Positions 1-64,000 of a DNA stretch of 64,000 nt are shown here, piece by piece (the stretch's first letter is position 1; each line of letters begins with the position of its first letter). The position numbers and the translations under genes were made by a program. This DNA comes from Sinomicrobium soli (lineage in GTDB: Bacteria > Bacteroidota > Bacteroidia > Flavobacteriales > Flavobacteriaceae), in NCBI RefSeq assembly GCF_003285545.1, contig NZ_QLNV01000001.1, forward strand, positions 124,001-188,000. Reading direction: 5' to 3'. Below the pieces are notes generated by a model. The model was not told the DNA's origin and searched no databases. It saw only the letters and a list, made by a program, of their open reading frames with translations.

Positions 1-118
1 CCTCCGGGGAGGGATCGGTTTTCCAGAAATCACGGCTCCAGAAAATGTTCTCCTGGGAAAATCCGTTAACGGTAATCAGCAGTATTACAGCGGTGAGTAC
101 TGATGTATAACACCTCAT
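1..118 (-). CDS. Secreted ankyrin-repeat-type protein, N-terminal fragment (cut by window edge)
   Basis: The minus strand from the ATG at 118 is open to the window edge (39 codons). It begins with a signal peptide (MRCYTSVLTAVILLITVNGFSQ) followed by a mature start with ENIFWSRDFWK, which resembles the start of secreted ankyrin-repeat proteins that in flavobacteria sit next to DUF6607 and hmuYR genes. That family assignment is from memory of the motif; the ankyrin repeats themselves would lie outside the window. Only 3 bases separate it from the stop of the upstream gene, so the two are almost certainly co-transcribed. It is the last visible gene of the haem-uptake cluster. Confidence 0.6.
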   Translation of the reverse strand, partial: MRCYTSVLTAVILLITVNGFSQENIFWSRDFWKTDPSPE

Positions 119-121
119 ATC

Positions 122-1030
122 CTATTCTTTTACAAACGATTCGATCAGGGGGTTTATCTCTTCGGGAGTATTAAAGGCATCTTCTTCGAACAGCGACTTG
201 TACAACGGCTTGTTATCTACCTTTTCTTCCAGCGACAGTTCTTTTTTGCGGGCAAATACTTCCTCCCACTTGGCGCGGACCAGGCTCCACTTCTCCTTGT
301 TTTTCTCCCAGTATTCCCGGGCAGCATTACATTCGCTGTCGTCAACACGCCTGTATACATCATACCCCTTTTCCTGGGCGATGATCACGTCTTCCTCACC
401 GTCTTCCCGAAGTATCTTATCGTTGTCCTGGTCGTGTATCCAGCCGTAATCCACGATCTCATGGCGGTTTCTCCTCAGGGTCACGTTGTAATCGCTGCGC
501 TGTGTATATTCACGCCTCGGCAGCGGGGCGGAAGTTTCATTCTCCCAGAAATGCCTTCCGTCTACGTGCACCCAGGAAGCCGATCCCTGGTAACGCGGAC
601 TGTCATCTACCTGGAATACTTTCTGTGTCCACTGCCCCTTTACCTGTTTTGCCGGGAGGGTAACGAATTTCCAGGTGTTGTCGTGATCGTAATCGTAAAT
701 ATCGCTATTCTCATATTCCCAGTCCTGACGCCAGTGTTTAACAATATAGGGGTGTTCCTTCGAACCCACGATAAGCAGGTGCTGCATGGATATTTTATCC
801 CTGCCGTCCTCTACCAGCTGTACCCACTCCAACCCCCTTTCGTGTTTGGTTTCGGAGGGTACATAAGCAGAATCTTCCACATATTCGAAAGTCTCTGCAA
901 AATTAAACGTCACCTCATAACAGCCACACATGCTCTTTATGGCCTCTATGTCCTGTTTCTTTTTGTTTTGTGCCTGTATACTGAATAAACATGACAAGCT
1001 CAGTACGGAGGCTAATGTGAACTGTTTCAT
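122..1030 (-). CDS. DUF6607-type secreted protein of haem-uptake locus
   Basis: 302 residues with a signal peptide (MKQFTLASVLSLSCLFSIQAQ) and no membrane segments afterwards. The mature part is rich in Trp, Tyr and charged residues (for example WRQDWEYEN and GSASWVHVDGRHFWEN) and ends in a charged helical stretch. It matches my recollection of the DUF6607 family, whose function is unknown but which accompanies TonB receptors and HmuY proteins in Bacteroidota. It lies 289 bases after the hmuY-like gene and 3 bases before the ankyrin-type gene. A terminator-like hairpin separates it from hmuY, so it may have its own promoter. A role in periplasmic haem or iron handling is inferred from context only. 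Confidence 0.75.
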   Translation of the reverse strand: MKQFTLASVLSLSCLFSIQAQNKKKQDIEAIKSMCGCYEVTFNFAETFEYVEDSAYVPSETKHERGLEWVQLVEDGRDKISMQHLLIVGSKEHPYIVKHWRQDWEYENSDIYDYDHDNTWKFVTLPAKQVKGQWTQKVFQVDDSPRYQGSASWVHVDGRHFWENETSAPLPRREYTQRSDYNVTLRRNRHEIVDYGWIHDQDNDKILREDGEEDVIIAQEKGYDVYRRVDDSECNAAREYWEKNKEKWSLVRAKWEEVFARKKELSLEEKVDNKPLYKSLFEEDAFNTPEEINPLIESFVKE

Positions 1031-1092
1031 AATAATAGGATATTGAAAAATATTTTATTATTTATAATAATTAAAAATAACATACATCTGCG

Positions 1093-1100
1093 CAAATTTA
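1093..1100 (-). promoter_or_regulatory. Possible -7 box for the DUF6607/ankyrin pair
   Basis: The minus strand reads TAAATTTG, a full match to the Bacteroidota -7 consensus TAnnTTTG, about 63 bases upstream of the start at 1030. No TTG/TTTG -33 element lies at the usual 19-23 base spacing. The rest of 1031-1219 is AT-rich and shows no gene. Confidence 0.25.
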
Positions 1101-1219
1101 AATAAGAATAAGTCTTAATAAAAATAAAATAGTTGTTTTATTTTCCTGTTGTTTGTTTATTTCTGATGCCGGTCCGGGAAGCGGGTCAACAAACCAGGGC
1201 GGGGACAGGGTAAGAATAC

Positions 1220-1250
1220 AAAACCCCGGTCACCAAAAGGCAGCCGGGGT
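1220..1250 (-). terminator. Rho-independent terminator after the hmuY-like gene
   Basis: On the minus strand a CCCCGG stem pairs with CCGGGG across a 14-base loop and is followed by TTTTGT. It lies 70 bases past the hmuY stop and would separate hmuRY transcription from the DUF6607 gene. Confidence 0.65.
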
Positions 1251-1319
1251 TAGTGCAACTAAAAAATAAAAAACTTAAAAACTAACTTACTTCAAAACAT
1301 ATTGAATATGAAAATCAAA

Positions 1320-2534
1320 TTACTCCAATAATTCGTATTTAAACTGCGGATACCCTCTCTCCCCTGCTTCGTTTAGAAAAGCTGTAAACTGTAACTTGAA
1401 GTAGTTTCCGTCGGCATCTTTTACTATATAATACCTATCGTCTTTCACCTGGCTTTCCTCGCCACCAAACCCGCCGGTTTGCCGCCAGTCGCTACCTATT
1501 ACGGTCTTGTCGTCATATACAAATTCGGTTTCTTCCACATCAGACCGGGAAAATGCATCAAAAGAAGGCGCCCCGGTCTCTACGGTACTTTCTCCTTCCG
1601 TTTCGTAAATAAAAACGGTATACAATCCTACATTGCCCAAGGTGTTATGGACGGCATAATCAGAAAAAGTAACCCCGGCAGTCGTACCTGAAAAATCCCC
1701 GTAATAGGAATATACACTGGTAAAATTGATGTCCCATTTCTCCTTTTCCGGCTCGACGTCCACGATCTCACCATTTACCAGGCTAAAGGCCCTGATATTA
1801 TAGGCATCATCCTTACTGATCTTCACTTCCTGGTGGTCATCAGCATCCAGTTCGGCATATTGCAGGGTATACTCATTCCCGTCGGTCAATATCCTTATCT
1901 TATAAAACCCCCTGTGTTCTCCTGCTGTATTGATGGAACCGGGGTCTGCAGCTTCCGTAGGAATGGCACTTCCGGCAGAGACTATATACACCTTATTATC
2001 GGTATCGGTTGTAGAAATCCCGCTGATAGCGGTACCACCAAGCCCTCCTTCCACGGAATCGGAAAAAGATATTCCATTGTCCGCGTCACCGTACATACCA
2101 TAGCCTAATGGCAGCCCGGTCTTAAGTTCCTCCACATTATTTACCGTGATGTCTACAGACTGAAACGTCTGTATATCCAGGTATTTCAATTGCAAAGGAG
2201 TCTCAAAAACGGTATTGCTGTTTACGGCATCAATATCCGTGAATTCCGAAAGTTCTGCGGCAGTGGCCAGGATAGAAGCATTCAGAAATACCCTGTTCTC
2301 CGATCCGGAGTAAAAACCGAGTTCCCAGGCATCCCGCCGTACGACCTTTGTATCAGAGGTGCCCAGGTCTATATATACCTGGTTGGGCTGATTGGAACCT
2401 CCAGATTCCACATCTATTGTAGCCGATTCTACTGTGGGAATTTCGGGACCCGTTCCGGGGCCGTCATCGTCACTGCTACATCCGGTAATCAACAGTCCTG
2501 CAAAGAGGAGCTGTAAAAGGAAATAATTTCTCAT
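1320..2534 (-). CDS. hmuY: HmuY-family haem-binding lipoprotein, double-length
   Basis: 404 residues starting with a lipoprotein signal (MRNYFLLQLLFAGLLITGC, lipobox LITGC, then SSDDD, typical of surface-exposed Bacteroidota lipoproteins). Two HmuY-like units can be seen: residues about 40-235 (VYIDLGTSD, AWELGFYSG ... GFYKIRILTD, YTLQYAELD) and about 240-404 (KWDINFTSVYSYYGD ... YYIVKDADGNYFKLQFTAF). The HmuY of Porphyromonas is roughly half this length. The family binds haem at the cell surface and hands it to the HmuR receptor; the receptor gene is 7 bases upstream. The haem ligands cannot be assigned by eye. Expression is probably iron-controlled, but I see no Fur box. Confidence 0.85.
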   Translation of the reverse strand: MRNYFLLQLLFAGLLITGCSSDDDGPGTGPEIPTVESATIDVESGGSNQPNQVYIDLGTSDTKVVRRDAWELGFYSGSENRVFLNASILATAAELSEFTDIDAVNSNTVFETPLQLKYLDIQTFQSVDITVNNVEELKTGLPLGYGMYGDADNGISFSDSVEGGLGGTAISGISTTDTDNKVYIVSAGSAIPTEAADPGSINTAGEHRGFYKIRILTDGNEYTLQYAELDADDHQEVKISKDDAYNIRAFSLVNGEIVDVEPEKEKWDINFTSVYSYYGDFSGTTAGVTFSDYAVHNTLGNVGLYTVFIYETEGESTVETGAPSFDAFSRSDVEETEFVYDDKTVIGSDWRQTGGFGGEESQVKDDRYYIVKDADGNYFKLQFTAFLNEAGERGYPQFKYELLE

Positions 2535-2541
2535 ATTAAGT

Positions 2542-4704
2542 TCAGCGTTTAAAATTATACAAAAGCTTCAGATAAAAGGACCTTCCGTATCCCAGCAACA
2601 CATTGCCGGGAGGAGCACCGTGAGCTGTTCCTGAAACGGCAGTCGTGTTCACACTTACCACATCGAGCAGGTTCCTGGCCCCCGCAGTAAGTTCCAGTGT
2701 CTTGTTTAAAAAGGATTTCCTGATGCTGGCATCCCACCAGGTAAAGGCATCCTGTTCGCCTTTCATGTATACAGTATCCCCGGTATCGTTCGTCCGTTCT
2801 ACATATTGGGGCTGTTTGCCGTTGTATTTTAATTGTGTGGTCAATACGATCCCGTTGGCAGGTATCGTATAACTTACCATGACATTTGTGGTAAAATTAA
2901 AGAGATAGTCGTCCCTGCTCACCTCTTCCGCCCCGAGTTCCTGTGCAATGCCGATATAGCTGAGTCCCAACCCGGCCTGCAGGTTTTTGTAGTACAGTGT
3001 ATTTTCAAAGGATGCTCCGAGTACCCGGTGCCGGTCTATGTTCATATAGCGGAAACTGCCCCCGGGCGCCTCATTTCCCACCAGAATAAGGCTTATTTTG
3101 TCCTTGATATTAAAGTGAAACCCCTTGAGAGATTGTCTGAGCGTCACTTTATCCAGGTGCGACCGCTTTTCTATGGAAACCAGGGCAGAAAGCCCGTCTT
3201 CCGGCTTCAGGTCGGGGTTGCCCTGCACGTCGTGGTTGGCATCTACAAAATAATAGAACAACTGGGCAAATGTCGGGGTCTTATATGCCGAACCGAATAC
3301 GCCCTTCATCTTGATGTCGTCCGACAATTCATACCCGGCGGTCAGTCCCCATATCCAATGGGTACCATAACTCGAATTACTGTTGAGCCGCAGCCCCGGA
3401 TAAAGGGCAAGCCGGTCCGTAATATTCAGGTCGGCAGCGGCAAAAACATCATAGTTTTCCAGCCTTTTCTCCACAATGTCCCTGGAGTGCTCCCCACTGG
3501 CCGATACATCATATCCTTTCTGGTTTACAAGCTCGTACCCCAAGGTAAGATCAAAGAATTCCGATTTCGAAAAAATCCGGCTCAGTACACCCCTTGAGAA
3601 CAGCAGGTCGCTGGACTGGTCGGTGATATCCCGGGTCACCTCCTGTTTTCTTCGTTCCCCCACATTATACACATAGTCCTCATTATCCCGTTCCTGCTTC
3701 TGGAAAGAGAGTGCCAGGTTGTAGTTCATGGAATTCCACTTACCATCGGCATAGAGCTGATGTAAAAAACGGGAGGTGTTATATCGCTTGTCGTTTGCTG
3801 TAATCTTATAGACATTACCCTCTGCCCTGGCATTAACCACATGATCGTATATATCCAGAGTTTCGTCGTAGTACCCGAATTTATAATAGATATTGAAGCG
3901 CGGAGCGGTATAATACAGCCCCCCTGTAAGGTTGAGCTGTTCCTTCGGATTCCATTCATTGCCCCTGAGCCCGTCGTTTATCACGGAATTGTTCTGCGTC
4001 TTAAAATAGTTCTTTCCCCTGTAATTATTAAAAAAACCCTGGAAATCGTTCCGGTTAAAACCTGCGGCAACATACAACCTGTCGGAAATATTATGCCCCA
4101 TTTTCAGGGACTGAATATGTCTCCCCTGATCAGACCAGTCGTATTCTCCCCCGACAGTCTCTTCCTGGATCGCTGCCTCTACTTCCCATTGGCCTTCTGT
4201 CCCCTTTTTGGTCACTATATTGATTACCCCGGCAACAGCATTATCCCCATAGAGCACCCCCATCGATCCTTCAACCACCTCTATCCGTTCCACCTCATCG
4301 AGATTGATCTGGTTGATATCAATATTATTGCCATAACCATTATCACTGACCAGGGGTATGTTGTCTACCAGTATTTTTACGTACTCCCCTCCCAATCCGA
4401 ACATGCGCACGGTAGACCTGCCCGACTGTGCATCGGGAACAACATCGATATTCAACTGGTAATGAAGTATATCTGCCAGGTTATTACCGGCCAGTTTGTC
4501 GATATCCTGCCGGCTTATTTCGCTCACTGTAAACAGCTTTCCGGATACGCTCCCCCTTTTGTACTGGTCTGTCACTATAACCTCATGAAGGGTATTTACC
4601 TCCGTAACTGTCGTATCTGTCTCCACCTGGGAATACGCCTGATAAAATACCGGGACACTGAAAAAAAACAGGAATATTTTATGTCTTTGCAGGTATGCAT
4701 TCAT
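2542..4704 (-). CDS. hmuR: HmuR-like TonB-dependent haem receptor
   Basis: 720 residues. A signal peptide (ending near AYSQ, residue 26) is followed by a TonB box-like LHEVIVTD at about 39-46, a plug domain at about 55-165 (IDKLAGNNLADIL, VERIEVVEGSMGVLYGDNAV, GVINIVTKKG) and a beta-barrel ending in an outer-membrane C-terminus (FYLKLLYNF). It would import a haem-type substrate across the outer membrane using TonB energy. Pairing with the HmuY-like gene 7 bases downstream supports the haem assignment over a generic siderophore receptor. It lacks the N-terminal carboxypeptidase-regulatory domain seen in the two SusC proteins of this window. Confidence 0.9.
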   Translation of the reverse strand: MNAYLQRHKIFLFFFSVPVFYQAYSQVETDTTVTEVNTLHEVIVTDQYKRGSVSGKLFTVSEISRQDIDKLAGNNLADILHYQLNIDVVPDAQSGRSTVRMFGLGGEYVKILVDNIPLVSDNGYGNNIDINQINLDEVERIEVVEGSMGVLYGDNAVAGVINIVTKKGTEGQWEVEAAIQEETVGGEYDWSDQGRHIQSLKMGHNISDRLYVAAGFNRNDFQGFFNNYRGKNYFKTQNNSVINDGLRGNEWNPKEQLNLTGGLYYTAPRFNIYYKFGYYDETLDIYDHVVNARAEGNVYKITANDKRYNTSRFLHQLYADGKWNSMNYNLALSFQKQERDNEDYVYNVGERRKQEVTRDITDQSSDLLFSRGVLSRIFSKSEFFDLTLGYELVNQKGYDVSASGEHSRDIVEKRLENYDVFAAADLNITDRLALYPGLRLNSNSSYGTHWIWGLTAGYELSDDIKMKGVFGSAYKTPTFAQLFYYFVDANHDVQGNPDLKPEDGLSALVSIEKRSHLDKVTLRQSLKGFHFNIKDKISLILVGNEAPGGSFRYMNIDRHRVLGASFENTLYYKNLQAGLGLSYIGIAQELGAEEVSRDDYLFNFTTNVMVSYTIPANGIVLTTQLKYNGKQPQYVERTNDTGDTVYMKGEQDAFTWWDASIRKSFLNKTLELTAGARNLLDVVSVNTTAVSGTAHGAPPGNVLLGYGRSFYLKLLYNFKR

Positions 4705-4917
4705 TTCAGTCTGTTAGAAAAATCTCGTTACCTCTCTGTTCTTTGACCATATTTTTTTACCAATCGGCAAGGATTCCCTATAGAGATAAGCCCGGCTATG
4801 AACCATTCGGTATTTAGCCAAGCAACTCAAAAGCCTCCGGACGACCGGATATATTTCTCAGTTTAAGACAAAGATGACCCAAAAAGATATTCGGAATAGT
4901 TATTAATAAATTCGAAG

Positions 4918-4925
4918 CAAATATA
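4918..4925 (-). promoter_or_regulatory. Possible -7 box for hmuR
   Basis: Minus strand TATATTTG fits TAnnTTTG. A TTG (plus-strand CAA at 4941-4943) is only 15 bases away, shorter than usual. The leader to the hmuR ATG would be about 200 bases. The rest of 4705-4917 holds no gene that I can see. Confidence 0.3.
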
Positions 4926-4959
4926 TAATTAATTTTTATTCAATCTAAATAAATTTATT

Positions 4960-5147
4960 TAAATTTGCCGTGAACAACACAATACCGGAGCACAAAAAGA
5001 AAGAAAGTCCGGAAAAATATTCAGACATGAACAACACCGCCTTACCGAAAATATCGAAGATGCAATAGTGCCCTTTATTGCCAATTAGTTTTCATCTATG
5101 GTTAACTACCGGCCGTCCCGAAAGAAGTTTCGGGACGGTTTTTTTTA
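4960..5147 (+). ncRNA. Candidate small RNA divergent from hmuR
   Basis: A plus-strand TAAATTTG at 4960-4967 fits the -7 consensus, and a strong terminator ends at 5147, with no plus-strand gene between. The predicted transcript would start near 4974 and be about 170 nt. It includes a 13-codon ORF at 5028-5069 (MNNTALPKISKMQ) with no clear ribosome site, so a leader peptide is the alternative. No -33 element was found, which limits confidence. Confidence 0.4.
5113..5147 (+). terminator. Strong Rho-independent terminator without an upstream gene
   Basis: CCGTCCCGAAA pairs perfectly with TTTCGGGACGG across a 4-base loop, followed by eight or more T residues. It is oriented on the plus strand, although the adjacent genes hmuR and argS are both on the minus strand. 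This is the main evidence for a short plus-strand transcript here. Confidence 0.75.
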
Positions 5148-5225
5148 TAAAGTTTGAAGCATGACGTCCGAAGCCCGGAACCGGAAGTTTTGTTGTAAGT
5201 CATAAGTCTTTACCCAGGCACCGGG

Positions 5226-5324
5226 GAACTTCAACAGCATCACGGAAGCACCGGAGATTTAACTGCGTTGAGCCCTTCGGGGTTCCCCTTTCCCGATGCT
5301 CGGGACAGGCTGTCGGAATGACAA
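5226..5324. repeat. Dispersed intergenic repeat, copy A
   Basis: Two modules are shared with other places in the window. Positions 5226-5258 (core ACGGAAGCACCGGAGAT) reappear inverted at 60337-60379. Positions 5285-5324 (core CCCGATGCTCGGGACAGGCT) reappear inverted at 24509-24549. No coding potential. This belongs to a repeat family that probably occurs across the genome. Confidence 0.75.
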
Positions 5325-5360
5325 CTCTGAACCAGTTATGAGTTCAGATTTTTAACCTCC

Positions 5361-5390
5361 AACTAACGAACTAACAACTAAGAACTAAAA
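5361..5390. repeat. AACTAAC-rich module just after the argS stop
   Basis: A near-tandem run of AACTAACAACTAAG-like units ends 7 bases before the argS stop codon (downstream of it on the minus strand). The same module occurs at 60551-60589, in the same position relative to another minus-strand stop codon. Function unknown; it forms no hairpin. Confidence 0.65.
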
Positions 5391-5397
5391 ACCCCCA

Positions 5398-7173
5398 CTA
5401 CATCCGCTCAGGTACATCGATCCCGAGCAGGCGGCAGCCGGAAGCGATGACCTTGCCCACTTCTTCGGACAGTTGTACACGGAATGCACGGATATTTTCA
5501 TCCTCGGCACCCAGTATGGAAACATTCTGGTAGAAGGAGTTGAACTCCTTAACAAGGTCATAGACATAGTTGGCAACCACTGCAGGACTGTAATTTTCTG
5601 CGGCGGTCTGTATGATCTCGGGATAAGTCTCCAGCGATTTCAGCAACTCCTTTTCCTTCCCGTGCAGTCCGGGTACCTTCACTTCGGCAGCCGTATCCCC
5701 GGCCTTTCGCAGTATAGACTGTATACGCGCATAGGTGTACTGGATAAACGGCCCCGTATTTCCGGCAAAGTCTACCGACTCTTCCGGGTTGAAGAGAATT
5801 CTCTTTTTCGGGTCTACCTTGAGGATATAATATTTCAGGGCACCGAGCCCGATAACCTTGTACAACTGCTGTTTTTCGTCTTCCGTATAGCCGTCGAGTT
5901 TACCCAGTTCGCGGGAGATCTCCCCGGCCGTACCGGTCATTTCCGCAATAAGGTCGTCGGCATCGACCACAGTACCTTCCCGGCTCTTCATTTTTCCACC
6001 GGGGAGGTCAACCATTCCGTAACTCAGGTGGTACAACCGTTTCGCCCAGTCATATCCCAGTTTCTGCAAGATCAGGAACAGCACCTTAAAGTGATAGTCC
6101 TGTTCGTTCCCTACGGTATACACCATTCCCCCTATATCCGGGTGGTCCTTTACCCGCTGTACGGCCGTGCCCATGTCCTGTGTCATATAGACCGCCGTAC
6201 CGTCGGCCCTCAGCACAATTTTCTCATCCAGTCCCTCCCCGGTAAGGTCTATCCACACACTGCCGTCTTCCTTGCGGTAAAAAACGCCTTTTTCAAGCCC
6301 CTCTTCCACAATATCCTTTCCGAGCAGGTAGGTATTGCTTTCGTAGTAATAGGAGTCGAAATCCACCCCCAGGTCGGAATAGGTTTTTTCAAAGCCGTCA
6401 TACACCCACCGGTTCATTTTTTCCCACAGGGAGATCACCTCCTCGTCCCCTGCCTCCCATTTGCGCAGCATTTCCTGGGCTTCCAGCAGGAGCGGGGCTT
6501 TTCCGGCCGCTTCCTTTTCAGGCATACCACTGTCTTCAAGGGCCTTGATCTCCTTTTTGTATTCCTTGTCGAATATCACATAGTATTTCCCCGCAAGATG
6601 GTCGCCCTTCAGGCCCGTGGTTTCCGGGGTCTCCCCGTTTCCGAACTTTTGCCACGCCAGCATCGATTTGCAGATATGGATCCCCCTGTCGTTGATAATC
6701 TGGGTTTTGTATACTTTTTTCCCGGAAGCTTTAAGGATTTCAGCAACCGAATATCCCAAAAGATTATTCCGTATGTGCCCCAGGTGCAGCGGTTTGTTGG
6801 TATTCGGTGAAGAATATTCCACCATAACCGCCCCGGCATCCGGTTCCGGAACCCTGAAACCGTAGTTCCGGCTGTTCCTGATCCGGGAAAAAACATCCAG
6901 ATAGTGCGCATCGCTGATCACCAGATTGAGAAAGCCTTTTACCACATTGTACTTTACAACATCATCCACACCATCCTGCAAATACGCCCCGATCTGTTCT
7001 CCGATGATCTGAGGATTCCCTTTGACAACACGCAACATGGGGAAGACCACTACCGTTACATCTCCCTCGAAGTCTTTCCGGGTAGGTTGCAGCTCTACCG
7101 ATTCCAATACGGCTCCGTATATTTCCTTGACAGCTTCTCTTACTTTAGCTATGATACGCTCTTGTATATCCAT
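5398..7173 (-). CDS. argS: Arginyl-tRNA synthetase
   Basis: 591 residues from the ATG at 7173 (MDIQERI). It charges tRNA-Arg in the cytoplasm. The class I signature HLGH is at residues 130-133 within SSPNTNKPLHLGH, and the KMSKS counterpart is KMKSR at 394-398. An N-terminal Add-1-like domain (VELQPTRKDFEGD) and a C-terminal anticodon-binding helical domain ending in GIDVPERM are complete. An earlier in-frame ATG at 7212 would add 13 non-conserved residues and would overlap the likely -7 box, so 7173 is preferred. The gene is monocistronic, with a dispersed repeat behind it. Confidence 0.97.
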   Translation of the reverse strand: MDIQERIIAKVREAVKEIYGAVLESVELQPTRKDFEGDVTVVVFPMLRVVKGNPQIIGEQIGAYLQDGVDDVVKYNVVKGFLNLVISDAHYLDVFSRIRNSRNYGFRVPEPDAGAVMVEYSSPNTNKPLHLGHIRNNLLGYSVAEILKASGKKVYKTQIINDRGIHICKSMLAWQKFGNGETPETTGLKGDHLAGKYYVIFDKEYKKEIKALEDSGMPEKEAAGKAPLLLEAQEMLRKWEAGDEEVISLWEKMNRWVYDGFEKTYSDLGVDFDSYYYESNTYLLGKDIVEEGLEKGVFYRKEDGSVWIDLTGEGLDEKIVLRADGTAVYMTQDMGTAVQRVKDHPDIGGMVYTVGNEQDYHFKVLFLILQKLGYDWAKRLYHLSYGMVDLPGGKMKSREGTVVDADDLIAEMTGTAGEISRELGKLDGYTEDEKQQLYKVIGLGALKYYILKVDPKKRILFNPEESVDFAGNTGPFIQYTYARIQSILRKAGDTAAEVKVPGLHGKEKELLKSLETYPEIIQTAAENYSPAVVANYVYDLVKEFNSFYQNVSILGAEDENIRAFRVQLSEEVGKVIASGCRLLGIDVPERM

Positions 7174-7200
7174 CCAAATGATTTTATGCCCCGGGGCGTG

Positions 7201-7208
7201 CAAAGATA
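7201..7208 (-). promoter_or_regulatory. Probable -7 box for argS
   Basis: Minus strand TATCTTTG fits TAnnTTTG. Transcription would start near 7194 and give a leader of about 20 bases to the ATG at 7173. No good -33 element at normal spacing. This position excludes the longer start at 7212. Confidence 0.45.
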
Positions 7209-7248
7209 ACAAATGTTGAAAAATAGCGTATCTTTATAAAAAAATACC

Positions 7249-7674
7249 ATGCTGCTCTGTACTACCTGTAACGACAGCCGGAACAGAAAAAAAATAGAAA
7301 ATTCAGTAGGCAAACCCTATACCCTGGACGAACGGGAAAAGCTGCAAGGGGTGCACTCTCCCGTTATGGAGATCGTATCTTCCTCCCTCCCGCTGCGAAA
7401 CCTGCTTATCCTGAACCCCGGAGACAATAATTGTACCCTGGAATTAAGGCCCCGGGGGATTATCCTCTATTTTTCCTCTGTTATGGGCAGACATGCCTTT
7501 GTTATCCCTTATTACAAACTTTCGATCCGAAAAATAAACGCCGGAACATACGGCATTCACAAAGACAATTACCGCATCGGTATCAATGTCATAAACCGCG
7601 AAGGCCGCGACTTTATAAAAAAGATACTCCGCTCCAGGACCGATAGCCTTCCTTTCTTTGCAGACGATTTATGA
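7249..7674 (+). CDS. Small protein of unknown function
   Basis: 141 residues, divergent from argS. I do not recognise the family. There is no signal peptide or membrane segment; a CxxC pair is near the N-terminus (CTTC, residues 4-7). The middle (residues about 48-125, with LLILNPGDNNCTLELRPRG, IPYYKLSIRK and RIGINVINREGRDFIKKIL) alternates short hydrophobic strands and ends in an amphipathic helix, a pattern reminiscent of PH-like folds; that is only an impression. The start at 7249 is the first ATG and lies about 76 bases from the argS start. A TATCTTTA at 7229-7236 could be a -7 box but is very close to the ATG. Confidence 0.7.
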   Translation: MLLCTTCNDSRNRKKIENSVGKPYTLDEREKLQGVHSPVMEIVSSSLPLRNLLILNPGDNNCTLELRPRGIILYFSSVMGRHAFVIPYYKLSIRKINAGTYGIHKDNYRIGINVINREGRDFIKKILRSRTDSLPFFADDL

Positions 7675-7742
7675 TCTCCGGGTTCGTTCGTAAATCCCGG
7701 ATGACAAGATGATACAGGGGGCAGGAAAAAGGAATTTCCCGA

Positions 7743-8837
7743 TCAGCTTACCTTTTTATCTTTCGGTTCCCGTTTGTGCCAGTACGAGGCCAGTATAGAC
7801 CCGGTGATATTCATCAAAGGTCCGAAAATGGCAGGGGCCAGCCCCATCGTGGCAATCTTGCCTATCGAATTGGCTATCCCCGAAGCCAGTCCGCCATTCT
7901 GCATCCCCACCTCTATCGCAACCGTCCGTGCATCGCGCTCCGGTAGACGAAAAAGACGTGCATACCAATACCCCAGGGTATAGCCGAAAAGATTGTGAAA
8001 CAACACCAAAAGCAACAACACCAGACCTATGTCCAGAAGACTGTCCCTGCCCGCTGCCGTGATCACCACAATAATCAATGCTATACCCAGCATAGACACC
8101 ACCGGCATCGCCAGGTCCAGCCACCTGGCCTTACCGTGGAGCAGCTTGTTGAAAAGCAACCCCGCGCCTATGGGGATAATGATCATCTTGACGATATCCC
8201 ACATCATGGCCAGGACATCGATTTCTATAAACTCACCCGCCAGGAACTTCATCAGCACCGGAGTGAGGAACGGGGCCAACAGGGTGGCTATGGCGGTAAT
8301 CGTCAACGACAATGCCAGGTTGGCTTTGGCCAGATAAGCCATCACATTGGATGCCATACCGCTGGGAGAACAACCGATAAGCACAATACCCGCTGCGATT
8401 TCCGGGGGAAAATCACTCACACTGGCCAGTATAAAACCCGACAGGGGCATAATGATGAACTGGGCCGTCACCCCTATAAACACTCCTTTCGGAGCCTTGA
8501 TTACCGATTCGAAATCACGTGCGCTCATCGAGGTGCCCATACCAAACATTATGAGCTGTATCAGGGGGGTAATCAACCTCGTAAGCCTGAAGTCCCCTAC
8601 GGAAATGAAATACTCCGGGTAATACATGGCCAGGGATACTGCGGCAAAGATCATTATCGTATATACATATCCCCGCAAATGGGCAAAGCCGTAAAAACCA
8701 GCGGCCAGAGCCACAAAAAACAACACCAGGAAAGGGCCTGCATTGGCAATATGACCGGAAAGAACCATTACTGCATAAACCAGCAGCAACAGGGCAGCAA
8801 GTCCCAGCACTGTTAAAAACAATTTCTTCTTCTTCAA
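7743..8837 (-). CDS. Bile acid:sodium symporter (BASS) family transporter
   Basis: About 364 residues, with around ten hydrophobic segments and the family signature GCSPSGMASNV followed by a run of small residues. BASS proteins import organic acids (bile acids, pyruvate, pantoate and others) with sodium. The start is uncertain. An ATG at 8912 would overlap the upstream gene by 44 bases and put reversed-frame sequence of that gene at the N-terminus. A TTG at 8837 gives LKKKKLFLTVLGLAALLLL, a normal charged start before the first membrane segment, so I chose it. As the last gene of the SusC/SusD-dehydratase-RraA cluster, it may bring the periplasmic reaction product into the cell (inference). 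Confidence 0.85.
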   Translation of the reverse strand: MKKKKLFLTVLGLAALLLLVYAVMVLSGHIANAGPFLVLFFVALAAGFYGFAHLRGYVYTIMIFAAVSLAMYYPEYFISVGDFRLTRLITPLIQLIMFGMGTSMSARDFESVIKAPKGVFIGVTAQFIIMPLSGFILASVSDFPPEIAAGIVLIGCSPSGMASNVMAYLAKANLALSLTITAIATLLAPFLTPVLMKFLAGEFIEIDVLAMMWDIVKMIIIPIGAGLLFNKLLHGKARWLDLAMPVVSMLGIALIIVVITAAGRDSLLDIGLVLLLLVLFHNLFGYTLGYWYARLFRLPERDARTVAIEVGMQNGGLASGIANSIGKIATMGLAPAIFGPLMNITGSILASYWHKREPKDKKVS

Positions 8838-8868
8838 AACACGGGTGTTTAGAGGTTGAAAATAAAGG

Positions 8869-9357
8869 TTAAAACTTATACGCCTGACGGGCCAGGAGTT
8901 TCCACTTCCCATCCTTTTTTACATACACCAGCATATTGCCGATACGGATATCTACGGGCTCCCCGGCATGGGTAGCACGTGCCTCGAAGATATGGCGAAC
9001 GACAGCCGTATGCCCGCTCACGGTGATCTGCTGATCGGTAAAATCGACTTTCGTAAAATCAAAGGCGCCATTAACCAGGTCGTCCGTAAATGCAGTCCTG
9101 TCCTGGATGGTACCGTTGGAATGGCCATAGCTCAATTCGTCTGCCGTAAGATCATCGAGAACCCCGGTATCGGGAGAAACTATGGCTTCGCGTAACAGTT
9201 CCACGGCAGCTTCCACGGCCTTCATTTCCTGTTCAGGGGTAATCAATTCTTTCTTTTCTGCCTTAGCGGGCCCCTGTTGTTCTTTTTTGACCTCCGTACA
9301 GGAGACCAGCAGAACCAGGCAGCAGGTCAGCGCCCATATCTTTTGCAGTGTTTTCAT
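8869..9357 (-). CDS. SnoaL/DUF4440-like (NTF2 fold) lipoprotein
   Basis: 162 residues. The signal peptide ends in a lipobox (CCLVLLVSC), so it is a periplasmic or outer-membrane lipoprotein. Residues about 45-160 look like the NTF2-like/SnoaL fold, with an N-terminal helix pair, then DDLTADELSYGHSNG, a strand with VDFTDQQITVSG, HTAVVRHIFEARA, and the closing KDGKWKLLARQAYKF typical of DUF4440 proteins. Such proteins are small cone-shaped folds used as enzymes or binding modules; no catalytic residues can be assigned. It sits between the RraA-like gene and the BASS transporter on the same strand. Confidence 0.8.
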   Translation of the reverse strand: MKTLQKIWALTCCLVLLVSCTEVKKEQQGPAKAEKKELITPEQEMKAVEAAVELLREAIVSPDTGVLDDLTADELSYGHSNGTIQDRTAFTDDLVNGAFDFTKVDFTDQQITVSGHTAVVRHIFEARATHAGEPVDIRIGNMLVYVKKDGKWKLLARQAYKF

Positions 9358-9380
9358 AATTTATTGTCTTTAACTATCTT

Positions 9381-9520
9381 TTATTTCAAATACCTATACG
9401 GATCCCTGAACTGCTTCCATAAGCCTGCCAGGTATTTCAGCTGAAAACCGAAAATGGTGTCTTCCTGCTCTCTCCGTTCTTCGGTCCGGTAATCTCCATT
9501 TTCTTCAGTCCGTACCTGTT
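9381..9520 (-). other. Spacer with protein-like reading frame, possible small gene remnant
   Basis: Downstream of the RraA-like stop (9524), one minus-strand frame ends in FGFQLKYLAGLWKQFRDPYRYLK followed by a stop at 9381. This looks like a genuine protein C-terminus, but the frame has no good start after the RraA gene. An ATG in another frame (MEITGPKNGESRKTP) would need a frameshift to join it. It may be a decayed small gene or chance. Confidence 0.25.
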
Positions 9521-9523
9521 CCG

Positions 9524-10462
9524 TTATAAATACTTGTGTTCTTTGAGGTAATCGTTGAGTTCTTCCCTCGTCATCGGTAGTTTGCTGTCCGGGTACCGCC
9601 CCAGCCACTCCACAAAATCCTTTTTAATCACATCCGTCCACTGGGTATCGATCTGGCCTGCCGTATATTTCTTCTCCTTCAGCCGCTGAAAACCGAACTG
9701 GTCACGAAGATTGGTCACCTCCGAAGAGATCACCAGGTCGTTTAACAGATATGCCGGGATAAAAACCACACCATACCGGTTGGCCAGTACCACATCACCG
9801 GGCAATACGATAGCCCGGCCAATACGGATCGGGGCATTGATGGACGTCAGCATTTCCTGTTGCAGGTACGACGGGTCGTCCCCGCGGAACCAGCCGTTGA
9901 AATCCTCTATTTCCACCAGACCGGCAAGGTCCCGTACCCCGGCATCAAAGACAAAACCGTTCTGAGAATTCGCATAGATCGCATTGCCCAGGTTAGAACC
10001 TATCAGTGTACCGTCAATAACACGGCCGTATCCATCGGCCACATACACATCTCCAGGTTGCAGGATCTCTATGGGCCAGGAATTGCTCCCCCCGATCGTA
10101 TCCCGGTTTTCCCGGGCACCCTGTATTTTGACCACCTTGTCAAAATCCGGGCGCAGGGGCATGTATTGTGCCGTCAGCACCCTCCCGGTCAGCACCCGGT
10201 CGTCATGGACCATTTTCCACCCGCCTTCGTACTGGTTGTGAAACCCCTTCCCCCGGAGAAAGCCCCAGGCCTCTTCTACATTAATGGCCTTTAATCGTTC
10301 CAGGAGAGCATCGGATACCTTGGGACGACCGTCTTCAAGCCGTTCTCCCTTCCATCGGGAGGTAAGGGTTTTTACATATTCCGGAGGCGAAGTCACATGC
10401 TGGGCAGAAAGTCCCAGCGACACCAGTATCAGGACAAGGCTTACTATGTTCGTCTTATTCAT
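9524..10462 (-). CDS. Exported RraA-family protein (aldolase-like)
   Basis: 312 residues with a clear signal peptide (MNKTNIVSLVLILVSLGLSAQ), so it should be periplasmic. RraA-fold signatures are present: SNSWPIEILQPGDVYVADG, GNAIYANSQNGFVFDAGVRD (the DGxxRD-type site) and PGDVVLANRYGVVFIP. Family members include 4-hydroxy-4-methyl-2-oxoglutarate/oxaloacetate lyases as well as the RNase E regulator RraA; the metal-linked aldolase role fits better here. It is about 100 residues longer than a minimal RraA protein. It lies 49 bases after the dehydratase gene, suggesting that it acts on the keto-deoxy acid that enzyme would make. Export of this family is unusual. Confidence 0.85.
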   Translation of the reverse strand: MNKTNIVSLVLILVSLGLSAQHVTSPPEYVKTLTSRWKGERLEDGRPKVSDALLERLKAINVEEAWGFLRGKGFHNQYEGGWKMVHDDRVLTGRVLTAQYMPLRPDFDKVVKIQGARENRDTIGGSNSWPIEILQPGDVYVADGYGRVIDGTLIGSNLGNAIYANSQNGFVFDAGVRDLAGLVEIEDFNGWFRGDDPSYLQQEMLTSINAPIRIGRAIVLPGDVVLANRYGVVFIPAYLLNDLVISSEVTNLRDQFGFQRLKEKKYTAGQIDTQWTDVIKKDFVEWLGRYPDSKLPMTREELNDYLKEHKYL

Positions 10463-10511
10463 GTCTTTTGTCTTTTAAAAAATTGATTTGTTTTTCGGGA
10501 TAATTTTTCCC

Positions 10512-12011
10512 CTAACTGTACGTCCTGTCGTGCGAACGAACCTCATCCCATTCCTTCGTTGGGGCGAAGAAGGTCTTATCACTCGGATGGAGGTGTTCCC
10601 TGACCACATCTTCATTCAGTTCTATACCCAGTCCCGGGGCGGTCAACGGCACCGGGGCAAACCCCTTGTCTATCATCTTTCCGCCACCGGTCATCGTCAC
10701 GAGATCTTCCCACCACGGGAGGTCTACCGAATGGTGCTCCAGGGCCAGGAAATTCTGGGTAGCCGCAGCACAGTGCACATTGGCCATAAAAGATACCGGG
10801 GTACCCGCCTGGTGCATGGCCATGGCGATACCGAACTCTTCCGCATAATCCCCGATACGCTTGGTCTCCAGTAATCCGCCCGAAGAAGCCAGGTCGGGAT
10901 GGATAATATCTACTGCACGGTTATGGATCAACGGAAGAAAATCTTTCAGCAGGTAAATATCCTCTCCTGTTGCCGTGGGGGTCTCTATGGCCTCACTGAT
11001 CGTTTTCCACTGTTCGTGGTACTGCCACGGCACCATGTCTTCAAACCAGGCCAGCCGGTATGGGTCCAGCTTACGGGCCAGGCGGATTCCGTTGTTCAGG
11101 TCGAAATGCCCATAATGATCCGTAGAAATAGGGATCTCGTAACCCACCATGTTACGCACATTTTCCACTATTGCCGCCAGTTCGTCCAGCCCCTTTTCCG
11201 TAATCTGGATCTGTGTAAAGGGGTGTTTGGCATTGGCATATGACATCGGGTTCTGCCGGTCGCCCCATTGGGCCAGGTTCCCTTTGCTGTCTTCCCAGAA
11301 TTTCGAATTCACCACCGTTCCCGGCCGGCCCTTCAATTCTCCTATGGAAACATCCATCTTCAGCCATGTATACCCCTGATCCTTGATCCGGTAGTTGATC
11401 AGCTTCTGCTGCTCTTCGGGGGAATGAGCCTCCGGGGTATCGGCATACAAGCGTACCTTATCCCGGTAACGCCCTCCCAGCAATTGCCAGGCCGGTACGT
11501 CATAGGCCTTGCCGCAGATATCCCATAAGGCCATCTCCACGGCACAGACACCTCCCGCCTGCCTTGCAGGGCCGCCGAACTGTTTAATGACCTTGAAGAT
11601 CTTTTCCACGTTGCAGGGATTTCTGCCCAGGATACGGCTCTTAAGCATCAGGGCATAACGCACATCGGCAGCATCACGCACTTCGCCCAGCCCGTATATC
11701 CCCTGGTTGGTATCGATGCGGATAATGGCCGTGCCCCCCATAACGTTGGTCAGGGCATAGCGCATATCGGTGATTTTCAGGTCTGAAGGAGCGGAACTCC
11801 GTTTCACCTTAGACGTGGTCTGTGCCATGGTATCCTCGAGAGACAGTCCCATAAATCCCGCAAGGCCGATACCACCAAGGGCCGTTTTTTTCAAAAAATT
11901 CCGGCGGGCAGATCCCGTATCCGCACTATCCATCTCAGCCCGGCGCGATGCCGCATAGGCCTTTTCTTCTGCTTTGTTTTTGGCAATAAGACGCCTTAAC
12001 TCACTTTTCAT
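10512..12011 (-). CDS. Tat-exported enolase-superfamily sugar-acid dehydratase
   Basis: 499 residues. A 35-residue lead-in is followed by a twin-arginine signal (ARRNFLKKTALGGIGLAGF, residues 35-53). The mandelate racemase/muconate lactonizing fold follows. The N-terminal cap is at about 80-190. The barrel has a catalytic Lys at 218 (WLKMD), metal or acid/base residues in STDHYGHFD (D298, H299), WFED (E324) and TGED (E350), and the general base His in AMHQAGTP (H400). This arrangement resembles galactonate/mannonate dehydratases. The expected reaction is dehydration of an aldonic or uronic acid to a 2-keto-3-deoxy acid, but in the periplasm. It follows susD by 43 bases. The substrate cannot be read from the sequence. 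Confidence 0.9.
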   Translation of the reverse strand: MKSELRRLIAKNKAEEKAYAASRRAEMDSADTGSARRNFLKKTALGGIGLAGFMGLSLEDTMAQTTSKVKRSSAPSDLKITDMRYALTNVMGGTAIIRIDTNQGIYGLGEVRDAADVRYALMLKSRILGRNPCNVEKIFKVIKQFGGPARQAGGVCAVEMALWDICGKAYDVPAWQLLGGRYRDKVRLYADTPEAHSPEEQQKLINYRIKDQGYTWLKMDVSIGELKGRPGTVVNSKFWEDSKGNLAQWGDRQNPMSYANAKHPFTQIQITEKGLDELAAIVENVRNMVGYEIPISTDHYGHFDLNNGIRLARKLDPYRLAWFEDMVPWQYHEQWKTISEAIETPTATGEDIYLLKDFLPLIHNRAVDIIHPDLASSGGLLETKRIGDYAEEFGIAMAMHQAGTPVSFMANVHCAAATQNFLALEHHSVDLPWWEDLVTMTGGGKMIDKGFAPVPLTAPGLGIELNEDVVREHLHPSDKTFFAPTKEWDEVRSHDRTYS

Positions 12012-12054
12012 AAGTTTTTGTTTTTAGATTGGTAAATATGTTTTTGTAATTATA

Positions 12055-13572
12055 CTACTGGTCCCACCAGACCCTGGTGTCCAGGTTATCCGGCCCCATC
12101 CGGGATACGGCTTCGCTGATGTGTTCCCCGTTTACGGCCAGTTCTGCACTCGGATAGGTAATCCTGCGGATAAACTCACCGGTAATATCCTGTCCCGGAT
12201 ACGGGTTGGGGGCAAGGTCGGGATAGCCGGTTCTCCTGAAATTGGCATAGGCTTCCGGCCCGTTCAGGAAACAGGCTACCCAATACTGGTCATACAATTG
12301 CTCCAGGGAGCCCCCGTAAGGATGATCGGCTATATACTGGTCTATATCCGCAGCGGGTATGGCGCTACCGGGGTCGTATTCGGCCATGAGTTCCATGTGT
12401 GCCCTTACCCCCTCTTCAAAGTAGGTGGCCGGGTCTCCGGACACCCATCCGTAGGTGGCCGCTTCGGCCAGCAGTAAGCGGGTTTGTGCATGGGTAACCA
12501 GGTACATGGGGGCCCCGATCTTTACCATACGGGTACGATCTGCCTGGCTGAAATCATAGAAGCTTGCCAATCCCCCGGCAGATACGGCTTGTCCTATGGT
12601 ACTGTTGTCGTGCCCCATAGGCATCCCTATCTGGTCTGCCGGATCTGTAGACGCATTGGCCGGGACCTGTTCTGTTCCGGATGCCGCTCCCACATAGCGG
12701 ACAGCTATGGAACCCAGCCTGGGGTCGTCCGTATTCGCAAGAAAATCTACAAAAGTATCCACCAGGTAAAAATTATTGGCTTCGGAACCGTTCAGGAAGT
12801 TCCCTATAGGATTGGTAAAATTGCTGTCGTGACGGATGACATAATTATCTTCGTTAGATGTCATTACCCCACCGGCAAAAGCATCTTCCACGGTTTGCCG
12901 GGCAAGGGTTTCATCGGCATTGATAATGTGTATTCCCAGGCGAAGCAGCAGGGAGTTTCCCATTTTACGCCATTTCCCGAGGTCACCTCCGTAGAGTATT
13001 TCCCCGGTCACCGCATTGCCGTTGTCGTCGAGGGCTGCTACGGCCTCTTTTACTTCCTTGATCAGGTCGCTGTAGATCTCCTGCTGCGGATCGTACGCGG
13101 GCAGTACGATCTGGTCGGAAATCCCCTTCCCGGCTTCGGAATACGGAATATCGCCATAGCTGTCCGTAAGTACCATAAACGTAAATGCCTGTATGATCCG
13201 CGTCATCTGCAACAGGTTGGAATATTGCGGGTCGTCCTGTATCCGGCTCATCAGATCGCCTGTATTTTTTATAACGGTTTCGTAATAATCATCCCAGACT
13301 TCCGCCGAAGCGAAACGGTTGTCCTGGTTGTGATTGCCCCCGGTAAGCAACCCGGAATTGGGGGTAACAAGCTGCTGTACTATGGCGGCATCGTATTTGA
13401 GCTGCCCGGTAGCAAAGGAAGTCCCTATCACGGCATTGTTAAATAGAAATACCGGGTCTACTTCGGTCGGATCTACATCGTTGGTATTGATCTCTTCAAA
13501 ATCCTTTTCACAGGCTGTGTTCAGTAAGGAAAACACTACTGCAAAAACAAAATATACTGTATTTTTTATCAT
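12055..13572 (-). CDS. SusD/RagB-family surface lipoprotein
   Basis: 505 residues with a lipobox (LLNTAC) after a signal peptide, then the SusD-like_2 architecture of four TPR-like helical pairs. Markers include CEKDFEEINTNDVDPTEVDP after the lipid Cys, MLTDSYGDIPYSEA-like text (VLTDSYGDIPYSEAGKG), GNSLLLRLGIHI, LLLAEAATYGWV and a closing Trp motif (RVWWDQ). SusD proteins form the lid of the SusC transporter and bind the glycan or acid oligomer outside the cell. It starts 12 bases after susC. Confidence 0.93.
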   Translation of the reverse strand: MIKNTVYFVFAVVFSLLNTACEKDFEEINTNDVDPTEVDPVFLFNNAVIGTSFATGQLKYDAAIVQQLVTPNSGLLTGGNHNQDNRFASAEVWDDYYETVIKNTGDLMSRIQDDPQYSNLLQMTRIIQAFTFMVLTDSYGDIPYSEAGKGISDQIVLPAYDPQQEIYSDLIKEVKEAVAALDDNGNAVTGEILYGGDLGKWRKMGNSLLLRLGIHIINADETLARQTVEDAFAGGVMTSNEDNYVIRHDSNFTNPIGNFLNGSEANNFYLVDTFVDFLANTDDPRLGSIAVRYVGAASGTEQVPANASTDPADQIGMPMGHDNSTIGQAVSAGGLASFYDFSQADRTRMVKIGAPMYLVTHAQTRLLLAEAATYGWVSGDPATYFEEGVRAHMELMAEYDPGSAIPAADIDQYIADHPYGGSLEQLYDQYWVACFLNGPEAYANFRRTGYPDLAPNPYPGQDITGEFIRRITYPSAELAVNGEHISEAVSRMGPDNLDTRVWWDQ

Positions 13573-13584
13573 GGTTCCCTTTTT

Positions 13585-16500
13585 TTAGAATTTTAAGTTC
13601 AGGTTAAACCCCATACTACGGGTTGTAGGCACACCGGTTGATTCAAGTCCGGAAACATTATCCGAACTGAATGCAAAAGAATCCGGATCTATATTGTCTA
13701 CCCATTTTTTCAGAATGAGGACATTATTGGCCACGATACTGAGTTTGGCCCCCTTGATAAAAGATCTTTCGGGAATGAGCTTATGAAAATCATAACCTAT
13801 GGTAATCTGCCGCAATTTCCAGAACCCTCCGTTATATACAATGGGTTCGATGAGCTGTGATGCCCGTACTACTTCCCAGTACTGCTGGGACTCCGTAGCT
13901 ACCGTATTGGGTTGTCCCTGCAGATTGACTCCTTCCCCCACAACACCGGTCTCCCTTCCGGGTAAGGTCATTTTATGCAATCCGTGGCGAACGGCATTGA
14001 AGTTGGTGCCGGAGATCATCTTGTTTCCCAGTTTGAAATCTATGAGAAAAGAGAGGTTAAAATCCTTATAACGGAAGGTATTGGTAATCCCTCCCGTCCA
14101 TTTGGGCAGGGCACTGCCAAAGAATACGATATCTTCGGTAGGCAGGGCCCTGCCGTCGTTACCGAAAATGCGGCGTCCCTGTTCGTCTCTCCGGTATCCG
14201 AAACCGGCAAGCTGACCGATCTCCTGCCCCACTACCTGGTATAAAAAACCGTTGAATATGTGCTCTCCTACCAGTATCCTGTCTCCCGGTTCGTCGGTGA
14301 GCAGGCTCAATACCTTGGTTTTATTGTAAGAACCGTTGATGTTCAGGTTCCACTGAAAATCATCGTTTTTAACAGGGATGACATTTAAAAGGGCCTCAAA
14401 ACCATCACTCCGGCTCTCCCCGCTGTTTATCAGGGTATTGGTAAACCCTGAGGTATTGGAAATCTGGGCAGGGATGATCTGGTCTTTGGTTATTTTGCGG
14501 TAAACGGCCACATCCAGGTTCACCCTGCTTTCAAACATCCGGATATCCAGCCCTATTTCAGCCTCATTGGTGCGCATGGGCTTGAGATCCGGGTTGGGCA
14601 ACGTACTGGTATTGGCCCCTGCAACGGGCTGAGTACTACCGTCAGGGCCGGTAAAGAAGTTGGGGTCGATATCATAGAAAAGCACATTGGAATACGGCGG
14701 TACATCCGTATCGCTCCCTACCTGTGCATAGGCAAACCGGAGCTTACCGAAAGACAACCACTCCGGCTTATTGGTAAACATATTGGAGAATACGTAGCTT
14801 CCGGATACGGACGGATAGAATATGCTGCGGTTCTCCGGTGCCAGGGTAGAAAACCAGTCGTTCCTGAAGGTACCACTGAGGTAATAGGTATCTTTCCAGG
14901 AAAGGTCTACCGCGCCATACACCGAGTTTACCGCTCTTTCGGAAATGGCATAGGCAGGATCCTTTACACGACCGTTTTGTACGGTATAGAGATCGCGTAT
15001 CACAAAATCGGTCACATCGACCCGGTTGATATCCATACGGCGCTTCATCCGGTTTCCTCCCAGGTTAACCCCCAGACCGAAGTCTTCCCCGAATTCCTTA
15101 TCAGCCGAGAAAAGGATATCCATATTGGTTTCGCGAAACCTTCGCGCTTCCTGGGTATAGGTACCGTTAACAAATCCGTCCGGGGCCGGCCCACGGGAGG
15201 CCTGCCCGGTAGGGAAGCCATTATAATCCTGGTCTCTGGACCAGTAATCCTGCCCGACCCTTCCTTGTACGAAAAGCCAGGGCAACAGGTTGTATTTAAC
15301 GGCTACATTACCGAAAATACGATCTCTTTTTATGTTATTGAACTGTTCCGCCAATGTAAAATAAGGGTTTGTACGGTTGCGAAAACGCGAATACACATAT
15401 TCGTTACCACTTGCATCGTATTTATACCGTTCCAGTACATCCAGGGACATGGAATTGGCCAGGTTGTAGATGGAAACGGGAATGGTATTGTCCTGCTGTC
15501 CTACGTTGGGCGGATTGGTATTTATTTCATTGGAGTAATTGACGTGTACATTCACATTCAGCTTATCTGAAAAATCATGGGTCACCCCCAGGCTTACGGT
15601 TTTTCGTTCAAATTCATTGTTCGGGGTAATCCCCTGGCTTTTGAGGTTTGCAAGGGACAGGTTAAACCCTCCTTTCTCCCCACCGCCGGCAATGGATACG
15701 GAATTGGTGACATCGAGCCCGTCCCTGTAAAATTTCTTTATCCGGTTCCGTTGCGGAACATAGGGTACTTCCACCCCGTCAAACAATATCTGGGTCATCC
15801 CGGGTTCAAACCGTTCCCCGAAAGACCATTGTCCGGAAGTCGGGTTGGCCGAAGTGGGCCGCATACCGTTTTCACCCTGCCCGTATTCGTACTGGAAATC
15901 GGTAAAATCCAGCGGGGTATGGTTAGTGACATTAAGGTTGTAGGTAACACCAAGCCCTTCTCCCTCACCCCTGGTCTTGGTGGTGATCATAATGACCCCG
16001 TCCTTAGCCCTGGAACCGTAAAGTGCGGCGGCGGTAGCTCCTTTCAGGACTGTCATATTTTCTATATCGTCCGGGTTAATACTGGAAAAACCATCTCCCC
16101 CGTCGGAGTATACCCCACCGTCGCTGATACCCGGTTCCCCGCCGGTACTTCCGGGATTAGTCCCGAAAGATGTATTGTCAATAGGCACGCCGTTCACCAC
16201 AATCAGCGGGCTGTTGGTCCCGGAGATAGACGACTGCCCCCGGATACGTACCTTGGATGATCCGCCGGGGCCACTGCCCAGCGCGGAAATATTCACCCCG
16301 GCAACCTTACCCTGAAGGCTGTTCATAAAATTGGAAGAACGGTTTACATTGACTTCCCCCGGTTCCACTTCCGAAACAGCATACCCCAGTTTGCGGGATT
16401 CCCTTTTTATCCCCAGTGCGGTAACAACGACGACATCCAGGGTCTGCACGTCTTCTCTCAATGTGACATCTATTGTCGTCCGGTCACCTACCGTTTCCCT

Positions 16501-17097
16501 TACCTGCTTCATTCCTATGTACGTAAAGACCAGTACGGCATCCGTACCCGGGATGTCTATATCGTATTTTCCGTCAAAATCGGTCACTGTTCCTATGGTG
16601 GTCCCTTCTACCAGGACATTTACTCCGGGCATGGGAACTCCCTGTTCATCCGTCACGGTCCCGTTTACCGTTACCTGTACGGTATCATGACGATCATTAC
16701 CACCATTGTTACCGGACAGGAAACTTTCTAATTTGCCATTATCCATCTTCAGGATAATCTGTTTATTCAGGGTTTCATAGACAATGGAGGTCCCTTTAAA
16801 GAGTTTGTTCAGCACCCGGGACAACGGCACCTCATTAAAATCTACGGAAACCCGTCTTTTGTAATCCACTTCCCGGTCGTTGTACAATACTTTGTACTCG
16901 GTCTGTGTTTCGATCTCCTTGAGTACCTTTTCGAGGGCTACATCCTCAAAGTGCAGTGAAATTTTCACATCCAGCGAAAAGTTTTCTGCCTGTACCTGGA
17001 ACAAAAATGCCGCGAAGAAACAGATCAGGAGTTTCATCTTTAAGTCAAACTTTAATGCGTAAATAAATACACTCCCTGACTTCAGAAGGTTTTTCAT
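13585..17097 (-). CDS. SusC/RagA-family TonB-linked transporter with signalling (STN) domain
   Basis: 1170 residues from the ATG at 17097 (MKNLLKSGS). Another in-frame ATG at 17139 would add 14 residues; 17097 gives the N-terminus usual for this subfamily, with the signal MKLLICFFAAFLFQ near residue 21. Domains: STN about 58-118, carboxypeptidase-regulatory-like about 145-215 (GVPMPGVNVLVEGTTIGTVT), TonB box-like DVVVVTALG about 221-229, plug about 230-360 (VLKGATAAALYGSRAKDG), then the barrel ending in FNLNLKF. The STN domain normally contacts a FecR-type anti-sigma factor, and that gene lies directly upstream. So this protein should both import substrate and signal to the ECF sigma factor. 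Confidence 0.95.
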   Translation of the reverse strand: MKNLLKSGSVFIYALKFDLKMKLLICFFAAFLFQVQAENFSLDVKISLHFEDVALEKVLKEIETQTEYKVLYNDREVDYKRRVSVDFNEVPLSRVLNKLFKGTSIVYETLNKQIILKMDNGKLESFLSGNNGGNDRHDTVQVTVNGTVTDEQGVPMPGVNVLVEGTTIGTVTDFDGKYDIDIPGTDAVLVFTYIGMKQVRETVGDRTTIDVTLREDVQTLDVVVVTALGIKRESRKLGYAVSEVEPGEVNVNRSSNFMNSLQGKVAGVNISALGSGPGGSSKVRIRGQSSISGTNSPLIVVNGVPIDNTSFGTNPGSTGGEPGISDGGVYSDGGDGFSSINPDDIENMTVLKGATAAALYGSRAKDGVIMITTKTRGEGEGLGVTYNLNVTNHTPLDFTDFQYEYGQGENGMRPTSANPTSGQWSFGERFEPGMTQILFDGVEVPYVPQRNRIKKFYRDGLDVTNSVSIAGGGEKGGFNLSLANLKSQGITPNNEFERKTVSLGVTHDFSDKLNVNVHVNYSNEINTNPPNVGQQDNTIPVSIYNLANSMSLDVLERYKYDASGNEYVYSRFRNRTNPYFTLAEQFNNIKRDRIFGNVAVKYNLLPWLFVQGRVGQDYWSRDQDYNGFPTGQASRGPAPDGFVNGTYTQEARRFRETNMDILFSADKEFGEDFGLGVNLGGNRMKRRMDINRVDVTDFVIRDLYTVQNGRVKDPAYAISERAVNSVYGAVDLSWKDTYYLSGTFRNDWFSTLAPENRSIFYPSVSGSYVFSNMFTNKPEWLSFGKLRFAYAQVGSDTDVPPYSNVLFYDIDPNFFTGPDGSTQPVAGANTSTLPNPDLKPMRTNEAEIGLDIRMFESRVNLDVAVYRKITKDQIIPAQISNTSGFTNTLINSGESRSDGFEALLNVIPVKNDDFQWNLNINGSYNKTKVLSLLTDEPGDRILVGEHIFNGFLYQVVGQEIGQLAGFGYRRDEQGRRIFGNDGRALPTEDIVFFGSALPKWTGGITNTFRYKDFNLSFLIDFKLGNKMISGTNFNAVRHGLHKMTLPGRETGVVGEGVNLQGQPNTVATESQQYWEVVRASQLIEPIVYNGGFWKLRQITIGYDFHKLIPERSFIKGAKLSIVANNVLILKKWVDNIDPDSFAFSSDNVSGLESTGVPTTRSMGFNLNLKF

Positions 17098-17184
17098 ATC
17101 TTTGTTTTGGTTTATGTGGTTAAACATTGTTTTAATCACTCCATTTCAAATCGGAGGATGTGCCACCATCTTCCGGTTTTTTTT
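17097..17184 (+). ncRNA. Candidate antisense RNA over the susC start
   Basis: A plus-strand TATCTTTG at 17097-17104 matches the -7 consensus. A plus-strand hairpin at 17152-17176 (CGGAGGATG pairing with CATCTTCCG through one G-U pair) is followed by eight T residues. The hairpin pairs less well in the minus direction. Together they predict an RNA of about 74 nt (near 17111-17184), complementary to the susC leader. No gene on the plus strand needs this terminator. Antisense RNAs beside susC genes are known from Bacteroides. A -33 element was not found. Confidence 0.4.
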
Positions 17185-17335
17185 ATATAGGTGATTTTTC
17201 TTTTTTCCCGTTATAATTCCGTCATAGGCAAATTTGTTTTATAAGGTTACAGGTTCCCGGCCCCCTGGGGAAACCCGGGATAAACTACAGCCGAAAGGGA
17301 GGTTATCAATAATCAAGCCCCCACAACGCTCCCCC

Positions 17336-18523
17336 TTACGGGCTAATCACAATGCTATCGCCCCGGACCGTGTATTCAAAAGGATAATTTCTCCCAAAAT
17401 AATTCAGGATGTTTTCTACAGATTCGCCCTCAAAGCCTGCTGTAAATATTTCTTTGTCCAGGTTTTTATTCTTATTGATTATGGCAATATCATAATACCT
17501 TTCAAGTCTTCTCAGTATTTCGCCGAAAACTACATGATTAAAAATGAGTTTACCTTCTATCCATCCGGTATACACCCCGGTATCGACATCTTCGAAGGAA
17601 ATATCTTTTTGTGTTTTATCCCACGTAGCCTTTTGCCCGGGTACCATCCGGGGGGCTTTTTCCGGGTTATAGTCTTTTCCTTTTTCAAAAAGGGCTACCG
17701 ATCCTTCGAGTAAAACAGTGTGTATGCGCGATTCTTCCTTATATGAATTGACCACAAACCTGGTACCGAGCACCTGTATGTTAATACCGTCTGTTTCTAC
17801 CACAAAGGGTTGTTCCGGATTTTTCTCCACATCAAAATAAGCCTCCCCTTCCAGGAATACCTGCCGGTTTCCTTCTCCTGTGAAATGTATAGGGTACTTT
17901 AAAGAAGACCCGGCATTGAGGTTCACGGTCGTACCGTCGGAAAGGATGAGTTCAAAAGTCTTTCCGAAAGGAATCTGTATTTCGTGATATTCCGGTACAG
18001 TTGTATTAACGGCTTTTTCCGTTTTCCGGTAATTGATACTCCTTCCGCGCCGTACACCTATTATTCCTCCGCTCCTGTCCTTGATGGCCCCGTCCGCTGT
18101 CTCCTCCAGTACTGTAATACTGCCATCGGGCAACCGAAGGGTTATGTGCTGTTCTCCGGCTACGGCATCCGCAGGGGGTTCGCCGGATAAATGATCCCGG
18201 AAAAAGAAATAACCGATGGCAATAAAGCCTGCAAATACAGCGGCTATCCTGGCCCAGCTATACAGGTACCTGACTTTTTTGTCCGGCGGGCGGATCGCTG
18301 CTTCTATTTTTTTCCAGTCTTTATCCCTGGTTTTACAGAGCTCTTTTGCAATTTTGTGCTGCGCCTCTATCTTAACCGGATCGGAAAGGTGTTCTATGAC
18401 ATAATCCCTGTCTTCATCACTGAAAAGGTCACCTTCAATATCCGTTCGTTCTATCCGCTTCCCCCGCAAGATCATGTCGGCAAGCTTTATGGCTGTTTTT
18501 ACCATTTTATCGAAATGGATCAT
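17336..18523 (-). CDS. FecR-family anti-sigma factor
   Basis: 395 residues. The N-terminal cytoplasmic region (1-85) binds the sigma factor, one membrane segment is at about 88-108 (WARIAAVFAGFIAIGYFFF), and the periplasmic FecR domain is at about 175-290 (IPFGKTFELILSDGTTVNLN, GEAYFDVEKN, VLGTRFVVNSY). A DUF4974-type C-terminal domain at about 325-392 probably meets the STN domain of SusC. It lies between the ECF sigma gene and susC on the same strand, the standard order. The 196-base gap to susC contains the candidate antisense RNA. Confidence 0.95.
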   Translation of the reverse strand: MIHFDKMVKTAIKLADMILRGKRIERTDIEGDLFSDEDRDYVIEHLSDPVKIEAQHKIAKELCKTRDKDWKKIEAAIRPPDKKVRYLYSWARIAAVFAGFIAIGYFFFRDHLSGEPPADAVAGEQHITLRLPDGSITVLEETADGAIKDRSGGIIGVRRGRSINYRKTEKAVNTTVPEYHEIQIPFGKTFELILSDGTTVNLNAGSSLKYPIHFTGEGNRQVFLEGEAYFDVEKNPEQPFVVETDGINIQVLGTRFVVNSYKEESRIHTVLLEGSVALFEKGKDYNPEKAPRMVPGQKATWDKTQKDISFEDVDTGVYTGWIEGKLIFNHVVFGEILRRLERYYDIAIINKNKNLDKEIFTAGFEGESVENILNYFGRNYPFEYTVRGDSIVISP

Positions 18524-18752
18524 AATATTTTACGTAGTTAATAATTTTAAAACGCATATTTTGCACACTACATAATTAAAGACGACAAAAAGTGAGAAGA
18601 GGGTTAAAAAAAATAAGTTTTTTTTTGGAGAAAGTTGAAAAGTTCCCGGTTACAGCTTGCCGGGGGCATCCGGCGAATACGCACAAAGAAACACAGGTTC
18701 GCAGAAAAAGTATCTCAGGGTTCAGAACTCAAAATCAAGAACTCCCCTTCTT

Positions 18753-19298
18753 CTACAGCAATGAAAACAGCACCGAGAACACTCCTTTCAACATTACCCT
18801 GAGCTTGCTATAGGCTATGCGTTTCTGTGCTTTGACGGTATTGACGGAAATAGATAATGCCTGGGAAATTTCGTCGTTTTTATATCCCTTTAAACTGAGG
18901 TTTATGATTTCTTTACACTTATAGGGTAACATATCCACCGCCTCGCGGATTATTTTGGAAGACTCCTCAAGCAATACTTCCCGTGCAAAAAAGGAATCGG
19001 ATTCCAGTTTTTTCAGGTCGGCGGCCTCCAAAGGGTTCTTGCTCCTGTATTCCTTGCTTTTAAGATAATCGAGAGACTTGTTCTTCACCGCAGTATACAA
19101 GTATGATTTCGCAGCGTTCTCATCGCGGAAAACAACTTCCGTGTCCCAGACACGGATAAATACCTCCTGTACGATATCTTTTGAAATTTCAATATCACCC
19201 ACGTATTTACCGGCAAACAAACAGAGGGAATCATAAAAGGTATTGAATAACACCTTGTATTTACGAATCGAGATTTTACGGGGATTCACAGACTTCAA
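18753..19298 (-). CDS. ECF RNA polymerase sigma-70 factor (FecI/SusC-linked type)
   Basis: 181 residues. Region 2 is at about 20-88 (YVGDIEISKDIVQEVFIRVWD, SYLYTAVKNKSLDYLK) and region 4 at about 118-170 (LPYKCKEIINLSLKGYKNDEI, SVNTVKAQKRIAYSKL). Its placement directly before fecR and susC predicts that it drives the susC-susD-dehydratase operon when the anti-sigma factor is relieved by substrate. It starts a minus-strand series of eight genes. The 229-base gap before fecR shows no gene. Confidence 0.95.
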   Translation of the reverse strand: MKSVNPRKISIRKYKVLFNTFYDSLCLFAGKYVGDIEISKDIVQEVFIRVWDTEVVFRDENAAKSYLYTAVKNKSLDYLKSKEYRSKNPLEAADLKKLESDSFFAREVLLEESSKIIREAVDMLPYKCKEIINLSLKGYKNDEISQALSISVNTVKAQKRIAYSKLRVMLKGVFSVLFSLL

Positions 19299-19535
19299 AA
19301 TCTCATAAATATTAGCTTATATCATCAAATCAAAAGGTTGGTACCCTGCCCTTCACAATATCAGGATCAGTATCTCCCGATATTTTCAGCCACTGATCCA
19401 CCTAAACATTCTCTGTGTATCCGTGACAACGCTGGCTTAGTTCTGAAAGAAATATAATGCTGGCAAACAGACCACACTACAATTATCAATTCAAATATTT
19501 TAAAAACAATTAAAGATCATATTCTTAAAAAGTCA

Positions 19536-19787
19536 TTGAATTTAGTATTAAAATTTCAAATACCAAAATATCGGCACAAATCACCACCTCCCGGAACCAC
19601 ATATATCGGACAGGCAGAGCAAATATCACAGATTGTGATTTACCCTGTTCCAAAATCGTATAACTCCCCATTTCCCACAGCTCCCTACACCATCCGGGTT
19701 AAGATCGATACGGTCTATGCGGGGGTTGCTTATGCCCATAACGGAAAAATAGCCATCAGTTCGGCCTGGATACGTAAAAAGCCCGGT
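19536..19787 (+). pseudogene. Truncated remnant resembling a basic secretory protein-type peptidase
   Basis: The plus-strand frame reads with protein-like quality up to about 19787: YIGQAEQISQIVIYPVPK, YTIRVKIDTVYAGVAYAH, then NGKIAISSAWIRKKPG. The last piece resembles the stretch just before the HExxH-type site in basic secretory protein (BSP, PF04450-like) peptidases, where KNPGD is normally followed by the zinc site. Here it runs straight into the cysH terminator hairpin, so the catalytic part is missing. The call rests on recalled motif similarity. The neighbouring stretch 19299-19535 is AT-rich and shows nothing else. Confidence 0.35.
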
Positions 19788-19801
19788 ATTACCTGCCGGG
19801 C
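19776..19801 (-). terminator. Terminator after cysH
   Basis: On the minus strand GCCCGG pairs with CCGGGC across a 9-base loop and is followed by five T residues. It lies 43 bases beyond the cysH stop. The same stem has a T-rich stretch on the plus side, so it could work in both directions. Confidence 0.65.
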
Positions 19802-19843
19802 CTTATTTTTATGTAGTTGTTCTTACTTTCAGGAGATGATCCG

Positions 19844-20470
19844 CTAACGGTTTCCGGAAACGTGAAGCCCGCATTCACGGTTTTCGAGTACTTTTGTCGG
19901 ATCGTAATACTTGAATTCATTTTCAAGACCGTGGTCTTCGAGATAGGTGTCCAGTTGCGCATCACTCCAATAGAAAAAAGGAGAAACCTTTACAATACCA
20001 TCGTCGCCCAGGGTTACGATATCGAGTGAATCCCGGAAGGCGGTCTGCCCTTTTCTCAGGTTGGTAAACCACACATCGGGCTGATGTTCTTTCATGGCCC
20101 TCCTGAAGGGTTCCAGTTTTACCTGTTCCGTAAATTCCTTGTGCAGGGGCGAATCGATATCGGGAATTCCCATGACTACATCCCGGTGGGCAGCCGTCTG
20201 CCGGGGCACATACAAATGGATGTTAAGTCCCAGCTGCCCGATAAGGCGTTCGGCATGGCGGTAGGTCTGGGGGGTATTGTACCCGGTGTCGCACCATATT
20301 ACCGATATATTGTCTTTTACCCTGGTAGTGGCATGCAGGATGGCGGCTTCATAAGGCCGGAAATTGGTAGTCACCACCGGCCTGTTGGCAGTTTTCACAG
20401 CCCACTGTACAATCTCTCCGGGAGTTTTGTCTTTCAGGTGTTCATTGATCTTTCTCAGGTCCATAACCAT
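19844..20470 (-). CDS. cysH: Phosphoadenylyl-sulfate (PAPS/APS) reductase
   Basis: 208 residues. It reduces activated sulfate to sulfite with thioredoxin or glutaredoxin in the cytoplasm. The PP-loop-type core is visible (SVIWCDTGYNTPQTYRHAE), as is the arginine-rich FTNLRKGQTAFRDSL. The C-terminal catalytic Cys is C200 in ECGLH. The two Cys pairs that hold the 4Fe-4S cluster of APS reductases are absent, which points to PAPS as substrate; substrate choice cannot be settled by eye. It follows an Rrf2-type regulator on the same strand with a candidate operator between them. No other sulfate-assimilation gene is adjacent. Confidence 0.92.
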   Translation of the reverse strand: MVMDLRKINEHLKDKTPGEIVQWAVKTANRPVVTTNFRPYEAAILHATTRVKDNISVIWCDTGYNTPQTYRHAERLIGQLGLNIHLYVPRQTAAHRDVVMGIPDIDSPLHKEFTEQVKLEPFRRAMKEHQPDVWFTNLRKGQTAFRDSLDIVTLGDDGIVKVSPFFYWSDAQLDTYLEDHGLENEFKYYDPTKVLENRECGLHVSGNR

Positions 20471-20534
20471 TATTTTTTACAATCCGAGGCCATGCCCTCT
20501 CGCGCAGGCAGTACGGTATTATCACTTTGACATC

Positions 20535-20556
20535 AATAGTGCACAAATATACTATT
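20535..20556 (-). promoter_or_regulatory. cysH promoter -7 box inside an inverted-repeat operator candidate
   Basis: The minus strand has TATATTTG (20544-20551), a perfect -7 match. It lies inside the inverted repeat AATAGT-N10-ACTATT (20535-20556). No -33 element is present, as expected for an activated or tightly repressed promoter. The obvious candidate regulator is the Rrf2 protein encoded immediately upstream. Confidence 0.45.
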
Positions 20557-20590
20557 AATCTATCGATTTACTCGACTATGTGTTGATTTT

Positions 20591-21004
20591 TTATTCTTCC
20601 GAAAGATCGGCAAGTGTTCTTTTTTCAAGGACACTGAGCATACTGTCTCTCATTTCGGCCATGACCCTGTTGAGCGAACAGGCTTCTTCCGTCTTGCAAT
20701 CGCTGCATTTTTCATAAAAGTGAAGGCTTACGCAGGGCAAGGGGGCTATGGGACCCTCAAGGACCCTGATCAGTGCTGCAACGGTGATCTCTTCCGGATC
20801 CTTTAAAAGATAGTATCCTCCGCCCTTTCCTTTCTTGGAGCCCAGGAATCCCGAATTTTTCAACTGTAGCAGTATGATTTCGAGAAACTTCTTCGAGATA
20901 TTTTCACTTTCGGCAATTTCCGAGATCAGTACCGGACTTTTTTCTTCCCTTCTGGACATGTATACCAGGGCTTTAAGTCCGTATTTTGTTTTCTTTGACA
21001 ACAT
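20591..21004 (-). CDS. Rrf2-family transcriptional regulator
   Basis: 137 residues. A winged helix at 1-75 (MLSKKTKYGLKALVYMSRR, ISKKFLEIILLQLKNSGFL, GKGGGYYLL) is typical of Rrf2/CymR/IscR proteins. Four cysteines cluster at C91, C100, C103 and C109. IscR and NsrR bind a Fe-S cluster through three Cys in this region, whereas CymR has none, so a redox-sensing role is plausible. Placement before cysH with an operator candidate suggests control of sulfate assimilation. This link is inferred. Confidence 0.92.
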   Translation of the reverse strand: MLSKKTKYGLKALVYMSRREEKSPVLISEIAESENISKKFLEIILLQLKNSGFLGSKKGKGGGYYLLKDPEEITVAALIRVLEGPIAPLPCVSLHFYEKCSDCKTEEACSLNRVMAEMRDSMLSVLEKRTLADLSEE

Positions 21005-21045
21005 ATCAGCACCGGTGGTTTAACACCTAAATATAACAATTATTT

Positions 21046-21993
21046 TTATCCCTGGCCTTTACGGAGAAAGATCTCCGCCATCATACAACGCGCACTTCCC
21101 CCGCCACATGCTTCTATAACATCAAGGGGGGCAGACAATATTTCACAATACCGTCCTATTTTTTCCAGTTGTTCCCTGTCGAGACTTTGTCTTGCCGCTT
21201 CGCTCATCACCAGGTACCTGCTACCGTTCCCGCCCTTAAGCTGCAGCATGTTTCCCGCAAAACTGTTGACCTGGTCTTCGGTAATCTCTATGATTTCCTT
21301 TCCGTCTTCCTTCAGGTGGCTCACGAGCTGCTTCCGCTCTTTCTTATCATCAATGGCCGCTGTACAGACCACGGCAAAATCCTCTCCCACACTCATCATC
21401 ACATTGGTGTGATAGATCGGTTTCCTGGTTCCGTTCACGGTCTGCCATGCCGTAAATAGCACAGGCGTATATTCGAAATCCTCACAAAACTCTATAAACA
21501 ATTCTTCATCTGCCCGGGGCGAAAGGGCGCAGTATGCCTTGCGGTTCACCCTGTCCAGTATCATGCTCCCGGTGCCCTCCAGAAAAAGCCCGTCGGTTTC
21601 CGCTTCGGTATAATCCACCACTTCAGCTATTAAAAAGCCCTCTTTTTCCACAGCCTCCAGCACCTCTTCCCTGCGCTCCAGCCTCCTGTTTTCTGCAAAC
21701 ATCGGGTACAGGGCCACCGTGTTTTCCTCGTGAAAGGAGATCCAGTTGTTCGGGAAGATCGAATCGGGAGTATCCGGTTCCCTGCTGTCTTCAACCACAA
21801 TAACCCGTATGGTAGCAGCCCTCAGTTTATCCACAAAGGCATCGAATTCCTTCAGTGCCCTGTCCTGTACCGTTTGGGGGCTAAGCCCTTCCAGCACTTT
21901 CTGGTAGTAATTGTTTACGGCGGTCTGTTCGTTCATCCGGAAATTCACCGGGCGTATCATCAGTACGGTATCGGTAATCTGTTGTCTCATCAT
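21046..21993 (-). CDS. ctlX: Citrulline-utilization hydrolase CtlX-like (guanidino-group-modifying fold)
   Basis: 315 residues of the arginine deiminase/DDAH beta-propeller superfamily. Visible motifs: FPNNWISFHEENTVALYPM, FLEGTGSMILDR (acidic site), YHTNVMMSVG (His) and the C-terminal nucleophile in GGGSARCMMAE (Cys303). CtlX proteins hydrolyse citrulline to ornithine, carbon dioxide and ammonia. The start ATG shares its A with the TGA stop of the upstream paralogue (TGATG), so the two are translationally coupled; a second ATG follows directly. Substrate assignment comes from overall resemblance and is less certain than the fold. Confidence 0.85.
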   Translation of the reverse strand: MMRQQITDTVLMIRPVNFRMNEQTAVNNYYQKVLEGLSPQTVQDRALKEFDAFVDKLRAATIRVIVVEDSREPDTPDSIFPNNWISFHEENTVALYPMFAENRRLERREEVLEAVEKEGFLIAEVVDYTEAETDGLFLEGTGSMILDRVNRKAYCALSPRADEELFIEFCEDFEYTPVLFTAWQTVNGTRKPIYHTNVMMSVGEDFAVVCTAAIDDKKERKQLVSHLKEDGKEIIEITEDQVNSFAGNMLQLKGGNGSRYLVMSEAARQSLDREQLEKIGRYCEILSAPLDVIEACGGGSARCMMAEIFLRKGQG

Positions 21994-22907
21994 CAGGCTC
22001 TTATCAAAGGCATTGTGGAACAGCGGAAAAGCCCTTCCTGTTTGGATATTTCGGCATAGGGTACCTCCTCAACGGTAAACCCCTGTTTCCGCAACCAGTT
22101 GTTCAGGCGTACAAAATTCCGTTCGGATACCACTACATCCGTATCAATGGAAAATACGTTGGAATACATGTGATACATCTCCTCGCGTGTAATGTGGAAA
22201 AGATTTTCCCTGCCGAACAGCGCCACGAGATATTCATAGTCATCCCTGTCGCTGAACCCCCCGGGATATATAATCCCCCGGTCCTTTCCCACCGGCTGGA
22301 AGCAGCAGTCGAGATGAAGGGCGTTGTCCCTGGCCTCTGTCGCAGATTTCACCAGGTCGAATTCCTTTACATTCCTGTCAGGAAAAAGCGCTCTCAGGAA
22401 CTGCACACCGTGCATATTGGTCCTGGCGGTGATCTGGTCGGGGTAATCCTCTCCCTTATATGTTCCCACAAAAATATGGTCGTTCCACAACATGACATCC
22501 CCTCCCTCAATATGTACTTCTTCGGGAGGAGTGATGATCTTCTCCGGCGCAATCTGTTCCATTACGCGGGCTATGGCCTTTAATTCCTTTTCCCGGCGTG
22601 GCAATATGTTCGATCTGATAAAAAGGTCATCGATAACAAAGGCAATGTCCCTGGAAAAGATCTGGTTATAACCGGCTATAACCTCAGGACGGTACACCTT
22701 GACATCATATTTTTCAAATACCCGGGCAAACGCCTCCATCTCCCCGACCATATCTGCCTCCGAAGGATAGGTACCCGCCAGGATATGCTCCAGCGATTTG
22801 GGATCGTAAGCCTCCTCCGGAGCAGGTACCCCGCCATTGCTCACTGCCGTACCCAGGACCAGTGCTTTTAGCCTGGAGGTTTCATCTTTTATATTGAGTT
22901 TTAACAT
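21993..22907 (-). CDS. Arginine deiminase / dimethylarginase-family hydrolase
   Basis: 304 residues from the ATG at 22907 (MLKLNIKDETS). A TTG four codons earlier would fall at the predicted transcription start, so it was rejected. Superfamily motifs: FSRDIAFVIDDLFIRSN, VHIEGGDVML (Glu-Gly-Gly-Asp site), ALHLDCCF (His) and the catalytic Cys near the end in LFRCSTMPL. It probably acts on arginine or a methylated or acylated arginine derivative. Coupling to the CtlX-like gene suggests consecutive steps, such as arginine to citrulline and then citrulline to ornithine. AAGGGG sits just before the ATG and may be a rare usable ribosome site. Confidence 0.87.
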   Translation of the reverse strand: MLKLNIKDETSRLKALVLGTAVSNGGVPAPEEAYDPKSLEHILAGTYPSEADMVGEMEAFARVFEKYDVKVYRPEVIAGYNQIFSRDIAFVIDDLFIRSNILPRREKELKAIARVMEQIAPEKIITPPEEVHIEGGDVMLWNDHIFVGTYKGEDYPDQITARTNMHGVQFLRALFPDRNVKEFDLVKSATEARDNALHLDCCFQPVGKDRGIIYPGGFSDRDDYEYLVALFGRENLFHITREEMYHMYSNVFSIDTDVVVSERNFVRLNNWLRKQGFTVEEVPYAEISKQEGLFRCSTMPLIRA

Positions 22908-22926
22908 AACCCCTTGCAATTTGTTA

Positions 22927-22934
22927 CAAATATA
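22927..22934 (-). promoter_or_regulatory. Probable -7 box for the deiminase/ctlX pair
   Basis: Minus strand TATATTTG is a perfect match. The transcript would start near 22920, giving a leader of about 12 bases to the ATG at 22907. No -33 element at normal spacing. Confidence 0.45.
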
Positions 22935-22974
22935 AAAAAGGAGAGACGCACCGTGGTGCGCCCCTGTCCTGTTT

Positions 22975-23008
22975 TTTAAAAAAGAACCGAAAATTTTCCG
23001 GGTTCTTT
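22975..23008 (-). terminator. Terminator after gltA
   Basis: Minus strand AAAGAACC pairs with GGTTCTTT around an AT-rich loop and is followed by T residues. It starts 3 bases after the gltA stop. Confidence 0.6.
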
Positions 23009-23010
23009 CC

Positions 23011-24294
23011 TTACCTCTTGTCGATATCTATAAAAGTACGCTTATTTTCCCCGACATATACCTGTCTGGGCCTTCCTATCGGCTCATTGCGCAGGCGCAT
23101 TTCCCTCCATTGGGCGATCCATCCGGGAAGACGTCCGAGGGCAAACATCACCGTAAACATCTCGGTGGGAATTCCGAGGGCACGATAGATGATCCCGGAG
23201 TAGAAATCCACATTGGGATACAGCTTCCTGTCTACGAAATACTGGTCTTCCAGGGCTTCCTTTTCAAGTCCCTTGGCAATGCCCAGTACGGGATCGGTAA
23301 CTCCCAGGTCGCCGAGTACCTCATCGGCCGCCTTTTTGATGATCCTCGCCCTGGGGTCGAAATTCTTATATACCCGGTGACCGAATCCCATAAGGCGGAA
23401 CGGATCATTCTTGTCCTTGGCCTTGGCCATGTATTTCTTGGTATCTCCGCCATCGGCCTTGATCCCCTCCAGCATTTCGATCACCGCCTGGTTGGCTCCC
23501 CCGTGAAGGGGTCCCCACAGCGCCGATATTCCGGCCGAGATGGAAGCAAACAGTCCCGCATGTGACGATCCGACGATCCGGACGGTCGATGTAGAGCAAT
23601 TCTGCTCATGATCGGCATGAAGGATCAGCAGTTTGTCCAGCGCATTGATCACCACATCATTTTTCCTGTATTCCTTGTTAGGCTTCTTAAACATCATTTT
23701 GGCAATGTTCTCCACATATCCGAGGGCATCGTCGCCATAATCAAGCGGCATTCCTTCCTTTTTGCGCAATGTCCACGCCACGAGCACCGGGAACTTCGCC
23801 ATCAGCTTTACAATGGCCCTGTACATCTCTTCTTCCGAAGAAACATTGACAGAAGAAGGATTAAAGGCAATAAGTGCACTGGTCAGCGATGCCAGTACTC
23901 CCATCGGGTGGGCGGATTTCGGGAAACTGTCGAGTATCTTCTTCATGTCTTCATCCACTACAGACTGATCTTTGATGTCTTCGTGGAATTTATCCAGCTG
24001 ATCCCGGGTAGGTAATTCGCCAAAAATCAAAAGATATGCAACCTCAAGGAAATCGGCTTTTTCCGCCAGTTCTTCGATGGTATAACCGCGGTACCTCAGA
24101 ATTCCCTTTTCACCGTCCAGATATGTAATAGCACTCTCGCACGAGCCCGTGTTCTTATAACCGGGATCAAGCGTAATAATCCCGCTCTGTGCCCGAAGCG
24201 TCTTAATATCTATTGCTATTTCATTTTCTGTTCCGACGGTAACCGGAAACTCATATTTCTCACCGTTATACTCTAAGGTAGCAGTTGTAGACAT
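23011..24294 (-). CDS. gltA: Citrate synthase
   Basis: 427 residues from the ATG at 24294 (MSTTATLEYNGEKYEFPV). The in-frame extension to 24324 adds ten residues unlike the family. It condenses oxaloacetate and acetyl-CoA at the entry of the TCA cycle. Type II (hexameric, Gram-negative) signatures are present: HADHEQNCSTSTVR, GPLHGGANQAV (substrate His) and MGFGHRVYKNFDPRA (catalytic His and Asp). It ends the rplQ-carA-eno-gltA series, an order common in flavobacteria, but nearly 490 bases with a terminator and repeats separate it from eno, so it must have its own promoter. Confidence 0.97.
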   Translation of the reverse strand: MSTTATLEYNGEKYEFPVTVGTENEIAIDIKTLRAQSGIITLDPGYKNTGSCESAITYLDGEKGILRYRGYTIEELAEKADFLEVAYLLIFGELPTRDQLDKFHEDIKDQSVVDEDMKKILDSFPKSAHPMGVLASLTSALIAFNPSSVNVSSEEEMYRAIVKLMAKFPVLVAWTLRKKEGMPLDYGDDALGYVENIAKMMFKKPNKEYRKNDVVINALDKLLILHADHEQNCSTSTVRIVGSSHAGLFASISAGISALWGPLHGGANQAVIEMLEGIKADGGDTKKYMAKAKDKNDPFRLMGFGHRVYKNFDPRARIIKKAADEVLGDLGVTDPVLGIAKGLEKEALEDQYFVDRKLYPNVDFYSGIIYRALGIPTEMFTVMFALGRLPGWIAQWREMRLRNEPIGRPRQVYVGENKRTFIDIDKR

Positions 24295-24508
24295 AATAAT
24301 TTTATAGATTTTTAGATTCACCAATTTTCACATCCGAAGCTCAAAAGAGACTACTGTGTATTTGATGTGAACGAGTGTTGCGAAAATACGAAATAATGTC
24401 TTAAAATAAACTTAATTAGCGCTATTTTTGAGCGTGTAAAACCTCAAAAGACAGCATTTTTCCCCACCGGGCGCCGGGCTTGATCATTTAATCTTACAGA
24501 GACAGTCA

Positions 24509-24682
24509 TTGTCATTCGGAACTGCCTGTCCCGAGTATCGGGAAAGTGAAGCATCTACCCCGAAGATCAAAGGAATTTCAACAGCATGAGGGAAGACCGG
24601 AGATCCCTCCACTGCGGTCGGGATGACATTCCTGTCATTCAGAGCGGAGCGCAGCGAAGTCCCTGCCTGCCGGCAGGCAGGG
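24509..24682. repeat. Dispersed intergenic repeat, copy B, with perfect palindrome
   Basis: Positions 24509-24549 match copy A (5285-5324) in inverse orientation. Positions 24565-24628 (GATCAAAGGA..., GACCGGAGATCCCTC..., TCGGGATGACA) match 60450-60513 in inverse orientation. Positions 24661-24682 form a perfect 22-bp palindrome centred on GCCGGC that recurs with one change at 60394-60414. A further partial copy (GATCAAAGGAACTTCAG) is at 24709-24725. The gltA promoter must lie between this element and 24294; none was recognised. Confidence 0.75.
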
Positions 24683-24731
24683 AAGAATTTCCAACCCGGA
24701 TCAAAGGAACTTCAGATCAATCACAGCGAAT

Positions 24732-24760
24732 AAAAAACCCCGGAGATCAATCCGGGGTTT
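24732..24760 (-). terminator. Terminator after eno
   Basis: Minus strand AAACCCCGG pairs with CCGGGGTTT across an 8-base loop and is followed by T residues. It lies 22 bases after the eno stop. Confidence 0.75.
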
Positions 24761-24782
24761 TATCACGATGGTTATTCCGTTT

Positions 24783-27246
<2,464 letters not shown>

Positions 27247-27382
27247 GTATGGATTGTATAATTTATACTAAATATTCCCCGAATTCCAGCCATATGCCGT
27301 GGAAATCATCGCTACAGCCATGCCTTACCACTTGTGTACATTCAATCATTCGCGAAACATTTAAAAGTTTTACAAAATAACA

Positions 27383-27418
27383 CAAAAAAAAGGATAAACT
27401 AAAATGTTTATCCTTTTG
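27383..27418 (-). terminator. Terminator closing the ribosomal protein block
   Basis: Minus strand AAAGGATAAAC pairs perfectly with GTTTATCCTTT across a 6-base loop and is followed by a run of T residues. It lies 27 bases after the rplQ stop. Confidence 0.8.
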
Positions 27419-27444
27419 ATATGTAATGATTTCGTTATCATTTG

Positions 27445-27981
27445 TTATTCGTCGGCAGAAGCTTTTTTATCATCGTTATCCGGGGCCTTTTCGGCCGCTT
27501 CCACTTTCTCGTCTTTCACTTCTTCAGCCTTCGGCGCCTCTTCTGCCGGTGTCTCGGCTTTCTTGCCGCGGCCTCCCCGTCGTGTAGATTTCTTTTTAGC
27601 CGCTTTCTCAGTGCTGTACGTCTCGTTGTAATCTACCAGCTCGATAAGGGCCATATCAGCGTTATCCCCAAGGCGGTTACCCAGTTTTATAATACGGGTA
27701 TACCCTCCGGGGCGGTCAGCTACCTTTACTGCAACATCCCTGAACAGTTCCGTTACCGCATACTTGCTTCTCAACCTGGCGAAAACCACCCTTCTGTTAT
27801 GCGTGCTGTCCTCCTTTGATTTTGTAATCAATGGCTCGATAAACACTTTTAATGCCTTGGCCTTGGCCACGGTGGTATTGATCCGCTTGTGCTCTATCAG
27901 GGAGCAGGCCATATTGGCCAGCATCGCTTTTCTGTGAGCCGATTTCCTCCCCAGGTGATTTATTTTCTTTCCGTGTCTCAT
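27445..27981 (-). CDS. rplQ: Large ribosomal subunit protein L17
   Basis: 178 residues. The core (1-120; [35 protein letters not shown]) is normal. Residues 124-178 form a low-complexity Lys/Ala/Glu tail ([20 protein letters not shown]) absent from E. coli L17 but common in Bacteroidota. It is the last gene of the block, 64 bases after rpoA and just before the terminator. Confidence 0.97.
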
Positions 27982-28045
27982 CTTAATTCCCTGTATTGTT
28001 ATCCTTACCTTCCTCTATATACTCTTATAAAAGGGAGCGGCAGGA

Positions 28046-29038
28046 TTAATCTTTATCTAATTTATATTTGGACAGATCCATTCCGAAACTCAATCCCTTT
28101 ACACTTACGAGTTCTTCCAGTTCGGTAAGCGATTTTTTTCCGAAGTTGCGGAATTTCATCAGATCGTTCTTGTTAAAGGATACCAGATCTCCCAGCGTGT
28201 CTACTTCGGCAGCCTTAAGGCAGTTCAATGCACGCACCGACAGATCCAGGTCTACCAGCTTGGTCTTGAGCAATTGCCTCATGTGCAGCGACTCTTCGTC
28301 ATAGGTTTCTGTCTGCGCGATCTCATCTGCCTCAAGTGTGATTCTCTCATCGGAGAACAACATAAAGTGATGGATGAGGATCTTGGCAGCCTCGGTAAGG
28401 GCATCCTTGGGGTGGATGGAACCATCGGTAATGATTTCGAAAACCAGCTTTTCGTAGTCTGTCTTCTGTTCTACACGATAGTTCTCCACACTGTACTTTA
28501 CGTTCTTGATAGGCGTAAAGATAGAGTCGGTAAAAATGGTCCCGATCGACGCATTGGCCTTTTTATTCTCTTCTGCCGGAACATACCCTCTTCCTTTCTC
28601 GATAGTAAGTTCGAGATTGATGTTTACCCCGGACTCCATATTACAGATCACATGATCCGGGTTCAACACCTGGAAACCGGAAATAAACTTCTGGAAATCT
28701 CCTGCTGTCAGTTGCTCTTTTCCCGTAACAGAAACCGAAACGGTCTCATTCTCCACATCTTCTATCTGCCTTTTAAAACGCACCTGTTTCAGGTTCAGTA
28801 TAATTTCCGTAACGTCTTCCACTACACCCGATATGGTAGAGAATTCATGCTCTACGCCTTCTATCTTTACAGATGTAATAGCAAAACCATCCAAAGAAGC
28901 CAGCAAGACTCTTCGCAATGCGTTACCAACGGTCAATCCGTATCCGGGTTCGAGCGGGCGGAATTCAAATTTCCCCTCGAAATCGGAAGAATCGATCATT
29001 ATAACTTTATCGGGCTTTTGAAAATTTAATATTGCCAT
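28046..29038 (-). CDS. rpoA: RNA polymerase alpha subunit
   Basis: 330 residues. The dimerising N-terminal domain is at 1-235 ([23 protein letters not shown], the usual signature), a linker follows, and the C-terminal DNA/activator-binding domain is at about 255-325 ([40 protein letters not shown]). Located between rpsD (21 bases) and rplQ, the standard alpha operon order. Confidence 0.98.
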
Positions 29039-29059
29039 AGTTTGACAGCTGTCTGATTA

Positions 29060-29665
29060 TTATTTAGAGTATAACTCGACGATTAATTGTTCCTTAATAT
29101 TTTCCGGGATCTGGAGTCTTTCCGGTATATTAACGAACGTCCCTTCCCTTTTTTCCGTGTTCCAGGTGATCCACTCGTACACCGCCGAGTTATTGGCCAG
29201 CGAGTTCTCGATCACTTCAAGGGATTTTGATTTTTCACGTACGCCGATCACATCACCGGCTTTAAGGGTATATGAAGGAATATTTACGATCTCTCCGTTT
29301 ACGGTAATATGGCGGTGAGATACCAATTGCCTGGCACCCCTTCTCGAAGGGGAAATCCCCATTCTGTACACCACATTATCCAGCCGGGATTCACACAATT
29401 GCAGTAACACCTCACCGGTTACCCCTTTGCTTCGGTTGGCCTTTTCAAAAAGATTCCTGAACTGTCGCTCAAGGATACCATAGGTATACTTGGCTTTTTG
29501 TTTTTCCATCAACTGAACGGCGTACTCCGACTTTTTTCCTCTCCTCCTGTTATTCCCGTGTTGCCCGGGAGGGTAATTTTTCTTTTCAAAAGACTTGTCA
29601 TCACCAAAAATGGGCTCTCCGAACTTTCTAGCGATCTTGGTTTTTGGACCTGTATATCTTGCCAT
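29060..29665 (-). CDS. rpsD: Small ribosomal subunit protein S4
   Basis: 201 residues. The 16S-binding N-terminus ([20 protein letters not shown]) is followed by the S4 RNA-binding domain ([20 protein letters not shown]). In many bacteria S4 represses the alpha operon; no pseudoknot site was searched for. The zinc-binding Cys of some S4 proteins are absent. It is preceded by a 96-base gap after rpsK. Confidence 0.98.
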
Positions 29666-29761
29666 GTTAAAAAAATTATATGACGACGAAATGATTATGA
29701 ATTAAGGCTTATCCTTCGATAATCGCAAAATATTCCGCCGCTATCCGATTGTAAAATAAAA

Positions 29762-30154
29762 TTAAACTCTTCTTCTCTTGGGCGGGCGACATCCGTTGTG
29801 CGGCAGCGGAGTAACGTCTATGATCTCCGTAACCTCTATACCTGCATTGTGCAGGGTTCTGATGGCAGATTCCCTTCCGTTCCCAGGCCCCTTTACATAG
29901 ACCTTTACTTTCCTCAGACCAGCATCCTGGGCTATTTTAGCAGCATCTTCGGCAGCAACCTGAGCAGCGTACGGGGTATTTTTCTTAGACCCTTTAAAGC
30001 CCATTTTACCGGCAGATGACCATGAAATCACATCACCCTTCTTATTGGTCAGTGCTATGATGATATTGTTGAACGAAGCTGTTACATGTGCCTCACCCAC
30101 AGATTCCACTACAACCTTGCGCTTCTTCGCAGCTTTTGTATTCGACTTTGCCAT
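29762..30154 (-). CDS. rpsK: Small ribosomal subunit protein S11
   Basis: 130 residues with the conserved [13 protein letters not shown]-type helix and the basic C-terminus [16 protein letters not shown] lysine-rich N-terminal extension ([13 protein letters not shown]) precedes the core. Starts 14 bases after rpsM. Confidence 0.98.
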
Positions 30155-30168
30155 ATTACCTTACGTTA

Positions 30169-30543
30169 TTATTTGGTTGCCTTCTTCTTGTTAGCAACAG
30201 TTTTTCGCCTGCCTTTACGGGTTCTGGAGTTGTTTTTGGTTCTCTGACCTCTCAACGGTAAACCGATACGGTGCCGGATACCGCGATAACAACCTATATC
30301 CATGAGACGCTTGATGTTCAACTGTACTTCAGAGCGCAATTCACCTTCAATCTTAAAAGCACCTACAGCCTCACGGATCCGGTTGATCTCCTCATCCGTC
30401 CAGTCAGACACTTTAGTATCTTCATTTACTTCAGCTTTTGCCAGTATGTCTTTGGCCCGGCTTTTTCCGATACCGAAAATATAAGTCAGTGAGATAACTC
30501 CACGCTTATGTTTAGGTATATCTACTCCTGCAATTCTTGCCAT
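30169..30543 (-). CDS. rpsM: Small ribosomal subunit protein S13
   Basis: 124 residues. It starts with [19 protein letters not shown] and ends in the basic tail [17 protein letters not shown] typical of S13, which contacts tRNA and S19 in the subunit head. Only 2 bases separate it from rpmJ. Confidence 0.98.
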
Positions 30544-30545
30544 AA

Positions 30546-30662
30546 TTACCCTTGTCTTTGTTTAAATCTAGGATTCTTTTTATTAATTACGTACAATTTC
30601 CCCTTACGACGCACAATTTTGCACTCGGGACTTCTCTTTTTTAGTGATGCTCTTACTTTCAT
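30546..30662 (-). CDS. rpmJ: Large ribosomal subunit protein L36, zinc-free type
   Basis: 38 residues ([20 protein letters not shown] at the start, NPRFKQRQG at the end). Three of the four zinc ligands of classical L36 are replaced (Ser11, Asn27 and Phe33 in place of Cys, Cys and His); only Cys14 remains. So this is the C-minus paralogue that needs no zinc. It lies between infA and rpsM, its usual site. Confidence 0.95.
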
Positions 30663-30712
30663 GATAATTCAATGTTCAGGTCCGGACGCGGCATATACCG
30701 TCTGCCCGGCCA

Positions 30713-30928
30713 TTAATATCTATATGTGATCCTGGCTTTTGTGAGATCGTAAGGGCTCATTTCGAGCTTTACCTTATCCCCCGGCAACAATTTTATATAG
30801 TGCATACGCATCTTTCCGGAAATATGGGCCGTAACGACGTGCCCGTTTTCCAGTTCAACACGGAACATTGCGTTCGACAATGCTTCGATAATCGTACCAT
30901 CCTGCTCTATTGCTGCTTGTTTCGCCAT
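30713..30928 (-). CDS. infA: Translation initiation factor IF-1
   Basis: 71 residues forming the S1-type OB fold ([52 protein letters not shown]). It binds the ribosomal A site during initiation. 98 bases after secY and 50 before rpmJ. Confidence 0.97.
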
Positions 30929-31026
30929 GTATTACACTTCTGTATTTTAATTACTGCCTTTTCTTAAGGCGGCACAAATTTATGATTTTTCTGCTTATGA
31001 TCGAAAAGCTATCCGAACATTTACGC

Positions 31027-32370
31027 TCAGGCTACTACTTTCCGGTTTTTTCCGGTCTTCATAAGACCGTCATAATGCCTGTTCAGCAGATACGAATTTA
31101 CCTGTTGCATGGTATCTATCGCCACTCCCACCATAATCAGGAGCGAAGTTCCTCCGTAAAACAGGGCCCATCCCTGCTGCATTCCCACGATCTTAACAAC
31201 GAAAGCCGGTAATATGGCTATAATTGCCAGAAAAATGGATCCCGGGAAGGTGATCAGCGACATGATCTTGTCCAGGTAATCACCGGTTTCCTTACCGGGT
31301 TTTACCCCGGGTATAAAACCGCCGCTTCTCTTGAGATCGTCGGCCATCTTGTTGGTAGGCACCGTGATCGCCGTATAAAAGTAGGTAAATATTATAATCA
31401 GCAATGCGAAAACAAGATTATACCAGAACCCGAAAATATCCATAAATGCCGACTGTACCGATTGGGCCGCTTCCGAACTCGACAATCCGGCCAACGCACC
31501 CGGTACAAACATGATCGCCTGGGCAAATATGATAGGCATTACTCCCGAAGCATTGAGCTTGAGGGGGATATACTGCCGTGAACCGAAAACATTTTTCTCA
31601 TACCCGCCTGAAGATGTCCGCCTGGCGTACTGCACCGGTATCTGCCTGGTAGCCATAACCAGCATGATCGAAGCCAGAATTACAACAAACCAGATCACAA
31701 GCTCGATGAGAATAAGCATTAACCCACCATTATTTTCAGACACCCGGGAAGCAAACTCCTGGATAAACGACTGCGGAAGACGGGCAATGATACCCACCAT
31801 AATGAGCAGTGAAATACCGTTTCCGATACCTTTATCGGTAATCTTTTCACCCAGCCACATGGCAAAAATGGTTCCGGTAACGAGAATAATTACCGAAGGG
31901 ATGATAAAATCAAGCCCTTTTCCCAGTAAAAATGCACTTTCCGGCACCCCCAGTGCTCCCAGGCCATAGAGATAGGCCGGAGCCTGTACCACACATATAG
32001 CTATGGTAAGCCAACGTGTAATCTGGTTAATGGTCTTTCTGCCACTCTCTCCCTCCTTCTGCAGTTTCTGCAGGTAAGGAACAGCTATCCCCATCAACTG
32101 TACCACAATCGAAGCAGATATATAAGGCATAATACCAAGAGCAAATACGGAAGCATTGGCAAAAGCCCCTCCCGTAAACGCGTTGAGAATTCCCAGTAAA
32201 CCGGTATCTGTCTTGCTGGACAGTTCGGCGAGTTGTACAGAATCAACACCCGGAAGAACGATCTGAGTACCGAAGCGGTATACCAGCAGCAACCCCAGGG
32301 TTACCACGATACGGCTTCTGAGCTCTTCTATTTTCCAAACGTTGCTAAGTGTCTCCAAAAATTTTTTCAT
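31027..32370 (-). CDS. secY: Protein translocase subunit SecY
   Basis: 447 residues with ten hydrophobic segments. Signatures include FALGIMPYISASIVVQLM (family signature region), KITDKGIGNGISLLI and the cytoplasmic loop before VMATRQIPVQYARR. It forms the membrane channel for Sec-dependent export with SecE and SecG. Located after rplO (13 bases), the standard spc operon position. Confidence 0.98.
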   Translation of the reverse strand: MKKFLETLSNVWKIEELRSRIVVTLGLLLVYRFGTQIVLPGVDSVQLAELSSKTDTGLLGILNAFTGGAFANASVFALGIMPYISASIVVQLMGIAVPYLQKLQKEGESGRKTINQITRWLTIAICVVQAPAYLYGLGALGVPESAFLLGKGLDFIIPSVIILVTGTIFAMWLGEKITDKGIGNGISLLIMVGIIARLPQSFIQEFASRVSENNGGLMLILIELVIWFVVILASIMLVMATRQIPVQYARRTSSGGYEKNVFGSRQYIPLKLNASGVMPIIFAQAIMFVPGALAGLSSSEAAQSVQSAFMDIFGFWYNLVFALLIIIFTYFYTAITVPTNKMADDLKRSGGFIPGVKPGKETGDYLDKIMSLITFPGSIFLAIIAILPAFVVKIVGMQQGWALFYGGTSLLIMVGVAIDTMQQVNSYLLNRHYDGLMKTGKNRKVVA

Positions 32371-32383
32371 GGTCGGTGTTTTC

Positions 32384-32836
32384 TTATACGGTTACCGCCT
32401 CTCCTCCGGCTTTTTCTATAGCCGCTTTGGCACTCGCGGTAAATTTGTGTGCAGATACTTTAAGTTTGGCCTTCAGTTCTCCTCCACCCAGTATTTTAAC
32501 CAGATCAGAACGTTTAACCACCCTTTTCGTTACCAGAGTTTCCAGGTCTACCGTATCGGTAATCACACCCTTATCTACCATTTCCTGTAGCTTCCCAAGA
32601 TTAATACCTACGTATTCCTTACGGTTTATATTGTTGAAACCGAACTTGGGAACCCTTCTCTGTAACGGCATCTGGCCACCTTCAAAACCGATCTTCTTGG
32701 AATATCCGGAACGGGACTTGGCACCCTTATGTCCCCGGGTAGCGGTTCCTCCTTTTCCGGATCCTTCTCCGCGGCCCACACGTTTTCCGTCCTTATGCAC
32801 TGAACCTTCTGCCGGTTTTAAGTTACTTAAGTTCAT
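32384..32836 (-). CDS. rplO: Large ribosomal subunit protein L15
   Basis: 150 residues. The glycine/lysine-rich N-terminus (VGRGEGSGKGGTATRGHKG) and the C-terminal globular domain (LVKILGGGELKAKLKVSAHK) are both complete. Between rpmD and secY. Confidence 0.98.
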   Translation of the reverse strand: MNLSNLKPAEGSVHKDGKRVGRGEGSGKGGTATRGHKGAKSRSGYSKKIGFEGGQMPLQRRVPKFGFNNINRKEYVGINLGKLQEMVDKGVITDTVDLETLVTKRVVKRSDLVKILGGGELKAKLKVSAHKFTASAKAAIEKAGGEAVTV

Positions 32837-32850
32837 ACCTGTATTGTTAA

Positions 32851-33030
32851 TTAAGCCTCCTCTACGGAAACCAAATGTTTTACTTTATTTACCATACCAA
32901 GGATATTCGGTGTAGCGTCGTGCTCTACAACCTGTCCTATTTTTCTAAGGCCAAGCGCTTCGAGGGTTCGTTTCTGATCCTGAGGGCGCTTAATCTGGCT
33001 CCTTACCTGTGTTACTTTAATTTTTGCCAT
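32851..33030 (-). CDS. rpmD: Large ribosomal subunit protein L30
   Basis: 59 residues read from the minus-strand ATG at 33030: MAKIKVTQVRSQIKRPQDQK, then RTLEALGLRKIGQVVEHDAT, ending VSVEEA. This is the short bacterial L30. It fits exactly between rpsE (11 bases) and rplO (14 bases). Confidence 0.96.
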   Translation of the reverse strand: MAKIKVTQVRSQIKRPQDQKRTLEALGLRKIGQVVEHDATPNILGMVNKVKHLVSVEEA

Positions 33031-33041
33031 GTTATCCTTGT

Positions 33042-33566
33042 TTACCCTTTAAAAACTTTCTCCAGAGATATTCCCCGTTGCACAGCAACAGTCCGGGCAT
33101 CTCTCAACTGTAACAGTGCGTCAAAAGTAGCTTTCACAACATTGTGGGGGTTGGAAGACCCCTGGGATTTCGACAGTACGTCAGACACTCCCAACGATTC
33201 CAGTACGGAACGCACCGTTCCTCCGGCGATCACTCCGGTACCGTGCGAAGCAGGCTGAATATACACTCTTGCCCCACCGTATTTACCGCGCTGCTCATGA
33301 GGAAGCGTTCCCTTGTTAAGGGGAATCCGAACCAGGTTCTTTTTCGCATCTTCGACCGCTTTGGAAATAGCATCGGCAACCTCTTTGGATTTGCCAAGAC
33401 CATGTCCTACCACACCGTTTTCGTCACCTACCACTACTATAGCGGAAAAGCCGAATGCCCTACCTCCTTTAGTAACCTTAGTAACTCTCTGTACGCCAAC
33501 CAGACGATCTTTCAGTTCGAGTCCGCCGGGTTTTACCAATTCCACGTTTTTGTATTTCTGAAACAT
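33042..33566 (-). CDS. rpsE: Small ribosomal subunit protein S5
   Basis: 174 residues. The double-stranded-RNA-binding-like N-terminal domain ([19 protein letters not shown]) is followed by the C-terminal domain ([19 protein letters not shown]). It takes part in decoding accuracy. 6 bases after rplR. Confidence 0.98.
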
Positions 33567-33572
33567 AATTTC

Positions 33573-33929
33573 TTAGAATTTTAGTCCGCCTTCCCTGGCT
33601 CCTTCTGCCAATGATTTAACTCTTCCGTGATACAGGTATCCACCTCTGTCAAAAGAGACCGTTTCGACACCTGCCTTGATCGCCTTTTCGGCGATAGCCT
33701 TACCCACTAAAGCAGAAATCTCGGATTTTGTCCCTTCAGATCCGGCGATATCCTTGTCCCTTGAAGAAGCCGAAGCAAGTGTAACCCCGTTAACATCGTC
33801 TACCAGTTGTGCGTATATCTCCTTATTACTTCTGAAAACAGCCAGTCTGGGTCTTTCGGCCGTACCGCTAACCACTTTCCTGATCCTGTTTTTTATACGT
33901 TGTCTTCTTTCCGTCTTTGATAATGCCAT
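33573..33929 (-). CDS. rplR: Large ribosomal subunit protein L18
   Basis: 118 residues with a basic N-terminus ([20 protein letters not shown]) and the core [18 protein letters not shown] ending in [20 protein letters not shown]. It binds 5S rRNA with L5 and L25. 11 bases after rplF. Confidence 0.98.
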
Positions 33930-33940
33930 AATGCTAATTA

Positions 33941-34483
33941 TTAAGCTGATTTACCTGCTTTTCTTCTCAATACCTCACCAACAAACTTAATACCTTTACC
34001 CTTGTATGGCTCGGGTTTACGGAAAGAACGTATCTTCGCCGCCACCTGGCCTACAAGTTGCTTATCGTAAGAAGTAAGCTTTATAATAGGGTTTTTTCCC
34101 TTTTCGGATATGGTCTCGACTTTTACCTCAGGGGCAAGTTCCAGAACGATATTATGCGAAAATCCCAGAGCGAGATCCAGCTTTTGTCCCTGGTTACTGG
34201 CCCTGTATCCTACACCTACCAGTTCGAGTTCCTTGGTATATCCTTCAGAAACCCCTATCACCATATTGTTGACCAAAGTACGGTAAAGACCGTGCTTTGC
34301 TTTCTGTTCTTTGCTATCATCGGTAACTTCCAGTACCACCTGTCCGTCCTCCTGCTTCACAGCGACGTCCCTGATTTCCTGGGTTAGCTCTCCTAATTTT
34401 CCCTTAACGGTTACGACATTGTCCTTAATGGTTACCGTAACTCCATCGGGTATATTTACCGGACTCTTTCCTATTCGTGACAT
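33941..34483 (-). CDS. rplF: Large ribosomal subunit protein L6
   Basis: 180 residues with the two tandem L6 domains, starting [17 protein letters not shown] and containing the C-terminal signature [16 protein letters not shown]. 19 bases after rpsH. Confidence 0.98.
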
Positions 34484-34502
34484 TTCTTCTTGTCTTTATT
34501 TT

Positions 34503-34901
34503 TTAGTAAACGTAACACAATACTTCGCCCCCAACATTCTCGTTCCTGGCCTGTTTGCTGGTCATTACTCCGTGAGAAGTAGACACAATGGCAATACCAA
34601 GACCGTTCAGCACCCTGGGAAGATCGCTTGAGCCCGCATATTTACGCAAGCCCGGTTTACTCACACGCTGTATTTTTCTGATCACCGGCTCTTTGGTGGC
34701 CTTATCGTATTTCAGCGCAATCTTAATCTTTCCCTGTACGGCATTATCCTCAAACTTATAGCTCAGGATATACCCCTGGTCAAAAAGGATCTTGGTGATC
34801 TCTTTTTTCAAATTGGAAGCAGGAATCTCCACCACCCTGTGCCCGGCACTGCTGGCATTCCTGATTCTCGTCAAATAATCTGCAATAGGATCTGTATACA
34901 T
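34503..34901 (-). CDS. rpsH: Small ribosomal subunit protein S8
   Basis: 132 residues ([20 protein letters not shown] at the start; [17 protein letters not shown] signature near the end). In E. coli S8 also represses the spc operon. 62 bases after rpsN. Confidence 0.98.
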
Positions 34902-34963
34902 CTATAAAAATTTGCGGTAGTAGTTTTCGCCTGTCTCATCGCGAACTTACCACCCGTTAAAAA

Positions 34964-35233
34964 TTACCAACTTGCCTTCTTAACCCCGGGAATAAGCCCC
35001 TGGTTGGCCATTTCGCGGAAAGTAACCCGCGATATACCGAAAACCCTCATATACCCTTTTGGTCTTCCGGTAAGCTTGCAACGGTTGTGCAGCCTTACAG
35101 GCGATGCGTTTTTAGGCAGCTTCTGCAGTGCTTCATAATCGCCGGCCTCCTTAAGAGCCTTGCGTTTTTCAGCATACCTGGCCACCAGTTTTCTTCTCTT
35201 CACCTCGCGGGCTTTCATGGATTCTTTAGCCAT
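34964..35233 (-). CDS. rpsN: Small ribosomal subunit protein S14, zinc-free type
   Basis: 89 residues ([40 protein letters not shown]). Only one Cys is present, so the CxxC-CxxC zinc site of the short S14 form is missing: this is the long C-minus type, in line with the zinc-free L36 nearby. 2 bases after rplE. Confidence 0.98.
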
Positions 35234-35235
35234 AC

Positions 35236-35787
35236 TTAATTCTTTTTAAAAGGTAATCCCAATTCGCTTAACAATGATTTTGCCTCCTTATCGGTACCGG
35301 CAGAGGTCACAAAGGTAATATCCATTCCTGAAATACGGTTGACCTTGTCGATATCTATTTCGGGAAATATGATCTGCTCGGTAATTCCGAGGTTGTAATT
35401 TCCACGACCGTCAAAACCATTGGCCTTGATACCGCCGAAATCCCTGACCCTCGGGAGCGCACTGGTTACCAGACGATCCAGGAATTCGTACATACGGTCT
35501 CCTCTCAGGGTAACCTTGGCTCCGATGGGCATCCCCTTACGAAGTTTAAACGAGGCCACATCCTTCTTCGAAATGGTAGCCACAGCTTTCTGTCCCGTAA
35601 TGGTTGTCAGTTCGTCTACTGCATAGTCTATGAGCTTCTTATCTGCAACGGCAGCTCCTACACCACGGCTTACCACTATTTTTTCCAGTCGGGGCACTTC
35701 CATTACATTCTTGTACCCGAACTCATCCTTCAGAGCAGCGATAACCTTGTCCCTGTACTCTTGCTTCAATCTCGGAATATATGCCAT
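35236..35787 (-). CDS. rplE: Large ribosomal subunit protein L5
   Basis: 183 residues ([20 protein letters not shown] start, [20 protein letters not shown]-like centre, [20 protein letters not shown] end). It binds 5S rRNA and contacts P-site tRNA. 2 bases after rplX. Confidence 0.98.
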
Positions 35788-35789
35788 AA

Positions 35790-36104
35790 CTAAATAACTT
35801 CGTTGGATTTCTTGGAAACTCTCACTTTCTTGCCATCCTTGACTTCATATCCTACCCTGGTAGTTTCCTTGCTCTTAGGATCTATGAGCGCCAGGTTGGA
35901 GATATGGATAGCAGCCTCTTTCTGAACAATACCTCCCTGAGGATTGTTAGCACTGGGCTTCTGGTGTTTCGAAACCAGGTTCACCCCTTCTACTATCGCC
36001 TTGTTCTTTTCACGATCTACCTTCAGGACCTTGCCTTCCTCTCCTTTGTGGTCTCCGGCAATAACCCTTACAGTATCTCCTGATTTTATTTTTAGCTTTA
36101 TCAT
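35790..36104 (-). CDS. rplX: Large ribosomal subunit protein L24
   Basis: 104 residues with the KOW motif ([20 protein letters not shown]) that initiates large-subunit assembly. 15 bases after rplN. Confidence 0.98.
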
Positions 36105-36119
36105 TTTTCTACGTATGTA

Positions 36120-36488
36120 TTACAGCACTTCCGGTGCCAATGATACAATTTTCATAAACTGCTTGTCGCGAAGCTCTCTCGCTACCGGCCCGAACACACG
36201 TGTACCGCGCATCTCGCCGGTGGGATTCAGCAACACACAGGCATTGTCATCAAAACGGATATAAGAACCGTCAGGTCTTCTCACTTCCTTCTTGGTACGC
36301 ACAACAACAGCGGTAGATACCTGTCCCTTTTTAACGTTTCCGTTAGGGGTAGCTTCTTTTACGGTAACAACGATCTTGTCGCCCACAGAAGCATATCTTC
36401 TCTTTGTACCTCCGAGAACACGAATAGTCAGAACTTCCTTGGCCCCGGTATTATCGGCCACCTTTAATCTTGTTTCTTGCTGTACCAT
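36120..36488 (-). CDS. rplN: Large ribosomal subunit protein L14
   Basis: 122 residues ([40 protein letters not shown]), the canonical length. 2 bases after rpsQ. Confidence 0.98.
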
Positions 36489-36490
36489 AA

Positions 36491-36751
36491 TTACTTCGCT
36501 CTTTCAATGATTTCAACTAACCTCCAACACTTGGTTCTACTCAACGGACGTGTCTCCATTATTTTTACCGTATCACCGATGTTGCAATCGTTCTTTTCAT
36601 CGTGCGCCACATACTTTTTTGTCTTGAGCACGAACTTTCCGTACATAGGGTGTTTCACACGTTTAACTTCTGAAACCACTATGGATTTCTCCATTTTGTT
36701 GCTGGTAACGACCCCTATTCTTTCTTTTCTTAATCTTCTTTTTTCTTCCAT
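36491..36751 (-). CDS. rpsQ: Small ribosomal subunit protein S17
   Basis: 86 residues from the ATG at 36751 ([20 protein letters not shown]), the family's usual start. An upstream in-frame ATG at 36763 adds MLLK, lies only 4 bases from the rpmC stop and is less likely. OB fold with the signature [20 protein letters not shown]. Confidence 0.96.
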
Positions 36752-36767
36752 CTTAAGCAGCATAGGA

Positions 36768-36959
36768 TTATTCTACTTCCCTTTTTGTTAGCTCAGTAGC
36801 CAAACGGGCAACCGTTCTTCTCACCTTTCTGAGCTGAAGCGGATTTTCAAGCGGAGTGACAGCGTGAGCCATTTTTAAGTCTGCGTAATTCTTTTTGAAT
36901 TCACCAAGCTTTTCCTGGAGCTCAGCAACAGATAATTCTCTAATTTCTGACTGTTTCAT
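36768..36959 (-). CDS. rpmC: Large ribosomal subunit protein L29
   Basis: 63 residues, two-helix protein ([39 protein letters not shown]) at the exit of the peptide tunnel. 14 bases after rplP. Confidence 0.97.
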
Positions 36960-36973
36960 AATTCATCCAATTA

Positions 36974-37393
36974 TTAAGCTGAATAATCTCTTGCCACGAT
37001 AAACTTGGTTCGAACCGGAAGTTTCTGAGCGGCCAGACGCAATGCCTCCTTGGCAACATCCATAGGCACTCCTCCTACTTCGAACATGATTCTTCCCGGC
37101 TTCACCACTGCAGCCCAGTATTCCACCGCACCTTTACCTTTACCCATACGTACTTCGAGAGGTTTTTTGGTAATAGGCTTATCCGGAAATATCTTGATCC
37201 ACAGTTGTCCTTCCCTTTTCATATAACGGGTAGCTGCTACACGGGCGGCCTCGATCTGACGCGCTGTTATAAAAGAAGAGTCCAGTGATTTTATACCAAA
37301 CATTCCGTTAGAAAGCTCATGACCTCTTTGGGAAACCCCCTTCATGCGCCCCTTCTGCTGTTTGCGATATTTGGTTCTTTTTGGCTGTAACAT
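36974..37393 (-). CDS. rplP: Large ribosomal subunit protein L16
   Basis: 139 residues ([19 protein letters not shown] start; [20 protein letters not shown] signature). 19 bases after rpsC. Confidence 0.98.
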
Positions 37394-37412
37394 TTTTCCT
37401 TACTTTAAAAAA

Positions 37413-38123
37413 TTACTTTCTTCGGCGTGCTTTTTTGGCACCACCTTTACCGCCCTGCTGTTTTTTGGACATTCCCACCAGCGGAGACAATTCTCTCTTT
37501 CCGTAAACCTCGCCTTTCATGATCCATACCTTAACACCGAGCCTCCCATAAGTGGTATGGGCTTCGGCCTGGGCATAATCGATATCCGCCCTGAAGGTAG
37601 ACAACGGGATCCTTCCTTCCTTATACGATTCGGAACGCGCCATTTCCGCGCCGTTCAAACGTCCGGAAATCTGAACCTTAACCCCTTCGGCATTCATACG
37701 GATGGCAGCGGCAATAGCCATTTTCACCGCACGCCTGTAACTGATCCTGCTTTCGATCTGACGCGCTATACTCGCTGCGACAAGATTGGCATCCAGCTCC
37801 GGCCTCTTGATCTCGAAAATATTGATCTGGACCTCCTTTTCGGTAATCTTCTTGAGTTCTTCCTTCAGCTTGTCTACCTCCTGACCGCCTTTTCCGATAA
37901 TAATACCGGGACGAGCCGTAGTGATAGTAACGGTTACAAGCTTAAGGGTCCTTTCGATAATCACCCTTGAAACACTTGCTTTCGATAAACGGGCATGAAC
38001 GTACTTCCTGATCTTATCGTCTTCTGCGATCTTATCACCGTAGTCCTTTCCTCCGTACCAGTTAGATTCCCATCCCCTGATTATACCGAGGCGATTTCCT
38101 ATTGGATTTGTCTTTTGTCCCAT
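37413..38123 (-). CDS. rpsC: Small ribosomal subunit protein S3
   Basis: 236 residues. The KH domain ([20 protein letters not shown]) and S3 C-terminal domain ([20 protein letters not shown]) are complete. A short Lys/Gly/Arg tail ([17 protein letters not shown]) closes it. 8 bases after rplV. Confidence 0.98.
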
Positions 38124-38131
38124 CTATCTTC

Positions 38132-38539
38132 CTAGCTTTGTGTGTTATTATTAGCTCCTAATACCAGTGTTACGTGGTTGGAACGCTTTCTTATCCTGTG
38201 CGCACGCCCCTGGGGTGCCGGACGAAGCCTCTTAAGCATGCTTCCCCCGTCCACACGGATCTCCTTTACAAACAGGTCAGCTTCCTCTATACTCGCATCC
38301 TCGTTTTTTACCTGCCAGTTGGCAATAGCCGACAACAACAGTTTTTCCAGACGCCGCGAAGCTTCTTTCTGACTGAATTTCAAAATAGCAAGCGCTTTTT
38401 CCACTTTCTCTCCCCGAACCAGGTCTGCAACCAGACGCATTTTTCTGGGCGAAGTAGGGCAGTTATTCAACTTGGCAAACGCCAGGCTCTTCCTGGCTTC
38501 CTTGAGCTGTTCCGCTCTTTGTCTTTTACGAACTCCCAT
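38132..38539 (-). CDS. rplV: Large ribosomal subunit protein L22
   Basis: 135 residues. The core contains [20 protein letters not shown] and the C-terminal [20 protein letters not shown] loop lining the exit tunnel. 9 bases after rpsS. Confidence 0.98.
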
Positions 38540-38548
38540 AGCTTCCTG

Positions 38549-38827
38549 TTATTTTTTTCCTTTATTCTTTGCACCCGCATGCCCCCGGAAGGACCTTGTC
38601 GGTGAAAATTCTCCTAATTTATGCCCCACCATGTTTTCAGTAACATAAACGGGTACAAACTGACGACCGTTGTGCACAGCTATGGTTTGCCCAACAAAAT
38701 CCGGGGTAATCATGGAAGCCCTTGACCAGGTCTTGATCACGGTTTTCTTTCCGGACTCTATATTCTGCTGTACTTTCTTCTCCAAACTATAGTGAACGTA
38801 CGGTCCTTTCTTTAACGAACGTGCCAT
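38549..38827 (-). CDS. rpsS: Small ribosomal subunit protein S19
   Basis: 92 residues ([20 protein letters not shown]; signature [19 protein letters not shown]). 12 bases after rplB. Confidence 0.98.
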
Positions 38828-38839
38828 CTGTTATCTCTT

Positions 38840-39664
38840 TTATTTCTTTCTACGTTCTACGATATACTTATTACTCGCCTTGGTTCTGGAACGCGTTCTG
38901 AATCCTTTGGCAGGAACTCCGTTTCTCGACCTCGGGTGTCCTCCTGAAGCCCTTCCTTCACCACCACCCATCGGGTGATCTACCGGGTTCATCGCCACAG
39001 GTCTCGTTCTCGGCCTTCTGCCCAGCCACCTGCTTCTACCGGCCTTACCGGACACCTGAAGCTGGTGGTCAGAGTTAGACACCGCTCCTACCGTAGCACT
39101 ACAGGTCACCAGTATAAGACGTATCTCCCCGGAAGGCAGCTTTACCGTAGCATACTTTCCTTCCCTGGCGACCAGTTGGGCAAATGCCCCGGCACTGCGC
39201 GCCATAACTGCTCCCTGTCCGGGACGCAGCTCTATACAGGAGATCACCGTACCCAACGGCAGGTCGGAAAGCGGCATGGCATTTCCGATCTCCGGAGCAC
39301 TTCCGGGACCTGAAACTACCGTTTGCCCCACCTGAAGTCCGCTCTGGGCAATCATATAACGCTTTTCCCCGTCACTGTACTTCAACAAAGCGATAAAGGC
39401 TGTTCTGCTAGGATCGTACTGAATAGACTCCACCGTAGCTTCCACTCCGGTTTTATCCCTCTTGAAATCGATTATACGATACTTTCTCTTATGACCACCA
39501 CCTCTGTAGCGCATGGTCATTTTTCCTTGACTGTTTCTTCCCCCGGATTTTTTTAACGGAGCGAGCAGGCTCTTCTCCGGCTTATCAGTAGTAATCGCGT
39601 CAAATCCGTTTACTACTCTAAATCGCTGTCCCGGGGTTACCGGTTTTAGTTTTCTAACTGACAT
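38840..39664 (-). CDS. rplB: Large ribosomal subunit protein L2
   Basis: 274 residues. The RNA-binding N-terminal fold is followed by the C-terminal peptidyl-transferase-centre signature [20 protein letters not shown]. 16 bases after rplW. Confidence 0.98.
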
Positions 39665-39680
39665 TTTTGTCTTACCTTAC

Positions 39681-39971
39681 TTATATGTTACTATAAAAAT
39701 CAATAGTATCTCCTTCGGCAACCTGAATTATGGCTTTCTTGAAAGCATTGGTCTTACCGTACTGAATACCAGCCTTGGTATAACGAACGCTTCTTTTGGG
39801 ACCGTAATTCATGGTACGAACTTTCTCAACAGAAACACCATAAGCAGCCTCTACAGCATCCTTTATCTGGATCTTATTCGCCTTTCTGTCCACAATAAAA
39901 CCATAGCGATTATTCGCCTCGCTATCCGCGGTTACTTTCTCCGTAATTATCGGCTTGATCAACACACTCAT
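39681..39971 (-). CDS. rplW: Large ribosomal subunit protein L23
   Basis: 96 residues (LIKPIITEKVTADSEANNRY; VEKVRTMNYGPKRSVRYTK). It forms part of the exit-site docking surface for trigger factor and SRP. 6 bases after rplD. Confidence 0.98.
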   Translation of the reverse strand: MSVLIKPIITEKVTADSEANNRYGFIVDRKANKIQIKDAVEAAYGVSVEKVRTMNYGPKRSVRYTKAGIQYGKTNAFKKAIIQVAEGDTIDFYSNI

Positions 39972-39977
39972 GGTCTC

Positions 39978-40607
39978 TTATTTACTTAAATTCGTTTCAA
40001 TTCCTTCCAGAGCACCCTCCAGAAGAATCACATTATTAGCATTCAGTATCTTGTAAGTATTTAATTCTGAAACACTTACAACCTCTGAAGTTTTTAAATT
40101 ACGTGACGACAAATATACATTTTTATTTGGCCCACCCAATACAAACAGGGATTTTTTATCCTCTAACCCCAAGGCTTTCAGTACAGAAGTAAAATTCCTG
40201 GTCTTCGGTGCATCGAAACTGAAATCTTCCAGAACCACTATGGCTTCTTCTTTTGCCTTCAGGCTCAAAGCCGATCTGCGCGCCAGGCGCTTCACATTTT
40301 TATTCAGTTTCTGGGTATAGTCTTTCGGCCGCGGGCCAAAGACCCTTCCTCCACCTACGAATACGGGAGACTTAATACTACCCGCACGCGCAGTTCCGGT
40401 ACCTTTTTGTTTTTTAAGCTTCCTGGTACTCCCTGCTATCTCCGCGCGCTCTTTAGCCTTATGCGTTCCCTGACGCTGATTGGCCAGGTAACGTTTTACA
40501 TCGAGATAAACAGCATGGTTATTAGGCTCTATCCCGTAAACAGCATCGGAAAGACTGACTTTCCTGCCTGTTTCTTTTCCGTTGATATCTAATACTGCTA
40601 CTTCCAT
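39978..40607 (-). CDS. rplD: Large ribosomal subunit protein L4
   Basis: 209 residues with the tunnel loop ([20 protein letters not shown]). Its ATG overlaps the rplC stop by one base (TAATG), so the two are translationally coupled. In E. coli L4 also regulates the S10 operon by attenuation; whether that applies here is unknown. Confidence 0.98.
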
Positions 40608-41224
40608 TACTTCTGAACTATTACATAAGCATTTTTATGCCCCGGAACACACCCCTTTACTACCAGGATATTCTTTTCCGGAACCACTTTCAACACTTGC
40701 AGGTTTTCAACTGTTACTCTATCGGCTCCTGTTCTTCCAGCCATGCGCATTCCCTTGAATACACGTGCAGGATAGGAAGCCGCTCCAATAGAACCAGGCG
40801 CTCTCAGGCGGTTGTGCTGCCCGTGGGTAGCCTGTCCTACTCCTCCGAATCCGTGGCGTTTTACCACCCCCTGGAATCCCTTACCTTTAGAAGTCCCTGT
40901 CACATCGACAAATTCTCCCTCGGCAAAGTGCTCTACCGTTACGGTATCGCCTAACTTAAACTCTCCTTCAAACCCCTGGAACTCGACAACTTTCTTTTTG
41001 GGCGAAACTCCTGCTTTTTTAAAGTGACCTAATTCGGCCTTGTTAGCACGCTTTTCTGCCTTGTCATCGAAACCGAGCTGAAGAGCCTCATACCCGTCAA
41101 CCTCATTGGTTCTGACTTGGGTAACCACGCAAGGACCAGCCTCGATCACGGTACATGGAATATTTTTACCGTTCTCGTCAAAAATGCTGGTCATGCCCAC
41201 TTTTTTACCAATTAACCCAGACAT
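40607..41224 (-). CDS. rplC: Large ribosomal subunit protein L3
   Basis: 205 residues ([20 protein letters not shown]; signature [20 protein letters not shown]). It is separated from rpsJ by 233 bases, the largest gap in the block, which holds a hairpin and a short direct repeat. Confidence 0.98.
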
Positions 41225-41319
41225 ACTGATTTTTGATTTTCCGCCAGATTACGAAACCGGTTCTCACCTTCTTCCGAAACCCGACACATTGTTATTAATT
41301 AATGATCTATTCAAAATAA

Positions 41320-41352
41320 TTCAGGGTCAAAAAAACATATTTCAACCCTGAA
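41320..41352 (-). terminator. Terminator or attenuator hairpin between rpsJ and rplC
   Basis: TTCAGGGT pairs with ACCCTGAA around a 17-base loop; on the minus strand the tail is TTATTTT. The spacer 41225-41457 also has two copies of CGCAAACCGCT near 41385 and 41423. No -7 box for rplC was found, so this could be a partial terminator or a control element for the S10 genes. Confidence 0.45.
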
Positions 41353-41457
41353 TACATTTTTTTCCGTTTTTCCCTCGCAAACCGCTCAGGACATGTTTTT
41401 TTCAGTTATGAGTTTTCCTATCCGCAAACCGCTGAACCCCGAATTCCGAACTTATCA

Positions 41458-41763
41458 TCAGACCTTGATCTCCACCTCAACTCCGCTGGGTAATTCCAGC
41501 TTCATCAGGGCATCAATAGTCTTGGATGAAGAACTGTAGATATCCAGCAACCTCTTATAAGAGCTCAACTGAAACTGTTCCCTCGATTTCTTGTTCACGT
41601 GAGGAGAACGAAGTACGGTAAACAGTTTCTTATGTGTTGGCAACGGAATAGGCCCTGTAACTACAGCTCCGGTAGTCTTTACAGTTTTAACGATCTTCTC
41701 GGCAGATTTGTCTACCAGGTTGTGATCGTACGACTTTAATTTTATTCTTATTTTCTGACTCAT
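41458..41763 (-). CDS. rpsJ: Small ribosomal subunit protein S10 / NusJ
   Basis: 101 residues ([40 protein letters not shown]). It also serves as the NusB partner in transcription antitermination. 11 bases after fusA; no tuf gene lies between them, unlike in E. coli. Confidence 0.98.
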
Positions 41764-41774
41764 TTTCCTAAAGT

Positions 41775-43901
<2,127 letters not shown>

Positions 43902-43923
43902 TGTTATTTTCTGTTCTTAGCTA

Positions 43924-44400
43924 TTAAAACCTAAAGTGAGAGAATGCTTTATTCGCTTCCGCCATTTTATGCGTATCGACCCTTTTCTTGACTGCCGCTC
44001 CTTCTTCCCTGGCCGCAGCAAGAATCTCGGCCGCCAGCTTCTGCGCCATCGTCTTCTCATTTCTCTTGCGGGCAAACGCTATAAGCCACTTCATAGCCAT
44101 AGACACTTTCCTGTCCGGACGGATCTGCATCGGTATCTGGAAGGTAGCCCCCCCCACACGACGACTCCTTACCTCCACATGAGGCATAACATTAGACAAC
44201 GCATCCTTCCAGGTCTCCAAAGCAGACTTTTCCTCATTCTGCTTCTTCTCCTCCACGACATCGATAGCATCGTAGAATATCTTAAACGCAACAGACTTCT
44301 TACCGTCCCACATCAGGTTATTCACAAAACGAGTCACCAACTGATCGTTAAACCTGGGATCCGGTAAAAGAGGCCTCTTTTTCGCCTTTCTTTTTCTCAT
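43924..44400 (-). CDS. rpsG: Small ribosomal subunit protein S7
   Basis: 158 residues ([40 protein letters not shown]). Primary 16S binder of the subunit head. 98 bases after rpsL. Confidence 0.98.
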
Positions 44401-44498
44401 TTCTTTTCTTTAAATGTAATTCGACTTTTTAACAAAAACTCTCAGACAAAACACTTTTGCAGGGCAACATTCCTGTCACCCCGCCAAATACGGAACGG

Positions 44499-44879
44499 CT
44501 ATTTCTTGTCCTTAGGCCGTTTTGCCCCGTACTTAGACCTTCTCTGTGTTCTGCCCTGTACCCCGGCAGTATCCAGCGCACCGCGCACAATGTGATACCT
44601 TACACCGGGCAAGTCTTTTACCCTTCCGCCTCTTACCAATACTATCGAGTGCTCCTGGAGGTTATGTCCTTCCCCGGGGATATAGGCGTTCACCTCACTA
44701 CCGTTTGTAAGACGAACACGCGCAACCTTACGCATTGCGGAGTTCGGCTTCTTGGGTGTAGTAGTGTAAACACGCGTACATACCCCTCTTCTCTGAGGAC
44801 ACGAATCCAAAGCAACCGATTTACTCTTCTTGGTAATTCTGGCCCTTCCTTTTCGTACTAACTGTGAAATTGTTGGCAT
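44499..44879 (-). CDS. rpsL: Small ribosomal subunit protein S12
   Basis: 126 residues ([38 protein letters not shown]). Decoding-centre protein; the KKPNSA lysine that is changed in streptomycin-resistant mutants is wild type. First gene of the whole translation block. Confidence 0.98.
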
Positions 44880-44934
44880 AATTTACTATACAAATAAATG
44901 TTTATTTTAAACAAAGCCTCTTTTTAGAGGGTGG

Positions 44935-44965
44935 CAAAGGTATAGTTTTTTTCCAATAATTCAAA
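44935..44965 (-). promoter_or_regulatory. Promoter of the rpsL-rpsG-fusA-rpsJ block
   Basis: On the minus strand, TTTG (44965-44962) is followed after 19 bases by TACCTTTG (44942-44935). Both elements match the Bacteroidota housekeeping promoter, with ideal spacing. Transcription would start near 44928, about 50 bases before rpsL. The rest of 44966-45321 holds no gene and no clear structure. Confidence 0.75.
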
Positions 44966-45321
44966 CATAATCAATTAATTTTCTTTCAGATATAAATTTA
45001 AAAAATCAGGTTTCCGTCAGGACACCTCCCATACCGGTTCTCTTTCCGGAGAAGGTTCTCTGTTTAAAATTCACCTGCCGGACAAAGCCCTCCCTGCGCA
45101 GACACCTTAAAATAAGTAACACTTTTCTCCCGGAAGAGGCACTCTTACCATAAAATTAACAATTCTTGTCACGACCTCGATTTTTAAGAAAAATAAAAAA
45201 ATAAAAACAAAACATCGAATGACTGTTATTTAAACCTCGTAAATACCTGTAAAACACAAAAAAAACACACTATTTAAATAAATAGACTACAAAAGAAGAG
45301 CCAACAAATTATGTTAATAAA

Positions 45322-45352
45322 TTGTTATCGTTATTTTTTTTACACATATTTG
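45322..45352 (+). promoter_or_regulatory. Promoter of the isolated susC/susD pair
   Basis: TTG (45322-45324) and, 20 bases on, CATATTTG (45345-45352), which is one mismatch from TAnnTTTG. The transcript would start near 45359, about 23 bases before the ATG at 45382. An apparent longer frame starting at 45322 would begin inside this promoter. Confidence 0.5.
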
Positions 45353-45381
45353 ACGAACTAATTCAAAATATTCACTTGAAC

Positions 45382-48300
45382 ATGAGAACAAAAATCAGTT
45401 TAATTTTAACGTTATTTTTGACGTTAACTGTGCACTATCTATCTTATGCACAGGAAAAAACCGTTTCAGGTACGGTTAACGATGCTTCCGGCTTACCGCT
45501 TCCGGGAGCCAATGTTTTGGTCAAGGGTACCACTACAGGGACCCAGACCGATTTTGACGGTAACTTCACTTTAACTGCCAGCCAAGGGCAGACCCTGGTG
45601 ATCTCGTATATAGGGATGAAGACCCAGGAAGTACAAATAGGAGCTTCATCGAATATAACAGTAACCCTTGAAGAGGATGCGGAGAGCCTGGAAGAAGTTG
45701 TGGTTACGGCTTTGGGGATAACCCGGGAAAAGAAATCGTTGGGATATGCCACTCAGGAAGTAGGTGGTGATGAGGTAAACACTGCCAAGGAAACCAATTT
45801 TGTCAATTCTCTTTCTGGTAAAGTTGCCGGGTTGGATATTAAGAAAAGTAGCACTCTTGGAGGTTCATCCAATGTAATATTACGTGGGTATTCTTCTCTT
45901 ACAGGAAACAACCAGGCGCTTTTTGTTATTGACGGTACACCCATAAGTAACTCGAACACAAATACTGACAACCAAATGTCTGGTAGAGGTGGTTATGATT
46001 ATGGTAATGCTGCCATGGATGTCAATCCTGAGGACATTGAAAGCATCAACGTTCTTAAGGGAGCTGCAGCAACAGCACTCTACGGTTCCAGAGCAGCTAA
46101 TGGTGCGATTATCATAACTACTAAAAAAGGTAAGACTCAAAAAGGCATCGGAGTAACCATTAATTCAGGAATAACCTTTGGCTCCTACGACAAAGACACT
46201 TTTTCCAAGTACCAAAAAGAATACGGTGCAGGATACGGGAAATATTACGGAGATGATGAAGCTTCCTACTTCAACGATTTTGATGTAAATGGTGATGGGG
46301 TGAAAGATCTGGTAACACCATTTGGCGAAGATGCATCCTTTGGAGGACGATTTGACCCCAATTTAATGATATATCAATGGGATGCTTTTTATCCGGAATC
46401 TCCAAACTATATGAAAGCTACACCTTGGGTTGGTGCGAAGCATGGACCGGAGTATATATTTCAGACTTCAACCACATTTACCAACAGCGTATCCCTATCA
46501 GGAGGTAATGAAGACGGATCTTTCCGCATGGGGTATACCAATCTGGATCAAGAAGGTTTATTACCCAATAGTAAGTTAAAGAGAAATTCCATTGATTTTA
46601 ATGGTTCATATAATTTTACCGATAAACTTACAGCTTCTGCTAAAGCCACATTTACGAAAACTGACGGCAAAGGGCGGGAAGGTACAGGATACAGTGGACG
46701 AAACCTTATGCAAAGCATGCTACAATGGAACCAGTCCAACGTAGATTTCAAAGATCAAAGAGATGCTTATTTTGCAACTCGTCGAAATATAACCTGGAAC
46801 TATGCATCGATAAATCCGGACGACCCATTGTACCTCTTCCCTCTTTATACGGATAACCCGTATTGGGAACGATATGAAAATTATCAAAATGACACCAGAA
46901 ACAGATTATTCGGTAATATTTCTTTGGATTATGAGATCAATGACTGGATTTCTGCTACAGCCCGTGTTTCTTTAGATACATACAGTGACTTAAGGGAAGA
47001 AAGGATTGCGGTTGGAAGTAAAGACGTATCAGAATATCAAAGATATAATGGTAATTACACCGAACTGAACTATGACCTTTTACTTAATTTCCGCAAGGAT
47101 TTCAGTGAAAAATTCAATTTTAACGGTACTTTAGGAGCCACTAAAAGAACTCTGTCACAAGACTATATTACCGCTCAGACTAATGGGGGACTGGTCATTC
47201 CAAGACTTTATTCGCTCTCCAATTCAGTAAATTTACTGGAACCTCCTTTGGAAGAACGTTCAGAACTGGTTGCAGACGGTTATTTCACCAGTCTTTCTTT
47301 TGGCTATAATGATCTCTTGTTTCTGGATCTGACGGGTCGTATAGATAAGTCGTCAACACTCCCTACTGATGACAACACTTATTTTTACCCTTCGGCATCT
47401 ACAGCTTTTGTATTTTCCAATCTAATTGACAGTGAATGGCTTACTTTCGGTAAGTTCCGGGCAAACTATGCTGAAGTTGGGAACTATGCCCCGCCATTAT
47501 CGGTATATACCGTATTCGACGCGCCGACAAATTTCAAAGTACCAATGTTCTCGTATGCTACATACGTAAACAACAACGTATTAAAAAATGAAACTACAAC
47601 GAGCTTGGAACTTGGCTTGGAAATGGCTTTTTTCCAAAGACGATTAGGATTTGACTTTGCAGCCTATAAGAACAATTCCAAAGACCAGATCCAACCTATC
47701 AGGGTTTCAGACGCATCGGGAGCATCCTATAAATGGGTAAACTCTGGAGAAATTGAAAACAAGGGCCTGGAAGTAAATCTTTATGGATCTCCCATTAGAA
47801 CCGAAGATTTTGAATGGAAGGTAAATATCAACTGGTACAAGAACCAAAGTGAAGTATTATCCCTTTATGAGGGCGTTAACAATTACGAAATGGCGAGTTA
47901 CCAGGGAGGAGTTTCCATCAATGCTACCGTTGGAGAACAATATGGTTCAATTTGGGGGTCAAATTTTGTATACCTCGATGGAGAACGTGTAGTTGACCCT
48001 GAAACAGGTGCATATTTGGTAGATACTGCTGCGCAGCCTATTGGTAATATAAATCCAGACTGGAAAGGTGGTATTCAGAACATGCTCAGATATAAGAATC
48101 TTTCATTGGGCTTCCTTATAGATGTACAGAGAGGTGGAGATATCTTCTCATTAGATTCCTGGTATGGATATTCAACAGGGATATTCCCGGAAACTGCAGG
48201 TCTTAACGACCTTGGAAACCCAAAAAGGGATCCAATTGTACAGAATGATGACGGGTCTTATGCTGCAAATAGCGGTGGTATTATCCTTCCCGGTGTAAAT

Positions 48301-48651
48301 CCTGATGGCTCTCCTAATACTACCAGGGGAAGCATGGAAGATTCCAATAATGTTTTAGGATATAATGCGGCGGGCACAGGAGGTCCTAATGCAGCCCATA
48401 TGTATGATGCCAGCTACATAAAACTAAGAGAAGTTACGCTTTCCTACTCTCTTCCTTCCAAAATAATAGATCAATTACCTTTCCAAAATGTAACGCTTTC
48501 TGCTGTGGGAAGAAACCTGTGGATTATAGACAAAAACACTCCCTATACCGATCCCGAAGCAGGTTTAAGTTCCGGGAACTGGCAAGGAATTCAATCTGGT
48601 CCAATGCCAACTGCAAAGGAATACGGATTTAATATTAGACTTCAATTTTAA
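45382..48651 (+). CDS. SusC/RagA-family TonB-linked outer-membrane protein (low-GC pair)
   Basis: 1089 residues from the ATG at 45382 (MRTKISLILTLFLTLTVHYL, cleavage after SYAQ). There is no STN domain. A carboxypeptidase-regulatory-like domain at about 27-96 (GLPLPGANVLVKGTTTGTQT) is followed by TonB-box-like EEVVVTALG (104-112), the plug (INVLKGAAATALYGSRAANG) and a barrel ending in FNIRLQF. Without STN it cannot signal through FecR, in contrast to the SusC at 13.6-17.1 kb. The GC of sampled blocks is distinctly lower than in the rest of the window. Substrate unknown. Confidence 0.95.
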   Translation: MRTKISLILTLFLTLTVHYLSYAQEKTVSGTVNDASGLPLPGANVLVKGTTTGTQTDFDGNFTLTASQGQTLVISYIGMKTQEVQIGASSNITVTLEEDAESLEEVVVTALGITREKKSLGYATQEVGGDEVNTAKETNFVNSLSGKVAGLDIKKSSTLGGSSNVILRGYSSLTGNNQALFVIDGTPISNSNTNTDNQMSGRGGYDYGNAAMDVNPEDIESINVLKGAAATALYGSRAANGAIIITTKKGKTQKGIGVTINSGITFGSYDKDTFSKYQKEYGAGYGKYYGDDEASYFNDFDVNGDGVKDLVTPFGEDASFGGRFDPNLMIYQWDAFYPESPNYMKATPWVGAKHGPEYIFQTSTTFTNSVSLSGGNEDGSFRMGYTNLDQEGLLPNSKLKRNSIDFNGSYNFTDKLTASAKATFTKTDGKGREGTGYSGRNLMQSMLQWNQSNVDFKDQRDAYFATRRNITWNYASINPDDPLYLFPLYTDNPYWERYENYQNDTRNRLFGNISLDYEINDWISATARVSLDTYSDLREERIAVGSKDVSEYQRYNGNYTELNYDLLLNFRKDFSEKFNFNGTLGATKRTLSQDYITAQTNGGLVIPRLYSLSNSVNLLEPPLEERSELVADGYFTSLSFGYNDLLFLDLTGRIDKSSTLPTDDNTYFYPSASTAFVFSNLIDSEWLTFGKFRANYAEVGNYAPPLSVYTVFDAPTNFKVPMFSYATYVNNNVLKNETTTSLELGLEMAFFQRRLGFDFAAYKNNSKDQIQPIRVSDASGASYKWVNSGEIENKGLEVNLYGSPIRTEDFEWKVNINWYKNQSEVLSLYEGVNNYEMASYQGGVSINATVGEQYGSIWGSNFVYLDGERVVDPETGAYLVDTAAQPIGNINPDWKGGIQNMLRYKNLSLGFLIDVQRGGDIFSLDSWYGYSTGIFPETAGLNDLGNPKRDPIVQNDDGSYAANSGGIILPGVNPDGSPNTTRGSMEDSNNVLGYNAAGTGGPNAAHMYDASYIKLREVTLSYSLPSKIIDQLPFQNVTLSAVGRNLWIIDKNTPYTDPEAGLSSGNWQGIQSGPMPTAKEYGFNIRLQF

Positions 48652-48654
48652 ACG

Positions 48655-50106
48655 ATGAAAGTAATGAAAAAACTGTTATATATTTTTGTCATTCTATTTG
48701 GCATATCATCATGCTCAGACATGAATGAAGGGCTGAATACGGATACTAAAAAGCCTACTGATGTACCGGCGGAAACTTTATTCCCTACGGCAACTAAGGC
48801 GTTGTTTGATGAAATGGTCCATCCCAGCGTCAATAGAAGTGCTTTCAGGTTTTTTGGGCAATATTGGACAGCGACAACCTATACGGACGAACCCAATTAC
48901 AATCTCAGAACCCGGGGTATCCCGGAAAGTCACTGGCTGGAGCTATACAGGGATGTATTAAAGGATTTAAAGGAAACATCTGAAATAATTGCGAATAGTG
49001 AAGGCTCCGGAGAAGCCCCGGAAGTATTGGCCAATAAATCTGCTATGGCAGAAATCCTCACAGTATATGCCTATCATGTACTTGTGGATTCTTTTGGAGA
49101 TGTTCCTTATACCGAAGCCTTGCAAGTACTGGAAAATACAACTCCGGTATATGATGATGATGCCGCTGTATACGAAGACCTGACTGTACGTCTGGACAAT
49201 GCAATCTCTACATTAAACCCGGAATATGCTGGGTTTACAAGTGCTGACCTCATCTATGGCGGAGATATCGAAAGCTGGATAAAATTAGGAAACTCCTTAA
49301 AACTACGTATGGCTCTTCGATATGCCGATGTAGATAATGCAAAAGCTAAATCAATGGCAGAGGAAGCTGTTTCCGGAGGTGTTTTTACATCAAATGATGA
49401 CAATGCTACAATACAATATGATCCGGGCGCTCCAAATACCAACCCCATATGGGAAGTTCAGGTACAAAGCGGAAGAACAGATTTTGTAGCTGCCAACACT
49501 ATCGTAGATAAAATGAACGAACTGGAAGACCCAAGACGTCCAGTCTATTTCAAACAAAATCTGGGAGAAGGTGTTTATGATGGTGGTTCTTTTGCTGCCA
49601 GGGGAAACAGCTATGACAATAGCTCTCAAATTGGTGCTATATTTGACGAACCTACATTAGAAGGTATCATCATAGAATACTCCGAAGTAGAATTCTTATT
49701 AGCTGAAGCTATTGAGAGAGGTTACGCAGTAGGGGGAACTGCTGAAGAACATTACAATAATGCAGTTACAGCCTCAGTAGAATATTGGACGGAATCATCC
49801 AGCGAAGCCTCCGCTTATCTTTCTAACCCTGATGTAGCTTATTCTACTGCCCAGGGAGACTGGAAAGAAAAAATAGCTACTCAAAAATGGATATCTCTTT
49901 TCAACAGGCCTTTTGAAGGCTGGACCACTTACAGGAGATTAGGATACCCAGAAATGCAGGTTACAGCTCTGTCAAAATTACCTACTCCCCGACGTTATAC
50001 CTATCCGGTTGCAGAAGCCAGCCGTAACACAGAAAATTATAATGCAGCAGTTACGGCCATGGGAGGTGATGAACTATCTACAAAGATTTTCTGGGATGTA
50101 GAATAA
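48655..50106 (+). CDS. SusD/RagB-family lipoprotein (low-GC pair)
   Basis: 483 residues with a lipobox (FGISSC) after the signal peptide, then SusD-like_2 features: CSDMNEGLNTDTKKPTDVPA, HVLVDSFGDVPYTEALQV, GNSLKLRMALRYAD, YSEVEFLLAEAIERGY and the closing KIFWDVE. An internal ATG at 48664 (MKKLLYIFVIL) is an equally good start. It follows susC by 3 bases. No enzyme or sensor follows on this strand before the terminator. Confidence 0.93.
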   Translation: MKVMKKLLYIFVILFGISSCSDMNEGLNTDTKKPTDVPAETLFPTATKALFDEMVHPSVNRSAFRFFGQYWTATTYTDEPNYNLRTRGIPESHWLELYRDVLKDLKETSEIIANSEGSGEAPEVLANKSAMAEILTVYAYHVLVDSFGDVPYTEALQVLENTTPVYDDDAAVYEDLTVRLDNAISTLNPEYAGFTSADLIYGGDIESWIKLGNSLKLRMALRYADVDNAKAKSMAEEAVSGGVFTSNDDNATIQYDPGAPNTNPIWEVQVQSGRTDFVAANTIVDKMNELEDPRRPVYFKQNLGEGVYDGGSFAARGNSYDNSSQIGAIFDEPTLEGIIIEYSEVEFLLAEAIERGYAVGGTAEEHYNNAVTASVEYWTESSSEASAYLSNPDVAYSTAQGDWKEKIATQKWISLFNRPFEGWTTYRRLGYPEMQVTALSKLPTPRRYTYPVAEASRNTENYNAAVTAMGGDELSTKIFWDVE

Positions 50107-50140
50107 AATCATCAATTTACCATTCATCAGGAATATACAG

Positions 50141-50176
50141 AAAAGGCCATCTTTTGAAAAGACGGCCTTTTCTTAT
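50141..50176 (+). terminator. Terminator after the susC/susD pair
   Basis: AAAAGGCCATC pairs with GACGGCCTTTT (one mismatch) across an 8-base loop, followed by TCTTATTT. It lies 34 bases after the susD stop. Confidence 0.7.
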
Positions 50177-50445
50177 TTGCGGAACACTGCAAAACACCAC
50201 AAATGACATTATGACTATACCCCCCCGTGCGATCACTGATTTTTATCGGACTTTGCGATACAATTACGCACTTTATCGATAATTTCATTCGTTTTGTCGA
50301 ATTTTACCGATGAGAATATGCTTCAATGCACTATTTGAAAAAGTTGCCGGATATTTGTCCTGTTGTTTGATAACAACGCTGATAAAACAGAAACGACAAT
50401 ACAAAATCATATTTCTGGATTAGTTAGTTGTTTTAAGATTCATGG

Positions 50446-50557
50446 TTGGTTTAGACTTTTACTGTTGTTTATTTTTGGGGTAGTTTAACATGTAACAATG
50501 TTAATTTAATAAGCACGGTAATTTTAAGAGGCTGCCCTTACGGGCAGCTTCTTTTTT
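50446..50557 (+). ncRNA. Candidate small RNA or attenuated leader before the M3 peptidase gene
   Basis: TTG (50446-50448), 21 bases, then TATTTTTG (50470-50477): both promoter elements at normal spacing. The RNA would run from about 50484 to the T-run ending at 50557, some 74 nt. It contains a small hairpin (AACAT pairing with ATGTT, 50487-50502) and the terminator. No ORF of useful length. Read-through would lead into the peptidase gene 76 bases on, so it may equally be an attenuator. The stretch 50177-50445 shows nothing else. Confidence 0.5.
50531..50557 (+). terminator. Terminator of the small RNA / attenuator
   Basis: GCTGCCC pairs perfectly with GGGCAGC across TTAC, followed by TTCTTTTTT. 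Confidence 0.75.
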
Positions 50558-50633
50558 ATATATCCTCCTCCTGCTCCCCTTTTTCTTTTCGGGCATATAC
50601 ACTATCTTCGTAGGCTTAAAAACCAGTTGTAAT

Positions 50634-52664
50634 ATGTGTGGTACTGCAAAAGAATTATTCAACACTCCATACGGGGCCGCTCCCTTCAGCAAAATAAAAT
50701 CATCCGATTTCCTGCCGCTCATAGAACGGGAAATCGAAAATACCAGGAAAGAGATAGATCGCATCACTTCCAATCCGCTCCCTCCCGACTTTTCCAATAC
50801 CGTGGAGGCACTGGAATTTTCCGGAGAATACCTGGACAGGCTCAGCAGTATGTTCTTCAACCTCAACAGTGCCGAAACCAATACGGAGATCCAGCAACTG
50901 GCCCGGGAGATCTCCCCACTGCTCTCCGCGTTTGCAAATGACATCCGCCTCAACCAGGTACTCTTCCGTCGTGTGGAAGAGGTTTATGTACAAAGAGATC
51001 GCCTCGGGCTTACCCCCGAACAATACACCCTGCTCGACAAACAGTACAAGAGTTTCGCCCGGAACGGGGCGGCACTCGAAGAAGAAAAAAAGAAGAGGCT
51101 GCGGGAAATAGATGCAGAACTATCCTCCCTGAGCCTCAAATTCGGGGAACACGTACTGGCCGAGACTAATAAATTCGAACTTCACATCACGGATAGCAAC
51201 CAGCTCTCCGGGCTGCCGGAAGGAACTGTAGAGGCTGCAAAAAACCTCGCGGAAAGCAGGAATAAGGAAGGATGGGTCTTTACCCTGGATTACCCGAGTT
51301 TTATCCCCTTCATGACCTATGCAGATCACCGGGAACTGCGCAAGGAAATGCTGCTTGCATCGGGAAGCAAGGCCTTTCACGGCGACGATCTGGACAACCG
51401 GGATACCGTACTCAGCATCGTACGCCTCCGCTGCGAAAGAGCCCGTCTCCTCGGGTATAAAACCCACGCCCATTACGTGCTCGAAGAGCGTATGGCCGGC
51501 TCTCCTGAAAAGGTGGAAGAATTCCTGAACGAAATGCTCGAAAAGGCAAAACCCGCTGCTTTAAGGGAATTTGAAAAACTACAGGAGTTTGCCCGTGAAC
51601 AGGACGGGATAACCCCATTGCAGAAATGGGACGGGGCCTATTACACCGAAAAACTCAAACAAAAGCTCTTCGAACTTGACGACGAAAAACTCAAGCCTTA
51701 TTTCAAACTGGAAAACGTTATCCGAGGGGCATTTACGGTAGCCCATAAACTGTATGGCCTCAGCTTTGAGGAAATAAAGGACGTCGACAAATATCACGAG
51801 GAAGTGCTCACCTACAGGGTCACAGACACCAACGGCAGGTTCATAGCCCTGTTTTATGCCGATTTCTTCCCACGACCGGGAAAGAGGAACGGGGCATGGA
51901 TGACATCGTACAAGCCTCAGGCGGTAAAGAATGGCAGGGAAGAACGCCCGCACATCTCCATTGTCTGCAACTTTACCCGGCCTACAAAAACCAGGCCTTC
52001 ACTGCTTACCTTTAACGAGGTAACCACCCTTTTTCACGAATTCGGGCACGCCCTGCACGGCATGCTGGCCGATACCGTTTATCCCTCGTTAAGCGGCACC
52101 AGCGTATACTGGGATTTTGTCGAGCTCCCCAGCCAGGTACTGGAAAACTGGTGCTATGAAAAAGAAGCCCTTGAGCTCTTTGCCAAACACTATGAAACCG
52201 GGGAAGATCTCCCAATGGAATACATCCGGAAAATAAAAGAGTCGTCAAGCTTTATGGAGGGTATGCAAACCCTCCGCCAGCTGAGTTTCGGGCTCCTTGA
52301 CATGAGCTGGCATGCCACGGACCCCACAGCGGTCAGGGATGTCAAAAAACACGAAGACCTCGTATTTTCTGCAACCAATCTCTACCCGGAAACTCCGCAA
52401 ACCTGTATGAGTACCGCTTTCTCCCATATCTTCCAGGGAGGGTATTCATCCGGTTATTACAGCTATAAATGGGCAGAGGTTCTCGATGCAGATGCCTTCG
52501 AACTCTTTAAAGAAAAGGGAATATTCAACAAGGAAGTCGCCGAAAGCTTTAAAACCAATATACTTTCCAGGGGAGGTACGGAAAATCCCGTAATCCTGTA
52601 CGAGCGATTCCGGGGGCAGCAACCCAATCCGGATGCCTTACTGAAAAGGGCAGGATTGATTTAA
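50634..52664 (+). CDS. M3-family zinc metallopeptidase (oligopeptidase A / dipeptidyl carboxypeptidase)
   Basis: 676 residues. Zinc motif HEFGH at 468-472 in TLFHEFGHALHGMLADT, with the third ligand expected in the following ELPSQVLENW helix; FSHIFQGGYSSGYYSYKW is the usual C-terminal substrate loop. No signal peptide, so it acts on short peptides in the cytoplasm (some relatives are periplasmic and longer). Dcp versus PrlC type cannot be separated by eye, though the overall layout is closer to Dcp. It follows the candidate attenuator. Confidence 0.93.
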   Translation: MCGTAKELFNTPYGAAPFSKIKSSDFLPLIEREIENTRKEIDRITSNPLPPDFSNTVEALEFSGEYLDRLSSMFFNLNSAETNTEIQQLAREISPLLSAFANDIRLNQVLFRRVEEVYVQRDRLGLTPEQYTLLDKQYKSFARNGAALEEEKKKRLREIDAELSSLSLKFGEHVLAETNKFELHITDSNQLSGLPEGTVEAAKNLAESRNKEGWVFTLDYPSFIPFMTYADHRELRKEMLLASGSKAFHGDDLDNRDTVLSIVRLRCERARLLGYKTHAHYVLEERMAGSPEKVEEFLNEMLEKAKPAALREFEKLQEFAREQDGITPLQKWDGAYYTEKLKQKLFELDDEKLKPYFKLENVIRGAFTVAHKLYGLSFEEIKDVDKYHEEVLTYRVTDTNGRFIALFYADFFPRPGKRNGAWMTSYKPQAVKNGREERPHISIVCNFTRPTKTRPSLLTFNEVTTLFHEFGHALHGMLADTVYPSLSGTSVYWDFVELPSQVLENWCYEKEALELFAKHYETGEDLPMEYIRKIKESSSFMEGMQTLRQLSFGLLDMSWHATDPTAVRDVKKHEDLVFSATNLYPETPQTCMSTAFSHIFQGGYSSGYYSYKWAEVLDADAFELFKEKGIFNKEVAESFKTNILSRGGTENPVILYERFRGQQPNPDALLKRAGLI

Positions 52665-52666
52665 GG

Positions 52667-53029
52667 CTATTTTTTATCCTCCTTTTTTTTCCAGGCTTCG
52701 TATCCCCCTTTCAGGTTGGTCACATTTTGAAATCCCAGGGAATCCAGGGATTTCGAAACACGCGCGCTGCGTTTCCCCGTACGGCAATACACATATACCG
52801 GCGTTTCCTTGTCTATGTTTTTCCACTGCGCCAGAAAATCCGGCTCCAGGCAATCCAGGTTTAAAGCTCCCGGCAAATGTCCTTCCCCGAATTCTTCCGC
52901 AGTGCGAACATCTACAAGGAAACCTTTCTGCAGTTCTTTCGAACCTGCCGATGTGATATCCACGTCTTTTACCTGGCCGCTGGCCCCCGCTGTCAACAGC
53001 CCGAATACAAACAACAGTATATACTTCAT
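52667..53029 (-). CDS. Secreted single-domain rhodanese-like protein
   Basis: 120 residues. A signal peptide (MKYILLFVFGLLTAGASG) and one rhodanese domain follow, with the active-site Cys82 in YCRTGKRS and the DVRTAEEFGEGHLPGALNL segment. It would transfer sulfur in the periplasm; the acceptor is unknown. It lies 16 bases after the UbiA-like gene and ends 2 bases from the convergent peptidase gene. Confidence 0.92.
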   Translation of the reverse strand: MKYILLFVFGLLTAGASGQVKDVDITSAGSKELQKGFLVDVRTAEEFGEGHLPGALNLDCLEPDFLAQWKNIDKETPVYVYCRTGKRSARVSKSLDSLGFQNVTNLKGGYEAWKKKEDKK

Positions 53030-53045
53030 ATCTATCAGTTTTTAT

Positions 53046-53885
53046 TTATAACCCTTTCAGAATTACCAGCAATACCATCCATAAAACCGGTATTCCCTCG
53101 ACCCAGAAACTACAATAATACTTTCCCTGTTCAACACGCGAATACCATAGTGCCACTCCCAGAAATACCGAAGTCAGGGACAGTCCCGCAAAATCCGGCA
53201 GACTGCTTTTTCGCTTGAACAATTCCAGCAACAGCACCAGTAAAAGGACTGCCGTACCCATGTACTTTGAACTTCTTACTCCGAATTTCTGGGGAATGGT
53301 CCCCAGCGACAGGTCGTCCACGGCCATATCGCGTATTTCAAAGGGAATGGTCAGCACAATCACAAAAAGAAATCGCTGTATTCCCTCCATTAACATATCC
53401 GCGCCCGACACCCTGCCGTAAACCGGCAGCTCCATGTTACCGGCAAGGGGAAGCCATACCGTAGCCCCGCTCCATACCAGGGCCACGATAAAGATCTTAA
53501 TGCCGGGAAAATTACGTATGTTACGTACCGAGGCATTAAGGGGTACGGCGTAGAAAAAGCACAACAATACCAAACCGCCCAACACCATAAGGCCCTGCAA
53601 GCGGATGTGTATGGCACAAAAAACACAGCACAAAAAACAGGCAAAACTAAAATACTGAATACTTTTCACATAACGTGTCCTTACCACATAAAACCTTCTT
53701 GCCTCACTGCCGTATTTTATGAAATTATACCCTACGATGGTCCCGAAAAATACCGTAAGGCACACATACCCGTCAAAAGGCAGGTCTAAATTAAACATGG
53801 TAATAACGGTGAGCATACCGGCAGACAGTGCCACATGTATACTCGCCTCGATATAGAAATTCAACAAGCGTATCAGCCATTTCAT
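53046..53885 (-). CDS. UbiA-like polytopic membrane protein (prenyltransferase fold)
   Basis: 279 residues from the ATG at 53885 (MKWLIRLLNFYIEASIH). Eight or so hydrophobic segments. The second Asp-rich motif of UbiA enzymes is visible as FEIRDMAVDDLSLGTIPQKFG. The first (normally NDxxDxxxD) is degraded to YNFIKYGSEAR, so a classical prenyl transfer is doubtful. An earlier in-frame ATG at 53918 adds 11 poorly conserved residues and overlaps the -7 box. Co-transcribed with the rhodanese gene. Function unknown. Confidence 0.8.
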   Translation of the reverse strand: MKWLIRLLNFYIEASIHVALSAGMLTVITMFNLDLPFDGYVCLTVFFGTIVGYNFIKYGSEARRFYVVRTRYVKSIQYFSFACFLCCVFCAIHIRLQGLMVLGGLVLLCFFYAVPLNASVRNIRNFPGIKIFIVALVWSGATVWLPLAGNMELPVYGRVSGADMLMEGIQRFLFVIVLTIPFEIRDMAVDDLSLGTIPQKFGVRSSKYMGTAVLLLVLLLELFKRKSSLPDFAGLSLTSVFLGVALWYSRVEQGKYYCSFWVEGIPVLWMVLLVILKGL

Positions 53886-53889
53886 CGGA

Positions 53890-53897
53890 CAAAAATA
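53890..53897 (-). promoter_or_regulatory. -7 box very close to the UbiA-like start
   Basis: Minus strand TATTTTTG ends 5 bases before the ATG at 53885. If used, the message would be leaderless. Just upstream lies AGAAT-GT-ATTCT (53903-53914), a possible operator. Confidence 0.3.
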
Positions 53898-53947
53898 AAG
53901 AATAGAATGTATTCTCATTTAATACACTCTTCCTACCGTGTTTTTTA

Positions 53948-54110
53948 AGAGCTTGTTTAAATTGATTTGATTGCAGCGAAAAATAGAGATTTTTGCCCCA
54001 GATGAAAGCTTTTTTGCGCTACATAGCCATAGCTACGGAGCAAGAAAAAGACGAAATATGGGGTAAAAAGATCATTTTGCAGCCAATTGGAATTAGTTTA
54101 AACAAGCTCT
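53948..54110. repeat. 163-bp imperfect inverted-repeat element (MITE-like)
   Basis: The ends are perfect inverted copies of AGAGCTTGTTTAAA (53948-53961 and 54097-54110). The arms stay similar for about 55 bases inward. The centre has a further stem, GCTACATAGCCATAGC and flanks between CTTTTTTGC and GCAAGAAAAAG. No ORF. The whole could fold into one long hairpin. It lies in the shared upstream region of the UbiA-like gene and gcvP. No second copy was seen in the window. Confidence 0.75.
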
Positions 54111-54181
54111 AACTTCATACTGTGGTTGAAAACTTTTTTACAACAACTTGAAAATGATCTATTAAAAAAAATATAATAATG

Positions 54182-54189
54182 TACTTTTG
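54182..54189 (+). promoter_or_regulatory. Probable -7 box for gcvP
   Basis: TACTTTTG is a perfect match to TAnnTTTG. The nearest TTG (54148-54150) is 31 bases upstream, too far for a normal -33 element. The leader would be about 68 bases. Confidence 0.4.
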
Positions 54190-54210
54190 CGCGATAATCA
54201 CAATCTGGTA

Positions 54211-54237
54211 AACTCATCTGTTTTTTCAGGATGAGTT
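54211..54237 (+). other. Hairpin in the gcvP leader
   Basis: AACTCATC pairs with GATGAGTT around a T-rich loop, with one bulged base. There is no T-run after it, so it is not a terminator. It does not resemble a glycine riboswitch. Confidence 0.4.
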
Positions 54238-54263
54238 CCATATCTTACACTTAAATACATCTA

Positions 54264-57116
54264 ATGAGAACAGATTCCTTTGCAGTACGTCACATCGGTC
54301 CCGGAGAGGGAGACCTCGGTCACATGTTAAATGTCACAGGAGCAGAAAGTCTGGAAGACCTGATCAGTGAGACCATCCCCGACGATATCCGGCTCAATAC
54401 GCCTTTAGAACTTCCCCATGCGTTGAGTGAGAGTGAGTTCATATACCATATTCAGAAGCTCGCTTCCTCCAACAAGGTATTCAAATCCTATATCGGCCTG
54501 GGATATCATCAGACCTTTACACCATCTGTAATCAAGAGAAACATACTGGAAAATCCCGGCTGGTATACGGCATACACCCCGTATCAGGCAGAAATTTCCC
54601 AGGGAAGGCTGGAAGCCCTGCTCAATTTCCAGACCATAATATCCGACCTTACCGGGATGCCCCTGGCCAATGCTTCCCTTCTGGACGAAGGTACCGCTGC
54701 GGCCGAAGCCATGGCCATGCTTTTCGAAGTAAGGTCCAGGGAACAGAAAAAAAACGGGACCGTCAAATTCTTTGTTTCCGAAGAAATTCTGCCTCAAACG
54801 CTTTCGGTACTCCGCACCAGGGCCGTTCCCCTTGGCGTAGAACTGGTAACAGGTGATCCCGGGAATTTTGACTTCTCTGCGGAATACTATGGTGCCATCC
54901 TGCAGTATCCCGGAAAATACGGAGCCGTGAACGACTACAGGGAATTCGTGGCCAAAGCTCATGAAAACAATATCAGTATAGCCGTAGCCGCCGACATCCT
55001 GAGCCTTGCACTGCTCACACCACCGGGAGAATTCGGGGCCGATGTGGTAGTAGGTACCACGCAGCGTTTCGGTATCCCCATGGGATATGGCGGTCCACAT
55101 GCCGCTTATTTTGCCACACGGGAGGAATACAAAAGGAATATCCCCGGAAGGATCATAGGGGTTACCAAAGATACCGCCGGCAACAGGGCACTTCGTATGG
55201 CGCTGCAAACAAGAGAGCAGCACATCAAAAGAGACCGGGCCACTTCCAATATATGTACGGCCCAGGTGCTTCTTGCCGTAATGGCAGGAATGTATGCGGT
55301 ATATCACGGACCGGAAGGGATCAGGTATATCGCAAACAAGGTACACCATTCGGCCGTGACCCTCGATCACATCCTGCAACAGCTCGGGTACGAACAGCTC
55401 AACACCTCCTATTTCGACACCCTGGTGGTCCGGGCCGATGCTTCCCGGATAAAAGAAGTGGCCGAGGCGCGGGAAATAAACTTTCTGTATATCGACAAGC
55501 AGACCGTATCCGTCGCTGTAAACGAGGCGACTTCCATAGACGACCTCAATGAGATCATAGCCGTGTTTGCTGACGTTGCAGCCAAAACTCCCGTTATTGT
55601 AGAAACGCTTACCGGCGAATCTGCGATTCCCGTAGAGCTGCAACGACAGTCCGCATTTATGGAAAACGAGGTTTTTAACCGCTATCATTCGGAAACAGCC
55701 CTGATGCGGTACCTCAAAAAACTGGAACGCAGGGATCTTTCGCTCACCCATTCCATGATCTCGCTGGGATCCTGCACCATGAAACTCAATGCCGCGTCCG
55801 AAATGCTTCCGCTGAGCATGGCCCAATGGGCCAATATACACCCTTTTGTTCCCCTGGAGCAGGCAGCAGGTTATCAGCAGGTACTTGGCGAACTGGAACA
55901 GCAGCTCAATGTTATCACCGGGTTTGCAGGCACCTCTCTACAGCCTAATTCGGGCGCCCAGGGAGAATTTGCAGGGCTCATGGTTATCCGTGCATATCAC
56001 GAAGCCAATGGTTCCTTTGATCGCAATATCTGCCTTATCCCCGCTTCGGCACATGGTACTAACCCCGCCTCAGCAGTGATGGCAGGAATGAAAGTAGTGG
56101 TCACCAAAACCGATGAAAGAGGAAATATAGACGTTGATGACCTCAGGCAAAAAGCAGAAAAATACCAGGATAACCTTGCAGCGCTGATGGTGACCTACCC
56201 TTCGACTCACGGCGTATTCGAATCGTCGATCAGGGAGATCACAAAGATCATTCATCATCACGGGGGGCAGGTTTACATGGATGGTGCCAATATGAATGCC
56301 CAGGTAGGCCTTACCAATCCGGCCACCATAGGGGCAGACGTTTGCCATCTCAACCTGCACAAAACCTTTGCCATTCCTCACGGGGGGGGAGGACCCGGAG
56401 TAGGCCCCATCTGCGTAGCGGACCACCTGGTACCGTTCCTTCCGTCCAATCCGGTCGTAGAAACAGGCGGAAACAAGGGAATAACGGCAATTTCGGCAGC
56501 CCCCTGGGGAAGCGCACTGGTATGCCTTATCTCCTATGCCTATATCAAAATGCTGGGGGTCAACGGGCTTACGCAGGCCACCCGGTATGCCATTCTCAAT
56601 GCCAATTATATCAAAGACAGGCTCAAGGGGCATTTCGATGTACTCTATACCGGGGAAAAGGGAAGAGCGGCACATGAAATGATCGTGGACTGCCGGTCTT
56701 TCAAGAAAAAGGGCATAGAGGTTACCGATATCGCAAAACGCCTTATCGATTACGGGTTTCACGCTCCCACGGTTTCCTTTCCCGTAGCGGGCACCCTGAT
56801 GATAGAACCTACCGAAAGTGAGAACAGGGAAGAACTGGACCGCTTCTGTGATGCCATGATCGCCATACGCAGGGAAATTGAAAACACTTCCCCGGAACAG
56901 CAGGACAACATACTGAAAAATGCACCCCATACCCTGGAGATGCTTACCGCAGAAGAATGGAACTATCCGTACACCAGGGAACAGGCCGCATTTCCGCTGG
57001 AACACATCCGGGAAAATAAATTCTGGCCTTCCGTAAGGCGGGTCGATGATGCCTATGGAGATCGTAATCTCATGTGCACCTGTGCCCCGATAGAAACCTA
57101 TGCCGAAGCGGAATAA
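54264..57116 (+). CDS. gcvP: Glycine dehydrogenase (decarboxylating), P-protein of the glycine cleavage system
   Basis: 950 residues, the full-length fused form (some bacteria split it in two). It starts [20 protein letters not shown]. The PLP-binding Lys is K700 in [19 protein letters not shown]. The N-terminal half carries [17 protein letters not shown] and the C-terminal half [16 protein letters not shown]. It releases carbon dioxide from glycine and passes the aminomethyl group to the H-protein. The gcvT and gcvH genes are not nearby. Confidence 0.98.
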
Positions 57117-57137
57117 TCGCATCAAAACGCAATATTT

Positions 57138-57174
57138 ACAAGGCTTTATGAGATCGTATATCATGAAGCCTTGT
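57138..57174 (+). terminator. Probable terminator after gcvP
   Basis: ACAAGGCTTTATGA pairs with TCATGAAGCCTTGT (one mismatch) across a 9-base loop. The T-tract after it is weak (TTCATT). Confidence 0.5.
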
Positions 57175-57234
57175 TTCATTGGGCGCTACCCCAAGGCCCT
57201 GAAAACTTTCAAGCGGAGGGGTTGGGCATCGTAT

Positions 57235-57260
57235 TTTTTGTTATGCATGCATAACAAAAA
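57235..57260 (+). promoter_or_regulatory. Perfect 26-bp palindrome, operator candidate for the KAS III-like operon
   Basis: TTTTTGTTATGCA is followed directly by its exact reverse complement, centred on TGCA|TGCA. A -7-like TACCTTTA lies at 57276-57283, so the palindrome covers the -33 region of the promoter for the gene at 57301. Strong binding site for a dimeric regulator; regulator not identified. Confidence 0.6.
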
Positions 57261-57300
57261 TAAATATCTATTGCATACCTTTAGCAAAAATCATTGAACA

Positions 57301-58359
57301 ATGAATATCAAGATCACCGGAACAGGATGTTATATCCCTTCCGAAAAAGAGTCGAATTCAGCTTTTCTTCAGCACGAATTTTTCGACTCCGACGGAGTTC
57401 CATTCGATACCCCCAACGAAACCATTATTGAAAAATTCGAAGCCATAACCGGTATTGCCGAACGCCGTTATGCCAAAACAGAGCTCAACACCTCAGACAT
57501 AGCCTTTGTGGCAGCCGAAAATGCCATAAAGGACTCGGGAATAGATCCCGAGACCCTGGATTATATTATAGTAGCCCATAATCTGGGCGATGTGAACCAC
57601 GACAGCATACAGGGCGACATCATCCCCTGCCTGGCAGCCCGCGTCAAACACAAACTCAACATCAGCAATCCCAAATGTGTGGCATACGATCTTATCTTCG
57701 GTTGTCCCGGATGGGTAGAAGGTCTCATACAGGCCCAGGCCTTTATACGTGCCGGTATGGCACGAAAATGCCTGGTCATAGGGGCCGAAATACTATCCCG
57801 TGTCACTGACAGGCACGATCGTGATTCCATGATATTTTCCGACGGTGCGGGAGCTACGGTAGTAGAAAGCTGTGAAGAAGACTGCGGTATCCTCGCCTTC
57901 GAAAGTGCAAGCTATACCCGCGACGAAGTGGGATATCTCTTTAACGGAGGCTCTTATAACAGGGCATTGCCGCAAAATATCCGTTACATCAAAATGCACG
58001 GCAGAAAAATTTACGAATTCGCATGCATCCATGTTCCCCAGGCCATGAAGGAATGCCTGGATAAAAGCGGAATTTCCATAGATAATGTCAGGAAAATATT
58101 CATTCACCAGGCCAATGAAAAAATGGATGCCGCCATTATCAAGCGCTTCTACCGTCTTTATAACAAACCGGTTCCCCCGGGCATCATGCCCATGAACATA
58201 CACAAAATGGGAAACAGTTCGGTAGCCACCATCCCCACCCTGCTCGATATGGTCAAAAAAGGAGAAATAGAGCAACAATCCGTTCACAAGGGAGATGTTA
58301 TTATATTTGCAAGTGTAGGCGCCGGCATGAATCTCAATGCCGTAGTGTATAAATGCTGA
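57301..58359 (+). CDS. KAS III (FabH)-like 3-oxoacyl-ACP synthase family protein
   Basis: 352 residues with thiolase-fold organisation. The catalytic triad is present: C135 (DLIFGCPGW), H269 (FIHQANEKM) and N305 (KMGNSSVATIP). It is about 30 residues longer than FabH and lacks some FabH loops, so it is probably a specialised paralogue acting in a dedicated acyl-condensation step and not the housekeeping enzyme. It overlaps or abuts the small methyltransferase gene and is preceded by the 26-bp palindrome. The product is unknown. Confidence 0.9.
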   Translation: MNIKITGTGCYIPSEKESNSAFLQHEFFDSDGVPFDTPNETIIEKFEAITGIAERRYAKTELNTSDIAFVAAENAIKDSGIDPETLDYIIVAHNLGDVNHDSIQGDIIPCLAARVKHKLNISNPKCVAYDLIFGCPGWVEGLIQAQAFIRAGMARKCLVIGAEILSRVTDRHDRDSMIFSDGAGATVVESCEEDCGILAFESASYTRDEVGYLFNGGSYNRALPQNIRYIKMHGRKIYEFACIHVPQAMKECLDKSGISIDNVRKIFIHQANEKMDAAIIKRFYRLYNKPVPPGIMPMNIHKMGNSSVATIPTLLDMVKKGEIEQQSVHKGDVIIFASVGAGMNLNAVVYKC

Positions 58360-58361
58360 TT

Positions 58362-58886
58362 ATGTACGAAAACAATTTTCCTGACAAGCGATACGGGATC
58401 ACCCTCGGTTTTTTAAAAGAGCACCTGCCGGCAACATCCCGGATACTCGACCTCGGTACTCCCAATCCCTTTACCGGTATCATGCAGGCACAGGGATACG
58501 AAGTAACCAATACCGGGGGCGAAGATCTTGATATAGATGTAAGTGCTGTAAAACACGACCACTATGATGCGGTTACGGCTTTTGAGATATTCGAGCATAT
58601 GGTATCGCCCTTTAATGTCATAACAGCCATCAAGGCCGACAAACTGGTTGCCTCTGTTCCGTTGAGATTATGGTTCTCGCCGGCATACCGCAGCAAAACC
58701 GATATGTGGGACAGGCATTACCACGAATTTGAAGACTGGCAGTTCGACTGGTTACTCGAAAAGGCAGGATGGGAAATAAAAGCCCGGAAAAAATGGACCA
58801 ATCCGGTCAAAAAGATAGGTTTCAGGCCCCTGCTGAGATGTATTACGCCAAGATACTACGCCGTGTATGCGGAGCGGAAAAGATAA
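58362..58886 (+). CDS. Small class I SAM-dependent methyltransferase
   Basis: 174 residues from the ATG at 58362 (MYENNFPDKRYGITLGFLKE). An in-frame ATG at 58353 would overlap the upstream stop. SAM-binding motif I is degenerate but recognisable (SRILDLGTPNPFTGIM), followed by DLDIDVSAV and the motif IV-like HYDAVTAFEIFEHMVSP. The C-terminus is compact. It is 2 bases after the KAS III-like gene, hence likely the same pathway. Substrate unknown. Confidence 0.8.
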   Translation: MYENNFPDKRYGITLGFLKEHLPATSRILDLGTPNPFTGIMQAQGYEVTNTGGEDLDIDVSAVKHDHYDAVTAFEIFEHMVSPFNVITAIKADKLVASVPLRLWFSPAYRSKTDMWDRHYHEFEDWQFDWLLEKAGWEIKARKKWTNPVKKIGFRPLLRCITPRYYAVYAERKR

Positions 58887-58914
58887 AAGACTCCCTTTTG
58901 TGGCACCGTGCTGT

Positions 58915-59505
58915 TCAGGACAAAAGGAATGACAGTATAAGCAGGAGGCTCCCCTCCGTAAAGGGGCGTACTCCCGCCTTTATCGCCTCCATGATCTTCC
59001 ACAGGTGATTCTTTACGGTCTTGGGGGTGATCCCGAGCATCTCTGCAATTTCCGCATTGCTCCTGCCCTCCTGCCGGGAAAGCCGGTATATCTTTTTTTT
59101 CTGTTGTGGCAGCTTATCCACAATTCCGGCTATGACCTTACAATACTCCTTATAGAACAGCTGTGTTTCTATCTGGTCGTACTGTTCGGTAATACCATTC
59201 CACAGCTCCTCCTTTGCCACTTCCCTCCGCATGGTATCCCTCAGATGATTAAAGGTCAGGTTCCTGGCCATGATAAATATCAGGGTGTGAAAAGTAGCGG
59301 GTTTGATCTTATCCCGCTTTTGCCAGATCCGTATAAAAACCTCCTGAACAATTTCATCTGCCACGTATTCGGATTTGGCATACGAAAAAACAAAATAGTA
59401 GACCTTCTTTCTCATCAGCACAAAAAACCGCTCAAAAGCAGCCTGGTCTCCCCGCTTAATCGCTTTGACCATCTCGATATCCAATTGGTGTTTACTTCGG
59501 CTCAT
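58915..59505 (-). CDS. ECF RNA polymerase sigma-70 factor, orphan
   Basis: 196 residues. Region 2 at about 22-92 (FFVLMRKKVYYFVFSYAKSE, EIVQEVFIRIWQKRDKI) and region 4 at about 128-180 (LPQQKKKIYRLSRQEGRSNA, LGITPKTVKNHLWKIMEA). It is of the SusC-linked type but no FecR or SusC gene follows; instead it converges on the methyltransferase gene 28 bases away. A hydrophobic tail (LLLILSFLLS) closes the protein. Its targets lie elsewhere or its partners were lost. Confidence 0.93.
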   Translation of the reverse strand: MSRSKHQLDIEMVKAIKRGDQAAFERFFVLMRKKVYYFVFSYAKSEYVADEIVQEVFIRIWQKRDKIKPATFHTLIFIMARNLTFNHLRDTMRREVAKEELWNGITEQYDQIETQLFYKEYCKVIAGIVDKLPQQKKKIYRLSRQEGRSNAEIAEMLGITPKTVKNHLWKIMEAIKAGVRPFTEGSLLLILSFLLS

Positions 59506-59540
59506 CGTCTTAAATCTTCGGGTTGGATTATTGTTTCATT

Positions 59541-59548
59541 CAAATATA
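59541..59548 (-). promoter_or_regulatory. Probable -7 box for the orphan ECF sigma gene
   Basis: Minus strand TATATTTG is a perfect match, 36 bases before the start at 59505. No properly spaced -33 element. The rest of the AT-rich gap to 59785 shows no gene. Confidence 0.35.
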
Positions 59549-59785
59549 GAATTAATCTGCAAATACATTTTACAGGGTTAAAATCGCACAATTCTACATA
59601 CTACTTTTCGATCATAATATATGTTAAATATCATTCAAACAGGAATAATCAATCCAATTTGTGTATATTTACAGCTATAAACGCAATACCTGTACTCCTC
59701 ACAAGTACAGTAGGAAAACACTACAAATATATAAACATTTTGTGGAAATAAAAATTATCGCAAAACTTTAACACTCGATACGTTA

Positions 59786-60190
59786 ATGGAAATTGACAGA
59801 TCTTTCATGCTCGACCGGATAAAGACCCACTACCGCTTTAAAAGGGATATCGACCTGGCACGGCATCTGGGTGTAAAACCGCAGGTATTGTCTAACTGGA
59901 GGAAAAGAAATTCTTTCGATGCCCAGTTGCTGTACACCAAATGCGACGAGCTGAACCCTTCCTGGCTGCTTACCGGTGATGAGCCTATGCTGACATCTGC
60001 ATTACAGGATCTGCACAGTTTACAGGAAGAAAGCGGGGTATATGTCTTACAGGAGAAAATCAATGCCCTGGAAGGCCGGATCGAAGCCTTACTGGAAGCC
60101 AATACCGCCCTGAAAGAAGCCAATGGCGCATTTCGGGAAACCATCGATATCATGAAGAAACGCATTTCGGAACTGGAAGCGGGGAAATAG
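59786..60190 (+). CDS. CI-repressor-type helix-turn-helix protein with coiled coil
   Basis: 134 residues. The N-terminal 65 residues match the phage CI-type HTH (IDLARHLGVKPQVLSNWRKR, ELNPSWLLTGDEPML). The C-terminal half (about 80-134: LQEKINALEGRIEALLEANT ... MKKRISELE) is a coiled coil in place of the peptidase-like dimerisation domain of true CI. No other phage gene is near, so it is probably a chromosomal regulator. Target unknown. Confidence 0.85.
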   Translation: MEIDRSFMLDRIKTHYRFKRDIDLARHLGVKPQVLSNWRKRNSFDAQLLYTKCDELNPSWLLTGDEPMLTSALQDLHSLQEESGVYVLQEKINALEGRIEALLEANTALKEANGAFRETIDIMKKRISELEAGK

Positions 60191-60336
60191 TAGGGGTAAT
60201 TCGGTTCTTCGGTAACACTCTGCAGCTCGCTGACTGTCGTCCTGACACCTAACGTTTGGGTAACCGCATGAATGGATACGACGTTTTTGAAATGAAGCAA
60301 CTTACGATAGATACGTCATAGGTAGCGCAGCCGAAG

Positions 60337-60513
60337 AATCTCCGGTGCTTCCGTTATGCTGTTGGAAGTTCTTTGATCCGGGGGCAGGAGATTCCCTGCC
60401 TGCCGGCAGGCGGGTTCACTTCACTTCGCTGCGTTCTGAATGACAGTGTTGTCATCCCGAGCGTAGTCGAGGGATCTCCGGTCTCGACGTTATGCTATTG
60501 AAGTTCCTTTGAT
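60337..60513. repeat. Dispersed intergenic repeat, copy C
   Basis: 60337-60379 is the inverse of copy A (5226-5258). 60394-60414 matches the palindrome at 24661-24682 with one change. 60450-60513 is the inverse of 24565-24628. A further partial AAGTTCCTTTGATC is at 60500-60513. No gene in 60191-60603. Confidence 0.75.
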
Positions 60514-60550
60514 CTGAGGTTGAGATTCTTCCCTACGGTCTGAATGACAA

Positions 60551-60589
60551 ACTACGAACTAACAACTAACAACTAAGAACTAACAACTA
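60551..60589. repeat. AACTAAC-rich module just after a stop codon
   Basis: Near-tandem AACTAACAACTAAG units, the same module as at 5361-5390. It ends 14 bases from the stop of the minus-strand gene at 60604, the same arrangement as at argS. Confidence 0.65.
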
Positions 60590-60603
60590 TACCGCTGCAA
60601 CCA

Positions 60604-60993
60604 CTAAAACTCCGGAGGCAGCAGAAGGGTACGCCCTATAAAATAAAAGCACATGGCCTGCCGGGGTGCTACCGGGATACTGTCGTAAAGACGCTGCTTC
60701 CTGATCACATTGCCATCACGGCTGCAATACTCTATCCAGCAATAATCCTCACGTACGCAGCACAGGCGGATCTTGATAAGCTGTTGCTCTGCAGACAACG
60801 CAAAGGCCTGCATGGCCATCCTCACAAAAACCGGCTCATTTTCGAAGAGGTTCATGACATATCTTACGCCATCGGTATAGTAGAACGGAAAATCGGAATG
60901 CAGGTACAGGCGGCCGGTACTGCGAAAATTTTCCAGTTTGCTCCGCAGGGTGCTGCCGTACGTTTCTTTCGGGGTAGTTATTATTGTTTCCAT
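60604..60993 (-). CDS. Small protein of unknown function (second of a pair)
   Basis: 129 residues; I do not recognise the family. No signal peptide or membrane segment. Notable features are YLHSDFPFYYTDGVRYVMNL, VRMAMQAFALSAEQQLIKIR and a Cys-rich strand (IRLCCVREDYCWIEYC). Starts 18 bases after the upstream small gene, so they form a pair. Confidence 0.6.
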   Translation of the reverse strand: METIITTPKETYGSTLRSKLENFRSTGRLYLHSDFPFYYTDGVRYVMNLFENEPVFVRMAMQAFALSAEQQLIKIRLCCVREDYCWIEYCSRDGNVIRKQRLYDSIPVAPRQAMCFYFIGRTLLLPPEF

Positions 60994-61011
60994 AGAATAG
61001 GTTATATAATT

Positions 61012-61317
61012 TCAGACAAGCCGCACTTTACAGTCGGAAACCGTATTATTGCGAAATTCTATTTCGAGATACATCTTATAGGGGATCGTCTTGAGATCGT
61101 GTACAAAATACTTCCACCGGTCTACGTAATAGTGGTTGTATTCGTCTCCGAGAAGTTCAACGATCTCTTCTTTTGTCCTTGAAATCAACAGTTCCGTATC
61201 CAGTATATGTTTCAGGTAGCACATGCGCTGTTCCCGGCTGCGCTTCCAGGTTAAACTTTCAAAAGAACAATGTTTGATCCCCAGCAGGAACATTACATAT
61301 TTACAATATAAAGGCAT
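61012..61317 (-). CDS. Small protein of unknown function (first of a pair)
   Basis: 101 residues from the ATG at 61317 (MPLYCKYVMFLLGIKHC). The frame stays open to 61539, but residues upstream of 61317 are Cys/Phe-rich and do not look like protein. The C-terminal half (MCYLKHILDTELLISRTKEE, IVELLGDEYNHYYVDRWKYF, MYLEIEFRNNTVSDCKV) has the layout of BamE/SmpA-like small folds, in which a short helix-helix pair precedes a three-stranded sheet; this is an impression only. A short hydrophobic N-terminus may be a weak signal. Confidence 0.55.
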   Translation of the reverse strand: MPLYCKYVMFLLGIKHCSFESLTWKRSREQRMCYLKHILDTELLISRTKEEIVELLGDEYNHYYVDRWKYFVHDLKTIPYKMYLEIEFRNNTVSDCKVRLV

Positions 61318-61510
61318 AGTCGCATTTTTTATTAGTCGTTTTAAATACACACTATTACTACCCTCTGTAAAAAACCCTGTCTCTGTATTGCCTTTCGCAC
61401 AGTACCGGTATAAGCTCCTTACCTCCCGGATACCGTTGAAAAAGCACTGACATAAAAGTAAACGACGACGCCCGAAATAATAACAGAAAACCTGTAGAAC
61501 CTTTTGTTTT

Positions 61511-61554
61511 GGAACATAGAATAAGTTCGATTGAAACATAGAACAAGTTCTAAT
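61511..61554. repeat. Two tandem 22-bp repeats with inverted GAAC..GTTC
   Basis: Copies at 61511-61532 and 61533-61554 share GAACATAGAATAAGTTC-like sequence. The second contains AGAACAAGTTCT, an almost perfect dyad. It lies upstream of the small gene pair on the minus strand and about 200 bases before the sensor gene on the plus strand. Candidate double operator. The rest of 61318-61756 is AT-rich without other features. Confidence 0.5.
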
Positions 61555-61756
61555 AACGGTTAGGAGATAATCACCATTTTTTTTGTATCATTGTACACCC
61601 CAAACACTATTTTATCCAACTTACATAAAATCAGGGTATTATTTCCACTAACTTCCCATTAGGGATATGACGGGAAAATTGTTTTACCATACCTGATATA
61701 GAAAACTCTGAACTCACGGTTTTTACATAATATTTTAGAATTCCGCTCTGATTCTA

Positions 61757-64000
61757 ATGCGACTTACGTTGATTATTCTTTACAGCCTGTTCTGCCATGT
61801 TTCTTATTGTAAACAAATTAACAACAGCTTCACCCACGACCACAACCTCCGTTGGTATACCGATAGCGACGGGCTGCCCCAGAACACCATTACGGAAATA
61901 TTTAAAGATATTCACGGTTACATATGGCTGCTTACCAAAAACGGGGTAGTACGGTATAACGGAAGTAGCTTCAGAACCTATAATTCCGAAAATACCGGGC
62001 TCGGCAACAACAGCATGACCCAGGTCACAGGTAACCGGAAATCGGACAGTATCTGGGTTTTCAATGATTTTGACGAAGCGCTCCTGATCACCCGGCGAAC
62101 CGCCAGGCACGTATACTACAACAAACCGGGTATTCCGTCCGGGACTCCCTTCTTTGCACCCGGAAGCACTGTCGCCCTGGATCAGGTACCGGAGTCGGGG
62201 AAAAGCGACTTCTTTAAGGTCGGAGATACACTATGCCATATTTCAAAATCGGGAAAATACACCCTGATATACGGTGAAAACTATACTTCAGGAATGCTGG
62301 ACCTGAAAAATGACAGCATAGGGAAAATTATTTATAACCGGATCGCACAACAGGTTTTTATCCTTACTTCCGGAAACCTCTATACCGTAACCAAAGAAAA
62401 GGACCGGCTCCTGGTTTCTCCATTATTGAACCGTTTCAGCTATCATCGGTTCAAGGATATCATATCGATCTATTACGACAGGTCGCTGAACGAGTTATAT
62501 CTCGGGAGCAATACCAGGGGGCTGGGGGTGATCAGACCAAAAAAATTCCACAGTCATTACGACACCAACCCCGACAGGGTGCAATATGCCCTTATCGCAC
62601 AGGACAGCAATACCGTTCTGACCGCCAATGGTACCCGTATCACGGCAGACAGTTCGGGAATCCGGACTTCCCGGATCAGATTCCCCTGTGAAGGTGACGA
62701 AACGAGCATGACCATCGATACTTTCGGGAATATCTGGACCAAAAAACAGGATATGCTGTATTGCTTCCGTAAGGATACCGGCTTTAACGGATACCGGCAA
62801 TGGAAGCTCCCCGGAGACATAGGCCGGGTATACCTCGGAAAAAATGGCAACATATGGATTACCACCCGGCCTGCAGCACGACAAAACACAAGGAATAAAG
62901 GAGCTTTATACCGCATGAACCCCGCACAACCGGACCAGCCCCCCCTGTACTTCAGATCGGTCGGGTTTGACATATCCTATATCCTGCAGACCCCGGATTC
63001 CTCCCTCTGGCTGGGCAGCTATAAAGGGCTGTACCGGCTCGACCTCAAGACATCAGGGATAAGCACCATCCCCGGATTGCAGGACAAACACATAAAAAAC
63101 CTGTATGCGGGTACACAAAACGAATTGTGGATCGCTACCGCCACCAAGGGCATTTTCCTGTACCGAAACGACACCCTTACCGGTTTTCCCCCGGACAGAT
63201 ACGGGTATATGCGCTCCCCTCTTTGTATCCGGGAAGATGCAAAAGGCTTTCTGTGGGTCTCCTCCGGAAAAGGACTGTTTCAGGTCTCAAAACAGAAAAT
63301 GATAGACTATGCCACGGGAAAGACAGACCAGGTGTACTATCACTACTACGATAAAAGCTCGGGGTTTACTTCCAATGAGTTCAACGGCGACTGCCAGCCC
63401 TGCGGGGAAACACTTTCCAATGGCTATATCGCCTTCCCTTCCCTCGAAGGCATAGTCCTGTTCGATCCCCTCCAGATACACCCCAGGCTGCCAAATACAA
63501 AACTCTATCTCGACGAGGTCTACACTGTTCAGCACCGGGAGAAGGTAACGGTTCACAACGACACCATTCACGTACCCCGGGACTTCTCAAGGATATACCT
63601 ATGGATCGATTCGCCGTACTTCGGAAACCCCCGTAACCTCAATCTCCAGTTCAGGCTGGAAGACCAGGGCGACGAGCAATGGGAATACATTTCGCAGGGG
63701 CAGCCCATCACCTTTTCACAGCTCTCCCCCGGCAGCCATACCATTGTCGTCCGGAAAATGAACAGTTTCTATTCCCATTACACCCATAAGCGCATTACCC
63801 TGATCGTACCTCCCTATTTCTGGGAAACGGACTGGTTCCTGTTACTGCTGCTACTCGCCGTTCCCGTACTTCTGTACTATAGCATAAAGTTCAGGATACG
63901 GTATGTGCGCTATAAAAACATGCTCCTGCAAAAGAAGATAGCCGAAAACACAAGACATCTGCGCAACGCCATCAGAACACTGAAGATCACCAGAAACAAG
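61757..64000 (+). CDS. Two-component-type sensor with beta-propeller and Y_Y_Y domain, N-terminal 748 residues (cut by window edge)
   Basis: Open from the ATG at 61757 to the end of the window. A signal peptide (MRLTLIILYSLFCHVSYC) leads into Reg_prop beta-propeller repeats (LRWYTDSDGLPQNTITEIFK, GYIWLLTKNGVVRYNG; later GNIWTKKQDMLY, SLWLGSYKGLYRLD, LWIATATKGIFLY). Next come FTSNEFNGD, a Y_Y_Y domain (FRLEDQGDEQWEY ... FSQLSPGSHTIVVRKMNS) and a membrane segment (WFLLLLLLAVPVLLYYSI). A cytoplasmic coiled coil begins (NMLLQKKIAENTRHLRNAIR). The output domain lies beyond the window: histidine kinase (hybrid system) or a DNA-binding domain. Such sensors usually control carbohydrate loci. Confidence 0.9.
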   Translation, partial: MRLTLIILYSLFCHVSYCKQINNSFTHDHNLRWYTDSDGLPQNTITEIFKDIHGYIWLLTKNGVVRYNGSSFRTYNSENTGLGNNSMTQVTGNRKSDSIWVFNDFDEALLITRRTARHVYYNKPGIPSGTPFFAPGSTVALDQVPESGKSDFFKVGDTLCHISKSGKYTLIYGENYTSGMLDLKNDSIGKIIYNRIAQQVFILTSGNLYTVTKEKDRLLVSPLLNRFSYHRFKDIISIYYDRSLNELYLGSNTRGLGVIRPKKFHSHYDTNPDRVQYALIAQDSNTVLTANGTRITADSSGIRTSRIRFPCEGDETSMTIDTFGNIWTKKQDMLYCFRKDTGFNGYRQWKLPGDIGRVYLGKNGNIWITTRPAARQNTRNKGALYRMNPAQPDQPPLYFRSVGFDISYILQTPDSSLWLGSYKGLYRLDLKTSGISTIPGLQDKHIKNLYAGTQNELWIATATKGIFLYRNDTLTGFPPDRYGYMRSPLCIREDAKGFLWVSSGKGLFQVSKQKMIDYATGKTDQVYYHYYDKSSGFTSNEFNGDCQPCGETLSNGYIAFPSLEGIVLFDPLQIHPRLPNTKLYLDEVYTVQHREKVTVHNDTIHVPRDFSRIYLWIDSPYFGNPRNLNLQFRLEDQGDEQWEYISQGQPITFSQLSPGSHTIVVRKMNSFYSHYTHKRITLIVPPYFWETDWFLLLLLLAVPVLLYYSIKFRIRYVRYKNMLLQKKIAENTRHLRNAIRTLKITRNK

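Follow-up and report, generated by a model that had tools for sequence, protein, structure and literature searches.

Two enzymes with export signals at a SusCD locus of Sinomicrobium soli: a candidate periplasmic module for sugar-acid breakdown

In textbooks, sugar acids are dehydrated and cleaved in the cytoplasm, and relatives of MR/MLE enzymes and of RraA usually lack an export signal. Does a locus of Sinomicrobium soli that encodes both types of protein, each with such a signal, break down sugar acids in the periplasm instead? We addressed this question in the window, i.e., the whole 64,000-nucleotide stretch under analysis, for which a preliminary description had proposed that a sugar acid is dehydrated and cleaved in the periplasm and that the resulting short keto acid is then imported.

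Gene unit and export signals

All five genes previously read on one strand between positions 7743 and 13572 were found by Pfam matches on the minus strand, and the unit is in fact larger, with SusC, FecR and ECF sigma genes added to it. The minus-strand run begins with a Bacteroidota-type ECF sigma-70 factor (18753..19298; TIGR02985, 133.5 bits versus a cutoff of 126.4) and a FecR-family anti-sigma factor (17336..18523; PF04773, 8.9e-19; PF16344, 3.3e-15), continues with a SusC-type TonB-dependent outer-membrane transporter that has an STN domain (13585..17139; TIGR04056, 674.5 bits versus a cutoff of 368.25; PF07660, 4.2e-11) and a SusD-like lipoprotein (12055..13572; PF12771, 2.3e-78; PF12741, 1e-57), and ends with an enolase-superfamily enzyme (hereafter MR), an RraA-family protein, a DUF4440 lipoprotein and a BASS transporter. 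The SusC/SusD pair, with TIGR04056 over its cutoff and PF12771, is the hallmark of a polysaccharide utilization locus. Promoter and terminator scans, with 21 and 23 predictions versus means of 18.4 (sd 5.2) and 15.2 (sd 3.5) in shuffled sequence, were set aside. The DUF4440 protein (8869..9357; PF14534, 1.5e-18) is indeed a SnoaL-like lipoprotein, as first read, with the lipobox LVSC and a YGHS motif that many relatives also have; a simple pattern detects a lipobox in 19 of 48 DUF4440 ORFs.

The twin-arginine signal reported for MR (10512..12011; PF02746, 7.4e-11; PF13378, 1.9e-46) corresponds to the stretch RRNFLKK, which starts at residue 36. Of 80 main-type MR ORFs, 79 show the pattern (78 with a 70-residue limit). 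The set is made of the window's own ORF and one each from 79 of 80 related loci; L057, whose ORF is split, was left out, as was an additional, cut copy in L055. The sole ORF without the pattern, that of L059, is truncated by the end of its contig. The genome encodes TatC (4.0e-67), and MR thereby combines the two marks of a Tat substrate, the motif and a Tat machinery in the same genome. The Sec signal reported for RraA (9524..10462; PF03737, 2.9e-15) is likewise found: under a simple hydropathy rule, a strongly hydrophobic N terminus is seen in 101 of 107 RraA ORFs of the related loci, the window's included, compared with 0 of 61 ORFs in five cytosolic-type neighbor families. Of the six RraA ORFs that fail the rule, two miss the threshold narrowly and the other four are fragmentary or cut. 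Only 1 of 80 MR ORFs passes it, because Tat signals are less hydrophobic than Sec signals. By these sequence criteria, export of both MR and RraA to the periplasm is supported. It is very improbable that both act in the cytoplasm behind nonfunctional N-terminal signals, as the usual lack of signals in their relatives might suggest, and we set this reading aside given the conservation of the signals on both proteins and the presence of TatC.

Conservation of the MR and RraA genes

In 74 of the 80 related loci, no more than 2.5 kb separate the RraA gene from MR. Where at least 4.5 kb of sequence was available on both sides (59 loci), RraA is found in 56, BASS in 42 and both in 41, with BASS absent from 17. 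In a phylum sample of 296 genomes, an RraA gene is located at most 310 bp from MR in all 12 genomes with a main-type MR, and 13 of 18 RraA genomes have BASS no farther than 3 kb from an RraA. With the window BASS as query, 14 of the 25 close BASS relatives in this sample have an RraA gene within 3 kb and 11 are not near one. We relied on this figure rather than on a profile-based linkage (14 of the best 16 matches near RraA), which we rejected as partly circular, the profile having been built only from BASS proteins of RraA-bearing loci and seven of the 16 matches having been in it. In agreement with the layout first proposed, this neighborhood search of 80 loci and 296 genomes finds MR and RraA conserved together, often linked with SusCD and BASS, the linkage of BASS being looser than that of the pair.

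Seen from the RraA side, 34 neighborhoods comprise 25 with an exported MR (14 of the main type and 11 of a second type), five with an exported DgaE-like PLP lyase and an amidohydrolase (four of them with RidA), and four with neither, two of which are on contigs shorter than 5 kb. BASS is seen in 15 of the 34, and we therefore rejected the idea that it accompanies every RraA locus. Some loci also carry exported UxuA-family copies. A PQQ dehydrogenase occurs in 14 of 80 loci and no PF01011 dehydrogenase was found in the window genome, which led us to reject this enzyme as a required part. One locus, L147, holds in a single row a KDPG aldolase, a KdgK-like kinase, a gluconolactonase-like protein, a PQQ dehydrogenase, MR, BASS, a further MR, RraA and two exported UxuA-family proteins.

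Predicted chemistry of the two enzymes

Both MR_MLE domains of MR score above the gathering threshold (N-terminal, 42.7 versus 22 bits; C-terminal, 159 versus 29.4 bits), and K218, D220, D298, E324, E350 and H400 are invariant among 16 aligned members. We take D298, E324 and E350 to be the three acidic metal-ligand positions of MR/MLE enzymes, which together with the domains place MR among the MR/MLE-type members of the enolase superfamily. The “complete catalytic set” noted earlier thus holds for the six invariant residues but not for the third strand, where MR has D298-H-Y300-G-H302 (D-H-(Y/F/W/T)-G-H among relatives) and the His in the D-x-H motif of D-galactonate/D-mannonate-type dehydratases is replaced. 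An AlphaFold2 model of MR had a mean pLDDT of 39.3, the 16 aligned sequences being probably too alike, and was set aside. Dehydratase activity is not established, since MR passes no NCBIfam dehydratase cutoff: its best model, D-galactonate dehydratase PRK14017, gives 185.4 bits versus a cutoff of 311, and D-mannonate dehydratase ManD NF043051 gives 156.6 bits versus 550.

MR might instead be an epimerase, a cycloisomerase or an eliminating enzyme that works on a uronic-acid residue within an imported oligosaccharide, the usual cargo of SusCD systems, rather than a dehydratase of free sugar acids. Its third-strand motif, unlike that of D-galactonate/D-mannonate dehydratases, would fit such an activity, as would an insertion of some 30 residues that sets it apart from second-type MR, and the enolase superfamily is described as including cycloisomerases (PMC5698469). 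We nevertheless consider this improbable, as a Pfam search of the eight ORFs of the unit found no glycoside hydrolase or polysaccharide lyase, the top-scoring NCBIfam models of MR are sugar-acid dehydratases, though below cutoff, and the second-type MR found beside the main type in relatives resembles galactonate dehydratase (239.1 bits versus a cutoff of 311) and has the motif D-M-H-G-R/K.

For RraA, the AlphaFold2 model (pLDDT 87.7) matches the HMG/CHA aldolase 3NOJ (Foldseek E 5.4e-13, 20% identity), and R177-D178 align with the Arg123-Asp124 pair, whose catalytic roles are described for that enzyme (PMC5065237). Arg177 is found in 140 of 140 aligned RraA ORFs and Asp178 in 139; in ORFs of the phylum and class samples, Arg is found in 36 of 36 and Asp in 35 of 36. 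This fold with an adjacent Arg-Asp pair is that of RraA-fold class II pyruvate aldolases. The window protein differs from the HMG/CHA aldolase in carrying an export signal and in having Ser156 at the position of Asp-102, where Asp is present in 76 of 140 aligned ORFs; the alignment ends with R253 opposite Glu199, the second acidic metal ligand, and the next residue, D254, is conserved as Asp in 139 of 140. RraA stays below every NCBIfam cutoff, with 52.4 bits versus 304.5 for the LigK equivalog. As its partners belong to unrelated families that would all make 2-keto-3-deoxy acids, RraA is best explained as an aldolase, and most likely it is a metal-dependent pyruvate aldolase acting on such an acid. 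The idea that RraA acts on a 2-keto-3-deoxy acid is strengthened by its pairing elsewhere with the exported DgaE-like lyase, whereas cleavage of the MR product is not established: FlDet of Flavobacterium sp. UMI-01, another flavobacterial RraA-family protein using a 2-keto-3-deoxy sugar acid, is described as a 2-keto-3-deoxy-glucarate dehydratase/decarboxylase (PMC8563752). FlDet, compared here by description only, has 237 residues and an unprocessed N-terminal Met, and hence is probably cytosolic; its gene adjoins those of an alpha-KGSA dehydrogenase and an alginate lyase (PMC8563752).

The BASS transporter and the proposed route

The BASS protein, of the PanS/ASBT_NM-like kind (7743..8912; PF01758, 9.7e-40), scores 136.7 bits versus a gathering score of 24.3 for Pfam SBF and retains the S-N, E and Q-N motifs at the helix cross-over, in common with ASBT_NM, PanS and plant BASS (PMC10645422). 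Its start may be TTG 8837 rather than ATG 8912, because the latter falls within the DUF4440 gene. The best PDB match is ASBT_NM (3ZUY, E 4.8e-66), beginning only at residue 95; TIGR00841 gives 235.9 bits versus a cutoff of 326.3, and the pantoate/ketopantoate transporter PanS (NF047939) 231.5 versus 400. Proteins of the window type differ from these carriers in having mostly Val, Leu or Met at the Thr112 position, and keep Asn at the Asn265 position, as in the pantoate-binding type, whereas the plant proteins that carry keto acids and comparable small acids have Ser (PMC10645422). This Asn speaks against the short keto acid that had been proposed as cargo, which is not established. A KDG-kinase-like gene is moreover found in 14 of 80 loci and a KDPG aldolase gene in 12, suggesting that the acid can enter uncut; since the kinase gene directly follows BASS in 12 of the 14, with the aldolase next in 12 of 14, BASS may import an uncut six-carbon acid.

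Under this alternative, the 2-keto-3-deoxy acid made by MR would be imported whole and processed by cytoplasmic KDG kinase and KDPG aldolase, and RraA would perform another step, such as a FlDet-like dehydration/decarboxylation, or handle a side product. One representative of each gene was examined, the aldolase being over its cutoff and the kinase under all cutoffs; L147 combines both with MR, BASS and RraA in one row, and a KDPG aldolase with an adjoining KdgK-like kinase is also encoded in the window genome, elsewhere than at the locus. We find this reading possible but rather unlikely, as the coupling of RraA to MR (74 of 80) is tighter than that of the kinase (14 of 80), no KdgK label appears among the displayed neighbors of the four loci with a DgaE-like lyase, RraA and BASS, and FlDet acts on a hexarate and keeps its N-terminal Met (PMC8563752).

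We give an even chance to the reading of the locus as a periplasmic sugar-acid breakdown module with SusCD and BASS. In the steps that we infer, SusCD, controlled by the ECF sigma/FecR pair, would take the substrate over the outer membrane; Tat-exported MR would dehydrate a sugar acid, with an aldonate as the likeliest substrate, to a 2-keto-3-deoxy acid; Sec-exported RraA would act on this acid, most likely cleaving it to pyruvate and an aldehyde; and the sodium-coupled BASS would import the resulting acid. Export, co-conservation and the SusCD/BASS linkage of the original proposal are retained here, and its dehydration, sugar-acid class, aldol cleavage and BASS cargo are predictions. The conservation of MR with RraA, the export signals, the converging RraA partners, the aldolase fold with its Arg-Asp pair, the BASS cross-over motifs, the exported UxuA-family copies and, in L147, the PQQ dehydrogenase with a gluconolactonase-like protein count for the module. 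Counting against it are the scores of MR below the dehydratase cutoffs and its missing D-x-H His; for RraA, Ser156, the NCBIfam cutoffs and the other chemistry described for FlDet (PMC8563752); the Asn of BASS, the 11 of 25 BASS relatives away from RraA and the 17 of 59 loci lacking BASS; the KDG-kinase-like and KDPG aldolase genes of some loci; and the lack of a PF01011 dehydrogenase in the window genome as an aldonate source.

No published description of an exported MR and an exported RraA together with SusCD and BASS was found in the open-licence literature, in line with the initial remark that no well-described pathway with this layout was known to its author. Entner-Doudoroff-type routes use a D-galactonate/D-gluconate dehydratase, KDG kinase and KDPG aldolase. 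The locus resembles them in its predicted course from sugar acid via 2-keto-3-deoxy acid to pyruvate, and in the KdgK-like and KDPG aldolase genes near it in some relatives, and differs in the export signals of MR and RraA, such that import would come after the chemistry. The carrageenan route DauA-DauD of Zobellia, also from a flavobacterial locus with an enolase-superfamily enzyme, is described as forming a 2-keto-3-deoxy sugar acid by DauB, followed by a kinase and an aldolase, with the monosaccharide taken up before oxidation (PMC5698469); MR instead carries a Tat signal, and its match to DauB (5OLC) is no more than distant (88.9 bits). Within Zobellia, Z. amurskyensis has the locus (L040), and deletion mutants have been reported for Z. 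galactanivorans (PMC5698469). In the quinate oxidation of acetic acid bacteria a dehydratase likewise comes next, on another substrate class, and the available text of that source does not place it in the periplasm or mention SusCD or BASS (PMC9171043).

More broadly, we propose tentatively, at somewhat less than even confidence, that the Entner-Doudoroff entry routes have a counterpart in the periplasm of Bacteroidota. Interchangeable exported front ends (enolase-type dehydratases of two kinds, a UxuA-type dehydratase, and a PLP-dependent DgaE-type lyase accompanied by an exported amidohydrolase and, in most cases, RidA) would turn sugar acids or amino-sugar acids into 2-keto-3-deoxy acids in that compartment, feeding a single exported aldolase of the RraA type and, in most of these genomes, BASS, such that carbon would cross the inner membrane as a small acid rather than as a sugar. 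If this is true, the annotation of carbohydrate use in Bacteroidota, which assumes that SusCD and hydrolases work on the outside and that sugars are catabolized inside, overlooks a class of pathways, and a role would be found for the generically named exported enolase-superfamily, RraA, RidA and PLP enzymes, as well as for SusCD pairs that have no adjoining carbohydrate-cleaving enzyme.

The gene unit and its export signals

Family searches recovered every gene of the preliminary description at its position, on the minus strand and in the family named there: a BASS transporter (7743-8912), a DUF4440 lipoprotein (8869-9357), an RraA-family protein (9524-10462), an enolase-superfamily (MR/MLE) enzyme predicted to be a sugar-acid dehydratase, named MR (10512-12011), and SusD (12055-13572). 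The unit is larger than first described: SusC (13585-17139), a FecR-family protein (17336-18523) and an ECF sigma factor (18753-19298) belong to it as well, all on the minus strand. Given that the intergenic gaps from SusC to DUF4440 span 12 to 166 bases, these genes are likely expressed as one transcript. The BASS ATG at 8912 falls within the DUF4440 gene, and translation may instead begin at a TTG at 8837. The DUF4440 protein and many of its relatives harbor a YGHS motif; a simple pattern found no lipobox in 29 of 48 DUF4440 ORFs. Genome-wide, PF03737 is matched by this RraA only, MR is one of six MR_MLE_C matches, and TatC is present. Elsewhere in the window lie two genes read as a TonB-dependent receptor and an adjoining lipoprotein (2542-4704 and 1320-2534), possibly a haem-uptake pair, and a further SusC/SusD-like pair encoded on the plus strand (45322-50106).

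A contig scan gave 157 loci in which a relative is encoded, of which the best 80 were kept (73-93% identity; close kin, not independent). The export signals proposed earlier, Tat on MR and a Sec-like start on RraA, held up in this set. The window MR carries RRNFLKK starting at residue 36, and a twin-arginine pattern is found in 79 of 80 ORFs of this main type (the window's own plus one each from 79 of the loci, without L057, whose MR is split over two ORFs, or the truncated extra copy in L055), the sole exception, in L059, being cut at a contig end. By a simple hydropathy rule, not a trained predictor, the N terminus is hydrophobic in 101 of 107 RraA ORFs; the six failing include four that are fragments or cut and two narrowly below threshold. 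Control neighbors (FAH-family, KdgK-like, KDPG aldolase, UxuB-like and aldehyde dehydrogenase) show a hydrophobic start in 0/61 and a twin-arginine pattern in 0/61. The rule also flags 2/5 FGGY kinases and 2/18 UxuA, and passes just 1/80 MR, so that the export call for MR derives solely from the twin-arginine motif.

Conservation of the MR-RraA pair

Counting within the DNA around each of the best 80 of 157 loci, many of which end at contig ends, we found RraA no more than 2.5 kb from MR in 74, BASS in 50, DUF4440 in 47, strong SusC in 44, a second-type, galactonate-dehydratase-like MR in 33, UxuA in 18, the FAH family in 15, PQQ dehydrogenase and KdgK-like in 14 each, KDPG aldolase in 12, UxuB-like in 11 and aldehyde dehydrogenase in 9. 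For families other than the window's own, the name was taken from a single representative of each sequence cluster; the representatives for UxuA, the UxuB-like SDR and KDPG aldolase exceed an NCBIfam cutoff, and those for the kinase, PQQ dehydrogenase and aldehyde dehydrogenase fall below every one. Where at least 4.5 kb was available on each side (59 loci), RraA occurs in 56, BASS in 42 and both in 41.

In a less biased phylum sample of 296 genomes, MR (E ≤1e-100) is present in 12 and RraA (E ≤1e-40) in 18, and an RraA row no more than 310 bp away occurs in each of the 12 MR genomes, one of them being the window's. The neighborhood search that the preliminary description called for shows the MR-RraA pair to be conserved. 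Among the 18 genomes having RraA, 13 carry BASS at most 3 kb from an RraA. A search with just the window's BASS as query yielded 25 rows reaching E 1e-100, 14 of which (counting its own) have an RraA row within 3 kb; the other 11, and all 6 weaker rows, have none at that distance in this sample. A profile search gave 14/16 near RraA, a figure set aside as partly circular, the profile having been built from BASS of such loci.

Among individual loci, that of the closest relative, Sinomicrobium pectinilyticum (L002:8699-12260), carries a PQQ-dependent dehydrogenase that separates RraA from DUF4440; PF01011 has no match in the window's genome. Some copies are apparently broken: a second-type RraA is split (L034:15733-16611), and an MR match in a phylum-sample genome has two in-frame stops (G286:C43:70467-71915). 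Pedobacter/Sphingobacterium MAG contigs (L055, L057, L061) carry several different MR/MLE genes in tandem arrays, whose products with a complete N terminus have an RR pair near the start.

Interchangeable partners of RraA

A class sample of 395 genomes contained RraA in 14 at E 1e-70, eight already in the phylum sample and six added. We analyzed up to seven genes on each side of every RraA row of both samples except the window's own (34 regions). The twin-arginine partner belongs to the main MR type in 14 and to the second type in 11, and in five it is a SelA/DgaE-like PLP protein (L132:5527-11216, L133:9485-12009, L137, L154 and L159); BASS was seen in 15. Four regions have no such partner: L143 and L157, contigs under 5 kb, L135, which carries a PQQ dehydrogenase, and L140. 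The five PLP-protein loci contain no MR; all have a protein labeled amidohydrolase, four have BASS, and four, not L133, have RidA. In the two loci examined, L132 and L133, the PLP protein scores 196.7 and 163.4 bits against the DgaE family model TIGR01437, short of its 385.3-bit cutoff; the amidohydrolase exceeds that of PRK09237 (451.4 and 457.9 vs 371). DgaE converts D-glucosaminate-6-phosphate into a 2-keto-3-deoxy acid phosphate (PMC9529869). The five loci possibly encode a periplasmic amino-sugar-acid route. UxuA-family proteins can also bear a twin-arginine signal (L147:12599-14865, L151:5081-6160), as do proteins clustering with UxuA in L055, L056, L061 and L068; 14 of the 18 clustered copies from the best 80 of 157 loci have none. 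These enolase-type, UxuA-type and DgaE-type enzymes are not related to one another, yet each would yield a 2-keto-3-deoxy acid, and this common product is the simplest reason why such different families share RraA.

Predicted chemistry and transporter cargo

MR scores highest against curated models of galactonate, gluconate/galactonate and mannonate dehydratases, in every case far below cutoff, and the closest solved structure, 2QQ6, is annotated just as MR/MLE-like. K218, D220, D298, E324, E350, H371 and H400 are invariant across 16 aligned members. Main-type MRs have D-H-(Y/F/W/T)-G-H as third-strand motif, whereas second-type MRs have D-M-H-G-R/K; the main type is a distinct subgroup, whose reaction we infer. 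The RraA model (pLDDT 87.7) matches RraAS2 (5X15), 3K4I and the HMG/CHA aldolase 3NOJ. Its R177-D178 align with Arg123-Asp124 of the aldolase, which stabilize the pyruvate enolate and bind the metal, respectively (PMC5065237). Across 140 aligned ORFs (the window's, 103 from the best 80 of 157 loci and 36 from phylum- and class-sample regions), the first position is Arg in 140 and the second Asp in 139, the exception being the partnerless L140. At the Asp102 position, the window RraA and 57 other ORFs have Ser and 76 have Asp. The RraA family also includes FlDet, a member with another chemistry (PMC8563752).

The best structural relative of BASS is ASBT_NM, a pantoate binder. Asn occupies the Asn265 position in 63 of the 64 BASS ORFs from the loci (one unmatched by the pattern), and the Thr112 position is Val in 29, Leu in 10, Met in 8 and Thr in 1 (16 unmatched). 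Plant members of the BASS family that carry pyruvate, glycolate and 2-keto acids are reported to have Ser and Gln at these respective positions (PMC10645422). The cargo could therefore be either a short acid or an uncut sugar acid. A KdgK-like gene directly follows BASS in 12 of the 14 loci having it and precedes KDPG aldolase in 12 of the 14, which favors the uncut acid in those relatives. The single KDPG-aldolase-family gene of the window's genome adjoins KdgK-like and SDR genes elsewhere (L167:9467-12953, contig C3), together with ORFs read as KduI and a TRAP transporter; we read this as a separate uronate-type cluster.

Import of the uncut acid is the main rival, one that we hold possible though doubtful. 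The best explanation, to which we give an even chance, is periplasmic sugar-acid breakdown, in which MR would form a 2-keto-3-deoxy acid for RraA and BASS would import the product. Among the open-licence papers searched, none pairs "mandelate racemase" with "SusD", and we found no account of this gene layout there. The analysis bears out the original observation and widens it to a conserved MR-RraA pair with changeable company; the proposed chemistry is known, and its location and the combination are new.
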